Below, one piece after another: positions 1-41,819 of a stretch of 41,819 nt of DNA. A program made the position numbers and the translations under genes. Source of the stretch: a virus; the IMG/VR virus record IMGVR_UViG_3300020478_001370, positions 1-41,819 of that record; one strand, given 5' to 3'. Within the stretch, counting starts at the first letter, position 1. The number at the start of each line of letters is the position of its first letter. The notes beneath the pieces were generated by a model that did not search any database, had not been told where the DNA came from, and saw only the letters and a program-made list of their open reading frames with translations.

Positions 1-1
1 A

Positions 2-3000
2 CGTAATGAACCACCAAATGCTAATTCTTATACATTTACTATTGAGTCATTTTCGAATGGTGATATTATTGCAACTAATCACGGATTTGAAACTAGTTCA
101 AATGGTATTGCGTACAGATATAATTCAACAGGAACTGATGCTACAAATTTATCAACAGGAACAACTTATTATCTAAGATATGTTACAGCTGATCAATTAA
201 GTATTCATACATCAGAAGCTGAAGCACAAAACAACGATGATAGTACAAGAGTAAAAATTGTTGCGTCGGGTGGAACTGGCACACAAACAATGTTCGATGC
301 CGCATACGATAGTGTATTAACCGGCAACTGGGTTTCAACTGAAGCATTACCGAGAAAATCTGTAGTAAGACGCGAAGGCGATACAATGACTGGAGCGTTG
401 CTCTTACATGATCATCCAGGTGCTCATGCAGGTGCTACTCCACAATCACCATATGCACATAGTCTTATAACACAAAATAAAGAATACCTAGCTGATGAAG
501 TTATGGCTTGGTTTGATCAACAAAATCCAGGTGTACATACTACAGCTAGACATGAAAAATGTGAACGAGATACAAAATATAATATTGATGCAATTGCACA
601 CGATATTAAGTTTGGTGGTAATGCAGAAGTAATTAGAACAGGTAAAATTTATTGGGATGGCGCTAGTTCACAATTAGGCGCAGGTGAAATAGCTTATGCT
701 GTAAGTGTTAATGATAAATTACGTGATATTATTAAAGATTTTATCTTAACAAATACTGCATATACATCTTTACAAACAGTTACTACACAGAAAACTATAG
801 CAAACAATGGTGAAACAGGTTCAGGTGATAGAGTAACAGAACTAGTTAGTATTCTAAACGCAATTATACAAACAGGAACATATACAGGTGCTACAATACC
901 TACTCCTAATCCTGATTCATTACAAGCGGCATCAAAATACTATGTTGATAATTCTGCACACGCATCACACACAAACTTATATGTAAGTTCATTTGGTGAT
1001 GACACAATGCGTGGTGTACCTAAAGGTAATGAAGGTAGAGCTTGGAACTATGCATACAAAACTGTTTCGGCGGCGGCACTTAAAGCTGAAGAAATAACTG
1101 ATACTGCACCAACTGGCATTGGACCTTATGTACAAGACATTACTTATAATGCAGGAAATAATAAAGCACAAGTAACAACAACCGGCGTAAAAAACAGTAG
1201 TGGCTATGAAGAAGTAAAAATATTAACAGATGCTAATAGAAAATTTATTATTGCAGAGACAATTGCATATATTAATCAAACATATCCAGATCATGTATAT
1301 TCAAAAGATTTATGTGAAAGAGATTTAGGTTACATCCTAGACGGTATTGTATTAGATCTCTTAGATGGTACTACTGCAAACTATCATTCAATCAATGCTG
1401 GTTATAGATATTATAGTTCTGTAAGTGGACAACGAGCAAGAACAACACAACAGACACAAACACTTGCGGCACAGCAATTTGCTAAATCTTTACATAATAA
1501 AGTTATAACAAATACAACTGAAACAACTTTATATCAACAAACATACTCACAAGTTATTGACACAGGACAAGTAGTTGACGTTGTTGGCCAAACATCAGTT
1601 GGAGCAAAATGGGATATCATTACAAATCTTATAACTGGACCTAGTTATAAATCAGCTCCACAACTTGTTGAAGGTAGTACTTGGGAAATTACTATTTCAA
1701 ATGGTAGCCAAGGATATTGTGACCAAGCTAATCCTTTAAACAATGATCTTATTCCAGGTAAACTTATAAGAGGTAAAACTTCTAAGGCAGTTGGACGAAT
1801 TGTAAAATATACAAATGGTGCAACTGATGATACAATTGAATTAGAATTATTAGAACCTCTAACATACACCTTAGGTGAAGAATTAGAATTTGGTTACAAA
1901 GTTAAAGATCCACAAATTACTATTCATATAGAAAGTGGAACATACTTTGAACATTATCCAATTAAAGTTAGCAGTAACGTTTCATTAAAAGGTGATGAAT
2001 TTAGACGTGTAATTATTAAACCTAAACCAGGAGTATCAGAAAGTCCTTGGGCGGCAATACATTTTTATAGAGATCCTGTATTTGATGGAATAGCAGTACA
2101 AACTAAACAGAATCCAAATGCAACTGAACTAATAACTTTAAACAAAGAATTTATTAAAGATGAAGTTATTTCATATATTAATACAACATATCCTAGCTTC
2201 CTTACTAATAGTCAAGCTCAAAAATGTGAAAGGGATATGGGATATATTCTTGATGGACTTGTTTTTGATTTAAGATGGGGCGGAAATTCTAAAACTCATC
2301 TTAATGCTGACAAATATTGGGATGGAGCAACATCACAGGTTTCAGGACAACAAACAGAAACAGGTGCGGCAATACTTAAAATGAAAGAAATTTTAGGTTT
2401 TGTTTTAACTAATGCGGCTTGGACACCTACACAAACTGTTACTTCACAAGTATTAGACTCAACACAAGGTGAAGCCGTAGCACAAACTAAAGTTAATACA
2501 TTATTAGACTTCTTAAAAGAAGTTGTTGTAAATGGTCTTACTAATTTACCAGACTATGATGATCCAGGATATGGATATCATTACTTAACTGATAAAACTA
2601 ACAAATTAAGTACAGCAAAAAATAATACAGACTTAGACGTCTTCTTAATGAACGATGCTACAATCTTAAGAAACTTAACTTGTGAAGGTCACGGCGGATT
2701 TATGGCTGTCCTAGATCCATTTGGTGCAATCTTAACTAAATCACCTTATGGACAAACAAATTCAAGTTTTTCAAAAAGCATTAATAAAAAAGCATTTAGA
2801 GGTGGTTTATATGTAGACGGTTTTGCTGGAAATATGACTACTGTCGTTAACAGCAAAGATGATAACTTTACACTAAACGTACAAAGTTTAGTTGGACAAG
2901 GTTTACGTTTAAAGAAACCACAAGTACCATGTCCGTTCTATATTGACGGTGTTAGATATCAAGTTGATGCTGTTACAAATTATGACCAAGAGGCAGGAAC

Positions 3001-6000
3001 TGCCAAACTTCTTTTAAATCCAACATCAGGTCTTAGTAATGGTGGCTTTACACAGCCTATGCCAACTGACATTACTTTACAAACGTCAGGTAATAGAAGC
3101 TTCTTAGCTAATGACTGGGTACAACTTAACGATTTAGGTTATGGAACTATTTGTAATAACGGCGGACTTGCTGAACTAGTTTCACAATTTACATATTATT
3201 GTGAAGCGGCTTATTTTGCTAATAATGGTAGTGATATTAGATCATTAAACGGATCTAACTCTTATGGTACATATGGTCTTGTTGCGGCAGGATCAGATCC
3301 AAATGAAGAACCAGATTTAATTACATCATCAACAAATATGGTCCAAACTGCTAGAATTTATGATGATGGCGGTGCTGTATATGATCATCCTGTTGATGCA
3401 TTAAAAATATATGTTCGTGATGTTGAATATGTTCCACATTCAAAGAGTGAAATAGAAATTGATCATGGTGGAGCAATTGGTAGAGCTAGATACGAAATTA
3501 GTACAGTACAAGAAACATCAATTACAGGTGTGCAAACTGAAATTACCGCAGTTGCAAACGGAATGGCTATTGATGATATAATAGAAATAAGAAACATGAC
3601 TGTAAGTTGTGATACTGGAAACAAAACATATCCAGTTGTTACACCTTCAACAGGATTTACAGTTTTAGCAAGTGGTTTAACAGCTGATACGTTTGAAGTT
3701 AACTTAGGTACAAGTTCTATAGCACACACATACGTTAGTGGTGGACATCTTGTTGCTGGTTCACGTATAGCTGTTACATCAGCAACGTATACACATGGTA
3801 CAGGTATTTTATCTGTTACTGTAGCATCAGCACACGGATTATCGGCATCAGATTCAATTGATTTATATGGTCTAAAATTTAGTTGTAGCTATGGTGTTAA
3901 AGTTTATCCTACACCTACAACACCAGGACTTTATACAGTTAAAACAAAACCAGATAATGATAAATTAGGATTCTTCCTACCACCTAGTAAAGTTGAACAC
4001 ACATACGTTAGTGGTGGTACAGCTAAAAAAGTAACAACGTCAAACTCTGGATCATCGGTTCCAGTTACTGGGTTTGTTTATGACAATACAACTGGCTTAA
4101 CTACAGTTACATTTGGTTCAGCACATGGTTGGGGTAAACTAGATTATGTTAGAGTTGCAGATGTTACCTTAAGTTGTGCATTTGGAAACAAAGTATATCC
4201 AGATACAGCTAGTAAAAAATCTACAGGCATATTCCAAATTTATGATGTACCTGATACAACTTCTATAGTATTTGATAGTGGTAAAAGCGGATTAGTACAT
4301 ACTTACGTTAGTGGCGGTTCAGTACAAAAAATTACATACAGTTTAAGTACTTCAGCTAACATTACAGGATTTACATATAAAAATTCAGTTAGAGATGAAG
4401 CTGTTTATCAATTAAATGTTGCAACAACAGGACAAGATAATACTACAAAATCAGGATTACTTGCCCCTCTAACACATGACCAAAAAGTTATTATTAGAAA
4501 TAACTTAAACTTTAGAATTAGTGGTGTTGATACTACAATTACAAGACCAAGTACAGCAATTACATTTGATGAAGCAATTGGTAATACATATAGAACGATT
4601 GGTTATAGTGTAACAGATAGTATTGGTGGTGCATTACCAGCCAATGATAGAATTGTTACATTTGATAGTACATACAAATATATTAAAGTAACTATTGATA
4701 ACGGCGAAGCGGCAAATAATACATTTGCTGGCTCAGGTACAACAATGGGTAATACAGCAGGTGACGTTGTTCTTGCTGTTTCTAAATTAACATCTCAAGG
4801 TGATATTGATAGATTAAATGCAGGCGATATGATTTTTGCTTGGGATGGTAAAACTCATATTATTAAAAGTTATACTGATAGAACGACTTTTGCAACAATT
4901 GAAATTGAAGACCTTCAGAGCTCAGATATTAACGTTCCAGCAACACCAGTTGGAATTGTTAGTACGGTTGTAAATGCTACAACAATTGTTACTCTTAGAT
5001 GTGGACTACAAAAAGAAGAAGGTGGAAATATTACTATTAATATTTCAACTTGTAGAGCAACAGGACACGACTTCTTAGATATTGGTACAGGTGGTTTTAA
5101 TACTACAAACTTCCCGAATATAACATTAGGTGATCCATCACAAAATGCTGATCAAGAAAAAGAAGTTGACGAACGTGATAAAGGTAGAGTATTCTATGTA
5201 AGTACTGACCAAGATGGTTTCTTTAGAGTAGGTAGATTCTTTACAGTTGATCAAGGTACAGGTACTGTTACATTCGCGGCGAGTATTGCATTAAGTAACT
5301 TAGATGGTTTAGGATTTAAACGTGGTGTTGTAGCTAGTGAGTTTAGTGCAGACGATGCCATGACTGACAATGCTACTGATTCAGTACCAACTGAGTCAGC
5401 AGTTAGAGGTTACGTAAATAGACGTTTAGGATTCACTCATGCCGGGGTTGCTGTAAGTAATCAAATAGGTCCAGGTGCATTAGCTAGAAGTGGTGTTTTA
5501 GCATTTACTGGCGATCAAAATGCAGGTGGAACATTTACAGTTGCTAACTTAAGAGATCCTTCAGACAATCAAGATGCGGCAACAAAAAGTTATGTTGACG
5601 GCTTAATTGCGGCTGGTGATACAATTCCAGAATTATTAGATGTTGAAACTAATACTGTCGCGGCAGAACAATTACTTGTAACAACAGGAAAATACAGATT
5701 ATATACAGCACCAGCATCAGGTGGTAACTTCCAAGTTAATGATACTATTACTGGAAGTGGTACTAGTGCAACAGGTACAGTTATTGATGTTGAAAACGTT
5801 TCAATTGGTGGCGTAGCACATAACTTATTAACATACACATTAACATCAGGTGGTAATTTTAATTTAGGTGATGTTGTTGATACTGGTGGCGGTGTAACAG
5901 CTCAAGCAAAACTAGGACCACTTGATGAATATGCATTGGCTACAGAAGCCGCGGCTACAGATGTTACACTTCATGTTGAAAGAACACAAACTGGTGCAAC

Positions 6001-7252
6001 ATTAGAATTAAGACACGCACCTGACAAAATTATAAATGCAGACGTAAATTCAGCGGCCGCAATAGCACAAAGTAAATTGAATCTTAATGCGGCAACAACA
6101 AGAGCAAATGAAATAGGAATTGTACAAAGTGATTTAGGTGTTGCTAGTTTTGATAGTGGTATCTTTACATCAACAAGCGGTTGGGTAACAATACAAAATG
6201 GTGCATTAAGTCATACAAAATTAAGCAGTATTGCTGACGGAACAGCATTAGGTCATGCTAGTGGAGATTCAAGTTCAGGTGATGTTACAGAAGTTCCATT
6301 TGCAACAATTGTTTCACAAGGTGGCGGTGTAATAGGAAGTACAACAACAACAGGTGAAGCTAATAAAATTGTTAAAACTGATGCTTTAGGAAACGTAGCT
6401 TCACAAGGAATTAAAGTTGATTCTTACTTAATTATAGATACGTCAGGGAATGTTGTTCAATTAAGTACACCTGGTGGTGCAGTATTTATGAGTTCGGTTG
6501 GTGTATCTAATCCAACTGTAAGCATGGCAGGAAGTCTTAACATTGGAGCGACTGGAGTATCAGAAGGTAATTTCCAACAAAACTCAGCACTAGCTGGTGA
6601 ATCAAGATTAGGTGTTGACTGGATACACAGTTCATTTATTGAAGCACCAGGAGAATTAGATGCACAAAGTACAGGTATTAGTATAGGTGCAAACACAGGA
6701 TTTACTGCCGCAGGTGAAATAGGTCTTGTAGCCGATGGGGCAACAGTCCTTAAAGCAACAGCAACAGGATTTGAACCTGAACTTGATAATACATATAATA
6801 TCGGTACTGCGACTAAAAAATATAACACTATGTACGCAACAGTCTTTAGTGGTACTGCAACAGAGGCACGTTATGCTGACTTGGCAGAAAATTATACAGC
6901 AGATGCAGAATACGAACCAGGTACAGTTTTAATATTTGGTGGTGAAGAAGAATTAACAGTTACAAGACTTAGAGGCGATAATAGAGTTGCTGGTGTTGTT
7001 TCAGAACATCCTGCATACTTAATGAATTCAGAATTAGAAGGATCTAATGTAACAGCAATAGCACTACAAGGTAGAACAAAAGTTAAAGCTATTGGAGTTG
7101 TTAAAAAAGGACAAATGCTTGTAACAAGTTCTACACAAGGATTTGCAAGTGCAAGTTCAACTCCAGAAATCGGAACTGTAATAGGTAAAGCAGTAGAAGA
7201 TAAAACAGACGGCGGTGAAGGACTTATCGAAGTTGTGGTAGGAAGAGTATAA
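2..7252 (+). CDS. Giant modular tail/fibre structural protein, 5'-truncated by the window edge
   Basis: The frame is open from the first bases of the window, so the start lies upstream; the first in-window ATG (290) is internal. About 2416 residues are visible. Sequence shows: three copies of a module carrying a C-E-R-D-x-x-Y motif (near 557, 1310 and 2222), three copies of a roughly 93-residue module ending in HTYVSGG (3541-4335), an AATKSYVDG segment near 5578, and a C-terminal region with YADLAENY (about 6871) followed by a compact Val/Gly-rich domain. That YADLAE arrangement resembles the intramolecular-chaperone (peptidase G2-like) C-termini of phage appendage proteins, which can self-cleave after trimerisation; this assignment is by pattern only. 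The composition is Thr/Ser/Asn/Gly-rich as in beta-structured fibres. The role is inferred to be a tail fibre or baseplate-attached virion protein. The stop overlaps the next ATG by one base. Confidence 0.85.
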   Translation, partial: RNEPPNANSYTFTIESFSNGDIIATNHGFETSSNGIAYRYNSTGTDATNLSTGTTYYLRYVTADQLSIHTSEAEAQNNDDSTRVKIVASGGTGTQTMFDAAYDSVLTGNWVSTEALPRKSVVRREGDTMTGALLLHDHPGAHAGATPQSPYAHSLITQNKEYLADEVMAWFDQQNPGVHTTARHEKCERDTKYNIDAIAHDIKFGGNAEVIRTGKIYWDGASSQLGAGEIAYAVSVNDKLRDIIKDFILTNTAYTSLQTVTTQKTIANNGETGSGDRVTELVSILNAIIQTGTYTGATIPTPNPDSLQAASKYYVDNSAHASHTNLYVSSFGDDTMRGVPKGNEGRAWNYAYKTVSAAALKAEEITDTAPTGIGPYVQDITYNAGNNKAQVTTTGVKNSSGYEEVKILTDANRKFIIAETIAYINQTYPDHVYSKDLCERDLGYILDGIVLDLLDGTTANYHSINAGYRYYSSVSGQRARTTQQTQTLAAQQFAKSLHNKVITNTTETTLYQQTYSQVIDTGQVVDVVGQTSVGAKWDIITNLITGPSYKSAPQLVEGSTWEITISNGSQGYCDQANPLNNDLIPGKLIRGKTSKAVGRIVKYTNGATDDTIELELLEPLTYTLGEELEFGYKVKDPQITIHIESGTYFEHYPIKVSSNVSLKGDEFRRVIIKPKPGVSESPWAAIHFYRDPVFDGIAVQTKQNPNATELITLNKEFIKDEVISYINTTYPSFLTNSQAQKCERDMGYILDGLVFDLRWGGNSKTHLNADKYWDGATSQVSGQQTETGAAILKMKEILGFVLTNAAWTPTQTVTSQVLDSTQGEAVAQTKVNTLLDFLKEVVVNGLTNLPDYDDPGYGYHYLTDKTNKLSTAKNNTDLDVFLMNDATILRNLTCEGHGGFMAVLDPFGAILTKSPYGQTNSSFSKSINKKAFRGGLYVDGFAGNMTTVVNSKDDNFTLNVQSLVGQGLRLKKPQVPCPFYIDGVRYQVDAVTNYDQEAGTAKLLLNPTSGLSNGGFTQPMPTDITLQTSGNRSFLANDWVQLNDLGYGTICNNGGLAELVSQFTYYCEAAYFANNGSDIRSLNGSNSYGTYGLVAAGSDPNEEPDLITSSTNMVQTARIYDDGGAVYDHPVDALKIYVRDVEYVPHSKSEIEIDHGGAIGRARYEISTVQETSITGVQTEITAVANGMAIDDIIEIRNMTVSCDTGNKTYPVVTPSTGFTVLASGLTADTFEVNLGTSSIAHTYVSGGHLVAGSRIAVTSATYTHGTGILSVTVASAHGLSASDSIDLYGLKFSCSYGVKVYPTPTTPGLYTVKTKPDNDKLGFFLPPSKVEHTYVSGGTAKKVTTSNSGSSVPVTGFVYDNTTGLTTVTFGSAHGWGKLDYVRVADVTLSCAFGNKVYPDTASKKSTGIFQIYDVPDTTSIVFDSGKSGLVHTYVSGGSVQKITYSLSTSANITGFTYKNSVRDEAVYQLNVATTGQDNTTKSGLLAPLTHDQKVIIRNNLNFRISGVDTTITRPSTAITFDEAIGNTYRTIGYSVTDSIGGALPANDRIVTFDSTYKYIKVTIDNGEAANNTFAGSGTTMGNTAGDVVLAVSKLTSQGDIDRLNAGDMIFAWDGKTHIIKSYTDRTTFATIEIEDLQSSDINVPATPVGIVSTVVNATTIVTLRCGLQKEEGGNITINISTCRATGHDFLDIGTGGFNTTNFPNITLGDPSQNADQEKEVDERDKGRVFYVSTDQDGFFRVGRFFTVDQGTGTVTFAASIALSNLDGLGFKRGVVASEFSADDAMTDNATDSVPTESAVRGYVNRRLGFTHAGVAVSNQIGPGALARSGVLAFTGDQNAGGTFTVANLRDPSDNQDAATKSYVDGLIAAGDTIPELLDVETNTVAAEQLLVTTGKYRLYTAPASGGNFQVNDTITGSGTSATGTVIDVENVSIGGVAHNLLTYTLTSGGNFNLGDVVDTGGGVTAQAKLGPLDEYALATEAAATDVTLHVERTQTGATLELRHAPDKIINADVNSAAAIAQSKLNLNAATTRANEIGIVQSDLGVASFDSGIFTSTSGWVTIQNGALSHTKLSSIADGTALGHASGDSSSGDVTEVPFATIVSQGGGVIGSTTTTGEANKIVKTDALGNVASQGIKVDSYLIIDTSGNVVQLSTPGGAVFMSSVGVSNPTVSMAGSLNIGATGVSEGNFQQNSALAGESRLGVDWIHSSFIEAPGELDAQSTGISIGANTGFTAAGEIGLVADGATVLKATATGFEPELDNTYNIGTATKKYNTMYATVFSGTATEARYADLAENYTADAEYEPGTVLIFGGEEELTVTRLRGDNRVAGVVSEHPAYLMNSELEGSNVTAIALQGRTKVKAIGVVKKGQMLVTSSTQGFASASSTPEIGTVIGKAVEDKTDGGEGLIEVVVGRV
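456..2545 (+). repeat. Three diverged protein-level repeats (CERD module) within the giant tail protein
   Basis: Related segments lie at about 456-885, 1222-1620 and 2118-2545. Each has an N-K-E-F/Y-type helix, then (K/L)CERD followed by x-x-Y-(I/N)-(L/I)-D, then a Tyr-rich stretch. Copies 1 and 3 also share a later L-T-N-x-A-x-T-x-x-Q-T-V-T-x-Q segment. Similarity is clear in protein and weak in DNA, so this is an old duplication. The module is probably a structural or receptor-facing unit; its function is unknown. Confidence 0.7.
3541..4335 (+). repeat. Three tandem ~93-residue modules ending in HTYVSGG
   Basis: Units at roughly 3541-3756, 3817-4032 and 4105-4335 share an S-C-x-x-G-x-K-x-Y-P core and end in HTYVSGG. 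The DNA around the end motif (tacgttagtggtgg and variants) is nearly identical in all three, so the duplication is more recent than the CERD modules. They are likely beta-sandwich domains strung along a fibre shaft. Confidence 0.7.
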
Positions 7253-8520
7253 TGGCACAGCAAAATATTAACATAGGAACTAGTGCAAATAAGGGCGATG
7301 GAGATCCGATCCGTACAGCCTTTACAAAAGTTAATGCCAACTTCACAGAACTATATGCAAAACACGATGGCACAGTAGCCCAAAAGGCCGATGTCCAAGG
7401 TTCTGTATATGGTGATGATTCTACAGTATTAATTGATGGAGTTTCTAATAAGGTTAATTTAGACGGAACTGTTAAAGGAAATATTATTCCAGATACTAAT
7501 GTTGCTTACGACATAGGTTCTAGTACAAAAAGATTTAAAGATTTATATCTTAGTGGAAACACTATTCATTTAGGAACTTCTACATTAAGCGTAGATGCTA
7601 ATGGTAACTTTGCATTTAGTGGCGGGTTGAAATCAAACAATCCAATAGTAGGTGATGATTCAACATTATTAGTTGATACTGCTAACAGTTCTATTCCTTA
7701 TGCAGTATTAAGTGGAGCACCAACAATTCCATCTACTACAGATAATATTACTGAAGGAACTAATTTATATTATACAGACGTTAGAGCAGATGCAAGAGCA
7801 GATCTTAAAATTACAGCTTTACAAACAGCAGGGTTTGATGGTGACATAAAAGGTTCAGTATTTGCAGATGATTCAACATTATTAGTTGACGGTGTAAATA
7901 GTAAGATTATTGGTCCAGTAGAAACATCAAGTTTAAGAACAAGTGAACGAGGTGTTACACTTGGCAACAACGCTCAAGGAAATGGCACATATAACGTATC
8001 AATAGGAAACGCGGCAATATCAGACAGTTATGGTGTAGCTATTGGTATGGAAACACAAGCTGACACTTATGATGTTAACGTTGGTGCTTTTTCAGGTAAA
8101 AATCATATAACAACAGCTCATGGATATAGAATTGCCGTAGGTGCTTTTGCACAACAAAACGCTAATGTTGGTGATGAAACAGGCATAGGTGCAATAGCTA
8201 TTGGTACTCTAGCTGGCGACAGTAATCAAGGTGCAAATGCAGTTGCTATAGGTCGGTATGCAGGTAGAAATGATCAAGCCGCAAAGAGTATTGTAATTAA
8301 TGCTACAGATTCGGACTTAGAAAATACAACAACAGATAGTTTAGTAATTAAACCAATTAGAAATACTGCAATGACAACAATATTAGGATATGATGCAACA
8401 TCGGGTGAAATTATGCATAATGCAAGTATACCTGGTTATTATGCTTTAGCAGATTGGAAAACATTGATAGCGGCAAGTACTGATTTTGCTGATTTTCAAA
8501 CAAGGGTAGCGGCACTATAA
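7252..8520 (+). CDS. Tail-fibre-like protein with N-terminal adaptor and YadA-like head repeats
   Basis: This 422-residue protein begins with an INIGTxANxGxGD..R.AF.KVNxNF.ELY adaptor (residues about 5-36) that recurs in the gene at 14062. The middle has repeated ADDSTLLVD segments and a DIGSSTKRFKDLYL motif typical of phage fibres. Residues of about 245-345 carry repeated (V/A)(A/S)IG-type strands (for example GAIAIGTLAG and NAVAIGRYAG), the pattern of the left-handed beta-roll head of trimeric YadA-type adhesins. The C-terminus (about 390-422) is a short Trp-containing segment. It overlaps the upstream stop by one base (TAATG), suggesting coupling. It is inferred to be a virion fibre with an adhesin-like head; its receptor is unknown. 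Confidence 0.75.
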   Translation: MAQQNINIGTSANKGDGDPIRTAFTKVNANFTELYAKHDGTVAQKADVQGSVYGDDSTVLIDGVSNKVNLDGTVKGNIIPDTNVAYDIGSSTKRFKDLYLSGNTIHLGTSTLSVDANGNFAFSGGLKSNNPIVGDDSTLLVDTANSSIPYAVLSGAPTIPSTTDNITEGTNLYYTDVRADARADLKITALQTAGFDGDIKGSVFADDSTLLVDGVNSKIIGPVETSSLRTSERGVTLGNNAQGNGTYNVSIGNAAISDSYGVAIGMETQADTYDVNVGAFSGKNHITTAHGYRIAVGAFAQQNANVGDETGIGAIAIGTLAGDSNQGANAVAIGRYAGRNDQAAKSIVINATDSDLENTTTDSLVIKPIRNTAMTTILGYDATSGEIMHNASIPGYYALADWKTLIAASTDFADFQTRVAAL

Positions 8521-8523
8521 ATA
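8516..8523 (+). promoter_or_regulatory. T4-type late promoter TATAAATA
   Basis: A perfect T4 late box overlaps the stop of the preceding gene. With the T4 spacing (box at -13 to -6) transcription would begin near 8529, giving a 16-nt leader containing AGGA before the ATG at 8545. Confidence 0.7.
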
Positions 8524-8544
8524 TGTGTAACATAGGAAACAACA

Positions 8545-10914
8545 ATGGCAAATAGAATACCACTAATAGTTGACGTACTAGACAGCAACAAAATTAAGGA
8601 ATTACCAATAGGTGATAACCTTGATTTAGGCGGTGCTGGTGTTACTAATGCTGGAACAATTAATGCTACAGACATCAGAATTAATAATGTTTCGTTTAAC
8701 AATCCATTCAGTGGTGACTATAACGACTTAACAAATAAACCAGTTATTCCAACAGTACCAAATGCTATAAGTGCCTTTGCAAATGATGTTGGATATCTAT
8801 CAGCAGGTACAACAACAGATCAAATTGCTGAAGGAACAAATAACTTATTTTATACCCTTGCTAGAGTTGATTCAAGAGTTAATGCACAAACAGGTGCAAA
8901 TTTAAATCTAGGTCAAAAGATAATAAGTGACTTAAAAGATGTTGCGGCTGTTACAGCAAATGATGATGGTAAAGTTTTATACTATGATCATCCATCTACT
9001 TCTTGGAAATGGAAAACAGATGCTGGTGGTGTAACAAAATTAACACAACTAAATGATGTTGATGCAGTAACTAGTGTTGATCATAACAAAATTTTATATT
9101 ACGATCATGCTACTACATCATTTAAATGGAAATTAGATACAAGTTCATTTACATTTAGCGTTGGCGCTGATGATTCAACATTAAGAACTATTAGTTCAAA
9201 TGAATCAGTTAAATTTGTTGGCGGTACTGGTATTACAACTGCTAGTGACACCGAAGGTAATATAACAATTACAGTTGGTAACATAGGAGATCTAGTAGAT
9301 GTTGGTACAGCTGGAGCAACAAATGGTCAGGTATTAACATATAACTCAGGTGCAGGAACTTGGGGACCAGGAAACGTTGCGGCACCAACTAATATTGACG
9401 ATTTAAATGATGTTGACACAACTACTACAGCTCCAGTTGATGACTATGTTTTAAGTTACAAAGATTCTACATCAAAATGGGAACCAAGACAATTAAACAA
9501 TGTTGATGCGGCAACTGTTACCACAGTCGCTAACTCAACAGCGGCGGCACAATTTGTAACGTTTGTTGCTACAGGTGACAGTAATGGTCAACAACTAAGA
9601 ACAGATGCCTCAATAACTTATAATCCTAATACAAATACATTAACAGCAACTTCGATAACAGGAACTACAGTTAATGCTACTAATTTAAATGTATCAGGTG
9701 CAATTGCAAACGGTGTAAACGAAATTAACTTTACTGGTGATGTTAAAATAGCATCTTCTAAAGAAGTTAGATATTATGATACTGATAATTCACACTACAT
9801 GGGATTTAAGGCTCCAGCTAATGTAACAGCAAGTAAAACATTTATTTGGCCAGATGGTGACGGAAGTGCAAACCAATTAATGCAAACAGACGGCAATGGA
9901 GTATTAAGTTGGGTAACACCGGCGGCTACAGGTGAATTAAATGAATTTTCATTTAAAACAATTGCAGTTTCAGGACAAAATAATGTTGTAGCAGAAACAA
10001 CAACTGACACATTAACGTTTGTTGCAGGAACAAATGTAACATTAACAACTGATGACACAGCTGATAGTATTACAATTAATGCAACAGGTGGTGGCGGAAC
10101 CCCAGGTGGTGTTGATGCACAAGTTCAATTTAATGATGGCGGCAGTACATTTGGTGGTGATGCAGGATTAGTATATAACAAAACAACTGACACATTAACT
10201 GGTATTAATGCTGTCTTTACAAAAGTAACAGCTGATGATATAGTAAGTTCAGGTGCAGGTGTACCGACTATTACTTCAGCAAGTAATTTAATATTAGATG
10301 CGGCTAATGCCGTTGTAGTACAAAAAGCACCTTTACGTATAGGTAGCTTTGATACTGACGGTATAGGAAATCTTGTAGGACAAGCTGGTGATGTAATTTA
10401 TAACAGTTCAGCAAAACAATTAGTATTCCATGACGGAACAGCTTGGGTTTCAACTTCAGATCCATTTACATTTAGTATCGGTGCTGATGACTCAACTATG
10501 AGAGTTATTTCAACAAATGAAGGTATTAAGTTTAGTGGTGGAACTGGAATTGATACAACAAGTGATGCAGAAGGTAATATTACAATTAAATCATCAGGTC
10601 CTACTATAGAATATGATGTAACTGCTAACGGATCATCTGCATATAGATTTGCAGGACCAGGTATTGATGGAACTGTAGATAATCCCGATCTTACACTATA
10701 CAAAGGATTTACATATATCTTTAACAATCTAGCAGGTGCAGGTCATCCATTTGAAATTAGAGTTAGTAATGGCGGAGCGGCATTTACAGAAGGTGTTACA
10801 GGATCTACAACAGGAACACAAACTTTTATACCACAACATAACACAAGTGATAGTGCGTTAGTATATCAATGTACTAATCATGCGGCAATGGTTGGTAACT
10901 TAACTATAGTGTAA
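8545..10914 (+). CDS. Modular tail-fibre protein with a C-terminal cupredoxin-like domain
   Basis: The protein has 789 residues. The N-terminus resembles phage fibre attachment regions. A repeated unit of the form L-x-D-V...G-x-V-L-x-Y...W occurs four times between about residues 125 and 320. A second module, FTFS(V/I)GADDST...NITI, occurs twice (near 9148 and 10464). The last ~100 residues (from 10600) form a separate beta domain with HPFEI (His codon 10744) and YQCTNHAAM (Cys 10870, His 10879, Met 10888). The His...Cys-x2-His-x2-Met set is the type-1 copper ligand pattern of plastocyanin-like proteins. A late box (8516) and an AGGA site precede it. It is inferred to be a virion fibre; copper binding is a hypothesis. 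Confidence 0.75.
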   Translation: MANRIPLIVDVLDSNKIKELPIGDNLDLGGAGVTNAGTINATDIRINNVSFNNPFSGDYNDLTNKPVIPTVPNAISAFANDVGYLSAGTTTDQIAEGTNNLFYTLARVDSRVNAQTGANLNLGQKIISDLKDVAAVTANDDGKVLYYDHPSTSWKWKTDAGGVTKLTQLNDVDAVTSVDHNKILYYDHATTSFKWKLDTSSFTFSVGADDSTLRTISSNESVKFVGGTGITTASDTEGNITITVGNIGDLVDVGTAGATNGQVLTYNSGAGTWGPGNVAAPTNIDDLNDVDTTTTAPVDDYVLSYKDSTSKWEPRQLNNVDAATVTTVANSTAAAQFVTFVATGDSNGQQLRTDASITYNPNTNTLTATSITGTTVNATNLNVSGAIANGVNEINFTGDVKIASSKEVRYYDTDNSHYMGFKAPANVTASKTFIWPDGDGSANQLMQTDGNGVLSWVTPAATGELNEFSFKTIAVSGQNNVVAETTTDTLTFVAGTNVTLTTDDTADSITINATGGGGTPGGVDAQVQFNDGGSTFGGDAGLVYNKTTDTLTGINAVFTKVTADDIVSSGAGVPTITSASNLILDAANAVVVQKAPLRIGSFDTDGIGNLVGQAGDVIYNSSAKQLVFHDGTAWVSTSDPFTFSIGADDSTMRVISTNEGIKFSGGTGIDTTSDAEGNITIKSSGPTIEYDVTANGSSAYRFAGPGIDGTVDNPDLTLYKGFTYIFNNLAGAGHPFEIRVSNGGAAFTEGVTGSTTGTQTFIPQHNTSDSALVYQCTNHAAMVGNLTIV

Positions 10915-10923
10915 GGAGAAGCT

Positions 10924-12441
10924 ATGAGTGAAAAACATTATGTTGTTTCTTTACACAAAGGCTTTGATAAAGAAGAAATAATTAACGACCTTAACCGTGA
11001 TACAACGTTAGACTCTAGCGTTGACAGTAACATAATCCCTGACAGAGAAGTACAAAATGTAAACACTAGACCTTCTAGTAAACGTATCTTTGAAGTTGCC
11101 TTAACAGACGAAGAAGTAGAAAAACTTAGAAAAGATCCTAGGATTGGTGATGTTAATACTCCTCTTGTATGGGACGATGACTGGATGGATTATGAACAAA
11201 CTGCTGATTGGACTAGAGATTCTATTACAACAACAAGAGGCAATTGGGGATTAGTAAGACAAGTTGATAAAACAAATCCTTGGGGTACTCTTGTTGCACA
11301 AGACTTATCAGCAGGAACAACTTATGATTATCATTTAGACGGTACTGGTGTTGATTATGTACACCAAGAAAGTAAATTTCGATATACACACGAACAATGG
11401 CAGGATAGAAATGGTGTTAGTCGTTTAGTACCTTTTCAATGGAATACACTTCCAAATTGTAGTGGCATAGCTACTCAAGATTATACTAATACAACAGGAT
11501 CAAGTTATCATGCAACGCATTGTGCCGGAACGGCAGTAGGAAAAGATTATGGTTGGGCTAAAAATGCCAATGTATACTGTTTAGATATGGATTCAGTTAC
11601 TTCAAGTTATTGGTTTGATGCTATTAAAGAATTTCATAAAGCTAAAGCACCAGATCCAGTAACTGGAGTTAAAAGACCAACAGTAGTAAGTGCAAGTTGG
11701 GGCTATAAATCCTACTTTACTTCAATAGGAGATATTCAATTTAGAGGGGCTAGTGTAGGAAGTGTTAAAAGTGCTGACTACGGAATGATTGGTGACGGAT
11801 TTGGTCGCTTTAATGCAAATCTTTATCAGCTTAATGTTGAAGTTGAAGAAATGCAAGATGAAGGTGTACACTACTTTAAAAGTGCCGGAAACCAATATCA
11901 AAAACTTTGTTATCCAACAGATATAGATTATGATAATTATATTAAAAGAACTGTAGATTCAGGAAATATTTCCGCAGGACAACCTGTATATTATAATAGA
12001 GGTGCAGGTAACATTGGACCTGATACAGTTGTTGTAGGTAACTTAGACAGTGAATTACATAATAATGGCGAAGCTACAAATAATTCAAGTGATAAAGGAC
12101 CTAGAGTTGATTTATGGGCGGCTGGTACAGATATAGTTAGTGCTACAAATACAAGTGATACAGCAGTATTAAATCTTAGTGGAACATCAATGGCTACACC
12201 ACAAGTTGCTGGAATGAGTTGTTTATTACTACAATTAAATCCAGGTTGGACACCTGCACAATTACGTAAATGGTGGCAGGATAATGCTGTTAAAGATTTA
12301 TTGTTTCAAGGTTCAACAGACGAAAATACACCATCTACTTTTTTCTCTAATAATAGAAGTTTAATGAATGGTCCGAATAGAATAGCTTATTTTCCGTTCG
12401 CGGCTCATAGGGCTATGACAACAAACGTGGGTATTGGTTAA
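10924..12441 (+). CDS. Subtilisin-like (S8) protease paralogue 1, catalytic Asp replaced by Glu
   Basis: The protein has 505 residues. Residues 1-80 resemble an inhibitor I9-type propeptide. The peptidase core shows H196 in HATHCAGT, the oxyanion Asn323 in SAGN and S422 in GTSMATPQVAG. Where the neighbour has the catalytic Asp (IQDDGI), this protein has HQESKF, putting Glu149 at the Asp position and losing the following Gly. It may therefore be weak or inactive. It has no signal peptide and sits among virion genes, so it is probably virion-associated, for example in maturation of fibre proteins or in digesting host surface protein. An AAGGAG site lies 7 nt upstream of the start. Its stop overlaps the next start (TAATG). 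Confidence 0.85.
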   Translation: MSEKHYVVSLHKGFDKEEIINDLNRDTTLDSSVDSNIIPDREVQNVNTRPSSKRIFEVALTDEEVEKLRKDPRIGDVNTPLVWDDDWMDYEQTADWTRDSITTTRGNWGLVRQVDKTNPWGTLVAQDLSAGTTYDYHLDGTGVDYVHQESKFRYTHEQWQDRNGVSRLVPFQWNTLPNCSGIATQDYTNTTGSSYHATHCAGTAVGKDYGWAKNANVYCLDMDSVTSSYWFDAIKEFHKAKAPDPVTGVKRPTVVSASWGYKSYFTSIGDIQFRGASVGSVKSADYGMIGDGFGRFNANLYQLNVEVEEMQDEGVHYFKSAGNQYQKLCYPTDIDYDNYIKRTVDSGNISAGQPVYYNRGAGNIGPDTVVVGNLDSELHNNGEATNNSSDKGPRVDLWAAGTDIVSATNTSDTAVLNLSGTSMATPQVAGMSCLLLQLNPGWTPAQLRKWWQDNAVKDLLFQGSTDENTPSTFFSNNRSLMNGPNRIAYFPFAAHRAMTTNVGIG

Positions 12442-14048
12442 TGGCTGACGAAAAAGAATATAAAGTTATTACTAAAAAAGGTATTGATATTGCAGAAATA
12501 GAAGCTGAACTAGAAAGAGATACAACTAGTGATGCTACTGTTAGTGCAAATGTTCCAGATAGAACTGTTGATGTAGCTTATGCTAAAAAAGCCAACAATA
12601 GAATTACTCATTATATGCTAACTGATGCTGAAGCATCAGAACTATCAAAAGATCCACGAATACACGTAGTAGAAACAGAACCTGATCCAAACCTTGCTAA
12701 ACACGAACCATACGAAATACAAACTGCACAGTTTGATAGATCTACATCTAATGATCAAGATGCAAAAAACTGGGGTTTATATAGACATATAATTAAAGAA
12801 TTTGATTCTGCTTCATCAAGTAACACATATTCAGCAGATTATACATATAGTTTAGACGGTACAGGTGTTGATATTGTTATTCAAGATGATGGGATTGAAC
12901 CTTTTGGTCATCCTGAATGGGAAGATGCACAAGGTAATACAAGATTTGAACAAATAGATTGGTATGCGTCTACAGGTATTGCAGGAACTATGCCAACAGG
13001 ACATTATACTAATGGATTTTCAGATGGTAATAATGCAGGACAGCATGGAAGTCACGTAGCAGGTATTGCCGCAGGTAAAACATTTGGTTGGGCCAAGAAT
13101 GCAAAAATTTATTCTTTAAGACATTATGGTGGATCTCCAAACGAAATCTCCGATGCTGACAAATTTGATCTTATTAGAGTTTGGCACGAAAAGAAACCTA
13201 TAGATCCCAATACAGGATTTAAACGTCCAACTATTGTAAATCAAAGTTGGGGTTGGAGTGCTGGGTATCCAAGTCCAATTACTCATGTCTTTTATAAAGG
13301 TGTAGATCAAAATATTACTGCACAATCTTTTAGTACTACTGCCTTTGCACAATACGGAATGGTAGCAACTAAATTTCCTTATGTAAAGGCTTCAGAGGAT
13401 GTTGAACAAGAACAATTAACAGATTCAGGTATAATTTGTGTTAAGGCGGCTGGTAATTATTACCATCCATGTGCAGGACCTAATGCACCTTATTATAGTG
13501 GTATCTATGATAGTTACTTTACATATAGCGGAGGCGATCTTCATTATAATCGTCCAAGTTCGCCACATAGTGATGATACTATATTTGTTGCAAATATGGA
13601 TAGAGAACAATTCGGAACTGAAGAATATATAACAGAGAAAAGTGAGAGAGGTCCACGTATTGATATAATAGCCGGCGGTGTTGATATTTCAAGTGCTACA
13701 AGCCAAGTTAGTGGATATCCTGGAACACAATTTTACCCAGGAAGTGCAACTCATAAAATGACAAGAATAAGTGGAACATCTATGGCGGCTCCACAAGTAA
13801 CTGGAGTTGGAGCATTATGGTTACAAGCAAACCCAGGTGGAACTGCCCAACAATTTAAAGATTTTCTTAAAATTCATAGTACAGCTAATTCTTATGATAG
13901 TGGTACAGATGAATCTTTTGATGATTTTAATACTGTTCCAAGACGTTATGGAGCACCTAATAGAATACTACATTGGCCCTATAATAGTCCTAATCCTTGG
14001 GGTTGGAAAGGTACTAGCGGCAGTGGCACAGCTGGAATAAATACATAA
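12441..14048 (+). CDS. Subtilisin-like (S8) serine protease paralogue 2, intact triad
   Basis: The protein has 535 residues and is a tandem paralogue of the preceding gene, sharing the N-terminal I9-like region (both contain TD.E...L.KDPRI) and the TFGWAKNA / DYGWAKNA segment. The triad is complete: D149 in IQDDGI, H202 in QHGSHVAG and S447 in GTSMAAPQVTG, with oxyanion Asn339 in KAAGN. PQV replaces the usual PHV in the serine motif of both copies. There is no secretion signal. It is inferred to act within the virion or at the host surface; a role in processing neighbouring fibre proteins is possible but unproven. It is translationally coupled to paralogue 1. Confidence 0.88.
   Translation: MADEKEYKVITKKGIDIAEIEAELERDTTSDATVSANVPDRTVDVAYAKKANNRITHYMLTDAEASELSKDPRIHVVETEPDPNLAKHEPYEIQTAQFDRSTSNDQDAKNWGLYRHIIKEFDSASSSNTYSADYTYSLDGTGVDIVIQDDGIEPFGHPEWEDAQGNTRFEQIDWYASTGIAGTMPTGHYTNGFSDGNNAGQHGSHVAGIAAGKTFGWAKNAKIYSLRHYGGSPNEISDADKFDLIRVWHEKKPIDPNTGFKRPTIVNQSWGWSAGYPSPITHVFYKGVDQNITAQSFSTTAFAQYGMVATKFPYVKASEDVEQEQLTDSGIICVKAAGNYYHPCAGPNAPYYSGIYDSYFTYSGGDLHYNRPSSPHSDDTIFVANMDREQFGTEEYITEKSERGPRIDIIAGGVDISSATSQVSGYPGTQFYPGSATHKMTRISGTSMAAPQVTGVGALWLQANPGGTAQQFKDFLKIHSTANSYDSGTDESFDDFNTVPRRYGAPNRILHWPYNSPNPWGWKGTSGSGTAGINT
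14036..14043 (+). promoter_or_regulatory. Probable late promoter box AATAAATA
   Basis: The box lies in the last codons of the protease gene. The predicted start near 14049 would give a 13-nt leader with AAGAGAG before the ATG at 14062. It matches the T4 box at seven of eight bases, but its position inside a coding region lowers certainty. Confidence 0.4.
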
Positions 14049-14061
14049 GAAGAGAGATAAA

Positions 14062-14766
14062 ATGGCCGTACAAACTATAAACATAGGAACACTAGCAAAC
14101 GACGGAACAGGTGATGATCTACGTGAAGCGTTTATTAAAGTTAATCAAAACTTTGAAAGTTTAGATCTACGAGCTCCTGAATCAACTACTGCAAGTAATT
14201 TAGGTAATGTTGGTGAAGGTGTTTTCCATCAAAAAGCTGGAGCAGATTTACAGTTTAAAAAACTCGTTAGTGGTGCTAATATTACATTAACATCTTCAAC
14301 TAATGGGATTACAGTTAATGCTTTAGGCGGATTACAACAATTAAATGTTGTTTCTGATTCCGGATCTAACCAATTAGCTGATGGTGATACGTTAAATATA
14401 TTCGGAGGAACAGGTGCTAGTACAACTTTAAGTGGCAATGTTTTAACTGTTAATACAACTACTGAACTTTCAACTGATACTACTCCAGTATTAGGTGGAA
14501 ATTTAGATGCAAACGGAAATAACCTTATTAACGGTGGAACATTAACAGCAAGTAGTTTTAACGGTACTTTTAACGGAAACTTAACTGGATTAGTACATGG
14601 TATTGATATTAGATTAATGGCACCTAATACAGCAGGTTTTAATTTTGGAACTTTCAACGGTGTAGTAACTAGTATGATTGACTGGTTAATTGCAATAACC
14701 GATGTAGACTTTGGTAGTTTTTATGTTCCAGACGGTAAAAGTTTTGACGCAGGGACTATAGTATAA
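14062..14766 (+). CDS. Short fibre/structural protein with shared N-terminal adaptor
   Basis: The protein has 234 residues. The first ~35 (INIGTLANDGTGDDLREAF then KVNQNFESL) are nearly the same adaptor as in the gene at 7252, which suggests both proteins dock to the same virion site. The centre is Thr/Gly/Asn-rich with LGGNLDANGNNL, a motif frequent in phage fibre proteins. The C-terminal ~50 residues (RLMAPNTAGFNFGTFNGV onward) form a distinct, more hydrophobic segment ending in DAGTIV. It is inferred to be a virion structural protein. Confidence 0.7.
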   Translation: MAVQTINIGTLANDGTGDDLREAFIKVNQNFESLDLRAPESTTASNLGNVGEGVFHQKAGADLQFKKLVSGANITLTSSTNGITVNALGGLQQLNVVSDSGSNQLADGDTLNIFGGTGASTTLSGNVLTVNTTTELSTDTTPVLGGNLDANGNNLINGGTLTASSFNGTFNGNLTGLVHGIDIRLMAPNTAGFNFGTFNGVVTSMIDWLIAITDVDFGSFYVPDGKSFDAGTIV

Positions 14767-14776
14767 GGATAAAAAT

Positions 14777-15655
14777 ATGGCAACATTAACAATTACATCA
14801 AATGGTTTACCTAACCCAGCGGCATTTGGAAAAAGTTTTGGGAATAATAGTTTTTCACCAAGTGTAAATACTGCAACTGCCCAAACGTACAACTATTCTT
14901 TTGTTTATCGCGGTGGCGAAAATACTACTAATGCACAAGTAACAGTTCCATTAACACCAATGGGTATTATGTCTAATGGCGTTGTATTTTTTAATCCTTC
15001 AATAGGACCAACAGTAGTTCCACCAGGACTCGATCCTACTACAGATAAACCAAGTGACGGATTTGAATATAATGCAGTAGCATTTAGATCAAATTACGGA
15101 GGAGATGATGCAGGCGGATGGCCAGAAACTAACGGACAATATCATTATATGTCTGGAATGTTTATGTTCCTTCCAACAGGTTCATCAGAATCTAATGCGG
15201 CCTGGAGTTCTACAATGTTAAGTGGAGCATCACCTACACCAACATATTATACTGGAACAAACTTTGGTGGAGATCAATTTAGACACACAGATGGACATAG
15301 CAAAATTATAGGATACTGTTTTGACGGTTATCCTATTTACGGACCTTATTCATATACAGATCCTAATGCAGAAGTAGGAACGGCTGTTACTAGAATGACA
15401 TCTTCATATCAGTATTATACAACAGAACCAGCAGGACGTGGTTATACTTACGGTGAAAAAGCGGCTGGTACGTTTATTAATGACCATGAATATCAAGTAG
15501 GTACAGGACACTTAGATCAATATAACGGAAGATATAATAAAACGCCTGATTATCCTAATGGGACGTATGCATATTATATGACTGTTGATGCAAGTATGCA
15601 ACCTGTTTATCCTTACATTGTTGGACCTTCAACGAAACAGCAACGAAGCGTTTAA
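14777..15655 (+). CDS. YHYH-domain protein
   Basis: The protein has 292 residues. NGQYHYM and, further on, HSKIIGYCFDGYPIYGPY are the diagnostic pair of the YHYH domain, a family of unknown activity found in secreted bacterial proteins and marine phages. The protein is rich in Tyr, Gly and Thr, with no signal peptide or membrane helix. It sits in the fibre/structural block, 10 nt after the previous gene, with AAGGA before the ATG. The second Y/H of the canonical YHYH is Met here (YHYM). A virion location is inferred; a metal-binding or enzymatic role cannot be told from sequence. Confidence 0.8.
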   Translation: MATLTITSNGLPNPAAFGKSFGNNSFSPSVNTATAQTYNYSFVYRGGENTTNAQVTVPLTPMGIMSNGVVFFNPSIGPTVVPPGLDPTTDKPSDGFEYNAVAFRSNYGGDDAGGWPETNGQYHYMSGMFMFLPTGSSESNAAWSSTMLSGASPTPTYYTGTNFGGDQFRHTDGHSKIIGYCFDGYPIYGPYSYTDPNAEVGTAVTRMTSSYQYYTTEPAGRGYTYGEKAAGTFINDHEYQVGTGHLDQYNGRYNKTPDYPNGTYAYYMTVDASMQPVYPYIVGPSTKQQRSV

Positions 15656-15685
15656 TATACACATATACTCATTATCAAAATATCC

Positions 15686-15693
15686 GATAAATA
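15686..15693 (+). promoter_or_regulatory. Late promoter box GATAAATA
   Basis: The box lies in the 64-nt gap upstream of the large structural gene at 15720. The T4 spacing predicts a start near 15699 and a 21-nt leader containing AAGGGA. Confidence 0.7.
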
Positions 15694-15719
15694 CTGTAAG
15701 TTAAGGGATATATAGCATA

Positions 15720-18700
15720 ATGTCAAATTTACCAGTTTGGAACCAATTATCAGGGTATAAACTAGCAGAACTAGAGGAAAGAGTAACTACGACAGTTAAT
15801 CTGCCTTTAGATCCTTCTAGTGCGGATATTATTACAGGATTTAAACCTGACGATACAGCATTAAGCAGTTCGCCATTACCTACATTAACAAACTCATCAG
15901 ATTTAAGTATTGAAAAAACTTGGACACAAACTGTTAATAATGTTCCTAATACAAGTGTAACTTACACTTATCCTATATCTATTAGAATTCCAACAATTCC
16001 ATCTTTAGCAACTAAAAAAGTACCAGTAGTTATTATACTACACGGTAACGGTGGTAATGGTTCTGCTGAAATTACAGCTTGGCAAAATTATTTAGGAGAT
16101 CATATTATAATTGCTCCTACAGGATATTCAAACTCATGGAATTTAGCCAACGAAGAATCAAAAGCACCTGACATAGAATTTCTTAAAGATTTAATTGCAA
16201 AGTTAAAAGGGTTTAATAATGTTGATCAATCAAAAATAAAATTTCTTGGATTTAGTAATGGTGCAGGAATGGTTAATAGAGCGTTTATTGAAATAGACGA
16301 CCCCGACATTGATTCATATGTAACTATTGGTACACAATTATATGATCCACAATATAGGAATAATACATTTTTCTTTCCGTCAGGACAAACAGGATCTAGT
16401 CCTGCACAATATAATACAGCAACAATACCTTTACAAAATAAACGATACTTGTCTATTCATTCAACAGACGATGGTACTATTCCTTATGCAGGCGGAGTTG
16501 TTTCTGGTAATATAGGATTAACATTTTTACCCGTACAGGAATCTGCTTTTGTTATCGCAAAAAGTCAAGGATACACAGGCGGACAAATTCCAGATGGTGG
16601 AGGAGTATTTTATGGAACAAATAATACTTACTACTACAGTTATTTAGGCGGGCGAGTAACACATTATAAAACTCAAGCAGGACATACAATAGCACCCTTT
16701 ATGCGAGAAATTGTTCAAGCGTTTATGACGTATGTACCTAGTACTGCTCCTGACATTTATTTAGAAGCAGGATCAAGTACAGCTATACAACTTAATACAA
16801 GTATTATAAGTTTAATTAGTGGTAAGTTACCTCCTGGAATGAGATTAGAAGAAAATCAAATAGTAGGAACACCATTTGAAGTACAACGTGGTGAAACATT
16901 TGAATTTGTATTACGTGCAACTAATTCTTCTGGAATTGCTGATAGAACATTTAATATTGTTGTAAATGGTCCTGATGCACCTGTATGGACAACTAATGAA
17001 GGTAAACTTCCTTTAGGGCCTAATAATTCTTTTTATATTATAGATAGCAGTATTGTTGACTTCCAACTTTCTGCAATTGATCCAGATTTACCAGCAGGTG
17101 ATAAACTAGAATATTTTATTGCAGATGGTGATGGTACATTACCTCCAGGTATAAAATTAACTGACCAAGGAAGACTGATTGGAATTGTTGATCCTATTTT
17201 GGCATTAGATTTAGCATCTAGTAGTGGATTTTATGATACTACACAGTTTGATAGTTTTCCTTTCGACTTTGGTTTACGAAGTGCTAATGGGTATGAAAGT
17301 TATTTTTATGATACTACAGGATATGACTTTGCTATTGAAACACGTAGTCCTAAAAAACTTAATAGATTTTTTGAATTTATAGTAAGTGTTAGTGACGGTG
17401 ATACAATAGTAAAAAGGAAATTTATAATCTTCTTAGTAGGTGATGACTTCTTACGTGCAGACAATACTGTTATGCAAGTAGGTACCGGAATATTTACAGC
17501 TGATAATACATTCCTTAGAACACCTGTTTGGTTAACACCGGCTAACATTGGATATAAACGAGCAAATAACTATGTAACAATATATTTAGATGTATTTGAT
17601 CCTAACACTATTGTAGGCAAATTAAATTATTCTTTAGAACAATATAATGATGATGGAAGTGCAAGTACTTTACCACCAGGAATGGCATTAGATGTTAATA
17701 CTGGTGAAATTGCAGGACGAGTTCCTTATCAGCCAGCTATTACTAAAGAATATAAATTTACAATTGACGCAAGACGCTTTACTGATCAAGCAGTTAAATT
17801 AGCTTCTAAGAAAAAAACATTTACTGTTAAAATATTAGGCGAAGTTGAAAGTGCAATAGAATGGGAAACTTCCGCTGACCTAGGAACTATTAAAGCAAAC
17901 TTTATTAGTACCTTTAGTGTAAAAGCAAAAATCCTTAACCAATCAATTAGTAGTAAAGTTTTATATAGAATTACTGCCGGAGAGTTGCCACCAGGATTAA
18001 AGTTAAATCCTAACGGAGAAATTGTTGGCAAAGTAAATCAATTTAAAAATTTTGATGAAATAGGAAAATCCTGGAACAAAGGATTAACAACAATTGATAA
18101 AAATGTACTTACACTAGATAATTCTACAACTACTATTGATAGAAAATTTAAATTTACAGTTGAAGCTAGAGACCGTTTTGGATTTAGTGTATTATCACAA
18201 GAGTATAATATTGTAGTTTCTGATCCTGATAATATAAGTTATAGTAATTTGTATGTTAAGCCTTTTATGAAGACAAATCAAAGAACACTTTATAATAACT
18301 TTATTGGTGATCCTAATATATTCGATCCTGATAAAATTTATAGACCTAACGATCCTTCATTTGGACTACAAAAAGAAATTAAAATGTTAGTATATGCAGG
18401 AATCGAAACTAAAGACGTTAAAGAATATGTTTCAGCATCTAGAAAAAATCACAAAAGAAAAAGGTATAAACTTGGAGCAGTTAAAACAGCAGTAGCCAAA
18501 ACAGCAGGAACAAATACTATTGAATATGAAGTTGTTTATTTAGAAGTAATTGATCCTTATGATTCAACATCTAGTACTGATGTTCAAAATACAGTTGATG
18601 TTAAAACTAAAGGCAAACATACTGTAGATAGCGTATCATATGAATCGTTTGACGATGTTACAAAAGAAGGGGCAGGTATTGCCGTATTTGAAATAGTAAA

Positions 18701-19253
18701 TTCTTTAGGCTTTACAGTTCAAGTAGTAGCTCTTGGTAATGACTTAGAAATTGTTACTAGAAATAATGGTACAATAATAATTGACGCAAACGGAACAATT
18801 CAAGTACAACTAAAAGATGGAAGTACTGTAACAGCCGGAACAATTGCTACAACTACTAGTGATCCATTTAGATGGAGACCTAAATATTCACCAATAAAAA
18901 CTGATAGTGATGCTATTCTAATTAGCGATCCTTTTAACACTAAACGTTATATTAGCAACATTACTAATATGCGTAAAAATATGAAAAAAGTTGGAGTTAC
19001 AGAACGTGATTTCTTACCACTATGGATGACTACTGCTCAAGGTACTTCTGTACAAGAATTAGGATTTGTAACAGCTATTCCATTATGTTACTGCAAACCT
19101 GGTACTAGTGCCACTATAGCATTAAATATTGCTAACAATAAGTTCAATTTTAGAAGTTTAGATTTTGAAATTGATAGATATATCATTGATGCTACTAAAG
19201 GAAATAGCTACGAGCAGTATATACCGTTCGGGAATTATGCCTTTAATGTTTAA
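15720..19253 (+). CDS. Large virion protein: N-terminal alpha/beta-hydrolase (PHB-depolymerase-like) domain plus Ig-like LPPG repeats
   Basis: The protein has 1177 residues. Residues ~85-335 look like an esterase of the PHB-depolymerase/feruloyl-esterase type: oxyanion motif LHGNGGNG (107-114), nucleophile elbow GFSNGAG (S179), an acid in STDDGTIPY (D250 or D251) and H322 in QAGHT. The complete triad suggests activity. From ~340 to 840 at least four segments carry LPPGM/I/L followed by G-x-(I/L)-x-G (He_PIG/cadherin-like Ig folds), the usual make-up of large marine T4-like structural proteins. The C-terminal ~330 residues, with NLYVKPFMK and later RWRPKYSPIK, resemble conserved baseplate-associated sequence. 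Role inferred: a tail or baseplate protein carrying a surface-degrading enzyme domain. Confidence 0.8.
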   Translation: MSNLPVWNQLSGYKLAELEERVTTTVNLPLDPSSADIITGFKPDDTALSSSPLPTLTNSSDLSIEKTWTQTVNNVPNTSVTYTYPISIRIPTIPSLATKKVPVVIILHGNGGNGSAEITAWQNYLGDHIIIAPTGYSNSWNLANEESKAPDIEFLKDLIAKLKGFNNVDQSKIKFLGFSNGAGMVNRAFIEIDDPDIDSYVTIGTQLYDPQYRNNTFFFPSGQTGSSPAQYNTATIPLQNKRYLSIHSTDDGTIPYAGGVVSGNIGLTFLPVQESAFVIAKSQGYTGGQIPDGGGVFYGTNNTYYYSYLGGRVTHYKTQAGHTIAPFMREIVQAFMTYVPSTAPDIYLEAGSSTAIQLNTSIISLISGKLPPGMRLEENQIVGTPFEVQRGETFEFVLRATNSSGIADRTFNIVVNGPDAPVWTTNEGKLPLGPNNSFYIIDSSIVDFQLSAIDPDLPAGDKLEYFIADGDGTLPPGIKLTDQGRLIGIVDPILALDLASSSGFYDTTQFDSFPFDFGLRSANGYESYFYDTTGYDFAIETRSPKKLNRFFEFIVSVSDGDTIVKRKFIIFLVGDDFLRADNTVMQVGTGIFTADNTFLRTPVWLTPANIGYKRANNYVTIYLDVFDPNTIVGKLNYSLEQYNDDGSASTLPPGMALDVNTGEIAGRVPYQPAITKEYKFTIDARRFTDQAVKLASKKKTFTVKILGEVESAIEWETSADLGTIKANFISTFSVKAKILNQSISSKVLYRITAGELPPGLKLNPNGEIVGKVNQFKNFDEIGKSWNKGLTTIDKNVLTLDNSTTTIDRKFKFTVEARDRFGFSVLSQEYNIVVSDPDNISYSNLYVKPFMKTNQRTLYNNFIGDPNIFDPDKIYRPNDPSFGLQKEIKMLVYAGIETKDVKEYVSASRKNHKRKRYKLGAVKTAVAKTAGTNTIEYEVVYLEVIDPYDSTSSTDVQNTVDVKTKGKHTVDSVSYESFDDVTKEGAGIAVFEIVNSLGFTVQVVALGNDLEIVTRNNGTIIIDANGTIQVQLKDGSTVTAGTIATTTSDPFRWRPKYSPIKTDSDAILISDPFNTKRYISNITNMRKNMKKVGVTERDFLPLWMTTAQGTSVQELGFVTAIPLCYCKPGTSATIALNIANNKFNFRSLDFEIDRYIIDATKGNSYEQYIPFGNYAFNV

Positions 19254-19257
19254 AAGC

Positions 19258-19265
19258 GATAAATA
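19258..19265 (+). promoter_or_regulatory. Late promoter box GATAAATA
   Basis: The box lies 24 nt upstream of the ATG at 19282. The predicted start near 19271 leaves an 11-nt leader, GAGGAACAAAA, consisting mostly of the ribosome binding site. Confidence 0.7.
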
Positions 19266-19281
19266 ATAGAGAGGAACAAAA

Positions 19282-19848
19282 ATGGCGAGTAATATTGACA
19301 ATACAAGCATTGATGCTACATATCCTATAGCAGGGCAGGATAATGATAGTCAAGGCTTTCGTAATAATTTTAGCACTATAAAGAACAACTTTACTGCGGC
19401 TAAAAGCGAAATTGAAGCATTACAAACAAATACAGCAAAACTAAATGCTAATAATGATTTCTTAGGGAATGATATTACTGGCGGTAATTTAGTAGCTAAT
19501 ACAGAAAAACTATATGCTGGTGGAACTATTGTTGCTCCTCAAAATATTAGTTTTACTAATGGTAACTTCCAAACGTTTACTATTGGTGGAAATATTACAT
19601 TAACATTTACTGATTGGCCAGCGGCAAATAAAGTTGGCAAAATACGTTTAATGCTCTTAGATACATTAGGCGACAGTACTGCTCGAACAGTTACTTGGGC
19701 AACATCAGGTGGCGGAACAATTAAATATAATAATGGATTTCCTAGCCCGTTTGTTGTAGAAAGTAATGTAAACCATATGGTCGTTGATTTTTGGACATCA
19801 GATGGTGGAACTACTGTATTTGCTCATTACGTTGGTACATTTACATAA
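19282..19848 (+). CDS. Conserved marine-phage structural protein
   Basis: The protein has 188 residues. The N-terminus has the Y-P-I-A-G-Q-D-N-D-S-Q-G-F-R-x-N-F signature followed by an amphipathic helix (IKNNFTAAKSEIEAL), as seen in a family of virion proteins of marine T4-like phages. The C-terminal ~110 residues look like a beta-sandwich (ITLTFTDWP, then RTVTWATSGGG). It lies between the large esterase-containing virion gene and a small conserved gene. Its precise place in the particle is unknown. Confidence 0.7.
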   Translation: MASNIDNTSIDATYPIAGQDNDSQGFRNNFSTIKNNFTAAKSEIEALQTNTAKLNANNDFLGNDITGGNLVANTEKLYAGGTIVAPQNISFTNGNFQTFTIGGNITLTFTDWPAANKVGKIRLMLLDTLGDSTARTVTWATSGGGTIKYNNGFPSPFVVESNVNHMVVDFWTSDGGTTVFAHYVGTFT

Positions 19849-19858
19849 TAGGTAGGGT

Positions 19859-20086
19859 ATGTTACACCCATTTACACAAGACCTGTCTAATCTTTCTGAT
19901 AAACAATTAGATGAAAAACTAGCAGAGTTAACTAAAAAATACTTTTTAACCCGCAACCCCGAAGCAAAAAATCAATTACAGCTCATGATTAATAGTTACA
20001 AGCTAGAAATGAGTGAGCGCCAAATTAAAGCAAGATTTAATAATACTGGCAATAAAGATCTTGACAAACTGATTGATATCAGTTAA
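19859..20086 (+). CDS. Small conserved helical protein, unknown function
   Basis: The protein has 75 residues and is almost wholly helical in pattern, with heptad-like Leu/Lys/Glu spacing (LSDKQLDEKLAELTKKY). It begins LHPFTQDLSNLSD, a start I associate with a small conserved gene of T4-like marine phages. It has no cysteine or membrane segment. It follows the structural gene by 10 nt, with GGTAGGG upstream, and is probably co-transcribed with it. Function is not known. Confidence 0.65.
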   Translation: MLHPFTQDLSNLSDKQLDEKLAELTKKYFLTRNPEAKNQLQLMINSYKLEMSERQIKARFNNTGNKDLDKLIDIS

Positions 20087-20097
20087 ACTAGTAATTA

Positions 20098-20628
20098 ATG
20101 AAGATGCAAATAGATAATCTAGGTGTACCACGATTCACTGTCCAAGATATTATAAATTTAATTTATGAAGGGAATGGTGATAAGCTCTCTAAAATTTTGG
20201 TAGAGCCAAATCGTGATACAGAATTATATAACAAATATATTAAAGAAATTGGAGTGAACCTTGCTCCACTTAAATCATATCAACCACTTCCATACGAAAA
20301 AAAAGATTTTGATAAGACGTTACAAGAAGAATGGTTTATGCCAGACAAGTACAAAAAATTAGATATCTATAATTATGTTTTAGACCAATGTCCAGACGAA
20401 CCAAAAGAAATGGCTAGAGTTTGTGAAGAGATGCATGAATATGATAAACGAGGTATGTTCAATTTATTAAGATTTCTTGTATATTTGGTAGACATAATGA
20501 GAGAAAATAACATAGTTTGGGGTGTAGGACGTGGTTCTAGTGTATCAAGTTATGTGCTATACTTAATTGGAATTCATAAAATTAACTCAATCCAGTATGA
20601 GCTAGACTGGCATGAGTTCATGAGATAA
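20098..20628 (+). CDS. Stand-alone DnaE-like (DNA polymerase III alpha) fragment
   Basis: The protein has 176 residues. Its C-terminal ~60 residues match the start of the C-family polymerase palm: an F-x-L-x-x-x-x-D-I-M-R-E-N-N helix, then WGVGRGSSVSSYVLYLIGI (compare G-x-G-R-G-S-x-x-G-S-L-V-A-Y in bacterial DnaE) and x-x-Y-x-L-D-W-x-x-F-x-R. The gene stops just where the catalytic Asp-x-Asp motif would follow, and there is no PHP domain, so it cannot polymerise alone. The N-terminal ~110 residues are unlike anything I recognise. No ribosome binding site is visible. It could be a decoy or accessory protein acting on the host polymerase; this is inference. Confidence 0.6.
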   Translation: MKMQIDNLGVPRFTVQDIINLIYEGNGDKLSKILVEPNRDTELYNKYIKEIGVNLAPLKSYQPLPYEKKDFDKTLQEEWFMPDKYKKLDIYNYVLDQCPDEPKEMARVCEEMHEYDKRGMFNLLRFLVYLVDIMRENNIVWGVGRGSSVSSYVLYLIGIHKINSIQYELDWHEFMR

Positions 20629-20631
20629 ATA
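20624..20631 (+). promoter_or_regulatory. Late promoter box GATAAATA
   Basis: The box overlaps the stop codon of the DnaE-like gene. The predicted start near 20637 gives a 16-nt leader with TAGGAG before the ATG at 20653. Confidence 0.65.
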
Positions 20632-20652
20632 CGTACATAATAGGAGATTACA

Positions 20653-21060
20653 ATGGCAGTTAAACAAACAGGTCGTAAACAACATATATCAATGCAAGGT
20701 AAAGCAATTGATATGGATTTGTTACGCCAAAAAAACGAACTAACACCAGCAGTTGGAAATGTTCGTGTAAATGCTCGCGGTGACGAATTAGGCCCAGGTG
20801 GTAAAATTATTCGTAAGCGTGAAGAAGTCATGGCCGACTATTACAGAGACCATCCAGATGCTGTTCCTGATGAAATTCCAGGACAAGGTGTTGAGGTTGT
20901 TGAGAAAGAGCCTACAGTAGTACCAAAAGCAAAAAAGCCAAAAGCTACTACTAAAAAAGCTACAACAAAAGTTGAAGAAGAAACTAAAGTTGAAGAACCA
21001 GTTGCACAAGATGACTGGGTCGAAGACGATGATGGTAACTTTGTAAAAAAAGGTGACTAA
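20653..21060 (+). CDS. Conserved phage protein with Lys/Glu-rich tail
   Basis: The protein has 135 residues. The first ~65 residues are well conserved in character (KQTGRKQHISMQGKAIDMDL, NARGDELGPGG, IIRKREE), a start I associate with T4-like marine phages. The rest is a low-complexity acidic/basic linker (KAKKPKATTKKATTK followed by EEETKVEE) ending in DDWVEDDDGNFVKKGD. It is probably a minor virion or assembly protein given its late promoter; the function is unassigned. Confidence 0.65.
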   Translation: MAVKQTGRKQHISMQGKAIDMDLLRQKNELTPAVGNVRVNARGDELGPGGKIIRKREEVMADYYRDHPDAVPDEIPGQGVEVVEKEPTVVPKAKKPKATTKKATTKVEEETKVEEPVAQDDWVEDDDGNFVKKGD

Positions 21061-21062
21061 CG

Positions 21063-21455
21063 ATGGAAATGAATCCCGGTATGATGGGAGGGCCTCCCAA
21101 GGCATATACAGTCTATAAAGGCCATATTAAACCAATACATGACCGCGTGATTGTTCGTCAAATGCATTTCGGTGAAATGCAAACTAAAAGCGGACTTATT
21201 CTACCATCAGATGATGGGAAAAACCACGGTATCAAACCTCGCTGGGGCAAGGTCTATGCTAAAGGTCATGAAAACAAAGACGAGTACAATGTCGGTGATT
21301 GGGTTTTAATAGAACACGGACGTTGGACTAGAGGATTTAATATGCAACTTCCGGATGAAGAAGAAGTTGCTGTTTTACGTACAGTCGAAGCTGATGGAAT
21401 TTTAGCTTGGCAAGAAGAAGAGCCAGATAATGCTTATATAAGCGACTTAGAATAA
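21063..21455 (+). CDS. GroES-like co-chaperonin (gp31-type)
   Basis: The protein has 130 residues. HIKPIHDRVIVRQ, then TKSGLILP, WGKVYAKG and YNVGDWVLIEHGRW follow the Cpn10/GroES fold order (I-K-P-L-H-D-R-V, G-G-I-x-L-P, G-x-V-x-A-x-G, G-D-x-V). It would cap host GroEL during folding of phage proteins, the role gp31 plays in T4 capsid assembly. The Gly/Pro-rich N-terminus (MEMNPGMMGGPP) is extra. The mobile loop sits between about residues 37 and 55. It follows the previous gene by 2 nt. Confidence 0.75.
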   Translation: MEMNPGMMGGPPKAYTVYKGHIKPIHDRVIVRQMHFGEMQTKSGLILPSDDGKNHGIKPRWGKVYAKGHENKDEYNVGDWVLIEHGRWTRGFNMQLPDEEEVAVLRTVEADGILAWQEEEPDNAYISDLE

Positions 21456-21464
21456 GAGGTTATT

Positions 21465-21875
21465 TTGCCTAACATCGATTTAAAACGATATGAAGAGTTC
21501 GTTGAAAAAGTTACATCACCAGAAAGTAATAAGTCTGGTGCTTTTTATGGTAGAGTTCAAGAACTAGAAAGTACGACAGGGGTTAACATACCTTTATTAT
21601 TAACTGCATCAATCGGCTTATCTAGTGAAGGAGGAGAGTTTAGTGAAATTGTTAAAAAATGTTTGTTCCAAGGTAAACCACTTAACGATGAGACTGTATT
21701 TCATCTCAAGCGAGAATTGGGTGATATTATGTGGTATTGGTCTAATGCTTGTCGCAGTCTTGGGATTGATCCTAATGACGTCTTAGAAGAAAATGTTAAA
21801 AAACTCGAATCAAGATATCCAGGAGGAAAATTTGACATCCACTACTCAGAAAATAGAAAACAAGGCGATCTATGA
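21465..21875 (+). CDS. MazG-like nucleotide pyrophosphohydrolase
   Basis: The protein has 136 residues and a TTG start, with AAGAGG (21454-21459) 5 nt upstream. GLSSEGGEFSEIVKK and HLKRELGDIMWYW carry the E-x3-E...E-x2-D metal-binding pattern of all-alpha NTP pyrophosphatases, and the last third (LGIDPNDVLEENVKKLESRYPGG) is typical of the phage MazG-like subfamily. It would hydrolyse (d)NTPs or a related nucleotide; in marine phages MazG has been proposed to act on ppGpp or on dGTP/dCTP pools. Its end overlaps the next gene by 44 nt. Confidence 0.85.
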   Translation: MPNIDLKRYEEFVEKVTSPESNKSGAFYGRVQELESTTGVNIPLLLTASIGLSSEGGEFSEIVKKCLFQGKPLNDETVFHLKRELGDIMWYWSNACRSLGIDPNDVLEENVKKLESRYPGGKFDIHYSENRKQGDL

Positions 21876-22707
21876 GGATATCAAAAGTAACATTTATGTT
21901 ATAGACGACATTGTTCCTTCCTGGTTACATAAAGCCGCACAAGAAAAAGCATTACATTATCCCTTAAAATTTGGTCATAAAGGACTAGGCCCGTATCAGG
22001 GTTATCAATTTTGGAGTGAACAATGGGGTGACTCAGCTGGTGACGATCCGCAATTAGCTCCGTGGGAATTTTGGGCTATATGGTTAGTATTACAAGAGAA
22101 TAAACATCTTATTGCTCCAACAGTTGGTAACATTCAATGCAATCAAATCCAACTAAATCTTACAACTAAAAAACACGTCGGCGGGTTACACGTTGATGTT
22201 ATGGATCAGGCGCCTGCATATACAATGGTATATTTTTTACGTGGTGATTCAGGATTAGAGTTTTGGTCTAATAACCCAGAACATTTAAATCCTAAATTAG
22301 CAGAATTATCACACGCATTAACTAAAGGATTAGCTACAAAAGATGAAGTAGAAGCAGAAAGAATTAAAACAAAAGAGATGGCTCGCAAAGCCGGTGGATT
22401 AAGATCAAAAGACGAAACATGGTATCAAGATGGTATTGAAAATCATCCTGGAGAATTAGATTCATATAAAGTCCACAATGTTCCTTGGAAAGAAGGAAGA
22501 ATGGTTATATTTCCTAGCAAATATATACATCAAGGATTACCACCAAAAGAAGTTAGTCCACGTCTTAGTTTAGGATTTATTTTCAGTGGAGAAGCTACAC
22601 CCTTCATGAGACAGCGTAAAATCTTACATCCTATTTTTACTACTGAATGGGATTCAGATGCCTTTAGTAATTCAGATCTATATAGAAAGGTTACTAATGG
22701 AGAATAA
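21832..22707 (+). CDS. 2OG-Fe(II) oxygenase, first of three
   Basis: I choose a TTG start at 21832 because AGGAGG lies 5 nt upstream (21821-21826); an upstream ATG at 21793 has no such site. The product is ~291 residues. Ligands: H120-x-D122 (GGLHVDV), H233 (YIHQG) and the 2-oxoglutarate Arg244 (SPRLSLGF), the double-stranded beta-helix pattern. It shares an R/K-F-G-H-(K/R)-G-L-G...SEQW block with the third oxygenase, so the two are paralogues. A ~65-residue charged insertion (about 140-205) is absent from that paralogue. The substrate is unknown. It overlaps the MazG-like gene and the next oxygenase. Confidence 0.8.
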   Translation: MTSTTQKIENKAIYEDIKSNIYVIDDIVPSWLHKAAQEKALHYPLKFGHKGLGPYQGYQFWSEQWGDSAGDDPQLAPWEFWAIWLVLQENKHLIAPTVGNIQCNQIQLNLTTKKHVGGLHVDVMDQAPAYTMVYFLRGDSGLEFWSNNPEHLNPKLAELSHALTKGLATKDEVEAERIKTKEMARKAGGLRSKDETWYQDGIENHPGELDSYKVHNVPWKEGRMVIFPSKYIHQGLPPKEVSPRLSLGFIFSGEATPFMRQRKILHPIFTTEWDSDAFSNSDLYRKVTNGE

Positions 22708-23287
22708 AAACTATTCATTCGATGGATTTATAGGACTATTTGATAATTATTTTCCTGAACAATACATTACTGATATAATAAAATGGTTTAATACTATTGA
22801 TAAAGCAGGATTAGTACAATCTACTAAATCATATACATCAGGTCATGAAAATGACATGGACGAAACTCAGCTAATAGAATATCCTTTAATACATGACATC
22901 CGTCAACCTTTTATAAGAGACTTTTTTGATATTATTTGGCGTGATGTTTGGCCGGAGTATACAAAAGAATTTAGCATCTTATTAAATCGACAATTTCAAG
23001 GTGAAGGTTTAAAAATGAAACGTATTAAACCTGGGGGAGGATTTCATAATTGGCACTTTGAATCTACAGATGTAAACGTTAAACGAAAACTTGTATTACA
23101 ATTATACTTGAATGATATCGATGAAGCAGGAGAAACAGAATTTTTATATCAAAATAAAAGACTTGCTCCAAAGAAAAATAGATTATTAATATTCCCTGCC
23201 GACTTTACTTATACGCATAGAGGTAATCCTCCTATAGGAAAAACAGACAAATATATTTTAACAACATGGTTGGAGGAAAAATACTAA
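22697..23287 (+). CDS. 2OG-Fe(II) oxygenase, second of three (prolyl-4-hydroxylase-like)
   Basis: I place the start at ATG 22697 because AAAGG lies 7 nt upstream and the extra N-terminal residues of a longer frame are unlike the family. The product has 196 residues. GGGFHNWHFES supplies H120-x-E122, THRGNPP supplies H174, and a Lys (182 or 185) takes the 2-oxoglutarate position. L-x-L-Y-L-N-D and GETEFL are hallmarks of the prolyl-4-hydroxylase-like group. Glu replaces the usual Asp in the iron triad. It belongs to a different subfamily from its neighbours. It overlaps the upstream gene by 11 nt and abuts the next. Confidence 0.8.
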   Translation: MENKNYSFDGFIGLFDNYFPEQYITDIIKWFNTIDKAGLVQSTKSYTSGHENDMDETQLIEYPLIHDIRQPFIRDFFDIIWRDVWPEYTKEFSILLNRQFQGEGLKMKRIKPGGGFHNWHFESTDVNVKRKLVLQLYLNDIDEAGETEFLYQNKRLAPKKNRLLIFPADFTYTHRGNPPIGKTDKYILTTWLEEKY

Positions 23288-23899
23288 ATGGATAAAAAGC
23301 ATATATTAGTTTTTGATGATTTAATTCCTGACTTTTTAAAACAACAAGTTGAAGCTGTAGTTCCGCATCTTCCTTTAAGATTTGGTCATAGAGGATTAGG
23401 ATATAATGAAGGGTATAATACATTTAGCGAGCAATGGACACGAGAAGTACAACATGGCTTTGAAATTAGTCATATTAATTTTTTAGTCGATATGCCTTGG
23501 GAACTTAAATCAATGTGGACAGTTGTACATCACGCTAAAACAGAAATCTTTAAGGACGTTAACGAAGATCTAATTTTAAACCAAACACAAATTAATTTAA
23601 CTACAGAAGAACATTTTGGTGGCATTCATGCTGATGCTCCAGACGATAGTAATGAAATGCAAATGCCAGGTTGGGTTCCTTCACATACTTTGGTTTACAT
23701 GGTTCAAGGAGATACAGGTATGAACTTTTGGACTAAGAAAAAGGATGGCGAAATATTCCATTCTGTTGAATTCAAAAAAGGTCGTTGCGTAGTATTTCCT
23801 AGCAGTTATCTTCATGAAGGAATAAAACCAAATAAAATAAGTCCTAGAGTAACAATTGGATTTATTTTTAACGGATTACCATTACAAATTAATACTTGA
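23288..23899 (+). CDS. 2OG-Fe(II) oxygenase, third of three
   Basis: The protein has 203 residues. The iron ligands are H114-x-D116 (GGIHADA) and H176 (YLHEG), with Arg187 (SPRVTIGF) for 2-oxoglutarate. It aligns along its length with the first oxygenase (LPLRFGHRGLG, NTFSEQW, QTQINLTTEEHFGG) but lacks that protein's insertion. It starts directly at the end of the second oxygenase, with GGAGG 7 nt upstream. The targets could be virion protein, nucleic acid or a host metabolite. The gene ends next to a strong sigma-70 promoter, so it closes the transcription unit. Confidence 0.82.
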   Translation: MDKKHILVFDDLIPDFLKQQVEAVVPHLPLRFGHRGLGYNEGYNTFSEQWTREVQHGFEISHINFLVDMPWELKSMWTVVHHAKTEIFKDVNEDLILNQTQINLTTEEHFGGIHADAPDDSNEMQMPGWVPSHTLVYMVQGDTGMNFWTKKKDGEIFHSVEFKKGRCVVFPSSYLHEGIKPNKISPRVTIGFIFNGLPLQINT

Positions 23900-23924
23900 C
23901 ACGCATCACATTTTATATTATAAT
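23896..23924 (+). promoter_or_regulatory. Consensus sigma-70 promoter (TTGACA, 17-nt spacer, TATAAT)
   Basis: TTGACA occupies 23896-23901 and TATAAT 23919-23924 with exactly 17 nt between, a full consensus match. It overlaps the stop region of the third oxygenase and points at a small membrane protein and the clamp loader. It is expected to be read by host RNA polymerase early in infection. Confidence 0.85.
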
Positions 23925-23945
23925 AACATAAACTGAGGAGAGTTT

Positions 23946-24107
23946 ATGAAATTACCACACTTAACTGGAAGTATTGGAACTGGTGGAGCAACTGGTATAG
24001 CCTTAATGATATTACATATTACAGGGCATTTATCAGGTTGGGCTTGGCCAATTTTATATGTCTTTTTAATAGTAGCAGGCATAGGACAGGAGAATCGTAC
24101 TAGATGA
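23946..24107 (+). CDS. Small membrane protein (53 aa)
   Basis: The ATG at 23946 follows TGAGGAG and is the first gene after the consensus sigma-70 promoter. The product, beginning MKLPHLTGS, has two hydrophobic stretches (about residues 15-24 and 33-46: GWAWPILYVFLIVAGIG) separated by HITGHLSG. It overlaps the clamp-loader start by four bases (ATGA), indicating coupling. No family is recognised. Its early position suggests a host-takeover or membrane-modifying peptide, which is inference. Confidence 0.65.
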   Translation: MKLPHLTGSIGTGGATGIALMILHITGHLSGWAWPILYVFLIVAGIGQENRTR

Positions 24108-25021
24108 AAGAGCTTTGGGTAGAAAAATATAGACCAAAAACATTAGATGGTTATGTGTTTAGAGATGAACATCAAAAAGCACAAGTACAGAATTGGATTA
24201 GAGACAAATCAATTCCGCATTTAATTTTTAGTGGAAATGCAGGTATTGGTAAAACTACTCTTGCAAAGATCCTTTTTAATCAATTAGAGATAAACGACTT
24301 AGACATACTTGAAATAAATGCAAGTAGAACTAATAGTGTTGATGATGTACGAGATAAAATTGTTAATTTTGTACAAATGATACCCTTTGGAGATTTTAAA
24401 GTTGTATTACTTGATGAGGCCGATTATCTTAGTCCTAATGCTCAAGCGGCGTTACGTGGAGTTATGGAAGAATATCACACCACTTCGAGGTTTATTCTTA
24501 CTTGTAATTACCCCAACCGTGTTATCCCTGCTTTACATAGTCGTTGTCAAGGTTTTCATATTGCTAGAATAGATCAAACAGAATTTACGGCTCGTGTAGC
24601 AGAAATCCTTATTGCAGAAAATGTTACCCCAGATATAGATACATTAGATACGTATGTAAAAGCAACGTATCCAGACTTACGTAAATGTATTAATTTAGTA
24701 CAAATGAATAGCCAAGAAGGTATTCTTCTAAAACCAAACGAAATGGATAAAGGAGAAGCTGACTGGAAACTAGAGATGGTTGAATTATTTAAAGCTGGTA
24801 AAATAAACGAAGCTAGAAAGCTAGTTTGTGCATCTGCAAAAGCAGAAGAAATGGAAGAAGTATACCGTTGGCTTTATGATAACATACAATTGTTTGGTGA
24901 TGCAAATAAACAAGATTCAGCTGTTATTATTATTAAACAAGGATTAGTAGACCATACGCTAGTTGTTGATCCAGAAATTAACTTGGCGGCAACCTTGATA
25001 AAACTAAACAACTTAAAATAG
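24104..25021 (+). CDS. 44: Sliding-clamp loader ATPase subunit (gp44-like)
   Basis: The protein has 305 residues, close to T4 gp44. Features: WVEKYRPKTLDGYV N-terminus, Walker A GNAGIGKT (44-51), Walker B VLLDEADYL (about 101-109), an AALRGVMEE segment and SRC box (146-148). The C-terminal third is a helical collar domain. The AAA+ loader opens the ring clamp on primed DNA for the phage polymerase. Neither gp45 nor gp62 is recognisable in the window. AGGAG lies ~12 nt upstream of the ATG, and the start overlaps the small membrane gene. Expression from the sigma-70 promoter at 23896 fits an early replication gene. Confidence 0.92.
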   Translation: MKELWVEKYRPKTLDGYVFRDEHQKAQVQNWIRDKSIPHLIFSGNAGIGKTTLAKILFNQLEINDLDILEINASRTNSVDDVRDKIVNFVQMIPFGDFKVVLLDEADYLSPNAQAALRGVMEEYHTTSRFILTCNYPNRVIPALHSRCQGFHIARIDQTEFTARVAEILIAENVTPDIDTLDTYVKATYPDLRKCINLVQMNSQEGILLKPNEMDKGEADWKLEMVELFKAGKINEARKLVCASAKAEEMEEVYRWLYDNIQLFGDANKQDSAVIIIKQGLVDHTLVVDPEINLAATLIKLNNLK

Positions 25022-25028
25022 GAACGTT

Positions 25029-25289
25029 ATGAATCTTTATACAGACGAACGACAACAAGAAATAGTAAATAAGTTTAGAAATCTTTTAATGGAGGCTGAT
25101 AATTTTCCAAGAGAAAATAAACCAGACGACTATAGAATGTTTTGGACTGGACTAAGAGGTGAAGGATCCAGTCTACTAGGTCTTACTTTACACTTGTCAG
25201 AATCGCTGGCAAATGCGAAAAAAGTAATTGACCAACTTACAGCAGAGAAGGAACAAAGTAGCAAGAAAGATGACATACCTAGTAAATGA
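25029..25289 (+). CDS. Small conserved protein of unknown function
   Basis: The protein has 86 residues, helical and charged ([20 protein letters not shown], then [23 protein letters not shown]). There is no signature motif or membrane segment. AGGA lies upstream of the ATG. It follows the clamp loader by 7 nt, the place where T4 has the gp62 partner, but it is less than half gp62's length and shows no resemblance that I can see. It overlaps the ferredoxin start by 20 nt. Confidence 0.6.
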
Positions 25290-25611
25290 AGACTGTATCA
25301 AATGTAAACATATGGATTGTGTTGAAGTTTGTCCAGTAGATTGCTTTTATGAAGGTGATAATATGTTAGTCATACACCCTGACGAATGTATTGATTGTGG
25401 TGTATGCGAACCAGAATGTCCTGTAGAAGCAATAATTTCCGATAACATGGATGATAGTGATGAATGGTTAATACTAAATGAAAAGTATGCTAATATATGG
25501 CCAAACATTACAAGAAAACGTGAAGAAGACGTACCAGCCGATGTTAAAGACTGGGAAGGCGTAAAAGGAAAAATGGAGCATTTTAGTGAAGCTCCAGGAA
25601 AAGGAGATTAA
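25270..25611 (+). CDS. fdxA: Seven-iron ferredoxin (FdxA / Azotobacter FdI type)
   Basis: I use ATG 25270, giving 113 residues, because ferredoxins of this family start M-T-Y-(V/L)-V; a longer frame from 25228 adds an unrelated basic leader. Cysteines 9, 12, 17, 21, 25, 40, 43, 46 and 50 sit at the FdI positions shifted by one, including the free Cys after the first cluster ligand. This predicts one [3Fe-4S] (C9, C17, C50) and one [4Fe-4S] (C21, C40, C43, C46). The tail (VWPNIT-like WPNIT, then [12 protein letters not shown]) is also FdI-like. It is a low-potential electron carrier. Phage ferredoxins in cyanophages are usually plant-type 2Fe-2S, so this type is distinctive. Confidence 0.9.
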
Positions 25612-25613
25612 TA

Positions 25614-25931
25614 GTGAAATTAAGAGCGTCGCATATTTTATTAAGCCATAGACAAGCTAATCCTCCTACACATTCTAGAGGAATTGCACAAACAATGACT
25701 GAAGCCGAAGCTCTTATAAAAGATTTAAAATCAGGTGGAATATCTTTTGAACAAGCGGCTAGAGAAAATAGTGCTTGTCCAAGTAAAGCACGAGGTGGTG
25801 ACTTAGGTTGGTTTGAGGAAGAAGCTATGGTTGTTGAATTTTCATCGGCTTGTAAAAATATTCAAAAAAATGATATAGGACCGCCTTGTATTACACCATT
25901 CGGTGTACATATTATAATGAGGACAGGATGA
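25614..25931 (+). CDS. Parvulin-type peptidyl-prolyl cis-trans isomerase (PpiC-like)
   Basis: The protein has 105 residues with a GTG start preceded by AAGGAG. It is a single parvulin domain: LRASHILL, then a long helix, ISFEQAARENSACPSKARGGDLGWF, MVVEFSSA and TPFGVHIIM, which are the usual blocks of rotamase PpiC. The two conserved histidines (ASHILL and GVHII) are present. It lacks a signal sequence, so it is expected to act in the cytoplasm, catalysing proline isomerisation during folding of phage or host proteins. Its end overlaps thyX by four bases. Confidence 0.88.
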   Translation: MKLRASHILLSHRQANPPTHSRGIAQTMTEAEALIKDLKSGGISFEQAARENSACPSKARGGDLGWFEEEAMVVEFSSACKNIQKNDIGPPCITPFGVHIIMRTG

Positions 25932-26593
25932 GTGTTAAATTAGTTTCGTACTCGAAACCATCAGAAGATTTTTTAGAAGAAGGATTAGAAGACGCTCAAG
26001 ACTTAATTGCCTTTTGTGCTAGGGTTAGTAACCCCACTAATCAAATGAATACTGAAACAAGTGCAAAACTTATTAAGTATTTGATTAAACATAAACACTG
26101 GTCACCATTAGAAATGGTTAATGCTTGTCTTGAAATTAATACTACAAGAGACATAGCACATCAAATAGTAAGACACCGTTCATTTGCTTTTCAAGAATTT
26201 AGTCAGCGTTATGCAAACCCACAAGATATGGCAGAAGCATTTACATATAGAGAAGCACGTTTACAAGATCCAAAAAATAGACAGAACTCTATAGAAGTTG
26301 AAGATGACGCATTACAAATAGCTTGGGGTAAAAAACAAAAAGAAATAATTGAAAAATGTAGAGAAGTATATAATTGGGCATTAAACGAAGGTATTGCTAA
26401 AGAACAAGCCAGAGTCGTATTGCCCGAAGGCTTAACTAAAACACGACTATATATGAATGGCACACTTCGTTCATGGGTTCATTATATTGAATTACGTGGC
26501 GGGCATGGTACACAAAAAGAACACATGGATATTGCTCATGCTTGTGCCAAAGTTATAGCAGAAATATTTCCTATAATAAATGAACTAAAATGA
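25928..26593 (+). CDS. thyX: Flavin-dependent thymidylate synthase ThyX
   Basis: I take ATG 25928, overlapping the isomerase stop as ATGA, with GAGGACAGG upstream; the product is 221 residues. The ThyX signature R-H-R-x7-S is at 82-92 (RHRSFAFQEFS) followed by QRY, and the C-terminal block has RLYMNGTLRSWVHYIELR and the GTQKEH segment. It makes dTMP from dUMP using FAD, NADPH and methylene-tetrahydrofolate, supplying thymidine for an AT-rich phage genome. The ThyX serine is present. It overlaps the next gene by four bases. Confidence 0.95.
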   Translation: MSVKLVSYSKPSEDFLEEGLEDAQDLIAFCARVSNPTNQMNTETSAKLIKYLIKHKHWSPLEMVNACLEINTTRDIAHQIVRHRSFAFQEFSQRYANPQDMAEAFTYREARLQDPKNRQNSIEVEDDALQIAWGKKQKEIIEKCREVYNWALNEGIAKEQARVVLPEGLTKTRLYMNGTLRSWVHYIELRGGHGTQKEHMDIAHACAKVIAEIFPIINELK

Positions 26594-27333
26594 CAAAACC
26601 GATATTATTTTTTGAAACAGAAAATTGGGCTGTAAGAAAGTATGCACCTATTAGACCTGCTAAAGAATTTCTACCAGATGCATGGAAAAATATGCCTACT
26701 TACACTAAGAAAGAAAAATATCAAATTGATAGCGATAAAAGTATAAAAGCCTGTCCAGGTATAGGCGATTTTATGTCAACAGGATATGTTATTCCTGCTT
26801 GGTGTGATATAGAAATTACTCCATCAGAAGACGGATTAAGTGTTAGTACTAGATATTCTGAACCTAACTATAATAGTGCTTATCATCCAGCAGATCAATT
26901 AAGTAATCAATTATTAACAAACTACGGCGTAAGAGCGGCTGTAAAATTAGACAACCCATGGAAAATGTGGGCGGCCGCCGGCTGGTCTTTAATGTACCTA
27001 CCAATGTTTTATTTTGAAGGCAGAAATTATGATGCAATACCCGGTGTAATTGATCATGACATTGGTGCGTTAGTAAGCCCTATTAATATTATGCTAAAAG
27101 AAATTAAACCTACAACAATTAAATTAGGCGAACCTTTGTGTCAAGTTGTTCCAATTAAAAGAGAGAAGGTTGTTGCTCAGACTGGTAAATTAAGTAACAC
27201 AGCCGTTGATAGGCATAACGCTATTATTGGATTAAAAAATATTGTTTTCGCCGGCTGGACACGTTGGCAACACGAGAAAAAAGATTACGTCGTTGATGCA
27301 CATGACACAGACTTACCCGGCGATACAGATTAA
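26590..27333 (+). CDS. Conserved phage protein, DUF6065-like, unknown function
   Basis: The protein has 247 residues. It has PAKEFLPDAWKNMP, IKACPGIGDFMSTGYVIPAW, NPWKMWAAAGWS, PGVIDHDIG and KLGEPLCQVVPIKR, a Pro/Trp-rich block order I associate with phage proteins of the DUF6065 type. There is no known activity. It has no membrane segment. The start overlaps thyX by four bases without a separate ribosome binding site, so translation is probably coupled. It ends convergently with a minus-strand reading frame. The family name is given from pattern memory and should be treated as tentative. Confidence 0.6.
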   Translation: MTKPILFFETENWAVRKYAPIRPAKEFLPDAWKNMPTYTKKEKYQIDSDKSIKACPGIGDFMSTGYVIPAWCDIEITPSEDGLSVSTRYSEPNYNSAYHPADQLSNQLLTNYGVRAAVKLDNPWKMWAAAGWSLMYLPMFYFEGRNYDAIPGVIDHDIGALVSPINIMLKEIKPTTIKLGEPLCQVVPIKREKVVAQTGKLSNTAVDRHNAIIGLKNIVFAGWTRWQHEKKDYVVDAHDTDLPGDTD

Positions 27334-27416
27334 TGCACGTAAACTAAAAATGCAATAAATCCGCTAATAACCAAAACACCTAGTAATAACTGTCCTATCT
27401 GTTTTAACAAATGCAT
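27330..27416 (-). CDS. Tiny membrane peptide downstream of phoH (28 aa)
   Basis: On the minus strand an ATG lies 7 nt after the phoH stop and opens a 28-codon frame, MHLLKQIGQLLLGVLVISG onward, that is a single hydrophobic helix ending YVH. It fills the gap between phoH and the convergent gene and its stop overlaps that gene's stop region. Only a weak AAAGA precedes the start. It is a plausible small membrane protein, but with so short a frame chance cannot be excluded. Confidence 0.35.
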   Translation of the reverse strand: MHLLKQIGQLLLGVLVISGFIAFLVYVH

Positions 27417-27423
27417 TCTTTAT

Positions 27424-28131
27424 TTAGTCATCACCATATACTTGAAGTACTTCTTTAACAGCATTACTTCTTTCAATGTCTCCTTGTCGAAATCTTACTA
27501 TATCAATATGTGAAGTGGTTGGAAACCGTTCCAATTGTTTTATAAAATCTAACAATCCATTATTTGATAACCTATCAGATTGTCTGAGGTCTCCTGTTAC
27601 GGCCATTTGTGATTTTGTACCTAACCTAGTTAATAGCATTTTCATTTGACTAGCAGTAGCATTTTGCATTTCATCTGCAACAATAAATGCTTTTTTAAAT
27701 GTTCTACCTCTCATGTATGCCAAGGGTGCAATTTCTACAATATTTTCGTTTATCATATTCTGTATTTCATACTGAGTATAATATTCTCTAAATACATCAA
27801 AAATAGGCATTGTCCATGGTGCCATTTTTTGTTCCATTGTCCCTGGTAAAAATCCTAGATCTTCATCAACACTAATTGCTGGTCTAGTAACCACAATTTT
27901 ATCAATTATACTATTACGAAATAGCTTAACAGCCACCTGTACCGCTAGAAGCGTTTTACCAGTTCCTGCAGGACCAATACCGAAGACTATGTCTTTCTGA
28001 GGATCCATTAGTTTTAGCATATATGTTTCTTGATTTCTATTACGTGGTAGTATTTTAACGTCTTTTTTATGTGGTTGGAAATTAATAATATTACTATTCT
28101 GAAAATGCCGTTTGGCCTTTTTATTACTCAT
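27424..28131 (-). CDS. phoH: PhoH-like P-loop ATPase
   Basis: The protein has 235 residues. Walker A GPAGTGKT (53-60), VVTRPAISV, Walker B FIVADEMQN (149-157), and GDLRQSD identify the PhoH family. It has RNA-helicase-like NTPase folding; its role in phages is unsettled despite the phosphate-starvation name. A strong ribosome binding site, AAAGGAGG on the minus strand (28137-28144), precedes the ATG by 5 nt. Apart from a tiny peptide it is the only leftward gene of the window, so it interrupts two rightward blocks and needs its own promoter. Confidence 0.95.
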   Translation of the reverse strand: MSNKKAKRHFQNSNIINFQPHKKDVKILPRNRNQETYMLKLMDPQKDIVFGIGPAGTGKTLLAVQVAVKLFRNSIIDKIVVTRPAISVDEDLGFLPGTMEQKMAPWTMPIFDVFREYYTQYEIQNMINENIVEIAPLAYMRGRTFKKAFIVADEMQNATASQMKMLLTRLGTKSQMAVTGDLRQSDRLSNNGLLDFIKQLERFPTTSHIDIVRFRQGDIERSNAVKEVLQVYGDD

Positions 28132-28293
28132 GCAGTCCTCCTTTATGAGTCAATTTGACTATAAAGATCAACTTAATCGCGTCGTAAACACAACAAAGTT
28201 GCCTCTACACAAGTATTTAACGAGTTAACTAAAAAACAAAACTGCTACTATATGGATACAGATTAGCTAAATAAGTGTACAGGAGCGACTAGA
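28132..28293. promoter_or_regulatory. Divergent intergenic region between phoH and the 28294 operon
   Basis: This 162-nt gap must drive both directions. Rightward, GCTAAATA at 28266 is the likely late box. Leftward, the minus strand carries TTAAATACT (complement of 28211-28219), similar to the late box and about 80 nt from phoH. I found no good sigma-70 pair and no tRNA or hairpin. Confidence 0.4.
28266..28273 (+). promoter_or_regulatory. Late promoter box GCTAAATA
   Basis: A six-of-eight match to the T4 late box. The T4 spacing gives a start near 28279 and a 15-nt leader containing CAGGAGCGA before the ATG at 28294, in line with the other late leaders here. Confidence 0.5.
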
Positions 28294-28845
28294 ATGCAAG
28301 ACGTAATGGACATTGTAAAAAACATCGATAATATCTATAATAGCGATACCGCTTTTAGTGTTCTTAAAGACTTTGAAAGAGTACTAGATGAGCTTGATAT
28401 TTACGTATATGAAAATTGGGAAGATGGCGAATTAGCATCAGGGCCTAATATAGAGAAACATTGGGTAACTTGCGAATTTATGTGGCCTAGAGAGAAAATG
28501 CCAGATCCAATGGGTGGTAAACGTCTACTAGATTACGACTGCAAAGTTGCTTATGAAAAAACACACATACTTAAACCAAGACAAATTAAAGAACCTGGTG
28601 ATATACGCCCGGGTACTAAAAAAGGCAAATTAGATAGACATCCAATTTGGATTGTTAAAATAGAAATGCCTAAAGACTTAATTCTTAACATTTACAGTGG
28701 TTATAAAGAGCAATTAGACTTTGTTGCAGAACCGGCTGAAATGGGTGCAGAAACGGCACCTGTTGCACCAGAGGTTCCACAACCAGCAGACGCAGAAGCG
28801 GCGGCGGCTGAACCGGCACCTGTTGCACCAGAAGGTCAAATGTAA
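28294..28845 (+). CDS. Conserved phage protein with Ala/Pro-rich C-terminus
   Basis: The protein has 183 residues. Residues 1-150 form a compact domain with MWPREKMPDPMGGKRLLDYD followed by CKVAYEK and KLDRHPIWIVKIEMP; I recognise this only as a conserved marine T4-like phage sequence. The last ~35 residues are low-complexity (APVAPE and PAPVAPE, AEAAAAE), encoded by a direct DNA repeat of cggcacctgttgcaccaga at about 28754 and 28814. The stop overlaps the next start by one base. The late promoter and neighbours suggest a virion or assembly role, not proven. Confidence 0.65.
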   Translation: MQDVMDIVKNIDNIYNSDTAFSVLKDFERVLDELDIYVYENWEDGELASGPNIEKHWVTCEFMWPREKMPDPMGGKRLLDYDCKVAYEKTHILKPRQIKEPGDIRPGTKKGKLDRHPIWIVKIEMPKDLILNIYSGYKEQLDFVAEPAEMGAETAPVAPEVPQPADAEAAAAEPAPVAPEGQM

Positions 28846-29558
28846 TGGGATTACAAGCAAAAGATTTAAGAAGTTTAGTTTACGATATTTTTGAAATAGA
28901 TTCTTTCAAATCAAAAATGGGGGAAGACAAAGATATTGTTGTTTTAAGTTTTTCTGTTAAATCACAAGAACCTGCTAACGACTTAATGAATTTTCTTGAA
29001 AAAGGATATCCATTTGTATTAGATGCAGATGTAACATCTGGAGAACAACCAGATGGAACATATAAAGTTTTTGTTGAAATGGAACGTGGTCGAGATATTC
29101 CACAACAAATCACTGAGATAGTTGATGGTGTTAAAAAACTAGCAGACTTAGACGAACTTAAATTTAGATATTATAAAAGTTTTGATAGTATGAATGCTAA
29201 TGAACAAAATATATCTGAAACAGTACCATTAGATGTTGAAGGTTATGAAATTAGAGTTAACGAAAATAATTTAAATAACTATAAAAATTTCTTTACTAAA
29301 AGTTATTTAGATAGTATCGAAGTATTACAAGATAACATTACATTTAAGAAGGTTTATGCAGAGCCTTTAAAATTTAAAATTGATAATTTTGGTAAACAAG
29401 AAGACATTAATAAACAAATTACTGAAAAATTTAATGTCGATTCTTTTCCAGAAATAATTTACCTCACTAAATACTTAGGCGATTACAATATTTCAATATA
29501 CGGTACACAGTACTTAATTGAAAATGCAGGTTATACATTAGTATTGTCAAAACAGTAA
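28845..29558 (+). CDS. Conserved phage protein of unknown function
   Basis: The protein has 237 residues, acidic, with two apparent alpha/beta halves: an N-terminal region with VVLSFSVKSQEPANDLMNFL and VFVEMERGRDIPQQI, and a C-terminal region rich in Asn/Tyr/Lys. There is no motif with a known catalytic meaning. It is translationally coupled to the gene upstream (TAATG), so the two products probably act together. It is followed directly by the endolysin gene. Confidence 0.6.
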   Translation: MGLQAKDLRSLVYDIFEIDSFKSKMGEDKDIVVLSFSVKSQEPANDLMNFLEKGYPFVLDADVTSGEQPDGTYKVFVEMERGRDIPQQITEIVDGVKKLADLDELKFRYYKSFDSMNANEQNISETVPLDVEGYEIRVNENNLNNYKNFFTKSYLDSIEVLQDNITFKKVYAEPLKFKIDNFGKQEDINKQITEKFNVDSFPEIIYLTKYLGDYNISIYGTQYLIENAGYTLVLSKQ

Positions 29559-29570
29559 AAAGGATTAAAA

Positions 29571-30095
29571 ATGGCATCAGAAAATTATAAAGACGCACTT
29601 TCTGTAATCTTACATCATGAAGGTGGATATGTAAATCACCCTAAAGACCCGGGTGGTATTACAAACATGGGTGTTACTAAACGAGTTTATGAAGAGTGGG
29701 TAGGCCACGAAGTTGATGCAGATACAATGAGAGCATTAACTGAAGATGACGTTGCACCAATTTATGAAAAGAATTACTGGGGCAGAGTTAAAGCAGACAA
29801 TCTGCCTGCAGGCTTAGACTTATGTGTTTTCGACTTTGGCGTAAACGCTGGCACAGGTCGAGCCGCTAAATACCTACAACGACTAGTCGGAGCCGGTGTA
29901 GACGGGGCTATAGGCCCGGGCACATTAGGAAAGGTAGACGAGTTTGTGGAAGCAAATGGCGTAGAAGTAGCAATTCGAGAATACCAAGATGCAAGGCAAG
30001 GATATTATGAAAGTTTATCAACTTTCGAAACATTTGGGAGAGGCTGGACAAGACGTGTTAGCGAAACAACAGAAAAAGCCTTAACAATGGTATGA
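29571..30095 (+). CDS. Endolysin, GH108 family
   Basis: The protein has 174 residues. HHEGGYVNHPKDPGGITNMG is the GH108 active-site block, with E17 the likely catalytic acid, followed by a YWGRVKADNLPAGLD segment and a C-terminal peptidoglycan-binding-like region (GVDGAIGPGTLG). It would hydrolyse the glycan strands of host peptidoglycan at lysis. It has no signal peptide or membrane anchor, so a holin is needed for release. AAGGA lies upstream of the ATG. It opens a lysis region that contains spanin-like genes 0.4 kb downstream. T4's own lysozyme (gpe) is of an unrelated fold. Confidence 0.92.
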   Translation: MASENYKDALSVILHHEGGYVNHPKDPGGITNMGVTKRVYEEWVGHEVDADTMRALTEDDVAPIYEKNYWGRVKADNLPAGLDLCVFDFGVNAGTGRAAKYLQRLVGAGVDGAIGPGTLGKVDEFVEANGVEVAIREYQDARQGYYESLSTFETFGRGWTRRVSETTEKALTMV

Positions 30096-30250
30096 GAACG
30101 TGTCAAAATTGTGGACGCGAACACGAAGGGCGGTTAGTTGAAGAATTTAAAGATGGCGATAACAAACCAATAGAAATTGTAGTTTGTCAACAAGCCAGGT
30201 ACGATGAAGAATCTGATGTATCTACAATGGTACATCGTTTTATACGGTGA
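30092..30250 (+). CDS. Small CxxC protein (52 aa)
   Basis: The ATG at 30092 overlaps the endolysin stop as ATGA. The product begins MRTCQNCGREHEGRLVEEF and contains a CxxC pair and one further Cys, a half zinc-ribbon pattern; the rest is acidic. Codon use matches the neighbours and the frame fills the gap exactly, so it is probably real. Function is unknown. Confidence 0.6.
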   Translation: MRTCQNCGREHEGRLVEEFKDGDNKPIEIVVCQQARYDEESDVSTMVHRFIR

Positions 30251-30258
30251 GGAATACA

Positions 30259-30474
30259 ATGATTAAAGACAAAGTAATGGAAGCATTACATGAACACTTT
30301 GGATTTTATCCAGAGCTTAAACATAGCATAATCGACGACTTAGATGGCGACGACATGGATATTGTTGAAGTATGTGTTGCTATAGAAGAAAAAGCAAATA
30401 TTACTATGCCCGAAGATAAAATGGAAAAACTTGTTACAGTAGAAGATATAATTAAACTAGCGGAGAGTTGTTAA
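30259..30474 (+). CDS. Acyl-carrier-protein-like protein lacking the phosphopantetheine serine
   Basis: I choose ATG 30259, after GAGG, giving 71 residues; a GTG at 30247 is upstream but overlaps the previous stop. IIDDLDGDDMDIVEVCVAIEE and KLVTVEDIIKLAE match helices II-IV of acyl carrier proteins (E-D-L-x-x-D-S-L-D-x-V-E-L...T-V-x-D-x-I). The serine that carries the cofactor is Asp (GAC) in this protein: G-D-D-M-D in place of A-D-S-L-D. It therefore keeps the ACP surface but cannot be loaded in the normal way. It may bind host fatty-acid or lipid enzymes as a decoy; this is inference. The stop overlaps the next ATG by one base. Confidence 0.75.
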   Translation: MIKDKVMEALHEHFGFYPELKHSIIDDLDGDDMDIVEVCVAIEEKANITMPEDKMEKLVTVEDIIKLAESC

Positions 30475-30968
30475 TGGGCATAATTAGTGGCATTAAAGTA
30501 GGACTAATTTTATTAGTATTAGCAGGTGCTGGTGGTGGCTTTATGTATGTAAAAAACCTCAAAGCCGACCTAGCAGTTAGCGAAGCTAATAATATGAAAT
30601 TAGAAGAAAGTGTTGCTGAACAAAAAGCTGTTATAGAGCAAGTACAAGCAGATTTTAAAAAACAACAAGAAATCAGTAAAAAATTGCAAGAAGTAAATTC
30701 AACTTTAGCTAAAGAACTAAAAGATACAGAAGAAAAATTTAATAAAGTAAATGCATCAGGTAAAAAGCGTGATGTAGGTAATCTTGCTATTAAAAAAAGC
30801 AAAATTATAGAAAAAGTTATTAACAAAGGTACTGCAAATGCGAATAGATGCTTTGAAATCGCTACAGGCTCACCTTTAACGGAGAAAGAGAAAAATGCAA
30901 CGAAGAAATCTCAGATCAATCCTGAGTGTCCTAGTATTGCTAATCCCAATTACGTTCCTTACAACTAG
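30474..30968 (+). CDS. Rz-like inner-membrane spanin
   Basis: The start is ATG 30474 (GGAG upstream, one-base overlap with the ACP-like stop), in preference to a TTG two codons earlier; 164 residues. It has one N-terminal transmembrane helix (about 6-26, KVGLILLVLAGAGGGFMYV) and a long periplasmic coiled coil (about 30-100, rich in K/E/Q) followed by a C-terminal Cys/Pro-containing tail. This is the i-spanin layout. It would pair with the lipoprotein encoded in an overlapping frame to fuse inner and outer membranes at lysis. Confidence 0.75.
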   Translation: MGIISGIKVGLILLVLAGAGGGFMYVKNLKADLAVSEANNMKLEESVAEQKAVIEQVQADFKKQQEISKKLQEVNSTLAKELKDTEEKFNKVNASGKKRDVGNLAIKKSKIIEKVINKGTANANRCFEIATGSPLTEKEKNATKKSQINPECPSIANPNYVPYN

Positions 30969-31287
30969 TTGTAGTAGCGTAAAGAAACTGGACATTTTTA
31001 AAACAGAAGTACCACGACAACCTCTTAATTTAGCACTTCCTGATCCGCTTAAAGTTGAAGAATTAAAGTGGTATATAATTAATTCAGAAAACTCTGCTGA
31101 AGTTCTTGATAAAATTAAAAAGAAAGGTGATGATCCCGTTCTTTTTGGCCTTACAGATGAAGGTTACGAAACTCTTAGTGTAAATTTTGCACAAATAAGA
31201 GCATATATTCTAAAACAAAGAGAAATTATTAAACAATATAAAGAATATTACGAACCTGAAGAAAAAACTAAAAAATCAGAAAATTAA
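30895..31287 (+). CDS. Rz1-like outer-membrane lipoprotein spanin
   Basis: The protein has 130 residues; its gene starts 74 nt before the i-spanin stop in another frame, with GGAG upstream. The N-terminus is a lipoprotein signal (MQRRNLRSILSVLVLLIPIT then LTTSC, lipobox Cys at residue 26). The mature part has Pro-rich (PRQPLNLALPDPLK) and helical segments; it is longer than lambda Rz1. The nested arrangement with a coiled-coil membrane protein right after an endolysin is the classic spanin signature. It would sit in the outer membrane's inner leaflet. Confidence 0.8.
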   Translation: MQRRNLRSILSVLVLLIPITFLTTSCSSVKKLDIFKTEVPRQPLNLALPDPLKVEELKWYIINSENSAEVLDKIKKKGDDPVLFGLTDEGYETLSVNFAQIRAYILKQREIIKQYKEYYEPEEKTKKSEN

Positions 31288-31291
31288 ATAC

Positions 31292-31318
31292 GCTCCTGTA
31301 CAGTCGATGTATAGGAGC
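31292..31318 (+). other. Strong RNA hairpin (11-bp stem, 5-nt loop)
   Basis: GCTCCTGTACA (31292-31302) pairs with TGTATAGGAGC (31308-31318) around loop GTCGA, with one G-U pair. It follows the o-spanin stop by 4 nt. There is no U-tract, so it is more likely an RNA end-stabiliser or processing site than an intrinsic terminator. AGGAGC on the 3' arm would mask a ribosome-binding-like sequence. Confidence 0.55.
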
Positions 31319-31333
31319 TAACAATAGGCTTAA

Positions 31334-31352
31334 TAGGCATATCTTTTGCCTA
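31334..31352 (+). terminator. Weak terminator-like hairpin
   Basis: TAGGCA (31334-31339) pairs with TGCCTA (31347-31352) around a 7-nt loop, followed by AAATTTCTTTT. The stem is short (6 bp) and the T-run interrupted, so termination would be partial at most. Confidence 0.3.
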
Positions 31353-31386
31353 AAATTTCTTTTCGCGTCCCCACAAAATAAAAAAC

Positions 31387-31394
31387 ACTAAATA
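31387..31394 (+). promoter_or_regulatory. Late promoter box ACTAAATA, close to the ATG
   Basis: It keeps the TAAATA core. The T4 spacing gives a start near 31400, two bases before the ATG at 31402; no ribosome binding site precedes that ATG. Confidence 0.5.
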
Positions 31395-31401
31395 CATTGT
31401 C

Positions 31402-31932
31402 ATGGACATACCGGCTATTAGGAAACACACTATCTTCTTGAAGTGGTGGTGGTTCTTCAGTTTATTAATAGTTGCGACTATTGGACTATTTTTATTCGAC
31501 GTACACACTACACTCTGGATACAAGATAAAACGAAATTATCGTTTTTTATCTTGACTATCTTCTATGGTATGACAATTCATTGTGGTTATGAATCCTGGT
31601 TATTAAGTAAACTAGCAAATAAAGAATTAGACGAAATTAAAAACATAGACATTAGGCATGAAACAGGATGGTTTGCGTCTGATGTTTTATTAACAATGGG
31701 GTTAATTGGTACAGTTGCTGGTTTCATATTAATGTTGGCAGGAGCATTTAATGGAATCAATATATCAGATGTATCATCAGTTCAACAAGCACTGGCAAAT
31801 ATGGCAGTAGGAATGTCCACTGCTCTATACACTACACTTACCGGTTTAATAACAAGCACACTATTAAAATTCCAGTACTTCAGGCTCCAACAAGACCTTG
31901 AAAGGTACAGGAATGAGATTTCCCAGTCTTAA
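31402..31932 (+). CDS. MotA/TolQ/ExbB-like proton-channel protein
   Basis: The protein has 176 residues with hydrophobic helices at about 12-32, 44-68, 92-116 and 128-152. The last two carry LLTMGLIGTVAGFILMLAGAF and ANMAVGMSTALYTTLTGLI, the L-G-L-x-G-T-V-x-G-(hydrophobic) and A-L-x-T-T-x-x-G-L pattern of ExbB/TolQ/MotA. It lacks the large cytoplasmic domain of the bacterial proteins. It is followed by a gene for an ExbD/TolR-like partner, so the two may form a proton-driven stator complex in the inner membrane. The start has no ribosome binding site and a late box only 8 nt away. Confidence 0.75.
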   Translation: MDIPAIRKHTIFLKWWWFFSLLIVATIGLFLFDVHTTLWIQDKTKLSFFILTIFYGMTIHCGYESWLLSKLANKELDEIKNIDIRHETGWFASDVLLTMGLIGTVAGFILMLAGAFNGINISDVSSVQQALANMAVGMSTALYTTLTGLITSTLLKFQYFRLQQDLERYRNEISQS

Positions 31933-32572
31933 AAGAATTAGAACATACGGCTCACAAATAGCATTTATTGATTTGCTATTCAATACCCTTGTAGGCTTTG
32001 TTTTCCTTTTTGTTTTAGCTTTTATCTTAATTAATCCTGTTGCAAAAAAGTCTAATGTAGAAGTAATTGCTGAATTTATTATTACGACTACTTGGCCTGA
32101 TAATAGTGCAGATGACATCGATACTTGGGTTAAAGATCCTGTTGGAAATATTGTTGGCTTTAAACAAAAAGATCGTGGTTTAATGAACTTAGATAGAGAT
32201 GACTTGGGTAGAGCTAATGACACTATTGAAATGTTAAATGGTGAAAAAATTCTAGTTCGACAAAATATAGAACACGTAACAATTAGAGGTATTATTCCTG
32301 GAGAATATATTGTAAATGTACACTTATATAGACGTTCTCCTAGACACGAAGTCTTAGAGGAAGATTATTTTGAAAATATACCTGTAAGGGTTAATGTTGA
32401 AAAATTAAATCCATACGGGGTTGTTTATATTAAAGAACTTTTATTAACTGTAAAAGGTGAAGAAAAAACAGTACTTCGATTTACTGTAGATGCAGATGGA
32501 AAAATTACAGAAATTAATGACTTACCTTATCAAATAGTTAAATCTATTAGTAGTTATGAAGGGGAAAGATAA
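31913..32572 (+). CDS. ExbD/TolR-like protein with a DUF2135-like periplasmic domain
   Basis: The start is ATG 31913 (AAAGG 7 nt upstream), giving 219 residues; a TTG at 31898 is the alternative. One transmembrane helix (about 17-41, IAFIDLLFNTLVGFVFLFVL) has Asp20 near its start, the position of the proton-binding Asp in ExbD/TolR/MotB. The periplasmic part (about 48-140) reads D-D-I-D-T-W-V-K-D-P-x-G, then a G-x-x-x-L-D-x-D-D-L-G and P-G-E-Y-I-V-N-V-H-L-Y, resembling the DUF2135 beta-domain rather than the usual TolR fold. It overlaps the channel gene by 20 nt and the next by one. Confidence 0.7.
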   Translation: MRFPSLKRIRTYGSQIAFIDLLFNTLVGFVFLFVLAFILINPVAKKSNVEVIAEFIITTTWPDNSADDIDTWVKDPVGNIVGFKQKDRGLMNLDRDDLGRANDTIEMLNGEKILVRQNIEHVTIRGIIPGEYIVNVHLYRRSPRHEVLEEDYFENIPVRVNVEKLNPYGVVYIKELLLTVKGEEKTVLRFTVDADGKITEINDLPYQIVKSISSYEGER

Positions 32573-33234
32573 TGATTATTCAAGGACACATATTTTTAGT
32601 ATTTGTATTATTACTACTTGGTGCATTAACCTTATGGATCTTTATTACTTCTTCTAGAACTAGGTGGTTTGTTAAAGCTATAGTAACTATAGCATTATTA
32701 CTATCTATATCAAGTGCTTGGATAGGATTAAGAGCAATATATGGCTTTCCATATAATTCATATCCTAATAATGAAAGTTATTTCCTTGTTGGTTCGTATA
32801 TTGTAGAACCTAACCCTAAAACTGGCCATAAAGGTAATATATTTTTGTGGTTAATACCTAAAAAACAAGCTAACCAAAAAATGGACTGGTTAGATAAACT
32901 AGGGCTAGTAGTTAATACTACTGTACCACGAGCTTGGATTATTCCTTATAATAGAGAAATGCATAAGCAATTAAAAGGGCTTGATAAAGCACGTCAAGGT
33001 AATGCAATAGCAGTAAAAATCAATAAGAAAAAGAAGGGTAAGTCACATACAGGCGATAATATCGAAGATCGTCAAAAATTTATACCCTATATATTACCTG
33101 AACACCTTAAACTTGAAAAAACATACGAAACACAAGAACCACCACATAACCAGTCTACGTTCGGTGATACCTGGGGAGGTACATCAGACGGTCCACCTGA
33201 TCAACAGGTTGATATAGGCATAGGCAATCCATAA
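32572..33234 (+). CDS. Membrane protein, third gene of the ExbB/ExbD-like module
   Basis: The protein has 220 residues with two N-terminal transmembrane helices (about 7-26 and 34-56) and a soluble tail of ~160 residues containing a basic patch (KINKKKKGKSH) and a Pro/Gly/Asp-rich end. The start overlaps the previous stop by one base (TAATG), so it belongs to the same unit. I do not recognise the family. It may be an effector or anchor for the putative stator complex; this is inference. Confidence 0.6.
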   Translation: MIIQGHIFLVFVLLLLGALTLWIFITSSRTRWFVKAIVTIALLLSISSAWIGLRAIYGFPYNSYPNNESYFLVGSYIVEPNPKTGHKGNIFLWLIPKKQANQKMDWLDKLGLVVNTTVPRAWIIPYNREMHKQLKGLDKARQGNAIAVKINKKKKGKSHTGDNIEDRQKFIPYILPEHLKLEKTYETQEPPHNQSTFGDTWGGTSDGPPDQQVDIGIGNP

Positions 33235-33245
33235 AACCATATCCT

Positions 33246-33253
33246 GATAAATA
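33246..33253 (+). promoter_or_regulatory. Late promoter box GATAAATA
   Basis: It lies 31 nt upstream of the ATG at 33277. The T4 spacing gives a start near 33259 and an 18-nt leader with AAGGAGAG. Confidence 0.7.
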
Positions 33254-33276
33254 GTACTATATTATAAGGAGAGAAT

Positions 33277-33525
33277 ATGTGGTTTTTTCTCATAAAAGCT
33301 ATTGCTGGAAGTATAATTGGAGCCGCTACAGAAAGTTGGTTTCGCGATACTCGTCTTGGAGTATGGTTCTATAATAAAGTAGACAACATATACACTTGGG
33401 CCGCAAAACGCTACCACATAAAACTTGTAACAGATGAAGAAAAACAAATGGCAAAATTTCCTATTCTTAAAGAAAAACTAGAGAATATGGAAAAACGTAT
33501 TAAAAAGTTGGAGAATAAAAAATGA
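33277..33525 (+). CDS. Small membrane-associated protein with C-terminal coiled coil
   Basis: The protein has 82 residues. A hydrophobic, Gly-rich N-terminus (FFLIKAIAGSIIGAA) is followed by an amphipathic Trp/Tyr stretch and a coiled coil (LKEKLENMEKRIKKLENKK). There is a strong AAGGAGAG site. It overlaps the next gene by four bases. Three such small membrane genes in a row after the spanins and stator-like genes are candidates for holin/antiholin functions. Confidence 0.6.
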   Translation: MWFFLIKAIAGSIIGAATESWFRDTRLGVWFYNKVDNIYTWAAKRYHIKLVTDEEKQMAKFPILKEKLENMEKRIKKLENKK

Positions 33526-33929
33526 ATGAATTAAGCGACCTGTCTTTACAGCTGACAGATATTTTGATGCCCTGGATAGGCGTATTAATGTCAATCATGA
33601 TTGCTATTTGGTTTAAAGATTGGGCTACTAAACTTGCCAAAGGTTTAGCATTTAAATATAATCCTCAATTTAAAGAAGGTGATAAAGTTATTCTTGACGG
33701 CGAAAGAGCTTTAATTGTTAAAATAGGAATGGGTGAAACAGTTTTCGGCATTACTAAAAAAGACGGCGAATTCGACGGCGACTATATATGGCGTTACGTG
33801 CCTAATGATAGAATACCATTTCTAAAACTAGAAAAAGTTGTATTTGATCATACTCCTCATAATAACAAAACCGAGATTCATCATAATCGTGATGAAATTA
33901 AAAAATTAAAAAATGGAGACAAAAAGTGA
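33522..33929 (+). CDS. Small membrane protein with MscS-like beta domain
   Basis: The protein has 135 residues: one N-terminal helix (about 15-33, MPWIGVLMSIMIAIWF), then KDWATKLAKGLAFKYN and F-K-E-G-D-K-V-I-L-D-G-E-R-A-L-I-V-K-I, which resembles the pore-lining helix plus beta domain (F-x-x-G-D-x-V-x-(I/L)) of MscS channels. It is far shorter than MscS and lacks the cytoplasmic cage. The tail is basic and His-rich. Its start and stop overlap neighbours by four bases each. It could be a small channel or a membrane anchor. Confidence 0.5.
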   Translation: MNELSDLSLQLTDILMPWIGVLMSIMIAIWFKDWATKLAKGLAFKYNPQFKEGDKVILDGERALIVKIGMGETVFGITKKDGEFDGDYIWRYVPNDRIPFLKLEKVVFDHTPHNNKTEIHHNRDEIKKLKNGDKK

Positions 33930-34246
33930 GTGATATTAACGTAAAAGAGACAACGTCAACTAAAGAGTATACAGTCCCTGCAGAAGATTTACTGCCTAGT
34001 GGTGAAGACGAACATACTTGGTATAATAGAACAGCTGGCATTCTTGACAAGTTTAGGGTCATTCCTAGGCTGATTATGTTAGCCTATATAGTTTGCTTTT
34101 ACGAATCAGTAACTTGGTTTATGCAATTACCTGATCCTACAAATTCTCAAGCTATGTTTATTTCAACTATCGTTGGTGCAGGCGCGGCATTCTTTGGATT
34201 ATATGTTGGTAAACCGGGTGCAAATTTACCAAAGCCAAGAAAATAA
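33926..34246 (+). CDS. Holin-like small membrane protein
   Basis: The protein has 106 residues with a GTG start overlapping the preceding stop (GTGA), GGAG 7 nt upstream. Residues 1-45 are soluble; two hydrophobic helices follow (about 49-66, RLIMLAYIVCFYESVTWFM, and 77-95, FISTIVGAGAAFFGLYVG), with a basic Pro-rich end (KPRK). Size, topology and position beyond the endolysin and spanins suit a holin, but no direct holin signature exists. Confidence 0.5.
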   Translation: MSDINVKETTSTKEYTVPAEDLLPSGEDEHTWYNRTAGILDKFRVIPRLIMLAYIVCFYESVTWFMQLPDPTNSQAMFISTIVGAGAAFFGLYVGKPGANLPKPRK

Positions 34247-34277
34247 ATCAACATTTTTAAACAGCCTTTCTTGTTAA

Positions 34278-34285
34278 GATAAGTA
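34278..34285 (+). promoter_or_regulatory. Late-promoter-like box GATAAGTA, exactly 13 nt before the dnaJ-like ATG
   Basis: One base differs from GATAAATA. The T4 spacing puts the start at 34291, the A of the ATG. No ribosome binding site lies between. Confidence 0.4.
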
Positions 34286-34290
34286 CTAGT

Positions 34291-35157
34291 ATGGCAAATT
34301 ATTATGACATACTAGGTGTTCCTCGAAACGCTTCTGATAAAGATTTAAAAGATGCTTTCAAAAAGAAAGCTATGCAATACCATCCCGATCGTGGTGGTTC
34401 TGAAGAACAATTTAAAAAACTTAATGAAGCATATGATGTATTAAAAGATCCACAAAAAAAATCAATGTACGATCAGTTTGGTACTACTAATCCCCAACAA
34501 AATCCTCGCGGACAAGAATACCATTTTCATGGTGACATTAATGTAGAAGATATTTTTAACTCTTTCTTTGGTGATAATCACGGACATCCATTTTTTGGTC
34601 GTGGATTTCAACAACGACCTAGAAATCAAAACATTACAATTGCCGCAGATATTGAGTTAGAAGATGTAGTACATGGTAAAAAATTAATTGCAAGTTATAG
34701 ACTCCCTAATGGACAAGAACAAACAGTTAATATCGAAATCCCACGTGGAGTTAGACACGGCGATACAATTAACTTTAGAGGCATGGGGGCAAATGAGTAT
34801 ATTCCAGCTAGACAACCAGGGGATCTTCATGTTAAAATACGTATTAAAAAACATCCCATATATGATGTGGATGGATTAGATTTATATATAACTAAAAATG
34901 TAGATCTATTCGATCTAATTCTAGGAACTAATATTAGTGTTGAGACAATACATGGTAAAAAACTAAATGTAATTGTTCCGTCAGGCTCAAATTCAGGTAC
35001 AACGTATAGTATAAGTGAACAAGGACTTCCAGATCATAGAACTGGTGCTACTGGAAGACTATTTGTAAAAGTAAATGGAATAACACCAAAAATTAATAAT
35101 GAAAAGATAAGAGAAAGGTTAAGAAAAATACAGAATGAAACTAATAAAGGCTCCTAA
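34291..35157 (+). CDS. DnaJ/CbpA-like co-chaperone
   Basis: The protein has 288 residues. The J domain (about 1-66) has YHPDRGG with the HPD motif that stimulates Hsp70 ATPase. A short G/F/H-rich linker (about 67-108) leads straight into two C-terminal beta domains ([36 protein letters not shown]); the zinc-finger of DnaJ is missing, as in CbpA. It would work with host DnaK, in line with the neighbouring deformylase and ClpA. No ribosome binding site is visible before the ATG. Its end overlaps the deformylase gene by 23 nt. Confidence 0.88.
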
Positions 35158-35662
35158 TAGTTGGTTAGAAAAAAAAGTAGCACCTTTTGATTTTAATATC
35201 CATAATGCTGTAGACATTGAAAAAGAAATGTCAACAATTATGCTAGAAAATGAAGGTGTTGGATTAGCGGCTAACCAAGTTGAACTAGATGCTCAAATTT
35301 TTATTATATCCCCAACTGATTTAAAAGGCTACGAAGACAAAAAACCGTTTGCTATCATTAATCCTAAAATAACTCATGTAACTGAAGAAACAATTATAGG
35401 TGAAGAAGGCTGTTTAAGTTTTCCGTTTTTATACTTTAAGGTAAAACGTCCTTACGGTTTGATAATAGAGTGTCTTGACAGCAAACAAAAAGAGTGTACA
35501 ATAGAACTACAAGGATGGAATGCAAGAATATTCGGACACGAATACGATCACTTGTACGGAATCAATTATACAGATAGAGTAAGTAAGTTAAGATTAAATA
35601 TGGCTATAAAGAAACGTGATAAATTTTTAAAACGTTATAAATCAAGGGTAAAAAATGGTTGA
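35135..35662 (+). CDS. def: Peptide deformylase
   Basis: The protein has 175 residues. All three deformylase motifs are intact: GVGLAANQV (41-49), EEGCLSFP (C93) and GHEYDHLYG (H135, E136, H139), giving the Cys-His-His metal site. It removes the N-terminal formyl group from nascent proteins; phage deformylases are known from cyanophages, where they may favour turnover of host photosystem proteins, an argument that does not apply to a non-phototroph. The C-terminus is basic. It is nested between the dnaJ-like and clpA genes with overlaps at both ends. Confidence 0.93.
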
Positions 35663-37895
35663 ACCAAGTAAACAATTACAACTAGTATTCGATAAAGCAA
35701 TTGATGTCGCTAAAAAATTAAATCATGAGTATGTAACTATTGAGCATTTACTCTTTGCTATGCTATTAGAAGAAAGTTTTGCTAAAGTTATGGAAGGCTT
35801 TGGTGCAGATCATGAACTAATACGTAAAAATCTTGAACATTATTTAAAAGCAAACTGTAATGACATTACTCTTCCAGAACCAAAAGATAAAAAATTTAAA
35901 CCAAAGAAAACACACGCTGTAGAACGTGTACTTAATAGAGCATTTACTCAAGTCTTGTTTAGTGGACGTCAAAGTATTGAAATATCTGATGTTTTTCTTA
36001 GTATGTTAAATGAACAAAAATCATGGGCATACTATAATATTGCAAAAGCAAATATTGATAAAGGTAAATTTGCAGAATATTTGAATAATGAATTAGAAGC
36101 TACCTTTGAAGACGAAGAAACACAAGGAATGGCTACTAGAGCTTTACGTTCATTTACAACTAATTTAAATCAATCAGTTGATCAAGGTAAAATTGATCCT
36201 GTAGTGGGCAGAACAGAAGAATTAGAAACAATTGCGTTAGCACTAGGGCGTAGAACAAAAAACAACTGTTTGCTTGTTGGTGATCCAGGCGTTGGTAAAA
36301 CTGCTATTGCAGAAGGCCTCGCCTGGAACATCGTTAATAAAAATGTTCCAGAATTTTTAATGGAATATAATGTCTATAACTTAGATATTGGTTCTATGTT
36401 AGCTGGTAGTAAGTATCGAGGTGATTTTGAAGAACGCTTTAAATTAGTAATAGCCGCTTTGAAAAAACGTGGTAAAACTATTGTATTCATCGACGAAGCA
36501 CATATGATTAGTGGTGCAGGTGCGGCAGGTAGTAATAGTTCAAACGATCTTGCTAATATGTTAAAGCCTGTATTAACTAAAGGTAATATTAAAGTTGTTG
36601 CTTCTACTACTTGGGAAGAATATCGCAAGTTTTTTGAAAATGACAGAGCATTAATGCGTAGATTTGCTAGAGTTACTATTGATGAACCTAGCAAAGCAGT
36701 TACAAAAGAGATTTTACTTGGAATTAAAAAATATTATGAAGAATTCCATAATACTACTATTACAGAAGAAGCAGTTGATGCCGCAATTAAATTAAGTATA
36801 AAATATCAAGCAGATAAAAAACTTCCAGATAAAGCAATTGACTTACTTGATTGTGCTTGTTCCAGATTTAACCTTAAAAAAGTAGATGAACGCATTGTAA
36901 CAGAAGCAGATGTTCAATATGAATTGGCAAAAGCTGTTAATCTTCCTGAAGAACAAGTTAAAGAAAAAGAAACACAAAACCTTGCTAATTTAGAGAAGAA
37001 CATTAAAGGTGAAATTTATGGACAAGATGTTGCTATAGCAGATATTGTTGATAAAATTCTTGTTGCCCAGGCAGGACTAAAAGAAGAGAATAAACCAATT
37101 GGTTCTTTTGTGTTTATGGGTCCAACAGGAATAGGTAAAACTGAAACAGCCAAACAACTTGCTTCACAACTTGGGGTAAAACTTGTTAGATTTGATATGT
37201 CAGAATATCAAGAAAAACATTCTGTCGCAAAACTAATTGGATCACCACCAGGATATGTAGGATTTGAAGAAAACGCAGGATTACTTATTACTTCACTTCA
37301 AGAAGCACCTAATTGTGTTTTACTTTTAGATGAAATTGAAAAATCACATCCTGATGTTAGTTCACTATTATTACAAATTATGGACAATGGATTTATTACA
37401 GGTAGTAATGGTAAAACCGCAGATTGTAGAAATATTGTTTTAATCCTAACAACTAACTTAGGTGCCGAACAAGCAGAAAAAAGTTTAATTGGATTTGGTA
37501 GTGAAGACGCTGAATTTGAAGATGTGGAACTTAAAAAGTTTTTCCCTCCAGAGTTCCGCAATAGATTAGATGGAGTTATTACTTTCAACAAACTAGAAAA
37601 AAATACTATGATAAAAATTGTTGGAAAATTCTTAGTACAACTTAAAGCTATGTTAAAAGATAAGGAAGTTGACATAAGTATTACAGATGACGCCATCGAC
37701 GTATTAGTTGATAAAGGATTTAACCAAAAGATGGGTGCAAGACCATTACAACGTGTTATTGATAAAGAGATTAAACGTCCATTATCAAAACTATTACTCT
37801 TTGGCAAGCTAAAAGACGGTGGTAAGATTGAAATCGATGTTAAAGACGGGGAATTTGTCTTAAACACTGAGAAAGAAAAACATACTGTCCATTAG
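35655..37895 (+). CDS. clpA: ClpA-type AAA+ unfoldase, both ATPase domains intact
   Basis: The protein has 746 residues, near E. coli ClpA (758). It has an N-terminal Clp repeat domain (about 1-145), D1 with Walker A GDPGVGKT (209-216) and B TIVFIDEAH (275-283), and D2 with Walker A GPTGIGKT (489-496) and B LLLDEIEKSHPD (556-567). The loop LIGFG (611-615) is at the ClpA position that docks into ClpP, and there is no ClpB middle domain. It should therefore feed substrates to host ClpP. It overlaps the deformylase gene by 8 nt. Phage-encoded full-length ClpA is unusual. Confidence 0.92.
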   Translation: MVEPSKQLQLVFDKAIDVAKKLNHEYVTIEHLLFAMLLEESFAKVMEGFGADHELIRKNLEHYLKANCNDITLPEPKDKKFKPKKTHAVERVLNRAFTQVLFSGRQSIEISDVFLSMLNEQKSWAYYNIAKANIDKGKFAEYLNNELEATFEDEETQGMATRALRSFTTNLNQSVDQGKIDPVVGRTEELETIALALGRRTKNNCLLVGDPGVGKTAIAEGLAWNIVNKNVPEFLMEYNVYNLDIGSMLAGSKYRGDFEERFKLVIAALKKRGKTIVFIDEAHMISGAGAAGSNSSNDLANMLKPVLTKGNIKVVASTTWEEYRKFFENDRALMRRFARVTIDEPSKAVTKEILLGIKKYYEEFHNTTITEEAVDAAIKLSIKYQADKKLPDKAIDLLDCACSRFNLKKVDERIVTEADVQYELAKAVNLPEEQVKEKETQNLANLEKNIKGEIYGQDVAIADIVDKILVAQAGLKEENKPIGSFVFMGPTGIGKTETAKQLASQLGVKLVRFDMSEYQEKHSVAKLIGSPPGYVGFEENAGLLITSLQEAPNCVLLLDEIEKSHPDVSSLLLQIMDNGFITGSNGKTADCRNIVLILTTNLGAEQAEKSLIGFGSEDAEFEDVELKKFFPPEFRNRLDGVITFNKLEKNTMIKIVGKFLVQLKAMLKDKEVDISITDDAIDVLVDKGFNQKMGARPLQRVIDKEIKRPLSKLLLFGKLKDGGKIEIDVKDGEFVLNTEKEKHTVH

Positions 37896-37906
37896 CTAGG
37901 AGTAGT

Positions 37907-38590
37907 ATGATGATTAAGTATGAAAGCAAAAAGCTATTTTACGACAAGTACATTTACAAACTAGGAGTTTACAATCCTATTGGGTTTATCTTTCGAAATA
38001 AGAATCTAAGTAAAGCTAGAAAAGCCATTGACGAATTACAATTCAACATCGATAATGCAGAAAAATTACAATATAAAAATGATCCCACATCTTTACGTCA
38101 TGTCGATGTTCATATAGACGATATTCACGATCTTAAATATCTTCTTTTTCAATTCGAAACTAATTCAGAGTATACAATTCGTTGTGAAGGGCGTAAAATG
38201 GGTATATTCTCTAACAACGAAGAATGGTTAAAACAAATAGCAAAAAAACTTAATTGTGTTTGCGATTTTTATGAGCCTGCATCTGATACATTTGATACAC
38301 TTATAAACAATAAAAATATCCTTATTAAAAACCCTCCTTGGGACCACAAATATAAGATTACTCTTGGTGATAAAACCATAGATTCTAACTTCTATAATTG
38401 GGCTAAATTAAATCCAGATAAAGTACGGGTTAGTCCAGGATTACTTAAAACTATCTATGATAAGGGCTATGTAAAAGGAAAATATCTATATTTACGTGAC
38501 GAAAAAGTACTAACACTTGCCCAGTTATTTTTAGGTGGCAATATCACTAGAATTGACACAATAGTTATAAAGGAAGATGTAGATAAATAA
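37907..38590 (+). CDS. Unrecognised 227-residue protein
   Basis: TAGGAG precedes two consecutive ATGs (37907 and 37910); either could be used. The protein is basic and aromatic, with YDKYIYKLGVYNPIGFIFRN at the start, a central acidic segment (HVDVHIDDIHDLKYL) and a C-terminal YLYLRDEKVLTLAQLFLGG. No motif that I recognise and no membrane helix. It follows clpA by 11 nt and is probably co-transcribed with it. Confidence 0.6.
   Translation: MMIKYESKKLFYDKYIYKLGVYNPIGFIFRNKNLSKARKAIDELQFNIDNAEKLQYKNDPTSLRHVDVHIDDIHDLKYLLFQFETNSEYTIRCEGRKMGIFSNNEEWLKQIAKKLNCVCDFYEPASDTFDTLINNKNILIKNPPWDHKYKITLGDKTIDSNFYNWAKLNPDKVRVSPGLLKTIYDKGYVKGKYLYLRDEKVLTLAQLFLGGNITRIDTIVIKEDVDK
38582..38589 (+). promoter_or_regulatory. 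Late promoter box GATAAATA, exactly 13 nt before the next ATG
   Basis: It overlaps the stop of the preceding gene. T4 spacing would start transcription at 38595, the A of the ATG, giving a leaderless transcript. The nearest AAGGA is about 20 nt from the ATG, too far to serve. Confidence 0.5.
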
Positions 38591-38594
38591 TAAT

Positions 38595-38936
38595 ATGTCC
38601 AGTGTGAGCGAAACAATTTTAACAAATCAAGTACACCCAGGTGATAGTACCTCGGTTACAGTAACAGGTACCAAGTATAAAGGCGACGGCTATTATGGTA
38701 GAGCTGACGGGTTTCATACAGTACAATACAATGTTGCTGAATTTAACGGTACTATTAAAATGCAGGGTACTTTAGCAATTACACCAGCAGAAACTGATTA
38801 TTTTGATATAGCAGGTACTGAAGAAGTGGGTACAGATGGTACTTATTTCAAGAATTTTACTGGTAATTTTGTATGGGTTAGAGTTGTAGCAACATATACA
38901 TCAGGTACAATACAGTCTGTACTATTAAATCATTAG
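38595..38936 (+). CDS. Small structural protein (113 aa), marine-phage type
   Basis: It is all-beta in pattern, with GDGYYGRADGFHTVQYNVAEF, MQGTLAITPAETDYFDI and NFTGNFVWVRVVATYTSGTI, a block order I associate with virion-associated proteins in marine T4-like phages. There is no signal or membrane segment. Lack of a ribosome binding site and a late box ending 5 nt upstream suggest a leaderless late mRNA. Role in the particle is unknown. Confidence 0.65.
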   Translation: MSSVSETILTNQVHPGDSTSVTVTGTKYKGDGYYGRADGFHTVQYNVAEFNGTIKMQGTLAITPAETDYFDIAGTEEVGTDGTYFKNFTGNFVWVRVVATYTSGTIQSVLLNH

Positions 38937-38944
38937 GAATCAGC

Positions 38945-39214
38945 ATGAAACACTTTATTAACATAGTTTGGGAAAAGAAAGACGAAGATGTAGATGACAT
39001 AGTTGTTGACGCAGTTCTTGAATGTGCCGATGAAGCCCTACTTGAAGATGAAACGAACTATGAAATAGGTGAAACTGAAAAAGGTGGACTTATCCTTACA
39101 GTAGAAACCCATAAAGCACTTAAAGATTCCGAATCTACTATCGTAGCAGAGCGTATAGCTCATAAATTGTTTGATTTAGGCTACGAATCCTTTGACGTCG
39201 AAATTTCCGTATAG
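38945..39214 (+). CDS. Small acidic protein, unknown
   Basis: The protein has 89 residues and is strongly acidic (WEKKDEDVDDIVVDAVLECADE). Predicted alternation of helix and strand (GLILTVETHKAL, FDVEISV) suggests a small alpha/beta fold. A weak AGGAATCAGC precedes the ATG 8 nt after the previous gene. Not recognised. Confidence 0.55.
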   Translation: MKHFINIVWEKKDEDVDDIVVDAVLECADEALLEDETNYEIGETEKGGLILTVETHKALKDSESTIVAERIAHKLFDLGYESFDVEISV

Positions 39215-39225
39215 CATTAAAGTCT

Positions 39226-39233
39226 GATAAATA
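39226..39233 (+). promoter_or_regulatory. Late promoter box GATAAATA
   Basis: It lies in the gap before the Cys-rich peptide gene. A start near 39239 gives a 16-nt leader with TAAGGAG, spaced 7 nt from the ATG. Confidence 0.7.
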
Positions 39234-39254
39234 CTCTATATAAGGAGTTTTATC

Positions 39255-39356
39255 ATGGCTTGTTCAAATGATAAATGCAAAAGTGAAAAATGCACTTGTG
39301 ATCCATGTGAATGCACGGAAACAATGCGTTGTGAATGTTGCACAATAGCGGATTAA
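39255..39356 (+). CDS. Metallothionein-like Cys-rich peptide (33 aa)
   Basis: ATG 39255 follows AAGGAG (39242-39247) and a late box at 39226, so expression is well supported for so short a frame. The peptide, MACSNDKCKSEKCTCDPCEC followed by 13 residues, has nine cysteines (3, 8, 13, 15, 18, 20, 26, 28, 29) in C-x-C, CxxC and CC arrangements, with no aromatic residues. This is the composition of metallothioneins and would bind several Zn/Cu/Cd or Fe ions. No precise family match can be claimed. It is too short for default gene callers. Confidence 0.7.
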   Translation: MACSNDKCKSEKCTCDPCECTETMRCECCTIAD

Positions 39357-39360
39357 TAAT

Positions 39361-39717
39361 ATGAAGATAAACGAATTTATAGACTCAGAGCATAATCATG
39401 ACTCCAAAGATCAGAAGAAAGATCTTGGATTTAATGTAGCACACGATCTACATATACACATGAAAAACGATCCTATGTTTTATCGTAAGCAGTATTATCC
39501 TGTCTTAGCAAAACTACAGGATACACTAAAACGTGGCGAACCTATTGATATTAAAAAAGAATTAATGCCAATGGTAAACAAAGCAAAAGATCATTATTGT
39601 GCCAAGTATAACCTTCCAAAAAGACCAGAGGACTTGATGCAAGACGAAGAAGTTGATTCTTTAATTGAAAAGATCTATGGTGAAGAGATGGAGTTAATAA
39701 GAAAAGGTGATTATTAA
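39361..39717 (+). CDS. Conserved helical protein, possible internal head protein
   Basis: The protein has 118 residues. It starts MKINEFIDSEHNHDS, similar in style to T4 capsid-targeting peptides (short amphipathic start ending in an acidic residue). The body is helical with PMFYRKQYYPVLAKLQDTL and KAKDHYCAKYNLP. It directly follows the Cys-rich peptide gene and overlaps the next gene by one base. Function is unknown; a packaged role is inference from the neighbours. Confidence 0.6.
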   Translation: MKINEFIDSEHNHDSKDQKKDLGFNVAHDLHIHMKNDPMFYRKQYYPVLAKLQDTLKRGEPIDIKKELMPMVNKAKDHYCAKYNLPKRPEDLMQDEEVDSLIEKIYGEEMELIRKGDY

Positions 39718-40742
39718 TGCTCTTACGCCAATTAATTGAAGCAGACGGTAAAACTGCGGTATTTGCCTTTGGAAGAATGAATCCTCCCACTATAGGTCAT
39801 GCCAAATTGGCTGATGTAGTAAAGCAACAACCTGGCACTCCTTTTTTATTTTTAACCCACACACAAAAACCTAAAACAGATCCTTTAACATTTTCAGAAA
39901 AAATATTTTTTGCTCGTAAATGTTTTGGTGACGGTATTACTGTTGGTAGTGATAGTGTTAGGACTATTATGGACGCTATGAAGTTCCTTTATACTAGAAA
40001 ATTTACAGACATTATATATGTTGCAGGCGAAGATAGAGTTGCAACGTTTAATGATTTATTAAACAAATATAATGGTGGCGATGATTATAAATTTAATTCT
40101 ATAAATGTTATAAGTGCTGGACAACGTGATCCAGATGCCGAAGGTGCTGAAGGCATGAGTGCAACTAAAATGAAACAGGCGGCGGCTGATAATGATCTTC
40201 AAACATTTAAAAGTGGTGTATGTAGTACAGATCCTAAAGTAGCACAAATGATGTTTAATAAAGTTCGTGCAGGAATGGGTATTACACAAGAAACAATTAA
40301 AAATACATTAGAAGATGAAGCAAAATTTTATGATCACTTATATAATAAACTTAATGGTGTATGGTTTCGAGGTGAAGGACAAGGTGGCAAAGGATTAGGA
40401 CTAGGTGCATTAGGTAAAGGTACATATCTAACTTGGACTGAAGAGGCCGCTAAAGCATTTTCAATACATCACGGATCAGATGGCGAAGTTGTTAAGTATA
40501 AAGTAAAGTCTGGATTAAAAATAGCAGACTATCAAAGCAAAGAAGTAGCTGATATTAAAAAATCAATGGGTTTTGAACCTTGGGAGTATAGTGGAGATCA
40601 AATGTACTCAGCAATATTAACAATGGAATTACAACAAGCAGGATATGATGGAATGATTAGTGATAAAGCTATCGAAGGTTTAGTAATCTTTGATGCAAAA
40701 AATGTAACCCGAACTGAAGGAGAATCGTCATTCACAAGCTAA
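39717..40742 (+). CDS. Nucleotidyltransferase (NMNAT-like) fused to an ADP-ribosyltransferase-like domain
   Basis: The protein has 341 residues. Residues 1-9 (MLLRQLIEA) look like a capsid-targeting peptide with an L-I-E|A cleavage site. Residues ~13-165 form a cytidylyltransferase-type fold: AFGRMNPPTIGH (T/HxGH motif, 25-28), IIYVAGEDRV, and EGMSATKMKQAA, matching the I-S-(S/A)-T-x-x-R motif of NMN adenylyltransferases. Residues ~214-332 carry VWFRGEG (R218), GKGTYLTW (Y237) and a distal IEGLVIFD (E320), the R/H-Y-E-like spacing of ADP-ribosyltransferases. One half could make NAD+ and the other use it. T4 Alt is a packaged ADP-ribosyltransferase with a similar leader, so this may be an injected effector. 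ATG overlaps the previous stop. Confidence 0.7.
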   Translation: MLLRQLIEADGKTAVFAFGRMNPPTIGHAKLADVVKQQPGTPFLFLTHTQKPKTDPLTFSEKIFFARKCFGDGITVGSDSVRTIMDAMKFLYTRKFTDIIYVAGEDRVATFNDLLNKYNGGDDYKFNSINVISAGQRDPDAEGAEGMSATKMKQAAADNDLQTFKSGVCSTDPKVAQMMFNKVRAGMGITQETIKNTLEDEAKFYDHLYNKLNGVWFRGEGQGGKGLGLGALGKGTYLTWTEEAAKAFSIHHGSDGEVVKYKVKSGLKIADYQSKEVADIKKSMGFEPWEYSGDQMYSAILTMELQQAGYDGMISDKAIEGLVIFDAKNVTRTEGESSFTS

Positions 40743-40906
40743 AGTCGAGGTATTGTGTAAAGTGTGAAGCAGTATATCAATGGCAATGTAAATGTCCAAA
40801 CCATAAGAAGCATAGAAATATTATGAATAGATTTAAAGAAATTAGTATGGTAGCTGTAAACGAAACAAGTAAGTATTGCGGAATAGAAGATAAAAAAGAT
40901 GGATGA
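40730..40906 (+). CDS. Small Cys-rich (zinc-ribbon-like) protein with probable ATT start
   Basis: A 58-residue frame, (M)HKLKSRYCVKCEAVYQWQC then KCPNHKK, has CxxC and CxC pairs and fills the gap between the fusion gene and 40899. No ATG, GTG or TTG is suitably placed, but ATT at 40730 lies 7 nt after AAGGAG (40717-40722). An internal ATG would leave only ~30 residues and lose the Cys pairs. The metal-binding role is inferred; the start is the main doubt. Confidence 0.4.
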   Translation: MHKLKSRYCVKCEAVYQWQCKCPNHKKHRNIMNRFKEISMVAVNETSKYCGIEDKKDG

Positions 40907-41117
40907 AATAGAAAGATTAAAAGAGTTAGCTGGAGTTAATGAGTTTAAAGGGTATCAAGAATACATTCCCGAAAATCCTAGCATAACTGCACAAGCTCTT
41001 AAAGATAAAGAAAAAGCTATGGGACTTAAACCTGGTGATCCAGATTGGTTTAAACTTTGGTTTAGCAAACCTTACATGGTTACAAATAATGTGCAATTTA
41101 GAGGACGTAAAAAATGA
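40899..41117 (+). CDS. Small protein starting IERLKELAGV, unknown
   Basis: The protein has 72 residues. The N-terminus MDEIERLKELAGVNEF resembles the short helical starts seen on neighbouring possible head-targeted proteins. The rest has a basic end (QFRGRKK) and a P-G-D-P-D-W-F motif. It overlaps the upstream small frame by 8 nt and the downstream gene by four. Not recognised. Confidence 0.55.
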   Translation: MDEIERLKELAGVNEFKGYQEYIPENPSITAQALKDKEKAMGLKPGDPDWFKLWFSKPYMVTNNVQFRGRKK

Positions 41118-41605
41118 GAATAAAAGATTTAGACGAAAGCATTATTGAAAGTATGAGCTTTTCAGCTGGGCATAAAGACAAAGAAAAAGGTTACTGGGTA
41201 AGCGATACTGATTCAGGCTCTCCATATGGTGATGAGTTTTATAAAACAGATTGGCCTTACGATAAAGAGCCACCTGAAAATCCAGACTATAAACCAGACC
41301 TAGATCTAACTTTAGCAAATGCAAATATGCGTCAAGTATTTGACGAACTTGGATACGGTACAGATTTAGAAGATATGCCAAATATTCCAATTGATGAGTT
41401 TATAGGAAGATCAACACAATGGCTTAAGAAAGCAATTGGTAAACCTTCACCCGAAGAACCTACTACAGTAGATAAAAGTGGTGGCGGTGCTACAATGATT
41501 AGTGGTGGTAAACGTGAAGGTTATTTTAATGATGTAATTATGGGCATGAATAAAATAGCACGTATCGGTAAAGAGAACGGTGCAACTCATGTGTGGGCAG
41601 TTTAA
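41114..41605 (+). CDS. Unknown protein with targeting-like N-terminus
   Basis: The protein has 163 residues. MRIKDLDESIIESMS contains L-D-E and I-I-E|S sites resembling the T4 prohead protease consensus. The middle is acidic, Pro/Tyr/Trp-rich (YKTDWPYDKEPPENPDY), probably unfolded, followed by a helical part and a Gly-rich stretch (KSGGGATMISGGKREGY). It overlaps neighbours by 4 and 1 nt. Possibly an internal head protein. Confidence 0.55.
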   Translation: MRIKDLDESIIESMSFSAGHKDKEKGYWVSDTDSGSPYGDEFYKTDWPYDKEPPENPDYKPDLDLTLANANMRQVFDELGYGTDLEDMPNIPIDEFIGRSTQWLKKAIGKPSPEEPTTVDKSGGGATMISGGKREGYFNDVIMGMNKIARIGKENGATHVWAV

Positions 41606-41819
41606 TGAAATTACGTCAGCTATTTGAAAATGGAGGCTTAATAGTTCCGGGTGTTAATACAACTGCTGACGTTGGTCCTGACGAAATTAAAAAACAAGCC
41701 GCTAAATTTGGAAACAAAGTTGACAAACAAGGTAAACCTGCACATACGTTCCATAGTAAAGCACACAAAAATACTAATCCTAATACACTTTTTAATTTAG
41801 GAATGACAGAATCAAAAAA
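41605..41819 (+). CDS. Marine-phage protein with targeting-like start, 3'-truncated by the window edge
   Basis: 71 codons are visible. It starts MKLRQLFENGG, closely matching MLLRQLIEADG of the gene at 39717, so both share an N-terminal leader with a Leu-x-Glu site. DVGPDEIKKQAAKFGNKVDK and HTFHSKAHKNTNPNTLFNLG follow, a block that I recognise as recurring in T4-like marine phages without a known function. The stop lies beyond the window. Confidence 0.6.
   Translation, partial: MKLRQLFENGGLIVPGVNTTADVGPDEIKKQAAKFGNKVDKQGKPAHTFHSKAHKNTNPNTLFNLGMTESK

Follow-up and report, generated by a model that had tools for sequence, protein, structure and literature searches.

Gene content of the locus

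The window analysed here is a 41.8-kb virus contig (41,819 nucleotides) that carries, on its plus strand, a baseplate module. Three genes of this module encode a weak match to T4 gp9/10 N-terminal-like proteins (7252-8520; Pfam, 0.0096, with PHROG matches), a baseplate wedge tail-fibre connector-like protein (8545-10914; phrog_677, 3.9e-36) and a protein with a gp9-like N-terminus, of the baseplate/tail-fibre connector family (14062-14766; phrog_677, 8e-11). Two subtilase (S8) genes, recognized by Pfam and by motif, stand in tandem at 10924-14048, and both have the GTSMA(T/A)P serine motif, as GTSMATP in the first (10924-12441) and GTSMAAP in the second (12441-14048). The gene at 14777-15655 encodes a YHYH-domain protein (Pfam YHYH, 3.8e-34; phrog_2576), a domain that is fused to a hydrolase in cyanophages. 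According to an earlier proposal (PMC7824862), a YHYH protein acts as a metal-dependent hydrolase associated with the tail; in pelagimyophages, YHYH proteins are counted among the putative receptor-binding proteins (PMC7029224).

Downstream of the YHYH gene lies a single open frame on the same strand (15720-19253), which encodes 1177 amino acids. By frame and Pfam analysis this protein consists of an N-terminal segment, an alpha/beta-hydrolase domain, He_PIG Ig-like sequence and an uncharacterised C-terminal region, and the architecture is kept in relatives of 1141-1184 amino acids. The N-terminal segment (residues 1-54; 15720-15881) is conserved in alignments of the window clade, is modelled by AlphaFold2 with low confidence over residues 1-50 (pLDDT about 42-74), and may serve for attachment. 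The hydrolase domain follows at about residues 55-336 (15882-16727), as delimited by phrog_2576, AlphaFold2, Foldseek and a family profile. A previous sequence-only reading had described the remainder of the protein as Ig-like repeats, which holds for the two stretches matched by Pfam He_PIG, the best being residues 608-705 (17541-17834; E 6e-11), but not for the rest of the C-terminal region, which has no identified fold. The AlphaFold2 model of the C-terminal region is unusable (pLDDT 35), and the C-terminal 827 residues show no homology to cyanophage baseplate proteins of the T4-GC399 type. That this region is only partly identified by Pfam and modelling counts against the interpretation favoured below.

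Elsewhere in the window, a 176-aa protein (20098-20628) matches a DNA polymerase family of equal length, phrog_11127, and represents a split or partial polymerase. Genes for an ATP-dependent protease (phrog_4871, E 1.4e-243) and a cytidyltransferase are found at 34291-41605, far from the tail genes. The window's clamp loader most closely resembles its counterparts in the jumbo phages PA5oct (54%) and Atu_ph07 (47%).

A predicted serine esterase site

The sequence-only reading had proposed a complete alpha/beta-hydrolase site made up of HGNGG, GFSNG with S179, D250 or D251, and H322, and had looked to structure prediction for an aligned triad. The AlphaFold2 model of the domain (50 sequences; pLDDT 88.8, pTM 0.85) is a confident alpha/beta-hydrolase with the triad residues at the canonical places. 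In this model, the GFSNG nucleophile elbow (residues 177-181; 16248-16262) forms a strand-turn-helix, with S179 (codon 16254-16256) between strand 168-178 and helix 180-191. The predicted acid D251 (16470-16472) comes after strand 242-248, and the predicted catalytic H322 (16683-16685) is flanked by strand 313-318 and helix 326-335. The order of elbow, acid and histidine along the core strands is thus that of a canonical alpha/beta-hydrolase, and the modelled fold together with this order points to a serine esterase of that class.

The same residues are conserved. Among 50 relatives, H108 of the HGNGG oxyanion-hole motif (residues 108-112; 16041-16055) and D251 are invariant, as is D151 of an APD motif (16170-16172), and at least 90% of the relatives have S179 and H322; D251 and H322 were found in every covered sequence. 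We also inspected 73 distinct sequences singly, 72 of which had a readable elbow, and residue 179 was serine in 68 of these, aspartate in three and glycine in one. The serine is kept down to about 33% identity. Since position 250 varies among the 50 family members (D, N, S, T, A or L) while D251 does not, the acid must be assigned to D251, and the part of the earlier proposal that named D250 falls away. With this correction, HGNGG, GFSNG, D251 and H322 are confirmed as a real site, and the confident model together with the profile, tblastn and Foldseek matches given below shows that it is no chance assemblage.

Relationship to known esterases

Residues 54-333 align with positions 298-576 of the phrog_2576 profile (PHROGs, E 6.9e-61); the first half of this profile is YHYH, and the upstream YHYH gene of the window matches about positions 1-283. 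A tblastn search matched 65 cyanophage records (best E 1e-44). When the model was compared with the PDB by Foldseek, the acetyl xylan esterase AoAXEB from Aspergillus was the best match (E 1.9e-13); a feruloyl esterase (E 2.5e-9) came ahead of carboxylesterases and acyl-protein thioesterases, with DPP IV also matched at lower scores. The family profile reached AoAXEB by sequence as well (E 2.1e-9); the alignment matches S and D, and the histidine lies outside the aligned part. AoAXEB of Aspergillus oryzae (PDB 9j07/9j08) and the feruloyl esterases (8jh8) have the same fold and are the nearest solved structures, but they are single-domain secreted fungal enzymes with about 20% identity to the phage domain.

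These likenesses in modelled structure and in sequence suggest an AoAXEB-like enzyme, for which activity on acetylated or feruloylated polysaccharide can be predicted. No Pfam hydrolase family scored above its cut-off in the window protein, which we count against the favoured interpretation; sub-threshold matches included Abhydrolase_2, BD-FAE, AXE1 and others. The relation to esterase families is therefore one of predicted fold and remote profile. The domain had been assigned to the PHB-depolymerase/feruloyl-esterase kind, and Foldseek and the profile bear out the feruloyl-esterase half of that label, whereas Esterase_PHB gave no match over the curated Pfam cut-off.

The fold and motifs of SGNH tail deacetylases are absent from the domain, whose Foldseek matches are alpha/beta-hydrolase esterases. 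SGNH tail esterases (G7C gp63.1, Aristophanes gp41 and Klebsiella prophage fibres) are virion ester hydrolases, as is proposed for the window domain, and they deacetylate host glycans (PMC13123978, PMC8471582). However, they have a different fold, belong to another family and are carried on tail spikes or fibres, so that the window domain would work like them without being a member of their family.

Distribution and domain arrangements

Related marine phages do carry the domain, a point that the earlier reading had left for checking: it is found in cyanophage baseplate modules and on marine virus contigs. Five arrangements occur among the relatives. On marine contigs, including the window, the hydrolase is joined to an Ig/C-terminal region (1141-1184 aa); in Kyanoviridae cyanophages it forms a YHYH-hydrolase of about 575-595 aa; and in L003 and L084-L087, it forms an S8-hydrolase of 930-990 aa. 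Hydrolase, YHYH and Ig/C regions are united in one protein of about 1810 aa in L064-L073. Finally, assemblies of Flavobacteriales, Neomarinimicrobiota and Opitutia encode secreted-looking single or multidomain proteins, and by eye these bacterial homologues have N-terminal signal-like sequences or dockerin-like repeats.

The cyanophage YHYH-hydrolases (S-ShM2 'gp7' ADO97705.1, S-RIM14, S-SSM4 and ACG-2014d; phrog_2576) have a homologous hydrolase domain, 33-40% identical and with the full triad, and their gene lies in the baseplate module beside gp9 and gp8. Unlike in the window, the hydrolase stands behind YHYH and lacks the Ig/C-terminal region, and the proteins are labelled unknown or 'gp7'. 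The S-ShM2 protein (L001, 7098-8819) is annotated 'gp7 baseplate wedge initiator' and is made of YHYH and esterase domains; this name is probably wrong.

Because the same parts have been fused repeatedly, it can be argued that they act at one site of the particle. From synteny and from the fusions to YHYH, S8 and Ig/C-terminal regions, we infer that the hydrolase protein is a component of the virion baseplate. In Atu_ph07, the gene of an S8 protein labelled 'extracellular serine proteinase precursor' (MF403008) adjoins a tail fibre gene; its product has an Ig-like region of weak similarity (25%, E 6e-4), but it is annotated as a protease and lacks an esterase of the window type. Subtilase, hydrolase, YHYH, Ig/C region and DNA polymerase also follow one another in the phage gene order on a contig assigned to a Neomarinimicrobiota MAG (L089; PBPT01000016.1, 335,231 bases), which probably comes from a jumbo phage and was misbinned.

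Serine loss and possible domain exchange in the nearest relatives

The nearest relatives of the window are 64-71% identical to it over the hydrolase domain, and it is among these that the elbow is altered. It reads GFDTG in the L007, L010 and L024 types, GFGLG in L028 and GFSAG in L018, while all other relatives have GxSNG. The types with Asp179 retain the histidine and the acid, and their HGNGG motif drifts (HGDSG). Although Asp (GAT) and Ser (AGT) at codon 179 differ by two base changes, a sequencing error is unlikely, as GAT ACT recurs in three sequence types from 10 contigs.

Selection on the domain differs between clades. For the hydrolase domain, ML omega in the Asp clade was estimated at 0.216 (bootstrap 0.15-0.28; the set includes L018, which has serine, and gives 0.189 without it). 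A comparable clade with serine gave 0.058 (0.041-0.080), and broader sets of Ser sequences gave 0.087-0.089. For the C-terminal region, the corresponding values were 0.069 in the Asp clade and 0.035-0.065 in the Ser sets. No such rise was seen when the set contained the Gly relative L028 (0.094). As the increase falls chiefly on the hydrolase in the Asp clade, constraint is relaxed there, with the domain still under selection. Decay of the whole enzyme cluster is not seen: the S8 GTSM(A/S)xP and YHYH motifs are intact in the same phages. The Asp and His of the S8 enzymes in the serine-altered phages were not located by simple patterns, and dS/dN values for the two subtilases were set aside, the two queries having cross-hit. 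What is new here, at the level of sequence, is the lack of the serine in the nearest relatives alongside neighbouring enzymes in which the signature motifs that were checked persist.

In all five altered types, a gene for a 341-aa peptide transporter of the SbmA/BacA type (PF05992, E 1.8e-117) stands between the YHYH and hydrolase genes (L010, 6937-7962; L028, 4936-5961; L007, 5519-6544; L018, 4939-5964; L024, 4937-5962), and this insertion is absent from every other relative with a readable site. It accounts for the gap of about 1.08 kb upstream of the hydrolase in the Asp and Gly relatives, so a second, intact hydrolase copy in that gap is excluded. Since the five types may descend from only one or two events, we make no causal claim linking the insertion to the serine change. 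The SbmA/BacA gene has a low dN (0.010-0.045), and between L010 and L018 its dS (0.08) is below the 0.28-0.51 of four neighbouring genes; it therefore appears to be functional and separately mobile. At least 80 IMG/VR loci encode SbmA/BacA relatives, and 12 of those contigs have this operon. In one of these loci (L140), the gene lies beside ClpS-like and oxygenase-like genes. A literature search for SbmA carried by phages as an auxiliary gene found no papers.

The hydrolase domain may also have been exchanged. In a tree of the C-terminal region, the window groups with L010 (UFBoot 99), and the alternative is rejected (AU p 0.011), whereas in the hydrolase tree the window falls outside the Asp clade (UFBoot 99), with AU p of 0.06 and 0.25 for constrained trees. 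Over residues 61-300, identity of L010 to the window drops to 59-84%, as against 72-94% to L007, L024 and L018. As the trees conflict but the AU tests are only partly decisive, these data are suggestive of recombination of the hydrolase domain between phages.

Proposed function and alternative explanations

We consider it reasonably probable that the window encodes a working serine esterase on the phage tail base that deacylates a host surface glycan, and that in sister phages the serine was lost and the domain apparently exchanged. S179 would act as nucleophile, H322 as base and D251 as acid, with the oxyanion hole formed by the HGNGG segment and the residue after S179. Anchored by the Ig-like and C-terminal region, the esterase would sit on the baseplate beside the two subtilases and the YHYH protein, in what is probably a cluster of surface-processing enzymes. 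On host contact, acetyl or other acyl groups would be stripped from the surface glycan, allowing the phage to bind or to reach the membrane. The sequence-only reading had suggested that host surface polysaccharide is deacylated during adsorption, which the analogy with the SGNH tail esterases makes plausible, and the low omega of the Ser clades (0.06-0.09) is as expected if catalysis matters.

The domain could instead be an adhesin for an acylated glycan, with catalysis unimportant even in the window phage, since in sister phages without the serine (Asp in three types, Gly in one) purifying selection (omega about 0.2) still maintains the fold. We regard this as unlikely, given that the window and all relatives lacking SbmA keep the whole triad and that omega in the Ser clades is much lower. 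An active hydrolase with another substrate, such as a lipid ester, an acyl-protein or a peptide or amide bond, would accord with the lower-scoring Foldseek matches to acyl-protein thioesterases, carboxylesterases and DPP IV; it seems improbable when acetyl xylan and feruloyl esterases give the best matches by structure and sequence and the two adjacent subtilases could supply proteolysis. There is even less reason to place the protein outside the virion, set free inside the infected cell or upon lysis. The bacterial homologues do look secreted, but the gene lies in the baseplate module, its domain is fused to Ig and YHYH regions, and the N-terminus of the window protein has by eye no signal-like segment, making this explanation very unlikely.

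For the sister phages, Asp nucleophiles do occur in the alpha/beta-hydrolase superfamily. The change to GFDTG, common to three sequence types and with histidine and acid kept, might have produced an Asp-nucleophile hydrolase with the chemistry of epoxide hydrolases or haloalkane dehalogenases. This is quite improbable, as omega of the domain is up about 2.5-4 fold (0.216 vs 0.058-0.089) and that of the C-terminal region far less, which fits relaxed constraint; moreover, the oxyanion motif drifts and another relative has glycine. The sequence data thus favour lost catalysis over new chemistry in the Asp clade, and the domain there would most likely be an inactive or binding-only remnant left after a change of host or receptor. 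It is doubtful, though conceivable, that the domain is a swappable tail-base cassette under selection driven by the host, in which serine gave way in one phage lineage to Asp or Gly when SbmA/BacA entered upstream, yielding a binding-only or Asp-nucleophile form and a changed host encounter.

Returning to the tail-base esterase that we favour, the serine loss in close relatives counts against it; the activity must be dispensable in some hosts. The loss also suggests that the esterase is a tool swapped or switched off as hosts change. Tail esterases of the SGNH fold are already known, and what is new is the alpha/beta-hydrolase fold and the baseplate setting. If the proposal is true, abundant marine phages would carry a classical alpha/beta-hydrolase esterase on the baseplate, among proteins whose present labels are 'unknown' or 'gp7', and the natural serine-minus siblings, about 70% identical and at the same gene position, would offer a ready test of deacylation versus binding in host range.
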